A program made the position numbers and the translations under genes. From a virus: a DNA stretch of 20,952 nt. Numbering within the stretch: position 1 is the first letter of the stretch; the number at the start of each line of letters is the position of its first letter. Shown here in pieces: positions 1 to 20,952 of this stretch. Location: the IMG/VR virus record IMGVR_UViG_3300025164_000687, positions 1-20,952 of that record; one strand, given 5' to 3'. The notes under the pieces are model-generated. The model saw nothing but the letters and a program-made list of their open reading frames with translations. It was not told where the DNA came from and did not search any database.

Positions 1-41
1 CTAATACAGAGGGTAAAATCTGGTACATGATGATGGATTAG
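1..41 (+). CDS. C-terminal end of a preceding gene (partial)
   Basis: An open frame enters from the left edge and ends at TAG 39-41, giving the residues NTEGKIWYMMMD. It is the longest of the three plus-strand frames before the promoter at 65, and gene density is very high everywhere else, so a real gene end is plausible. Twelve residues are too few to suggest a family. A shorter frame ends at TGA 28-30, so the frame choice is not certain. Confidence 0.35.
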   Translation, partial: NTEGKIWYMMMD

Positions 42-64
42 TTATAAAAAAATTCTAAAACCAT

Positions 65-94
65 TTGACAATCTGCATCAAAAAATGGTATACT
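65..94 (+). promoter_or_regulatory. sigma70-type promoter of the early operon
   Basis: A perfect -35 box TTGACA (65-70) is followed by 18 bases and a -10 box TATACT (89-94, five of six consensus positions). Transcription would start near 101. A ribosome binding site GGAG (113-116) and an ATG (125) follow directly. This is the best promoter seen in the window and stands ahead of an essentially gap-free run of plus-strand genes to 8373. Confidence 0.72.
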
Positions 95-124
95 TTGTGT
101 AGTAAAAGTTATGGAGTAAAGTAT

Positions 125-970
125 ATGGTGGGTAGACCTTATAAATATGACTATAGCTATTTGCATGTGGCGGTTGATTGGTTGCAAACAAATAGAGATA
201 TCGCTAAAAGTTTGAACATGGATAAGCAAGAGGTTTCGCGTATTAAACGATCAATGAAAAGATTAGGTTATATTATTCCTCGCGGGAAAAATGAGAATGG
301 GATTCCTAGAGAGAAGTGGGAAAAGGCGGGAATAGGCGAGTTATCGGATTCTGAGGTAGCTAGGAAATTAGGAATTTCTAGAGAACGCGTGAGACAGGTT
401 AGAAATAAATTTGGTATCCAGTTGAATCTAGAAGCTAGAAGATTATCTGCTTATAAGTCCAGAAAATATATTAGAGAGAGACTTTCCGCGGAAAGAAAAA
501 GAATTACAAACATTGCTTTAAAACACGCTAAGAACGGATTGTCAAATAATGATATAGGACTACTTGTAAAAAGGCATCCAGTTTTTATTCAAAAACTTTT
601 ATCAGCGGCGGGATTTAAAAGATATAGACCTATTTATATGCTGGCTACTAAATATGATTGGTCTAAAGATAATCATTACTTAGCAAAAGTTACAGGATTA
701 AAATATAATACGATTTCTATTTATAGAAGAAAACTAAGAGATATGGGGTATACTAATACTTATAAAGGGCGAATGGGCTACAAAGGAAAATTAATTAAGT
801 ATCGCAATAAATCTCTATCTATCACGGAATGGGCAAAGAAAATTGGAATAAAAGCAAATACACTACGGCAAAGGTTGGAAATATGGAGTGTTAAAGAAGC
901 TTTAACAGAACCACTTATTTATCGGGGGAAACGGAATGGTAAAGAAAAAGAAGTCGCTGTTAGACATTAA
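125..970 (+). CDS. multi-helix-turn-helix DNA-binding protein (about five HTH units)
   Basis: First gene after the promoter; 281 residues. The ATG at 125 is chosen because GGAG lies 8 bases upstream. A longer reading from TTG 65 would begin inside the -35 box. Five HTH-like units can be seen: residues 18-50 (TNRDIAKSLNMDKQEVSRIK), 72-98 (SEVARKLGISRERVRQVRNK, very like sigma70 region 4.2), 137-164, 177-209 and 231-263. The last (ITEWAKKIGIKANTLRQRLE, then WSVKEALTEP) matches a DNA-binding tail common in phage HNH and AP2 proteins. Units 1 and 4 resemble each other: both start with D-W and end in a basic helix followed by GY. The protein is strongly basic and has no catalytic motif. It is probably a transcription regulator or genome-binding protein; a sigma-like role is only a possibility because no region 2 is visible. 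Confidence 0.75.
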   Translation: MVGRPYKYDYSYLHVAVDWLQTNRDIAKSLNMDKQEVSRIKRSMKRLGYIIPRGKNENGIPREKWEKAGIGELSDSEVARKLGISRERVRQVRNKFGIQLNLEARRLSAYKSRKYIRERLSAERKRITNIALKHAKNGLSNNDIGLLVKRHPVFIQKLLSAAGFKRYRPIYMLATKYDWSKDNHYLAKVTGLKYNTISIYRRKLRDMGYTNTYKGRMGYKGKLIKYRNKSLSITEWAKKIGIKANTLRQRLEIWSVKEALTEPLIYRGKRNGKEKEVAVRH

Positions 971-1148
971 TCGTTTGAAAGATTTCAAACACCGCTGTAT
1001 TATTTGTACTGCTTTACATAATACTTTTACATATACACAAAAGGACGCGGATTGTGTTACAATTAGTGACGGGTGGAAAAAGACTAAAAAAGGATGGAAG
1101 TGTAGGTTATGCAGTAATCGGAATGAAATTTATAGCGGTAAAAAATAA
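936..1148 (+). CDS. small zinc-ribbon protein
   Basis: 70 residues, very basic. Two CxxC knuckles (CIIC near residue 21 and CRLC near residue 56) are spaced as in a zinc ribbon, so one zinc ion is probably bound. The gene overlaps the HTH gene by 35 bases; its start lies behind a GGGGGAAACGG stretch acting as a Shine-Dalgarno. The next start overlaps its stop (TAATG). Family unrecognised. Proteins of this kind in phages often bind nucleic acid or host polymerases, but nothing here shows which. Confidence 0.7.
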   Translation: MVKKKKSLLDINRLKDFKHRCIICTALHNTFTYTQKDADCVTISDGWKKTKKGWKCRLCSNRNEIYSGKK

Positions 1149-1363
1149 TGCCAAGAAAAACAAAACTAGCGATTAATGCTTATCGAATAGTAAGTAACAC
1201 TATAGAGAATTCTATTATAGCGGGATACAGAAAAGCTTTTAAACATTCAGAAAATCCCCCGCCCAAATTTCCAGACGAGCAAACTATTGCAGATTATATT
1301 CATAATTACATAATGAATAGCCTCTGCGAAGTGATAGACTGGGATAAAAGTGGTGGAAAATAA
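1148..1363 (+). CDS. hypothetical protein
   Basis: 71 residues; the ATG shares a base with the previous stop (TAATG), implying coupled translation. The sequence is helical with a proline run (NPPPKFPDEQT) in the middle and an acidic C-terminal part. No motif was recognised. It is retained because it sits in phase with a gap-free operon. Confidence 0.65.
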   Translation: MPRKTKLAINAYRIVSNTIENSIIAGYRKAFKHSENPPPKFPDEQTIADYIHNYIMNSLCEVIDWDKSGGK

Positions 1364-1364
1364 T

Positions 1365-1715
1365 ATGATTATGAAATGCGATATATGTAAGCAAGAAGAG
1401 TTAATTCCAGACAGTTTAATTGGAGACCGGGAAATAACTGGCGGGATAAGACACTCGGATTGGAAAATTTGTTTAAAACAGCTTATTTATACTGTGGGTA
1501 CAGAACAGGAGAGTCACAAAAAAACAGCAAAGCACTTAGTAGATCAACGCTCTTATGCCGATTGTTTAGAGATTAAATTTGAAAAACTAAATAATAAATA
1601 CTCGATACTGAAAATATTCTTAGAAAAGATCAGTTATAACTTTAAGCTCGGTAAACACTGTAATTTAGAGATTCTAAAATCCAGTATTGATGAGATACTG
1701 AGAGTTGCAAAATAG
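1365..1715 (+). CDS. hypothetical protein with N-terminal cysteine knuckle
   Basis: 116 residues from the ATG at 1365, preferred over GTG 1350 because GGTGGA lies 8 bases upstream. It begins MIMKCDICKQEEL, one CxxC knuckle; a further cysteine follows near residue 36, so a complete zinc site is not certain. The C-terminal half is predicted to be helical (LNNKYSILKIFLEKISYNFK). Family not recognised. Confidence 0.62.
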   Translation: MIMKCDICKQEELIPDSLIGDREITGGIRHSDWKICLKQLIYTVGTEQESHKKTAKHLVDQRSYADCLEIKFEKLNNKYSILKIFLEKISYNFKLGKHCNLEILKSSIDEILRVAK

Positions 1716-1716
1716 T

Positions 1717-1956
1717 ATGAGAACTAGATTATGTAAATTTAAAGATTGTAAACAAATAGCAAGATGGATAATTAATCGGCGGAAAATTATAAATGCGGGA
1801 GTAGGAATAAAGTTAGGAATAAAATTATGTGACGGTCATGCATTAACAAGTTGTAATTTAAAAGAGAACAAACAAAAAATTATCAAATCAATTGTAGATA
1901 GAGAAATACACAAGTTTAAAGATATTCTTATTTATCCTAGATACCCAAGGTGTTAA
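1717..1956 (+). CDS. small zinc-knuckle protein (C-x4-C ... C-x2-H)
   Basis: 79 residues from ATG 1717, two bases after the preceding stop; a TTG at 1705 in the same frame is a weaker alternative. The pattern LCKFKDC, then an aromatic and basic strand, then LCDGHA gives four zinc ligands (C, C, C, H). This treble-clef-like arrangement is common among unnamed phage proteins. Basic overall. Likely nucleic-acid binding; the role is unknown. Confidence 0.65.
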   Translation: MRTRLCKFKDCKQIARWIINRRKIINAGVGIKLGIKLCDGHALTSCNLKENKQKIIKSIVDREIHKFKDILIYPRYPRC

Positions 1957-1960
1957 ATAG

Positions 1961-1976
1961 ATGCAATATATTGCAT
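1961..1976. repeat. 16-bp perfect palindrome at a start codon
   Basis: ATGCAATATATTGCAT reads the same on both strands and begins exactly at the ATG of the 75-residue gene. In RNA it would fold as a 6-bp stem with a TATA loop that encloses the start codon. A palindrome this long is not rare by chance in 21 kb of AT-rich DNA, so the position is the only reason to note it. Confidence 0.5.
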
Positions 1977-2188
1977 ATATAATAGCTGCTAAAACAAGTG
2001 ATCATACTTTACCCAAATTATCTAAAGCATTTGGACCGAAAGAAATATCGATAAAGAACTATACTGGAGAATCTCTTATATTTTTTACAATAGATGATGC
2101 TAAAAAACATATAAATGATTTACCGGAATTTTATAGAGAAATTTTATCAGTATTTGAAATTACCGCGGAAGTAACTAAAGAGGTGTAA
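1961..2188 (+). CDS. hypothetical protein
   Basis: 75 residues; the start is supported by AAGGTG (1947-1952), 8 bases ahead. Alternating hydrophobic strands and a DDAKKHINDLPE helix resemble small alpha/beta phage proteins that record a strand-helix-strand fold. The first 16 bases of the gene form a perfect palindrome (see the repeat at 1961-1976). No family assigned. Confidence 0.62.
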   Translation: MQYIAYIIAAKTSDHTLPKLSKAFGPKEISIKNYTGESLIFFTIDDAKKHINDLPEFYREILSVFEITAEVTKEV

Positions 2189-2197
2189 TTACTATAT

Positions 2198-2530
2198 ATG
2201 TATCAATACAAGGGGAAATGTTTCGGAGAAACAATAGATTTAGATGAACCAGAACCATTGACTAGGATGCTTAAAAGATACAAAGAATACAAGAATTTTA
2301 AATGGGTTGGGCAATGGAGATTGGCTTGTATTAAAGAGTTGGGCTACGCCTTAGTTTATATGAAATATTTACGTCCAGAATTTAATTGCTGGACTAAACA
2401 GTTAAGAAATGTTAGAAAACTTTGCGCCGAATTAGAAGTGGCACATAGGATTAAAACACAAAACGAAGATGCTCAATACTGGAAAGGTTTTCTGTATAGA
2501 ATCCACGATGAGATAGAGAATTTATGTTAA
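2198..2530 (+). CDS. hypothetical protein
   Basis: 110 residues, rich in W, Y and K. The upstream AGAGGTG (2179-2185) is 12 bases from the ATG, which is long, so translation may be partly coupled to the previous gene. Predicted helices in the second half (WTKQLRNVRKLCAELEVAHR). No motif recognised. The stop overlaps the start of the methyltransferase gene by 7 bases. Confidence 0.62.
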   Translation: MYQYKGKCFGETIDLDEPEPLTRMLKRYKEYKNFKWVGQWRLACIKELGYALVYMKYLRPEFNCWTKQLRNVRKLCAELEVAHRIKTQNEDAQYWKGFLYRIHDEIENLC

Positions 2531-3132
2531 CAAAGAGACCATCAACAATTTGGGAAGGTAATGATAATGATCTATTAGACTGGCTTCCAGAATTCTCCTT
2601 GAGAAGAGAAGTAAAAACTATAATAGACGTAACAGCGGGAAGAAAAAGATTCTACAAGAATAATAAATATTCAAATATAGTAAAATGTTTTGATCTAGTT
2701 CCCCAATGTAAAGATGTAGTAAAAGCTGATTTCAGATGCTTGCCAATTAAAAGTAATTCTTGTGAGGTAATCATTTTTGATCCACCGCATATTTCTGAGA
2801 CTGGGAAAAATAGTTTAATAAGCCACAAATGCGGATTTGGCGACAGCGGTGAAGAAAATATATCAAATTTATTCGAGCCGTCATTAAAAGAATTCAAGAG
2901 GATTCTTGTAGACGACGGGGTGATTCTCGCAAAAGTAGCTGACCAAGTACATCGTAATAGCTTTCAAATACAGCACGTAGATTTTATTAATGAATGTCGG
3001 AAACAAAATTTAAGAGTGTGTACAATATTTTTAAAGATAAGAAAAAATAGTATAATGGGGCTGTGGAAGCAAGTTCTTCATCCGCGGAGTTTTAATTGTT
3101 ACTGGATTGTTGTAAGGAAAGGAAAGTGTTAA
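2524..3132 (+). CDS. SAM-dependent DNA methyltransferase-like protein (DPPH motif)
   Basis: 202 residues, Rossmann-type methyltransferase. Motif I is IDVTAG at residues 34-39 (S-adenosylmethionine site), an acidic loop FDLVP follows at 57-60, a DFRCLPI segment at 69-75, and motif IV is IIFDPPH at 83-89. DPPH sits where amino-methyltransferases have [DN]PP[YFW], so N6-adenine or N4-cytosine methylation of DNA is the natural reading, with histidine replacing the usual aromatic residue. The C-terminal block (AKVADQVHRN ... YWIVVRK) matches a recurring phage methylase type. No restriction partner is present, so it probably protects phage DNA or marks it for regulation. An RNA substrate cannot be excluded. 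Confidence 0.7.
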   Translation: MLTKRPSTIWEGNDNDLLDWLPEFSLRREVKTIIDVTAGRKRFYKNNKYSNIVKCFDLVPQCKDVVKADFRCLPIKSNSCEVIIFDPPHISETGKNSLISHKCGFGDSGEENISNLFEPSLKEFKRILVDDGVILAKVADQVHRNSFQIQHVDFINECRKQNLRVCTIFLKIRKNSIMGLWKQVLHPRSFNCYWIVVRKGKC

Positions 3133-3554
3133 TGATTAAAGAGATTAAGAAATTTGTAGCAAACGACGGTAGCGAATGGGTAGATGTAGATAAAGCTACC
3201 CAAAGAGAAGCTTTATTGAAACAAATTGATGAATTATTAAAGCCACTAGGAGACGTACCGCAAAATGACGGATGTAGGTTTGCTAATGGAGAAGGCTATA
3301 TACAGCAAGATAAATTTATAGTGGCGCAAATTAAATTAGATTTGATTAAATTAACTGCTAAGGAGCTAAATGATCCAAGTTGGCTTGAATCAAAAGTTAA
3401 TTTTATGAATCTTGGAAGATGGTTAGATGACTCTGGAAGTCCGCTATATTCAGCTTGGGGTAGATTAATTAATATTGATGATCATGGAAGAGAGTGGGGG
3501 CAGGCATATTACGCATTGAATCCAAGTAAAGCAACATTTATTAAGATTCGATGA
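3132..3554 (+). CDS. hypothetical protein
   Basis: 140 residues from the ATG at 3132, which overlaps the previous stop (TTAATG) and has AAGGAAAG about 8 bases ahead; the in-frame TTG at 3096 is less likely. The N-terminus (KKFVANDGSEWVDVDKATQRE) has the look of a phage family in which a target-sequence strand is followed by a helix. The C-terminus contains a conserved-looking MNLGRWLDDSGSP segment. Function unknown. Confidence 0.65.
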   Translation: MIKEIKKFVANDGSEWVDVDKATQREALLKQIDELLKPLGDVPQNDGCRFANGEGYIQQDKFIVAQIKLDLIKLTAKELNDPSWLESKVNFMNLGRWLDDSGSPLYSAWGRLINIDDHGREWGQAYYALNPSKATFIKIR

Positions 3555-3563
3555 ATAAGAATA

Positions 3564-3569
3564 AGGAGG
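3564..3569 (+). promoter_or_regulatory. strong Shine-Dalgarno deciding a TTG start
   Basis: AGGAGG is the full Shine-Dalgarno core and lies 7 bases before TTG 3577. No ATG or GTG in that frame has comparable support, so the TTG is taken as the true initiation codon. Confidence 0.7.
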
Positions 3570-3576
3570 AAATAAA

Positions 3577-3783
3577 TTGAATAAAGAAACACTAGAGGGC
3601 ACTTTAGAAATCTTTAATAGAATTTGTGATTCGGTTGATGCAAAATTTAGTATGCCGTCGGTATGTTTGGCGTCTCACGATAAACGAGCGGAGTTCATGA
3701 TAGCCAAATCAAATCTAGTAGAAGCTTTAATTGCTACATATAATATGTTAGACGAGGGCAAGGAGGAGAATAAATATGAATAA
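3577..3783 (+). CDS. hypothetical protein, TTG start
   Basis: 68 residues. It starts at TTG behind a perfect AGGAGG. It is a single predicted helical unit (TLEGTLEIFNRICDSVD ... LVEALIATYNMLDEGKEENK). A related-looking helical layout is common in small phage accessory proteins, but no family is recognised. Its 3' end carries the AGGAGG that serves the next gene and overlaps it by 8 bases. Confidence 0.62.
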   Translation: MNKETLEGTLEIFNRICDSVDAKFSMPSVCLASHDKRAEFMIAKSNLVEALIATYNMLDEGKEENKYE

Positions 3784-4102
3784 AAATAATTGGACGATGG
3801 GTGGAAATTCAGAAGAATTATTATACAAAGAAGACCCTTACGATGACAGATTTTATATAAGACCAGTTTACGAATATACAAAAGTTGTTGGATGGAGAGC
3901 GTGTGATAGAAGTCGATCAGATTACCTTACGGGGAATCCGAAAGCTTTATTAGAATCTAGAAACAAAAAGACAGCTATGAAATTTATAGAAAAGAATTTG
4001 AAAGCGGTGGATAAAGCAGTAAAAATCCTTATTCCATATTTTCTGAATCCTTTTATAGAAATCATGACTGATGAGAAGAGAGGCTGGAAATGGGAGAAAT
4101 AA
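3776..4102 (+). CDS. hypothetical protein
   Basis: 108 residues; AAGGAGGAG just upstream makes the ATG at 3776 secure. N-terminal part acidic and aromatic (YKEDPYDDRFYIRPVYEY), C-terminal part basic and helical with a hydrophobic stretch (AVKILIPYFLNPFIEIM), not long enough for a confident membrane segment. No family recognised. The next gene starts inside its 3' end. Confidence 0.62.
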   Translation: MNKNNWTMGGNSEELLYKEDPYDDRFYIRPVYEYTKVVGWRACDRSRSDYLTGNPKALLESRNKKTAMKFIEKNLKAVDKAVKILIPYFLNPFIEIMTDEKRGWKWEK

Positions 4103-4269
4103 AGATTAAAGAAGAAGATATGGAAAAGATAAAAGAATTACTTCGGGATAAGAAAGAACAGGAGTCTTTAAGAATCTGTCCTAGATGTTTATTAGTTCTT
4201 ACAGCTAATATAATCTGGGAAAAAACCAATTGTCCTAATTGTAAATATCATTTCTGCTGTACGGAATAG
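4090..4269 (+). CDS. small zinc-ribbon protein (59 residues)
   Basis: It fills what would otherwise be a 169-base gap. ATG 4090 overlaps the preceding gene by 13 bases and has GAGAGG about 7 bases ahead; TAG is at 4267-4269. An N-terminal charged helix (EEDMEKIKELLRDKKEQE) is followed by CPRC, a short hydrophobic strand, and CPNC with two more cysteines at the end (FCC), a typical zinc ribbon. Possibly DNA- or protein-binding. Not recognised beyond that. Confidence 0.62.
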   Translation: MGEIKIKEEDMEKIKELLRDKKEQESLRICPRCLLVLTANIIWEKTNCPNCKYHFCCTE

Positions 4270-4271
4270 CG

Positions 4272-4757
4272 ATGTCTGGGAAAATAGAACTAACGAGGGG
4301 GCTTTATGCTATTGTGGACGATGAAGATTATAATAAGCTAAATTCATTTTGTTGGAATGCGACCGAAAGAAAACATTTTTCGCATAAAACTTATTATGCT
4401 GTAAGAACCATATATGAGACTAGAAAAGTTGTTTATATGCATAGACAAATACTCGGGGTATTGGTAGAACAAGTGGTAGACCACATTAACAGAAACGGGC
4501 TAGACAATAGAAAAGAAAATTTAAGAATATGCAGTCAATCAGAAAATAATAGAAATCGCGGTAAGTCAGATGTCAACGTAACTGGCTATAAAGGAGTATT
4601 TGTTAGAAGAAATACTAATAGCTATATGGCGGCTATATCTGTGAATAAGAAACAAATATATCTAGGTATGTTCCTCGGGAAAGAGGAGGCCGCGCGGGCA
4701 TATGACGAAGCCGCGAAGAAATACTTTGGTGAATTTGCTAATCTAAATTTTAAATAA
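4272..4757 (+). CDS. HNH homing endonuclease with AP2/ERF DNA-binding domain
   Basis: 161 residues. The N-terminal part (ELTRGLYAIVDDEDYNKLNS) is the usual lead-in of this family. The HNH nuclease spans about 55-95: H57, then VVDHINRNGLDNRKENLR with D70, H71 and N79, then N92. An AP2-type DNA-binding domain follows at 103-160 (GYKGVFVRRNTNSYMAAI ... KEEAARAYDEAAKKYFGE). Such proteins cut one DNA strand or both at a preferred site and spread as free-standing homing endonucleases between genes. Here it is squeezed between two small genes, 2 bases after one and 16 before the next, without a visible intron or interrupted gene. The Shine-Dalgarno is weak, implying low or coupled expression. Confidence 0.88.
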   Translation: MSGKIELTRGLYAIVDDEDYNKLNSFCWNATERKHFSHKTYYAVRTIYETRKVVYMHRQILGVLVEQVVDHINRNGLDNRKENLRICSQSENNRNRGKSDVNVTGYKGVFVRRNTNSYMAAISVNKKQIYLGMFLGKEEAARAYDEAAKKYFGEFANLNFK

Positions 4758-4773
4758 GTTGGAGCGAACAGAG

Positions 4774-5085
4774 ATGATGCAAAAAGATATGAAGGCAAAT
4801 TCGTATTTACTAAATTCTCAGTTAAAAGTAGTATACCTAGTAGGAACAGCCACGTGTGACGGAAATAGTGTTAAAAGTATTCATAAAACTTATGAGGGGG
4901 CACTAAATGCTTGGAATAGTGAAAAATTACGATTAATAGCTGGGCACAGAACGATGATTGAACACGGGTACGATAATGATCGGTACAGTGAAATGATTAA
5001 AAATTTAGAAAATGAGGATCCGGAAACAATAGACAATTATCCACATGAAACACCATACATAGATAAGTTTACTTTGTTAGAGTAA
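4774..5085 (+). CDS. hypothetical protein
   Basis: 103 residues from ATG 4774, selected because GGAG (4761-4764) is 9 bases upstream; TTG 4759 lies before that site. The core (KVVYLVGTATCDGNSVKSIHKTYEGALNAWNSEK) looks like a strand-loop-strand followed by a helix, resembling small phage proteins built to a 'value plus index' alpha/beta pattern. No function can be assigned. Confidence 0.62.
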   Translation: MMQKDMKANSYLLNSQLKVVYLVGTATCDGNSVKSIHKTYEGALNAWNSEKLRLIAGHRTMIEHGYDNDRYSEMIKNLENEDPETIDNYPHETPYIDKFTLLE

Positions 5086-5090
5086 GCTAC

Positions 5091-5285
5091 ATGAGCAGTA
5101 CAAGGAAGAAAATCAGTTATATTAAAGAGCTAATAAATAAGTCTAAAAAATATTTAAGTGACAGCGAAAAAATTGAAAAAATATCTGTAAATAGCGCAAT
5201 TGATAAAGTAAACGGCGGAAGATTGCTAGTAAAAAAAGCATTAGAGTTACTAGAAGCGTTAGAAGCAGAGAAGAAAAGATTATAA
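5091..5285 (+). CDS. hypothetical coiled-coil protein
   Basis: 64 residues, almost entirely predicted helix with many lysines and glutamates; the end (ALELLEALEAEKKRL) has heptad-like leucines. The ATG is 5 bases after the preceding stop and has only a weak upstream GAGTAAG. Function unknown. Confidence 0.55.
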   Translation: MSSTRKKISYIKELINKSKKYLSDSEKIEKISVNSAIDKVNGGRLLVKKALELLEALEAEKKRL

Positions 5286-5302
5286 AAGAGTGAGGAAGAC
5301 AA

Positions 5303-5452
5303 ATGAAAAATAAACACAAACACGAAAGAAATAAAAGCTGCACCTGTTCTATAAGCGGGCTAGAGCCAGATGATGATTGTCCATTACATTCTGGAGGAGA
5401 GTGGCCACCGAGATGTGTGTTTTGCGGAAGATTTATGAAATGGAGAAAATAA
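5303..5452 (+). CDS. small cysteine/histidine-rich protein (49 residues)
   Basis: It fills the gap between 5285 and 5453. ATG 5303 follows GAGGAAG by 4-5 bases; TAA is at 5450-5452. The pattern CTC ... EPDDDCPLHS ... PPRCVFCGRFM gives up to six metal ligands and matches a recurring phage microprotein layout (CTC-x-EPDxDCPxH, then CxxCGRFM). Probably a zinc-binding fold. The stop overlaps the Shine-Dalgarno-to-start region of the next gene with no spare bases. Confidence 0.62.
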   Translation: MKNKHKHERNKSCTCSISGLEPDDDCPLHSGGEWPPRCVFCGRFMKWRK

Positions 5453-5662
5453 TTGAGTAAATCAATAAATAAATTTTGCCCATTCTGCGGCTCAACAGAT
5501 TTGGTACTAGTTAGTGCCGTCGGTGGAAAAGGAATGACACATTATAATGTTTTTCAAATAATGTGCGGGTATTGTAAATCTAGAGGTCCAACAGAAGTAA
5601 CTGAGAAATTAGCGAAATTTGCTTGGGGGCGCAGAGAAACAATAAAATGGAAAAACGGATAA
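5453..5662 (+). CDS. Lar-like restriction alleviation / zinc-ribbon protein, TTG start
   Basis: 69 residues. TTG 5453 follows the previous stop immediately and GGAG (5442-5445) is 7 bases ahead. Layout: FCPFCGSTDLVLV, then a variable stretch, then MCGYCKSRGP, then a helix ending in FAWGRRE. This is the arrangement of the Lar family (CPFCGS ... CxxCGxxGP ... AWNxR). The founding Rac protein Lar relieves type I restriction, but most phage members are uncharacterised, so the function is inferred by resemblance. The WNxR signature is WGRR here. Confidence 0.6.
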   Translation: MSKSINKFCPFCGSTDLVLVSAVGGKGMTHYNVFQIMCGYCKSRGPTEVTEKLAKFAWGRRETIKWKNG

Positions 5663-6312
5663 AAATTTGTCCGAAATGCAAGCAAACAAAAGATACTCTA
5701 GGGTTTTATAAAAACAGATGTTCTCTAGATGGATTGTGTACTTATTGTAAATCATGTGAAAATCTACGAAAATATGAGATGCTGCGAAAACGGGCCAGAG
5801 AACGCGGGGCAGAGCCACAAATTTCAACTCTAGAGGCAAGAAAAAATAGAGAAAACGGAGTTAAGTACTGCCCGTTGTGTAAAGAGACAAAAGATTTAAA
5901 AGAATTCTATACGTCTAAAAATAGTAATTTCGGATTTTCATCTCATTGTATTATTTGTAGTAATAAGTTTAGCAGGAATAGACCGAAAAAGGAAAAGCAG
6001 GAATACTATATGAAGAATAAAGAAAGTATACTTAATGCCCATTTAAAGGCAAGATTTAAAATAACACTAGAAATATATAACGCATTACTAGAAAAACAAA
6101 ATGGGCGCTGTGCCATTTGTGGTAAAACAGCAGAAGAAAACGGGAAACGCCTAGCAGTAGACCACTCACACGATTCCGGAGAGGTAAGAGAACTATTGTG
6201 TGGTACGTGTAATGCCGCAATTGGTTTTTTGAAAGAAGACCCGGAAATTGCACGGAAAGCTTCTATTTATTTAGAAAAGTGGAGGAAAGATGTCGTACCT
6301 AAAAATACTTAA
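5647..6312 (+). CDS. endonuclease VII-like (HNH) protein with duplicated zinc ribbon
   Basis: 221 residues from ATG 5647, overlapping the Lar-like gene by 16 bases. The C-terminal domain (about 136-212) has CAIC at 155-158, then VDHSHDSGEVRELLCGTCN at 171-189, the signature of recombination endonuclease VII, which in T4 resolves Holliday junctions and branched DNA before packaging. The N-terminal half contains two similar zinc-ribbon units, residues 6-38 (ICPKCKQTKDTLGFYKNRC) and 73-105 (YCPLCKETKDLKEFYTSKNS), joined by a basic helix. Duplicated N-terminal ribbons are common in the phage HNH members and probably add DNA contacts. It could act in DNA branch resolution or as a homing-type nuclease. 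Confidence 0.8.
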   Translation: MEKRIKICPKCKQTKDTLGFYKNRCSLDGLCTYCKSCENLRKYEMLRKRARERGAEPQISTLEARKNRENGVKYCPLCKETKDLKEFYTSKNSNFGFSSHCIICSNKFSRNRPKKEKQEYYMKNKESILNAHLKARFKITLEIYNALLEKQNGRCAICGKTAEENGKRLAVDHSHDSGEVRELLCGTCNAAIGFLKEDPEIARKASIYLEKWRKDVVPKNT

Positions 6313-7153
6313 TCTTTATAAGAATCCAGATATATTCTTATTCAAAGAGGTTTGGGCAGATGAGAAATGCCACGGAACAAGTCAAAATATTAGCTATAAA
6401 AATAATCAACTTTCATTTTTCGCCGGCGGGGAAAAGCATGAAAATTTTGTAAATTTATTTAATCAGGAACAATTGCTGGAAGCTTTTAATAAGCTAGGCC
6501 ATCAAGAAATTACTGTTTACGGAGAAGGAGCGGGCGGCAGGCAGCAAGGGATGAAAGATACCTACGGAAGTAAACTAATATTTGTGGCATTTGATGTAAA
6601 AATTGGGGACTGTTGGTTAAATCGCCCGAATGCTGAAGAAGTTGTTAATGTTTTAGGTTTGCAATTTATACCCTATGTAAAATGTTCCACAGATATCACG
6701 GAACTAGATAGAGAAAGAGATGCCCCATCAGTATTAGCAAAAAGAGTGGGGATAACTGAAGATAAACCGAGAGAAGGAATTGTTATAAGACCTCTAATAG
6801 AACTTAGAAAAAATAATGGGGAAAGGATTATTGCTAAACACAAAGGGGAAAAGTTTAGAGAAACAAAATCCCCTAGGCCAGTAGATATGGATAGATTTAA
6901 AGTATTAGAAGATGCACAAAAGATTGCTGAAGAGTGGGTAACACCTGCACGATTAAAGAACATACTTAGCCATTTCCCAGAAGATATCGATATTAAAAGT
7001 ACAGGAACTATTATTAAGACGATGGTTGAAGATGTGAAGAGAGAAGCAGGAACTGAAATAGTATTTTCCGGTGATGCTGAAAAAGCTATTTCTAAATCCG
7101 CGGCATTACTTTTCAAAAAGCACCTTCAATCTAAAATAGGGAGTATAATCTAA
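6290..7153 (+). CDS. RNA ligase (nucleotidyltransferase superfamily)
   Basis: 287 residues; GGAGG (6281-6285) sits 4 bases before the ATG. The covalent nucleotidyl transfer motifs are in order: motif I EKCHGTS with the adenylated lysine K26; motif III VYGEGAGG (77-83); IIIa FVAFDVKIG (98-106); motif IV EGIVIRP (162-168); motif V IIAKHKG (180-186). Such enzymes adenylate themselves with ATP and join RNA ends. The arrangement resembles the Rnl2/DRB0094-like ligases. Motif I reads K-C-H-G, where K-x-D-G or K-x-H-G is usual. The C-terminal ~90 residues are helical and of unknown role. No polynucleotide kinase is adjacent, so the substrate may already have 5'-phosphate ends. Probably repairs tRNA or other RNA cut by host defences. 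Confidence 0.85.
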   Translation: MSYLKILNLYKNPDIFLFKEVWADEKCHGTSQNISYKNNQLSFFAGGEKHENFVNLFNQEQLLEAFNKLGHQEITVYGEGAGGRQQGMKDTYGSKLIFVAFDVKIGDCWLNRPNAEEVVNVLGLQFIPYVKCSTDITELDRERDAPSVLAKRVGITEDKPREGIVIRPLIELRKNNGERIIAKHKGEKFRETKSPRPVDMDRFKVLEDAQKIAEEWVTPARLKNILSHFPEDIDIKSTGTIIKTMVEDVKREAGTEIVFSGDAEKAISKSAALLFKKHLQSKIGSII

Positions 7154-7374
7154 TGAAGTGGCGATACGATTGCGGGGATTATATAACCAGACGTAATAAA
7201 ATTGGCGGGAGGGGGGGAATTGGCGGGATGATTTCTTGGGAAGCAAACTCACTATATTATAAAGCATATGTGTGGGATGGGGGATTTTCAAAGACGTTCC
7301 GCACCAAATATGTGAATGTAGAAACTGCTAAAAAAGCGATTGAAAAGTGGTTGAAGAATAGAAGGGATGAATAA
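7153..7374 (+). CDS. hypothetical glycine-rich small protein
   Basis: 73 residues; start overlaps the ligase stop (TAATG) and GGGAG lies upstream. The N-terminus is basic with a glycine stretch (IGGRGGIGGM), followed by strands with aromatic residues and a C-terminal lysine-rich helix (ETAKKAIEKWLKNRRDE). The glycine stretch is coded by G-tracts that fit a quadruplex pattern (7207-7227). No family recognised. Confidence 0.62.
   Translation: MKWRYDCGDYITRRNKIGGRGGIGGMISWEANSLYYKAYVWDGGFSKTFRTKYVNVETAKKAIEKWLKNRRDE
7207..7227 (+). other. putative G-quadruplex motif on the coding strand
   Basis: GGG (7207-7209), one A, seven G (7211-7217), AATTGGC, GGG (7225-7227). This satisfies four G3 tracts with loops of 1, 1 and 7 bases if the seven-G run is split. 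It lies 54-75 bases inside the 73-residue gene, so it would be present in the mRNA too. Very G-rich for such an AT-rich genome. Formation is not proven. Confidence 0.45.
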
Positions 7375-7955
7375 TGTCTGCAACAAACAGAGGAAGTATT
7401 CGTAGAAAAGACGATGACTACCAAACTCCACTGTGGGCAATAGAACTAATTGTTCAACGTTTCAATATGACTGGAAAAGTAATTCTAGAACCTGCTGTTG
7501 GAAGTGGGAATATTGTACAAGTTATTAAAAAGTATTATCCAAAGAATTATGGAATATACGGAGTAGACATTAATCAAGAATATATAACAAATGCTGTTGA
7601 GAATTTAAAAATTCTCGCGGAGTGTGGAGATTATATAACGCAGCCAAAATATGCGGATACAATTTGGCCCGATCCAGATATTATTATTACTAATCCGCCA
7701 TATTCTCTAGCACTAGACTTTATTACTAAAAGTTTAGAAATAGTAAAACCCGGCGGATTAGTAATCATGCTTTTGAGATTGTCTTTTCTCGAAAGTAAGA
7801 AGAGAAAAGAATTCCATCAATATAATCCAGTAGATTCAATCTATGTATTATCTGAAAGGCCATCATTCACAGGTGATGGAACAGATGCGTGTTCATACGC
7901 TTGGTTTGTCTGGAGACGAGGCAACAAAGAAGCAAAGAATATTTTCGTAGTATAG
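7374..7955 (+). CDS. DNA N6-adenine methyltransferase-like protein
   Basis: 193 residues; start overlaps the preceding stop (TAATG). N-terminal DDYQTPLWA (13-22) is typical of phage adenine methylases. Motif I is EPAVGSGN (39-46, S-adenosylmethionine), motif IV is TNPPY (106-110, catalytic), and the tail has DACSYAWFVW (171-180). The organisation is that of gamma-type amino-methyltransferases. It would methylate adenine in phage or host DNA; no cognate restriction enzyme is present, so it is an orphan methylase. It is the second methylase in this operon and is unlike the first in its catalytic motif. Confidence 0.8.
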   Translation: MSATNRGSIRRKDDDYQTPLWAIELIVQRFNMTGKVILEPAVGSGNIVQVIKKYYPKNYGIYGVDINQEYITNAVENLKILAECGDYITQPKYADTIWPDPDIIITNPPYSLALDFITKSLEIVKPGGLVIMLLRLSFLESKKRKEFHQYNPVDSIYVLSERPSFTGDGTDACSYAWFVWRRGNKEAKNIFVV

Positions 7956-7965
7956 GAGAATTTAA

Positions 7966-8373
7966 ATGAATTTGAACGAGACTATAAAAAAGATTAAAGA
8001 GTTGGATATTGAAAAGGAAAGCTTGTGTGCTAAATGTTCTTTTGAATATCCTTTGCCACAATCGCATTCATTCGATATTAATATAAGTTTAAAAAAATTA
8101 TATGCCGGCTATAGTGGTAAACAGGTTTTAGATTTTAGAGTAATAAGATATTTTCAATGCATCCCGGGAGGAAGTGAAGAAATTTCAATAGGTGATTTAG
8201 ATACAAGTGCGGTTAAAAAAGTATTAAAGATAAAGAAAGAAATGGAAGACTGGGCGGAAGGAAATAGAGAAAATCCGCCTAAAGGATATCGTACACTTGA
8301 AGATACATTAAGGAGTGTATCAGCTAATACGAAAAAATTTCGAAAAGAAATAGACGAGCTTACAAAATACTAG
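7966..8373 (+). CDS. hypothetical protein, last gene of early operon
   Basis: 135 residues; AGGAG (7954-7958) is 7 bases ahead of the ATG. N-terminal helix, then CAKC near residue 21, a strand-rich middle (FDFRV-like: LDFRVIRYFQCIPGG) and a basic helical tail. Only one CxxC, so zinc binding is uncertain. Function unknown. Its stop codon overlaps that of the convergent minus-strand gene. Confidence 0.62.
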   Translation: MNLNETIKKIKELDIEKESLCAKCSFEYPLPQSHSFDINISLKKLYAGYSGKQVLDFRVIRYFQCIPGGSEEISIGDLDTSAVKKVLKIKKEMEDWAEGNRENPPKGYRTLEDTLRSVSANTKKFRKEIDELTKY

Positions 8374-8669
8374 TAATCAAATTTTTTATCGGGGTGAATT
8401 TCAAAATTAACTATTTGTTTATCAGGAGATACTACAAATCTAGCCAACCCTAGTTTTAATAGTTTTCTAAGAACCACCTCTATATTTTCCGCATCCATAT
8501 CCTGAAACTGCGGGTCAGTAGAAGCCATTTTCTTAGCTGTAATCTTCAACATGGCGTCTACTAATTCCTTCACATCTTTATCAAAGTCATCTTCCGGAAA
8601 ACCTATATAAAAAGGATTTCCGTCATTTTCTTCCGCTAGGCCGAATATTTTATCAGTATTTTTAATCAT
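8370..8669 (-). CDS. acidic hypothetical protein paired with the exported protease
   Basis: 99 residues; ATG directly abuts the protease stop (TAAATG) and AGGAG (8678-8682) lies 8 bases ahead, so the two genes are co-transcribed and probably coupled. Acidic N-terminus (GFPEDDFDKDVKE), two or three predicted amphipathic helices (ELVDAMLKITAKKM, VVLRKLLKLGLARFVV) and a strand at the end. No signal peptide, so it would stay in the cytoplasm while the protease is exported. A regulator or inhibitor is conceivable from the pairing but nothing in the sequence shows it. Confidence 0.62.
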   Translation of the reverse strand: MIKNTDKIFGLAEENDGNPFYIGFPEDDFDKDVKELVDAMLKITAKKMASTDPQFQDMDAENIEVVLRKLLKLGLARFVVSPDKQIVNFEIHPDKKFDY

Positions 8670-9446
8670 TTATTTAACTCCTAGTAACGGGACACTTTCT
8701 TCGATTCGAAGTATAAATTTTTGATTAATTTCTACAATCCATTTTTCAAGATTGGAGGAAGGAATAATAAATCCAATATGGGTGATAGCTTGACCTTTAT
8801 ATGTCCTAACCATATCTACTAATCCCACCAGTTTTCCACTTTTTGTCCACACACCGCCATCGGAGTCCCCAAAGAAAATATCAGCAGAGATTCTCCAGCA
8901 ATTTATTCCCATAATGCTCTGATCAATTTGTTGAATCATTCCAGCAGTTACTGTTGGATTTTCACCTGTTGGGCAACCAACTGCATAGCATTCATCTATT
9001 ACACTTATTTCATTTAAATCTGCAAATTCAGCAACCGGATAAACTTTTTCGGATTGAAGCTTAAGAGTAGCTAAATCTTGTTCCTTATTATACCAAAGTG
9101 TATATGCTATAAGTGTTTCCGAGATTACTATATTTCTACCATCGTATCGATAAGTAAATACAGTTACAGGGAGTATTTTTATAATAGTCATCCCATCTTT
9201 TTTTTCCGCAACCGCGGTATCATCTACTACATGATAATCTGTCCAGATATACGTTTCTACTTTTGAAGTAGCACTTTTGCTTTTTGAATATATAATTACA
9301 CCGCTCCCGGTGCCGCTATTTGTACTTATTTTAACAGTACACGGAATCATTTTTTCCCGTATAGCTTTTTTAGTGTCCTCATCTGAATAGCATAATGAAG
9401 ATACCGATATAAATACAGCGGCGGGAAGTAAAATAAAGCGATTCAT
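8670..9446 (-). CDS. exported trypsin/HtrA-like serine protease
   Basis: 258 residues from ATG 9446, chosen because GAGGAA (9453-9458) is 6 bases upstream and because it exposes a signal peptide; the longer reading from 9506 does not. Residues 1-21 are MNRF plus a hydrophobic run ending LCYS, a Sec-type signal; it is not a good lipobox. Chymotrypsin-fold triad: H72 in TDYHVVD, D124 in KEQDLATLKL, S195 in GDSDGGVW. The active-site motif is GDSDGG where GxSGG is usual. Two cysteines near 153 and 158 and others at 36 and 183 could form disulfides after export. No PDZ domain. Such proteases act in the periplasm, cell wall or medium. A phage copy on the opposite strand suggests a moron gene serving the infected or lysogenic host, or a lysis or exclusion factor. 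Confidence 0.82.
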   Translation of the reverse strand: MNRFILLPAAVFISVSSLCYSDEDTKKAIREKMIPCTVKISTNSGTGSGVIIYSKSKSATSKVETYIWTDYHVVDDTAVAEKKDGMTIIKILPVTVFTYRYDGRNIVISETLIAYTLWYNKEQDLATLKLQSEKVYPVAEFADLNEISVIDECYAVGCPTGENPTVTAGMIQQIDQSIMGINCWRISADIFFGDSDGGVWTKSGKLVGLVDMVRTYKGQAITHIGFIIPSSNLEKWIVEINQKFILRIEESVPLLGVK

Positions 9447-9489
9447 GGCTAGTTCCTCAATACGGTAAAAGCGAAAACTCCCACCCTTA

Positions 9490-9517
9490 ATAATAGAACA
9501 AAACAAATTATGATCAA
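9490..9517 (-). promoter_or_regulatory. predicted promoter of the protease cassette
   Basis: On the minus strand TTGATC (9512-9517, four of six -35 positions) is followed by 16 bases and TATTAT (9490-9495, five of six -10 positions). The predicted start is near 9483, about 37 bases upstream of the protease ATG and leaving room for the GAGGAA site. This would let the cassette be expressed independently of both plus-strand modules. Confidence 0.45.
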
Positions 9518-9523
9518 CGGCTA

Positions 9524-9551
9524 TTGGCAGTTATAGAGAATTGATTTTAGT
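9524..9551 (+). promoter_or_regulatory. weak candidate promoter toward the structural genes
   Basis: TTGGCA (9524-9529, five of six) and TTTAGT (9546-9551, four of six) with a 16-base spacer. A second weak candidate is TTGCCA (9694-9699) with TAAGAT (9716-9721). Neither is near consensus, and a phage-specific late promoter would not be visible this way. They are listed because the structural operon must be switched on from somewhere in this gap. Confidence 0.25.
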
Positions 9552-9575
9552 CGCAATATAGAAAAGAGTTATAGA
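9529..9575. repeat. short direct repeat AGTTATAGA
   Basis: AGTTATAGA occurs at 9529-9537 and again at 9567-9575, 38 bases apart, in the divergent intergenic region. It could be a pair of regulator sites or coincidence. Confidence 0.3.
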
Positions 9576-9617
9576 CTTTTGGATCCCCTTTCCCAAGCCT
9601 ACTAAAAACACTTTTCA

Positions 9618-9631
9618 TACAAAGCTTTGTA
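9618..9631. repeat. 14-bp perfect palindrome, operator candidate
   Basis: TACAAAGCTTTGTA is perfectly self-complementary and lies between the divergent protease and structural transcription units, where a dimeric repressor or activator might bind. One palindrome of this length is expected by chance in a window of this size, so the location carries the argument. Confidence 0.35.
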
Positions 9632-9651
9632 ATCCCACTCCCTGCAAGTAG

Positions 9652-10026
9652 ATGCTACTCAACAGTGTGAGTAAAAAATTCGGAATTTTTCCCTTGCCAA
9701 AATATAAGGACAGGTTAAGATTGGCTTTGGAGTATTGGATTCTCTTTCTGCAAAAAAATGCATCGATGGCAAAAACTAAAGAAAAAAGAAAGAAATTACT
9801 ACATCGAAGTGAGTTTATTAGCGATACAATGGAACTCGTGATCGATATGATCGATAGACTTGGTGATCTTACAGATGATAGTATAAGTCTTGGTAAAAGA
9901 CTTGATCCACTTGGCGGAAAGAAAGAATCAGATACTGAAAAATTACATATGGATTTTGACAGTGATATCAACGCAGCACTCGATGAGGCGGAAGAAATTT
10001 TGAATAGACTTGGAGCACTTCCATAA
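9652..10026 (+). CDS. small helical protein, first of structural module (start uncertain)
   Basis: Up to 124 residues from ATG 9652, which has no Shine-Dalgarno. Alternatives in frame are TTG 9721 behind AAGGACAGG (9706-9714), and ATG 9766, giving 86 residues. The part after 9766 is a lysine-rich start followed by amphipathic helices (FISDTMELVIDMIDRLGDLT). The C-terminus (FDSDINAALDEAEEILNRLG) resembles the ends of other genes in this block. No family recognised; it may be a structural, scaffold or packaging accessory protein. Confidence 0.58.
   Translation: MLLNSVSKKFGIFPLPKYKDRLRLALEYWILFLQKNASMAKTKEKRKKLLHRSEFISDTMELVIDMIDRLGDLTDDSISLGKRLDPLGGKKESDTEKLHMDFDSDINAALDEAEEILNRLGALP
9674..9690. 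repeat. 17-bp AT-rich palindrome
   Basis: AAAAATTCGGAATTTTT has 8-base arms around one G. The arms are too close for a good RNA hairpin, so a DNA-binding site is more likely than a terminator. It would lie inside the structural module's first gene if that gene begins at 9652, and upstream of it if the later ATG at 9766 is used. Confidence 0.35.
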
Positions 10027-10364
10027 TGAATATTAATAAGTTTGAAGCTTCTGTAGATTCTCTTAAAGGTTCTATTAACGGATTCAGAGCATCTCTTGTC
10101 AATTTTAAAAAATCCGCGGAAGATGTATTTTTACACATGAGTTCTGTAAGAGACTCTGTTATAAGTATTAAAACGGAAACAGCTTCACATCAGTTTTATG
10201 AAATAGAAGATTTGATGAATTTAACCGGAGAAATGTTTTACGACGCGGAATCAAATATCCGCGATATAGAAATAGTTAAAGATATTCTTTTAGAAGATTC
10301 CGATTTAATTCTAGACATTTTAGATGAGGTGGAAAGCCTAGGCGAAATATTTGCCGGAGAATAA
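10026..10364 (+). CDS. small helical protein with shared C-terminal motif
   Basis: 112 residues; the ATG overlaps the preceding stop (TAATG). Predicted to be nearly all helix, with a coiled-coil-like N-terminal half (KGSINGFRASLVNFKKSAED). The end, LLEDSDLILDILDEVESLG, is similar to the C-terminus of the previous gene. Function unknown. Confidence 0.62.
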   Translation: MNINKFEASVDSLKGSINGFRASLVNFKKSAEDVFLHMSSVRDSVISIKTETASHQFYEIEDLMNLTGEMFYDAESNIRDIEIVKDILLEDSDLILDILDEVESLGEIFAGE

Positions 10365-10367
10365 ATC

Positions 10368-10709
10368 GTGGCCGTAAAGGATTTATTAATAAAAGCTGTT
10401 AAGAAACTTCAATCAATTCAAGATCCGGAATCCACTTCAAAAATTCTCAAAGGTGTTTTGGATGTAGTAAAGATATTAAATAGAGCATTATTAAAAGCTG
10501 GCGGAAAAGAAGCAGAGCTAGGACAAAATATTATGGGAGCAGTAACAGATCTTAAGGGTTATACGATAAGTGCTGTGTATGAATTATCAGCAGACGGCTC
10601 TCAATGGAATACACGCATTACATACGACCCCGACAGATTAAAAAATACTGCTGAAAATATTGGAAGTATTATTCAAAAAGTAGATGACATCGGCTACGTT
10701 GGTCCATAA
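10368..10709 (+). CDS. small helical protein, GTG start
   Basis: 113 residues from GTG 10368, supported by GGAGA (10356-10360) 7 bases ahead. N-terminal helices (KDLLIKAVKKLQSIQDPE; LKGVLDVVKILNRALLK), then a more strand-like part (YTISAVYELSADGSQWNTRI). Unlike its neighbours it looks mixed alpha/beta. No family recognised. Confidence 0.62.
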   Translation: MAVKDLLIKAVKKLQSIQDPESTSKILKGVLDVVKILNRALLKAGGKEAELGQNIMGAVTDLKGYTISAVYELSADGSQWNTRITYDPDRLKNTAENIGSIIQKVDDIGYVGP

Positions 10710-10713
10710 ATAA

Positions 10714-10719
10714 GAGGAG
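10714..10719 (+). promoter_or_regulatory. Shine-Dalgarno deciding a GTG start
   Basis: GAGGAG lies 7 bases before GTG 10727 and fixes this GTG as the start of the 69-residue gene; no in-frame ATG is available near it. Confidence 0.6.
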
Positions 10720-10726
10720 TAATACT

Positions 10727-10936
10727 GTGGGAGATATTACAAGAGATGAAGTTGAACAAATAATAAAAGATAATATAAATAGGATCGAAGATATTTTAGA
10801 CGAAAAACAAAATTTGTATTTTAATGTTTTAAAAGACACCACTGTTGATGAATTGAAATCTTTTAATTCGGAGGAATTGTGGAATGCCATAATTCATTTG
10901 TTTGGTGTAAAAGATAGTCTTAAAAAATTAATTTAA
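10727..10936 (+). CDS. small helical protein, GTG start
   Basis: 69 residues, acidic, three predicted helices (RDEVEQIIKDNINRIEDILD; VDELKSFNSEELWNAIIHLF; KDSLKKLI). The C-terminal half, with SFNSEELWNAI, resembles the ISELKDVGEEELLHAIEKL stretch of the next gene: both read '[D/S]-E-L-K-[S/D]-x-x-x-E-E-L-x-[N/H]-A-I'. This suggests distant duplication. Function unknown. Confidence 0.6.
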   Translation: MGDITRDEVEQIIKDNINRIEDILDEKQNLYFNVLKDTTVDELKSFNSEELWNAIIHLFGVKDSLKKLI

Positions 10937-10950
10937 TATTTGGAATAAGC

Positions 10951-11481
10951 ATGAAATTTGATTCATCAGCACTGGGCGCGGAGTATTCTTTAGCATTAGC
11001 TGGTATAGGTTCAATAAGCGAATTAAAAGATGTCGGGGAAGAAGAATTATTACACGCGATAGAAAAGTTAACTGGAGCAGTTAATAGAAATGTAGAACTT
11101 TGGGATTTACTAAATGAAATAGGTAATTTACTAGATACAAAAAAAGAATTCAATAATTATCTAGAAGTTAATAGACAAGAAGCTGATTCAGTAGAAGGTG
11201 ATTTAACTGGACAAATAGACGATGGTGAGAGGCAAAAACTAAATAAAGCACTTTCACGAATGCGAGATGATAATTTAAGAACACAAAAGGAAGTAGATGT
11301 TATCGATTCTAAACTTGATGGAATGTATAATCAGATTAAAGAAAGATTTGACGAATATAAAATACCGCTGGGAAATACAATAGATGAATCTTTTATAGAA
11401 GATATAAAATTAAAATTAGATGAATTTGATTCAAATATTGAAAATCTTTTAAACGATGTAAGTGATATTCTTAATCCTTAA
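10951..11481 (+). CDS. helical/coiled-coil protein of structural module
   Basis: 176 residues, acidic, predicted helical throughout. The first 50 residues share the ELKDVGEEELLHAI pattern with the preceding small gene, followed by long charged helices (KLNKALSRMRDDNLRTQKEV) and an end (FDSNIENLLNDVSDILNP) similar to the C-termini of the genes at 9652 and 10026. An assembly or scaffolding role is conceivable because it lies just ahead of the terminase, but this is inference. Confidence 0.62.
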   Translation: MKFDSSALGAEYSLALAGIGSISELKDVGEEELLHAIEKLTGAVNRNVELWDLLNEIGNLLDTKKEFNNYLEVNRQEADSVEGDLTGQIDDGERQKLNKALSRMRDDNLRTQKEVDVIDSKLDGMYNQIKERFDEYKIPLGNTIDESFIEDIKLKLDEFDSNIENLLNDVSDILNP

Positions 11482-11497
11482 TCCTTAAAGTATAATT

Positions 11498-12046
11498 ATG
11501 TCTGAAGATTTTGATGGTTTGAGTCCAGATCCAGAAAATTCTAAAAATCCTCTGAATAAAATGTCTTTAGAGGAAAGAAGAGTTCTTGTATATAAATACT
11601 ATCTTCAGAACATACCGCAGGGAAAAATTGCAGAAATACTTAACGTTCATAGAAATACAATCGTACAAGATTTACGACATCTTAGAAAAGGTGGCGCGGA
11701 AGAAATAGTCGGGTTAAGGAAAAAAACCGACGAAGAGGTTGGAGATCATTTAAGTGTATTAAAACACGTAGAGGGTGAAGCACTTATACAATACGAATTA
11801 GCTGGAGACGATAAACCGCTAAAAAAAGGGTATCTTGAATTAGTGTTAAAATCCAGAATGGAAAGAATAGCCCTGGAGTTTAAATCCGGAATTATTCCTA
11901 TCGTGGACAAGAGAATTAGTACCGGGCAAACACCTGTTGATAAGGAATCAGACCTAGTAGACAATATGGTTGATATGAATAGAGATGATATCCTTAAGAT
12001 TCTGGACGAAGTAGAGACGAAGAACAAAAGGTCAAAGACGGGATAA
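11498..12046 (+). CDS. small terminase subunit-like protein
   Basis: 182 residues. An N-terminal HTH spans about 38-63 (IPQGKIAEILNVHRNTIVQD), preceded by a helix typical of small terminases; the rest is helical with an oligomerisation-type central part (EGEALIQYELAGDDKPLKK) and an acidic to basic tail. Small terminases bind the packaging site and present DNA to the large subunit. The assignment rests on the HTH, size and position one gene before the large terminase. No Shine-Dalgarno is visible before the ATG. It could instead be a regulator. Confidence 0.68.
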   Translation: MSEDFDGLSPDPENSKNPLNKMSLEERRVLVYKYYLQNIPQGKIAEILNVHRNTIVQDLRHLRKGGAEEIVGLRKKTDEEVGDHLSVLKHVEGEALIQYELAGDDKPLKKGYLELVLKSRMERIALEFKSGIIPIVDKRISTGQTPVDKESDLVDNMVDMNRDDILKILDEVETKNKRSKTG

Positions 12047-12052
12047 ATAGTT

Positions 12053-12301
12053 ATGACTTCTGTAGAACAAACTGATTTTCTTTACCAGTTATATCTAATG
12101 TACAGTACGGCAGTAAATGATATTAAAAAGTATTATGGAAAAGCTGGCGGGGAAAAATTACAAGAACTAGATGTGAAATATCAAGGTACAGTTACGGATT
12201 TTCTAAAAGATACAGAGATTATTTTAAAAGATTTAGAGCATATAAAAGATGTTGCATTGAAAATCTATCAAGATTCTTGTAAAGAAGTTTCAAAGAAATA
12301 A
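12053..12301 (+). CDS. hypothetical helical protein between terminase genes
   Basis: 82 residues; GGGAT lies upstream of the ATG and its stop overlaps the large terminase start (TAATG), so the two are probably translated together. Nearly all helical (FLYQLYLMYSTAVNDIKKYY; DTEIILKDLEHIKDVALKIY). It could be a terminase accessory or a virion component. No family recognised. Confidence 0.62.
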   Translation: MTSVEQTDFLYQLYLMYSTAVNDIKKYYGKAGGEKLQELDVKYQGTVTDFLKDTEIILKDLEHIKDVALKIYQDSCKEVSKK

Positions 12302-13890
12302 TGACAAATATTGGACAAATAGATGTAGCGTCAAAGTTATTATCTCTTCCAGAACATAAGAGACGCGCCGCGATTATTTTATCATATATAAAAACAGGTG
12401 TTAAAAATGACGAGGATTTAAAAAAACTTATTAAGTATGGATTAGGATTAAATCCGCTCGATAATCATATCTGTAAAGATCATAACTCACCATTTGAAGC
12501 TATCAGCGATCTTTTTTTTGAAAAAAATGATAGGCTTTTTCTCTGGGCGAATCGTAGCGGCGGAAAATCCTGTATTTTCGGACTATCGATGTTTCTAGAC
12601 TCTGTTTTTAAAAAAACTTGTCAGACTAGATTATTCGGCGGGGTAAAGGAACAAGCAGATGGCTGCCGTGACGAGATGCTTAAGATTATCAACGATGCAA
12701 AAATGTTTGACTATTTTTGTAAGACAAGTTCTAAAGGCAAAGTTAAATTTAATAACGACTCCAATGTATTTATTAACTCAGCTTCTCCTCGGCAGGCCAG
12801 AGGACCACACCCGCAAAAATTAAAACTAGACGAAATTGAGGAAATGTCCTTTGACGTTTTTAATGCCTCCCTGTCTCAGCCAAGATCTTCTGATACTATC
12901 CGTTCATCAATTGTTATGGCCTCGACATATCATAAAAGTTCGGGGATGGTAAAATATGTTTTAGATAATATGGCAATCCCTGGCGGATATAAATTATGTC
13001 GCTGGTGCATTCTCGATTCCCTGGAACCGTGTACAGAAGAACATAAATCCACTTGTGATTTTATGGAGAAAGAATTTAATACACCAAATTATGAAATAAT
13101 GAAAAATGCAAAAGGTTTTTATAAATGGGCCGACTGGGCTCACATGTTAAAAACTCTTCCAAAGGATACAATTGAAGTAGAATGGCTATGCAGAAGACCT
13201 GGAACAAGTAACAGAATATTTACTAATTATGACGATACAATAATTGCTAATGAAGATTTAGGCTTCCCAGAAGCAACTACTTGGCTGGGAGTAGATTTTG
13301 GATTTGTTGATCCTTATGTAATTTTACCGATTCAGAAGCATGGCGAGGAATTTTGGGTGATTGATGAGGTTTATTTAGTTGACAAATACGACGATGATGT
13401 TATAAGAGAAGTAATGAAAAAGCCTTGGTGCAAACAAGGCATGACGGCATATCTTGATAGTAGCGATCCGAGAGCGATGAAAAAATGGGTAGATAATGGA
13501 TTTTTATGCTTTCCCGCGACTTCTGGATTAGATGATAGTATTGAGCATGTAAATGGATTAATGAAACCCGCGATGGGAAAACCCAGGATAAGAATTTCAT
13601 CGCGGTGCAAAAATTTGCGTAACGATCTGGTAAGACATAAAAGATTAGCTAGTGGATTGCCAGATAATAAATATGCAAATGGACCAGATGCGTTAAGATA
13701 TGGAATAACGATGGGGGGAATAGAAGGAACAGAATTCTACTATAAAGTGCTGGAAAAGAAACACGGATTCAAACCACAAACAATGGGAAGTTCTCTTATA
13801 AGAATAGCTAATAATCGCTTCAATACTAGAAGATATAACCCTATGAATATTCATAGAATTCCTGGCGGAAATCCCACTTCGGATTACTAG
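12301..13890 (+). CDS. terL: large terminase subunit (packaging ATPase-nuclease)
   Basis: 529 residues. ATPase domain: a Walker A-like NRSGGKS at 84-90, Walker B LKLDEIE at 174-180 with the catalytic acid, and a coupling-type segment MASTY at 206-210. Nuclease domain of RNase H fold: GVDFGFVDP (D332), YLDSSDP (D386) and GPDALRYGI (D463). Between them CRWC ... EPC ... STC (233-252) forms a degenerate cysteine cluster seen in a more complete form in some phage terminases. The protein powers DNA into the prohead through the portal and cuts the concatemer. Length is typical. ATG overlaps the upstream stop, with no own Shine-Dalgarno. Confidence 0.93.
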   Translation: MTNIGQIDVASKLLSLPEHKRRAAIILSYIKTGVKNDEDLKKLIKYGLGLNPLDNHICKDHNSPFEAISDLFFEKNDRLFLWANRSGGKSCIFGLSMFLDSVFKKTCQTRLFGGVKEQADGCRDEMLKIINDAKMFDYFCKTSSKGKVKFNNDSNVFINSASPRQARGPHPQKLKLDEIEEMSFDVFNASLSQPRSSDTIRSSIVMASTYHKSSGMVKYVLDNMAIPGGYKLCRWCILDSLEPCTEEHKSTCDFMEKEFNTPNYEIMKNAKGFYKWADWAHMLKTLPKDTIEVEWLCRRPGTSNRIFTNYDDTIIANEDLGFPEATTWLGVDFGFVDPYVILPIQKHGEEFWVIDEVYLVDKYDDDVIREVMKKPWCKQGMTAYLDSSDPRAMKKWVDNGFLCFPATSGLDDSIEHVNGLMKPAMGKPRIRISSRCKNLRNDLVRHKRLASGLPDNKYANGPDALRYGITMGGIEGTEFYYKVLEKKHGFKPQTMGSSLIRIANNRFNTRRYNPMNIHRIPGGNPTSDY

Positions 13891-13907
13891 AAAAAGGAGA
13901 AACAAGT

Positions 13908-14057
13908 ATGACTCTGGATGAGCTAATGGCAAAGATTCTTGAGATTTTACCAGACGCTGTGTTTGACGATGATGGCCCCGGAGGAGAGATCAGAATTTCT
14001 AGCGGAGTAACTGAAAAAAGCGGTATTTTAGTTCCGCTTAGCGATATAGGGTTGTAA
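13908..14057 (+). CDS. small protein between terminase and portal (49 residues)
   Basis: ATG 13908 has AAAAGGAGA about 8 bases ahead; TAA is at 14055-14057. An N-terminal helix (MTLDELMAKILEILPDAVF) is followed by acidic glycines and two strands (GEIRISSGV, SGILVPL). It resembles the 'LDELxxxLLExFPDA' microproteins found beside head genes in other phages. Role unknown. Confidence 0.65.
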   Translation: MTLDELMAKILEILPDAVFDDDGPGGEIRISSGVTEKSGILVPLSDIGL

Positions 14058-14090
14058 TTACACAAATAAATTCTGCTTTGGGCTATTAGA

Positions 14091-16241
14091 ATGGACTTCA
14101 AAGACTTCATGGACGGCAAACCGCCGCTCAGAAAATTATTTGGGCGGGCAAAAACAGAATCTACTCGTGTAAACGAGGATGGGCAAGAGTATCTATACGG
14201 TACAATTGGTCAAACATGGATGTCGCGGCTTACACGAGGAAGAGAAGGAATAGCCGCTAATCCGGAAAAAACAGCGTATGAAACATTTAGTGATATGGCG
14301 GACGATGCCGGGATAGCATTTCCGTTAAATATTATCAAATGGCTAACAATCAGAACACCTTGGGATTTGATTTGCACCGATAATGAAATAAAAGTATTTA
14401 TTCTTAAAAATCTTAATAACATATGGAGACCTTTAATTCGTGCATGTACCCATGCTTTTAAATACGGCTGGGTGGGAATGGAGAAAAGATTTAGATATAA
14501 TGAAAGAGACGGGAAGTGGTATTACAATAGATTCCTCGATCTTCGTCCGCATGGAAATCAGTTAAGAATTGTTGTTGCAAAAGATGGTAGTTTTAATGGA
14601 CTTATTCAGTATAGCGTTGATGGAAAAGATGTATTCATTCCAAAAGAAAAATCATTCGTATATACATATGATAAGGAATTTGGAAATCTATACGGGAGAT
14701 CAATGTTAAGAGCGGCTTTTAGATACTGGTATAGTGATAGATATTTCTACGATTATCAAGCTATTTACGCAGAGTCAAGAGCAATTTCACCGCTAATTAT
14801 GCGGGCACCACTTGGGAAAACAAAGCGCGGTGTAGACGGGGCTGGAAATGATATTTTAGTAGATAATCTAGATTTAGCACAGGAAATTGGGGAATCTATT
14901 AGAAACGCAACCGTTGTAACTCTTCCAAGTGCCCCGACAGGAACTCAGGGAGTGGAACAATGGAAAGCGGATCCATTAACAACAGAGGGGGAAAAATTCC
15001 CATTTAATGAATCTCACGCGCATTTTGATAAAATGAAAGCGCGGGGAATGGGAGTTCCTGATGAACTATCCCAGGGAGGAAGTGGATCATTAGCAAAGGC
15101 TAAAGAACAAGGCTCGTTCTTTCTTCTTCAAGTAGAGGGTATTCTAGAAGATATTGCAGATCATGCCTTGCAATACATTATTCTTCCCCTGGTACAATTA
15201 AACTTTGCAGAAGACCGTATAGAAAATACAGACATATTCTTTAAGTTCAAATCTCTCAGAGATGACGATAAGCAATTTGCGCTCAGTGTTATGGAGAAGG
15301 CGCGAGAGAAGTTTGCGCCCGCAATTGATATTAAGCCAATTCTTGAAACAGCAAATATTCCTGTTAGCGAGGAATATCTTATTACTAGTGCGAGGGCTCT
15401 TGAAAAGTTAAAGAAAGCTGGAAGAACAGGAGAAGAAACAACTGAAGAAAAACCCGCATTTGGCGGATTAGGGGGAATTGGTGGCGGATTAAAACCAGCT
15501 ACACCGGTTACTCCCAAAGCGGAGGAAAAGCCGGACGAAAGCTTTGGCGGAAGATTAAAAGAAATATCAGCCCCGTTAACAGTTGGGGGAGAAGAAACTG
15601 AAGCACCGTCGGAAACAGCAACAGCAACAGTTGCTGTACCAGAAGTTGCTCCATTAGAAATAAGAATTCCCAGTAATGGAAGAATAAAATTAGGAAACAA
15701 CGGGCATTCTAAAAATTCAATTACGTATGCTTCAAGTCTAAATAGCATACAAAGATCAGCATCTAGTGATTTAGATTTATTTTGGAAAAGTGAATCAGCA
15801 GTTGTTAAAAGTTATTTAGTAGCATTAGGAGCTAATATAGACGCAGCTAAAAGAATAAGAAATGAGTCACTATTTAGTTCTGATAAATATATAGAATTCT
15901 TCAAAAGCTATGCCTTTGAAGCGTTTGAAGCCGGTATCAGAGATACAGCACAGCAGAATAGGGTTGACAATAATTCAATAATTGGTAAAATTTCTTCAGT
16001 GGAATATAGTCTACTGGATAAAAAGTCGGAAAACCATTGTTCAAGTTTTGTAAATAACATTGAAAAAGAAGTTAAAGAAACAGCAATAGATAGCGGGAAA
16101 GTAGCATTAGAATCCGCGGATTATTGTATAATTCTGGAATCAAAACTCGAAGAAACATTTAAACGGAATAAAGTAAATATGCAAACCCTGTTAAAGAGTT
16201 GTTATGAACAGGGTAAAAATTTAGTAAACAAACTGTATTAA
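14091..16241 (+). CDS. portal protein with long C-terminal extension
   Basis: 716 residues. The portal core fills about residues 1-450: YGWVGMEKRF (125-134), a wing/crown region, FGNLYGRSMLRAAFRYWYSD (197-216) and the GSGSLAKAKEQGSFF segment, all typical of the DUF935/Mu gp29-type portals. A Gly/Pro-rich linker (FGGLGGIGGGLKP and following) covers about 455-535, then a 180-residue helical domain of unknown family. Portals form the dodecameric ring through which DNA enters and leaves the head. The tail might be a fused head-morphogenesis domain, as in Mu F-like proteins, but no signature residue was recognised. The Shine-Dalgarno is weak. The preceding 33 bases have no other feature. Confidence 0.85.
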   Translation: MDFKDFMDGKPPLRKLFGRAKTESTRVNEDGQEYLYGTIGQTWMSRLTRGREGIAANPEKTAYETFSDMADDAGIAFPLNIIKWLTIRTPWDLICTDNEIKVFILKNLNNIWRPLIRACTHAFKYGWVGMEKRFRYNERDGKWYYNRFLDLRPHGNQLRIVVAKDGSFNGLIQYSVDGKDVFIPKEKSFVYTYDKEFGNLYGRSMLRAAFRYWYSDRYFYDYQAIYAESRAISPLIMRAPLGKTKRGVDGAGNDILVDNLDLAQEIGESIRNATVVTLPSAPTGTQGVEQWKADPLTTEGEKFPFNESHAHFDKMKARGMGVPDELSQGGSGSLAKAKEQGSFFLLQVEGILEDIADHALQYIILPLVQLNFAEDRIENTDIFFKFKSLRDDDKQFALSVMEKAREKFAPAIDIKPILETANIPVSEEYLITSARALEKLKKAGRTGEETTEEKPAFGGLGGIGGGLKPATPVTPKAEEKPDESFGGRLKEISAPLTVGGEETEAPSETATATVAVPEVAPLEIRIPSNGRIKLGNNGHSKNSITYASSLNSIQRSASSDLDLFWKSESAVVKSYLVALGANIDAAKRIRNESLFSSDKYIEFFKSYAFEAFEAGIRDTAQQNRVDNNSIIGKISSVEYSLLDKKSENHCSSFVNNIEKEVKETAIDSGKVALESADYCIILESKLEETFKRNKVNMQTLLKSCYEQGKNLVNKLY

Positions 16242-16242
16242 T

Positions 16243-17106
16243 ATGCCGTATATTGGAATTAAAGATAAAAAACTTCCAGAATATGTAAAGAAACTATCGG
16301 ATAAAGATATTGATCGCTGGTATAATATATGGAATGCAGTTTTTGAAAAAACAAAGGGAACAAAAAAAGAGAAAGAATCCAAAGCATTCAGTATAGCTAA
16401 TGGATTGGTTGTAAAGCCACATAATGAAAAGAAAAAAATGGAATCAAATTTTTTAAGATTTGAAGATGAAGATCCAGATAATCCTATAGTAAGTGTAGGA
16501 AAAGTGGAGAAAGTACCCTTTGTAAAAATAGGAAGTGATGAATTATTATCTCTTGAAAAAGATACGCTAGAATTTTTAAGAAACACATTAACAGATTCTA
16601 GTGTAATGTTAGAAACACTTCTCGAAGGAATGACACAGGAGCGGGATGTATTAAATGTCGTCAGTAGTCATCTATCTTCAGATAGCACTGTATTGAAAGA
16701 CGAAGACAAAGAGCAAGTTTCTGTAGTAAAGAATTTTGTCGATGATCTTGTTGGGCTAGAGGGTAAATCAGGTAGATTGGGAGAACTGCTTCTGGTTATT
16801 GGCGAAGCGCAAAAAGAATTAAGCGGGAGTGGGGCGGTTGACGAAAAGATTTTAGAGGTAATGGATAACATTGATAGAAATACTAATTATATTTCCGGGG
16901 CATCCGATTTATTAGAAGGTGCTCTTGTGGGATTAGAAAAAGTTGGAGAGAGTGAAGAATCTGGCGCTAAGTATAGTATTAAAGATAATATTGATACCGC
17001 CGCTGAAATAATTTTCGATGCTAAAGGTGAACTAGGATATTCATACGGTTCAATTAAAAAAATACTTGGGCAAATAAGTGAAGCAGAAAATAGTGCTGTT
17101 GGATAA
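16243..17106 (+). CDS. helical protein between portal and protease
   Basis: 287 residues. The N-terminus (LPEYVKKLSDKDIDRWYNIW, then a basic helix and AFSIANGLV) looks like the ChaB-like module often attached to phage prohead proteins. The remainder is long, acidic and helical with no recognisable motif. No Shine-Dalgarno: the ATG comes two bases after the portal stop, so coupling is likely. By position it may be a scaffold or virion protein. The ChaB resemblance is by eye only. Confidence 0.62.
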   Translation: MPYIGIKDKKLPEYVKKLSDKDIDRWYNIWNAVFEKTKGTKKEKESKAFSIANGLVVKPHNEKKKMESNFLRFEDEDPDNPIVSVGKVEKVPFVKIGSDELLSLEKDTLEFLRNTLTDSSVMLETLLEGMTQERDVLNVVSSHLSSDSTVLKDEDKEQVSVVKNFVDDLVGLEGKSGRLGELLLVIGEAQKELSGSGAVDEKILEVMDNIDRNTNYISGASDLLEGALVGLEKVGESEESGAKYSIKDNIDTAAEIIFDAKGELGYSYGSIKKILGQISEAENSAVG

Positions 17107-17116
17107 GGGATAAAAT

Positions 17117-19309
17117 ATGGATAATGTTTTAGTAGCACAGGATAAATACATTACTGGACCGTTCGGAACTTTTTGTAAAGTTCTAAACGGTTCGGACAGT
17201 AATGTTCTCTCTCTAGAGAATCAAAACGGAAAAGCAAGATTCAAGAAAGAAATTCTTAGTATTGGATCTTTTGTAAATCCCCTGAATCCTTCCGAAACAT
17301 TAAGTTTTGACGAGGCAAGATTCCAAACCTGGATCGACAACTTCAAAAATGTATTAAAAGATGTATTTGTACCTATTAGACATACAGACAACCCGCTAAG
17401 AAATTCTGGATGGGTAAAAGACCTTTGGGTTGAAGATGGCGGGCTATGGGCCGATATTGAAATAACAGAACCGGATGTTGCGAATTTAATTCGCAATGGA
17501 ACAATTCGCGGAGATTCTGTTCTTGTTCAACCATATGTAGATCCTAAAACTGGAAAAGTTTTTGAATGTTTGTGGCACGTAGCGTTAACAAATACTCCGC
17601 ATGTTAGGGATCTAGCACCATTTGCAGAACTAGAGGGTGTTGCAAATTTCAAAGATAAAATGGTAATTTTTGAGTCTAACAAAAAAGGTTCCGATGTAAA
17701 AATATTATCAGAAATCGGAAAATGGGAAGAGGATAAAGATAAGATTTTTGTAACAGTTAGAGCAGAAAATATATTTAGAAAAGATGCCTCTTTTAGAGGG
17801 ACAAATTTTGGCGGAAAACTTCCATTAGGTGTAGAGTTTATTAGAGGACAATTAGCTGAAGGCGGGGAATGGGCTACTAGAAATGTTACTTTTGAAAAAT
17901 CAAAAAATTGGGCAAAGGAAAATTCTAAAAAGTGGCTAGTAGATCATGAAGTCAAATATGGATTTGAAGCTGGAAGTCTATTAGTTACAAAAGAAGTAAA
18001 ACCAGTAACAACAGGAGAAGAAGTCGTGTCTATTGAAACAATTAAAGCTAAGCTGGAAGAAATGAAAAAGAGTAGACTCTCAGCAACTTCAAGCGCAGCA
18101 GTAACTACGGAATCGGCTAAAAAAATTGAAGAAATTCGTGCAATGCTTGCACGGCGCAGAGCAAAGCGCAAGAAAGTTGTTCCTAAACAAGAACCCAAAA
18201 GCGTACTTCCAGATGGTGGAAACTCCGCGGATGCGGAAAAAGAGATAGCTAAGAAAATAGCTGGTGGAATTACAGAACAGCATGAAAAAATGCCTATTGA
18301 GAATACGGGAATGGCCGCATGTGAAGCAGTTAAGGAATATGTTGATTCTGGAACAGTTATTGAAAAAGATGGTAATACACTGTTTAAAATCGCGGCTTTT
18401 GAAAAATTAGATCCCGATTGTTCCGCAATCATGCGGAAGTTGGGGCTGGAGGAAGTTTTACTTCCAACAACCATTAGCAAGTTTGGAAAAGTAATTCTTG
18501 ACAGTATTGCTGAAGATGTAGATAATAGATACTCATCCAAGGAGCTTGGAAACAGATTAGCGTTTGTGGTGGCGAAACTTACCGGTCGGAATTTTGATTC
18601 TGGAGAGAAGGAAATGGATAAAGCACAGCTAGAAGCCAAGAGAGAAGAAATCAAAAAGAAAGTTGAAGCAGTTCGCGCACGGCTAGAGCAGCGGCGCAAG
18701 GATCGCGCTGCGACACCTGCTGTAAAAACAGAAGATAGAACTGCAAAATTTGAAGAAGCTAAGAGAAAGCTTGCCGAAATCCGCGCCAGACTTGCAGCTA
18801 GAAAAACTGCTGCATCACCAGAAGTAAAACTTGAGGATTCGAAAATGAAAACTGAACTCGAAGGACTTCGCAGATCAAATGAAATCTTACAGAAGAGAAT
18901 GGTGTCCCTCGAAGCACAAAATGAAGCGGTTGAAAAAGAGAAAATGACATCAGAGATTGAACAGCTTGTTCGTGATGGAAAGATTCCGCCCGCTGTTGTA
19001 GATAATGTTAAGAAGGTGGTTTTTGGCGCTCGCGCCAGTGTTGTTAAGTTCGAGGATGGTAAGTCAGAATCCACTGTTGCGGCAGAAGTTCTCGGTATTC
19101 TGAAGGCGCTGCCTTCTACTAGATTTGAAGAAAATCTTGGGAGAGTTGTTTCTAATCCAGATACTGGTGGAAAAAAGTTCTTAACTAGAGAAGACCACCT
19201 CCGTCTCTCGGCAAGAGATGCAAACGATAAGAGTCTGTATCAGCGCGAGAGAGAGGAAGGTAAAATTATAGAAGATCACTCAACAGGCAAAGCCTACTGG
19301 GTGGTATAA
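17117..19309 (+). CDS. prohead protease/scaffold, Mu gpI-like, with inserted domains
   Basis: 730 residues. Protease-like core at about 46-170: FVPIRHTDNP (H89), GWVKDLWVEDGGLWADIEIT, GDSVLVQPYVDPKTG (S134), HVALTNTPHVRDLAPF. An inserted segment (about 215-280) with FRGTNFGGKLPLGVEFIRGQ and KNWAKENSKKWLVDHE resembles an XkdF-type domain. Residues 310-350, 505-530 and 540-565 carry three similar helices (IRAMLARRRAKRKK; VRARLEQRRKDRAA; IRARLAARKTAAS). A further unknown insert lies at about 395-495. The tail has a coiled coil, then the scaffold ending LVRDGKIPPAVVDN as in gpI. The protein would guide capsid assembly and then be cut away. AAGGGATA precedes the ATG. Confidence 0.82.
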   Translation: MDNVLVAQDKYITGPFGTFCKVLNGSDSNVLSLENQNGKARFKKEILSIGSFVNPLNPSETLSFDEARFQTWIDNFKNVLKDVFVPIRHTDNPLRNSGWVKDLWVEDGGLWADIEITEPDVANLIRNGTIRGDSVLVQPYVDPKTGKVFECLWHVALTNTPHVRDLAPFAELEGVANFKDKMVIFESNKKGSDVKILSEIGKWEEDKDKIFVTVRAENIFRKDASFRGTNFGGKLPLGVEFIRGQLAEGGEWATRNVTFEKSKNWAKENSKKWLVDHEVKYGFEAGSLLVTKEVKPVTTGEEVVSIETIKAKLEEMKKSRLSATSSAAVTTESAKKIEEIRAMLARRRAKRKKVVPKQEPKSVLPDGGNSADAEKEIAKKIAGGITEQHEKMPIENTGMAACEAVKEYVDSGTVIEKDGNTLFKIAAFEKLDPDCSAIMRKLGLEEVLLPTTISKFGKVILDSIAEDVDNRYSSKELGNRLAFVVAKLTGRNFDSGEKEMDKAQLEAKREEIKKKVEAVRARLEQRRKDRAATPAVKTEDRTAKFEEAKRKLAEIRARLAARKTAASPEVKLEDSKMKTELEGLRRSNEILQKRMVSLEAQNEAVEKEKMTSEIEQLVRDGKIPPAVVDNVKKVVFGARASVVKFEDGKSESTVAAEVLGILKALPSTRFEENLGRVVSNPDTGGKKFLTREDHLRLSARDANDKSLYQREREEGKIIEDHSTGKAYWVV

Positions 19310-19310
19310 T
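19302..19310 (+). promoter_or_regulatory. extended -10 promoter candidate for the major capsid gene
   Basis: TGGTATAAT is a perfect TGN plus TATAAT extended -10 box. It overlaps the last codons and the TAA stop of the protease gene. Predicted transcription start near 19317, ahead of GAGAGG (19336-19341) and the capsid ATG at 19348. No convincing -35 box is present, which is acceptable for an extended -10 promoter. It would allow extra transcription of the most abundant virion protein. Confidence 0.45.
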
Positions 19311-19347
19311 TCGGGCGGAATATAAACAAATTTAAGAGAGGAAAAAA

Positions 19348-20409
19348 ATGAAGGACTCAGCTAACTGGAAACAGGAAGACCTTGGTAAATTCGGACAAGT
19401 CCGCTTCGGAGCCGTAGACAAATCCGCAGCGGTAACGTCTACTACTATCGATAACACAATCCCCGAACTTTGGACACAGAAGGTTGAGGATTATGTTAAA
19501 GCACATCGGTTCATGGAGAGATTCCTTGTACCAGAGGATGGACTTGTTAGTAAGCAGGGAGATGTTGTATATATTTGGAAGCGGTCGAAACTCACCGCTT
19601 CTGGAAACCTTACAGCAACTTCAGTGCTTGAAGGAAACGAAGAAACATTTAGTCAGTCTCGCGTAGCATTTACTCCAACAAAGGTTGGAAATGCTTGCAG
19701 AGTAACAGCAGAAGCTGCTTCAAAGAGTATTCTTGATCTTAAGAACGAGGCCACCTATCTCCTCGGAGATTGGATGGCTGAGAAGAAAGATTTAGACGCT
19801 CACGCGGCTCTACGGAATGGTGTTCTAGTAGCAAATACCCGTTATGGTGGAAGTAAGACTACAGCGCAGTCTCTTACATCTTCGGATAAACTAGTGCCGA
19901 GTGACATTTCAAAAATTAGATATGAGATGGCAACGGCAGGAGTTCCCACATTCAAGCCCGGGGATACACCTGGAATGAATGAGGGTTACTACACCGGAGT
20001 TTTCCACCCGTATACAATCTACGATCTAACACAACATGCTGATTACAAGACAGCGGCTTCTTATGCCGCACTTGTAAATGCAAATAAAGTTGTCGGACCG
20101 ATGTTCCAGGGTTTCGATGCGTTCTGGGATGGGGTTCTACTTTACAAGTCTGGTAACGTTAGATACGCAACAACTGGTGGTTACTCGATTAAAGTTGCAG
20201 CCAACTTCGTGATTGGTCCCCGTTCTATCGCGGAAGCACGCGGGCTGTATAACCTAGGGCCTGGATATATTTGGAAAGAGAAGCTTTTCGATTATGACCA
20301 GGATCTTGGAATCGCGTTAATCACATATTATGAGGTTAAAGTCCTCAACTCTGATCAGGTTTATTCGATTTATTGTGCTGCCACGGATCTTTCCGCCGCT
20401 GGTGCGTAA
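19348..20409 (+). CDS. major capsid protein (N4-gp56-like)
   Basis: 353 residues. Start supported by GAGAGG. The segments TIDNTIPELWTQKVEDYVK, FMERFLVPEDGLVSKQGDVV and the stretch FTPTKVGNACRVTAEAASKS followed by LGDWMAEKKDLDAHAAL match the N4-gp56-family major capsid type (HK97 fold). Position just after the prohead protease and a size of 353 residues fit. Codons differ from the early genes: more CGN arginine, AAG, CTT, GGA and GGT, as expected for a very highly expressed protein. No obvious N-terminal delta domain; the scaffold is supplied by the upstream gene. A strong terminator follows 40 bases on. Confidence 0.9.
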   Translation: MKDSANWKQEDLGKFGQVRFGAVDKSAAVTSTTIDNTIPELWTQKVEDYVKAHRFMERFLVPEDGLVSKQGDVVYIWKRSKLTASGNLTATSVLEGNEETFSQSRVAFTPTKVGNACRVTAEAASKSILDLKNEATYLLGDWMAEKKDLDAHAALRNGVLVANTRYGGSKTTAQSLTSSDKLVPSDISKIRYEMATAGVPTFKPGDTPGMNEGYYTGVFHPYTIYDLTQHADYKTAASYAALVNANKVVGPMFQGFDAFWDGVLLYKSGNVRYATTGGYSIKVAANFVIGPRSIAEARGLYNLGPGYIWKEKLFDYDQDLGIALITYYEVKVLNSDQVYSIYCAATDLSAAGA

Positions 20410-20449
20410 TAGTTGATTGATAAAAAACAAGCATATAAGTTATGAAAAA

Positions 20450-20478
20450 GGGAGCCGCTTGACGCGGCTCCCTTTTTT
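20450..20478 (+). terminator. rho-independent terminator after the capsid gene
   Basis: Left arm GGGAGCCGC (20450-20458), loop TTGAC, right arm GCGGCTCCC (20464-20472), then six T (20473-20478). The nine-pair, mostly GC stem with a perfect U-tract is strong. Five A (20445-20449) precede it, so it would also work on the minus strand. The surrounding 20410-20566 holds no gene and no convincing promoter. Confidence 0.93.
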
Positions 20479-20566
20479 GTTTTATACCAAGTTGTGTCTG
20501 CTAAAAATAATTGTGTAGTTTTTGGGGCAGGATTGTAACTTTTAATTCTACAGAGGAGAGAGGAAA

Positions 20567-20952
20567 ATGAGACCAGAAGCAGTACAATGCATTGAGGATA
20601 TTTTGACAAAGATTGCACAAATAAAAAATAAATTGGATTCTGTAAAGGATGATCTTGGACAAGTAGTTAATATGATGGCAGAGGTTCCGAAAGCTGCTAG
20701 AAATTACGCTAATTCAATGCTTGAGCAATATAATAGAGATTTAGATAATGCCCGCGAGAAATTAGCAACAATGGAGGTCCGGGAGCTACAGTTAGTTAAT
20801 AAGGAAAAGAGATTAAAGGCTGCTGAGTCTGGTGTTCTTGCCAAAGAGTCCCAAGTAATTGTTAACGAGTCAAAGGCTGTTGCGGAAGTAAGGTCTGATC
20901 CGGATTCCTCTAAAGAAATGGAAAGACGGAAAACTGTTAAAGAGGTAGAAGA
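20567..20952 (+). CDS. coiled-coil protein (partial, runs off the window)
   Basis: 128 residues visible, continuing past the edge. Two overlapping sites, GAGGAG and GAGAGG, lie just before the ATG. The visible part is entirely helical and charged (IEDILTKIAQIKNKLDSVKD; DLDNAREKLATMEVRELQL; KEKRLKAAESGVLAKESQ) with heptad-like spacing, so a long coiled coil is likely. It lies after the capsid terminator and so probably opens the next transcription unit. A head decoration or tail protein is possible; the family is not recognised. Confidence 0.65.
   Translation, partial: MRPEAVQCIEDILTKIAQIKNKLDSVKDDLGQVVNMMAEVPKAARNYANSMLEQYNRDLDNAREKLATMEVRELQLVNKEKRLKAAESGVLAKESQVIVNESKAVAEVRSDPDSSKEMERRKTVKEVE

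Follow-up and report, generated by a model that had tools for sequence, protein, structure and literature searches.

Phage proteases are discussed mostly as head-processing enzymes. Here, we describe a protease lineage of the HtrA/Deg type that occurs in phages with unrelated terminases, with and without an export signal and with nearly the same N-terminal border, a finding that goes beyond the first-pass annotation of the locus. The member under study is encoded in the window, which is the whole stretch of DNA analyzed (an IMG/VR virus record of 20,952 bases). Our preferred reading, to which we assign a probability of roughly 60%, is that the protease gene and the small gene behind it form a moron-like unit of an uncultured tailed phage, in which an exported Deg-type protease would act on envelope proteins and is accompanied by a partner private to this phage.

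A two-gene unit on the minus strand

The minus strand of the window holds a single unit (8370–9446), and all other likely genes lie on the plus strand. Its neighbors are a plus-strand gene (7966–8373) on one side and, on the other, a run of genes for small coiled proteins, which is followed by the genes for terminase, portal, head maturation protease, and major head protein. The window phage is also represented by contigs G001 (25.6 kb) and G002 (28.2 kb), which match the window at 99.97–99.98%. The protease gene (8670–9446, minus strand) encodes 258 amino acids, and its TAA is followed without a gap by the ATG of the second gene, P0001 (8370–8669, minus strand), which encodes a cysteine-free, acidic protein of 99 amino acids (pI 4.7) with no signal peptide; the two-gene unit with a directly coupled second gene, as first proposed, is present. 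A Shine–Dalgarno-like GAGGAA (9453–9458, minus strand) lies 6 nt before the protease ATG, and AGGAG (8678–8682, minus strand) lies 8 nt upstream of the P0001 ATG. We placed the protease start at ATG 9446, which yields the earlier H72/D124/S195 numbering; a longer version starting at TTG 9506 was rejected, because no ribosome site is apparent before it and the signal peptide would end up inside the protein. For both genes, the annotated frame scored better than the five other frames, based on codon usage trained on the other genes of the phage. P0001 and the convergent plus-strand gene overlap by the four bases CTAG (8370–8373), where their stop codons overlap.

Two further proposals, that the unit has its own promoter and that it is an inserted cassette, were not confirmed. 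A promoter-like TTGATC-16-TATTAT is found upstream of the protease (9490–9517, minus strand), but such sites are at chance level in the region (7 found; 8.4 ± 3.3 in shuffles), and no terminator was found at the end of the unit. A search for an insertion scar found neither inverted repeats flanking the unit nor any direct repeats that were convincing, and the G+C content of the pair (34–35%) is the same as that of the neighboring genes; thus, nothing marks a recent insertion. Recent capture judged by composition was likewise rejected, because the composition of the protease gene and P0001 equals that of the phage.

Elsewhere in this phage, homing-endonuclease-like genes (HNH and LAGLIDADG, recognized by eye) are scattered among the phage genes, both in the window (4272–4757 and 5623–6312, plus strand) and in contig L007 (3206–4408 and 9244–10104, minus strand). 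Downstream of the window, L007 encodes many small acidic proteins (1042–16367, minus strand), interleaved with genes that by eye resemble those of glycosyltransferases and sugar-nucleotide epimerases. This gene content is unusual for the stretch after a major head protein.

Fold, active site, and predicted export of the protease

The protease matched the whole Pfam Trypsin_2 profile (PF13365) over residues 47–209 (E = 3e-13; 51.1 bits, cut-off 27.6), as well as phrog_11383 (E = 2.9e-17) and phrog_9683 (E = 2.2e-9). The DegP/HtrA profile TIGR02037 was matched at E = 3.2e-15, with a score of 56.0 bits that is far below the curated cut-off of 416.2, and the curated NCBIfam cut-off was reached for no Deg family, the others being far below as well. 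By sequence, the best solved-structure matches were DegP-like. An AlphaFold2 model based on a 10-sequence alignment had a mean pLDDT of 77, with only the signal peptide and the C-terminal 20 residues modeled at low confidence; a model folded from the single sequence (pLDDT 31) was meaningless and was set aside. In Foldseek comparisons, the best solved fold matches of the model were Deg proteases, including a DegS structure that lacks PDZ (approximately 22% identity; TM-score by target up to 0.84). No match to a PDZ domain was found in the protein, which stops about 20 residues past the protease domain. In all 15 relatives examined, the catalytic triad lines up with H72, D124, and S195. The protein is an intact trypsin-like serine protease of the HtrA type, consisting of a single domain with the predicted fold, and the fold withstood the structure prediction suggested as a check in the first-pass annotation.

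The active-site motif, GDSDGG, is indeed atypical: the residue after the catalytic serine is Asp in this protein only and Gly in the 15 other aligned sequences. With Asp in place of the conserved Gly, the predicted activity may be reduced or altered. The window also encodes a different protease of the prohead type, as had been noted. This head maturation protease (17117–19309, plus strand) matches phrog_976 over residues 61–193; the product comprises 730 residues, and the rest of it resembles a long charged coiled-coil scaffold. Conversely, the protease of the minus-strand unit matched no profile of a known head protease family in Pfam or PHROGs, and its gene lies outside the head genes.

Among the 34 proteins of the window, only this protease has a strongly hydrophobic N-terminal core (Kyte–Doolittle value of 2.65 over 12 residues; the next best protein had 1.53), and 232 of 20,000 shuffles of the protease reached 2.65 within the first 25 residues. 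The predicted Sec signal peptide covers residues 1–21 (MNRFILLPAAVFISVSSLCYS; 9384–9446, minus strand) and is missing in five homologues (see below). Judging from the sequence, it is probably of the signal-peptidase-I type with cleavage after Ser21, and Cys19 lies in a poor lipobox (Leu at −1). Hydropathy and the alignment with leaderless homologues both point to this signal peptide, and the protease is very probably exported. It had been argued that the enzyme must work outside the cytoplasm; a place outside the cytoplasm agrees with the predicted signal peptide, on which the argument rests, but the necessity does not stand, as five of the eight phage sequences carry no such signal.

A protease lineage across unrelated phages

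A single-sequence scan of viral contigs with the protease returned nothing but copies of the window phage. A search of phage records led to an exported protein of approximately 250 residues in a 595-kb phage genome (L014), and later searches of IMG/VR and phage records, with alignments that grew from two to four and then to eight sequences, yielded L021, L022/L023, L024, L025/L026, L027, and L028. Besides the window protease, there are seven divergent phage homologues, each record with one copy, in which H, D, and S are kept without exception. When the L021 protein was searched against 50,697 phage records, the one match was another member of this family. In the tree, the eight phage proteases were split from eight bacterial HtrA/Deg proteins (support 100/100); the branching inside the phage group was weak, and the window protease, on a long branch, was the member closest to HtrA (81/88). 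Gly-Cys at positions 157–158 is invariant in the phage members, whereas the HtrA rows have Gly-Asn, Gly-Ser, or Gly-Thr. Other features common to the phage group are a His–Asp insert a few tens of residues long and the absence of PDZ domains. The tree and these sequence features place the window protease with the phage lineage, apart from HtrA/Deg, although the order within the lineage is weak. No functional report of any phage HtrA-type protease was found in a literature search.

Some candidates were ordinary bacterial genes in bacterial contigs filed as phage and were left out (H2/H3, degS; H4; H5, "protease Do"; and H13, an HtrA whose neighbors are glnE and ccm genes). H8, an HtrA, was used as an outgroup, and H1, H6, H7, and H10–H12 were not counted. 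The "phages" records CAKLQF020000002.1, MT835589.1, and MW462191.1 are examples of bacterial contigs with DegS or HtrA beside housekeeping genes such as sodB, maeB, and glnE; such contigs inflate the counts of "phage" HtrA proteases.

Among the window, L021, L027, L026, and L022 phages, the large subunits of terminase had no or marginal similarity to each other (best match: E = 1e-6, L027 vs. L022/L014), whereas the proteases of the same phages matched at E values from 1e-8 to 1e-149. In L021 and L027, which have no terminase similarity, the proteases were 68% identical, and dN was 0.25 against a saturated dS of 2.6, indicating purifying selection. Proteases that align where terminases barely do indicate that the protease gene spreads horizontally, like a moron. 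Of all window ORFs, only the protease gene and an RNA ligase-like gene (6290–7153, plus strand) were shared with the fetched parts of the relatives' phages. The latter has its counterpart in the phage of L027 (L051:15538–16464, plus strand; 49% identity, E = 4e-95), and the two phages share it despite their unrelated terminases. The earlier suggestion of a moron gained from this comparison, since, apart from the RNA ligase shared with one phage, the protease is the sole window gene in those parts. The sequence data fit a moron-like accessory gene with a patchy distribution across unrelated phages.

Five of the eight phage sequences (L021, L024, L025, L027, and L028) have no export signal, because they start where the mature window protein begins: the first Met of the leaderless members aligns with the start of the mature protein (MNTKELHEGILYPVV vs. 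DTKKAIREKMIPCTV). A predicted signal peptide precedes the same core only in the window protein, L014, and L022, the last two being from huge phages. The exported genes are oriented against their neighbors, whereas the leaderless genes run along with theirs; the sample contains no more than two independent exported lineages, so the pattern calls for testing and is no proof. A clade of all exported members was absent from the best tree, yet it was not rejected (p-AU = 0.30), so export may have arisen once or several times. The existence of leaderless relatives indicates that the original job of the family need not be in the envelope, and the same core with and without an export signal suggests that a phage can direct the enzyme to either the cytoplasm or the envelope. 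In L025, two small signal-peptide-like proteins (911–1345 and 2909–3334, plus strand) flank the leaderless protease, and the same is seen in L026.

Partner protein, proposed role, and known systems

No credible relative of P0001 was found in Pfam, PHROGs, PADLOC, NCBIfam, solved structures, phage records, or viral contigs, nor among 3380 ORFs around the protease relatives, and none stood beside any of the seven other homologues. Weak matches to designed chlorophyll proteins and to a hydratase model were regarded as noise. The protease–P0001 pair occurs solely in copies of the window phage, and P0001 appears private to this phage as far as the searches reach. This speaks against a conserved two-gene system; the first-pass annotation had proposed such a system and named co-occurrence in relatives as its test, which came out negative. 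Small, fast-evolving partners can escape such searches, which leaves room for a private inhibitor or adaptor.

According to the preferred moron-like reading, leftward transcription would yield both proteins from one message. The predicted signal peptide implies Sec export and a periplasmic or cell-surface site of action: the protease would leave via Sec and lose its signal peptide, while P0001 would stay in the cytoplasm. The mature protease may then cleave or clear envelope or exported proteins to the benefit of the phage. Such a benefit could be the removal or remodeling of surface proteins, including receptors, which would exclude competitors; alternatively, it could be quality control of exported proteins during infection. 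Lysis and host benefit, also listed in the first-pass annotation, fit the data as well as exclusion does. If the exported form does clear surface proteins, it would be a direct candidate for remodeling the envelope or shutting out competing phages, with the leaderless forms as a clean point of comparison.

Other readings need to be weighed against this one. Given the long branch nearest HtrA and the weak deep branches, the window protease might descend from a host HtrA/Deg protease that was captured independently and shed its PDZ domains, with an origin unrelated to that of the other phage proteases; the DegP-like matches among solved structures agree with such an origin. However, the window protein shares Gly-Cys 157–158, the His–Asp insert, and the N-terminal border with the phage lineage, its closest blast relatives are phage proteins (29–31% identity), and its composition is that of the phage. 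No close cellular relative was found either in two pattern-based, non-exhaustive scans of genome contigs, the first of which returned no relative and the second just two HtrA proteins from Planctomycetes, both of which exceed the protease domain in length. We consider a separate capture unlikely. It is distinctly improbable that the Asp after the catalytic serine, unique as it is, abolishes catalysis and leaves a binder, a chaperone, or a decaying protein, since the triad, the predicted fold, and the oxyanion-hole glycine are all kept, and the frame is open in all three contigs of the phage (a contig end cuts one), which differ by a single amino acid (A78V, position 9214).

The family might instead trim structural proteins during virion maturation. 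In L021, terminase, protease, and portal follow each other in a row on one strand, the protease of L025/L026 is near terminase and portal, and phrog_976, the only head protease profile sought, was not found in these contigs, which are short fragments. Against this, L024, L027, L028, and the huge phages carry the protease away from head genes; the window phage already encodes a separate head maturation protease, and its minus-strand enzyme has a predicted export signal and is encoded apart from the head genes, on the opposite strand. We give maturation hardly any weight. In Staphylococcus aureus, the sspABC operon encodes staphopain B (SspB) and, immediately behind it, the cytoplasmic inhibitor staphostatin B (SspC) (PMC4490255). 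By analogy, P0001 might bind the newly made protease and keep it inactive until export, and the gene order, the tight coupling, the size of 99 amino acids, and the missing export signal resemble that operon. Yet no relative of P0001 is found beside the other members: the exported proteases of the huge phages stand alone, and none of the five members without an export signal has such a partner. P0001 also has no credible resemblance to any solved protein, and an inhibitor seems to us quite unlikely. A broader and speculative version, to which we give little credence, is that the lineage changes compartment by gain or loss of the signal peptide and that the exported form here acquired P0001 as a dedicated cytoplasmic inhibitor, a phage counterpart of staphopain and staphostatin with no sequence kinship.

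Compared with known systems, the window protease, for which we prefer the moron-like reading, resembles the periplasmic HtrA/Deg proteases (DegS, DegP, and DegQ; MEROPS S1C): it shares the two-barrel trypsin-like fold, the H-D-S order, and, as predicted, an export signal, and the solved structures closest to its model belong to this group (DegS without PDZ, TM-score by target of 0.84). It differs in lacking PDZ, in having GDSDGG instead of GNSGG and Gly-Cys instead of Gly-Asn, in its His–Asp insert, and in scoring below the NCBIfam cut-offs. Phage trypsin-like peptidases are related through profile matches (phrog_11383 and phrog_9683) or are alike by fold match (for example, the BFVD entries "HtrA protease/chaperone" of Rhizobium phage AF3 and "periplasmic serine protease" of Podoviridae sp. 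ct9P15), and no described function of these was found in the literature consulted. Phage head maturation proteases of the phrog_976 type are likewise serine proteases in tailed phages, but they belong to another family, and the window protease has a predicted export signal. Jep is an exported serine protease on an S. aureus Sa1int prophage, at a site where a related phage carries eta (PMC12554148). By analogy, it is comparable as an exported trypsin-like protease that serves as a phage accessory gene (PMC12554148), although Jep is close to bacterial Spl proteases, lies at the prophage end, and has a Gram-positive host. The sspABC operon offers a likeness of layout and size, in that an exported protease is followed by a small cytoplasmic protein (PMC4490255), whereas staphopain B is a cysteine protease with an established inhibitor.
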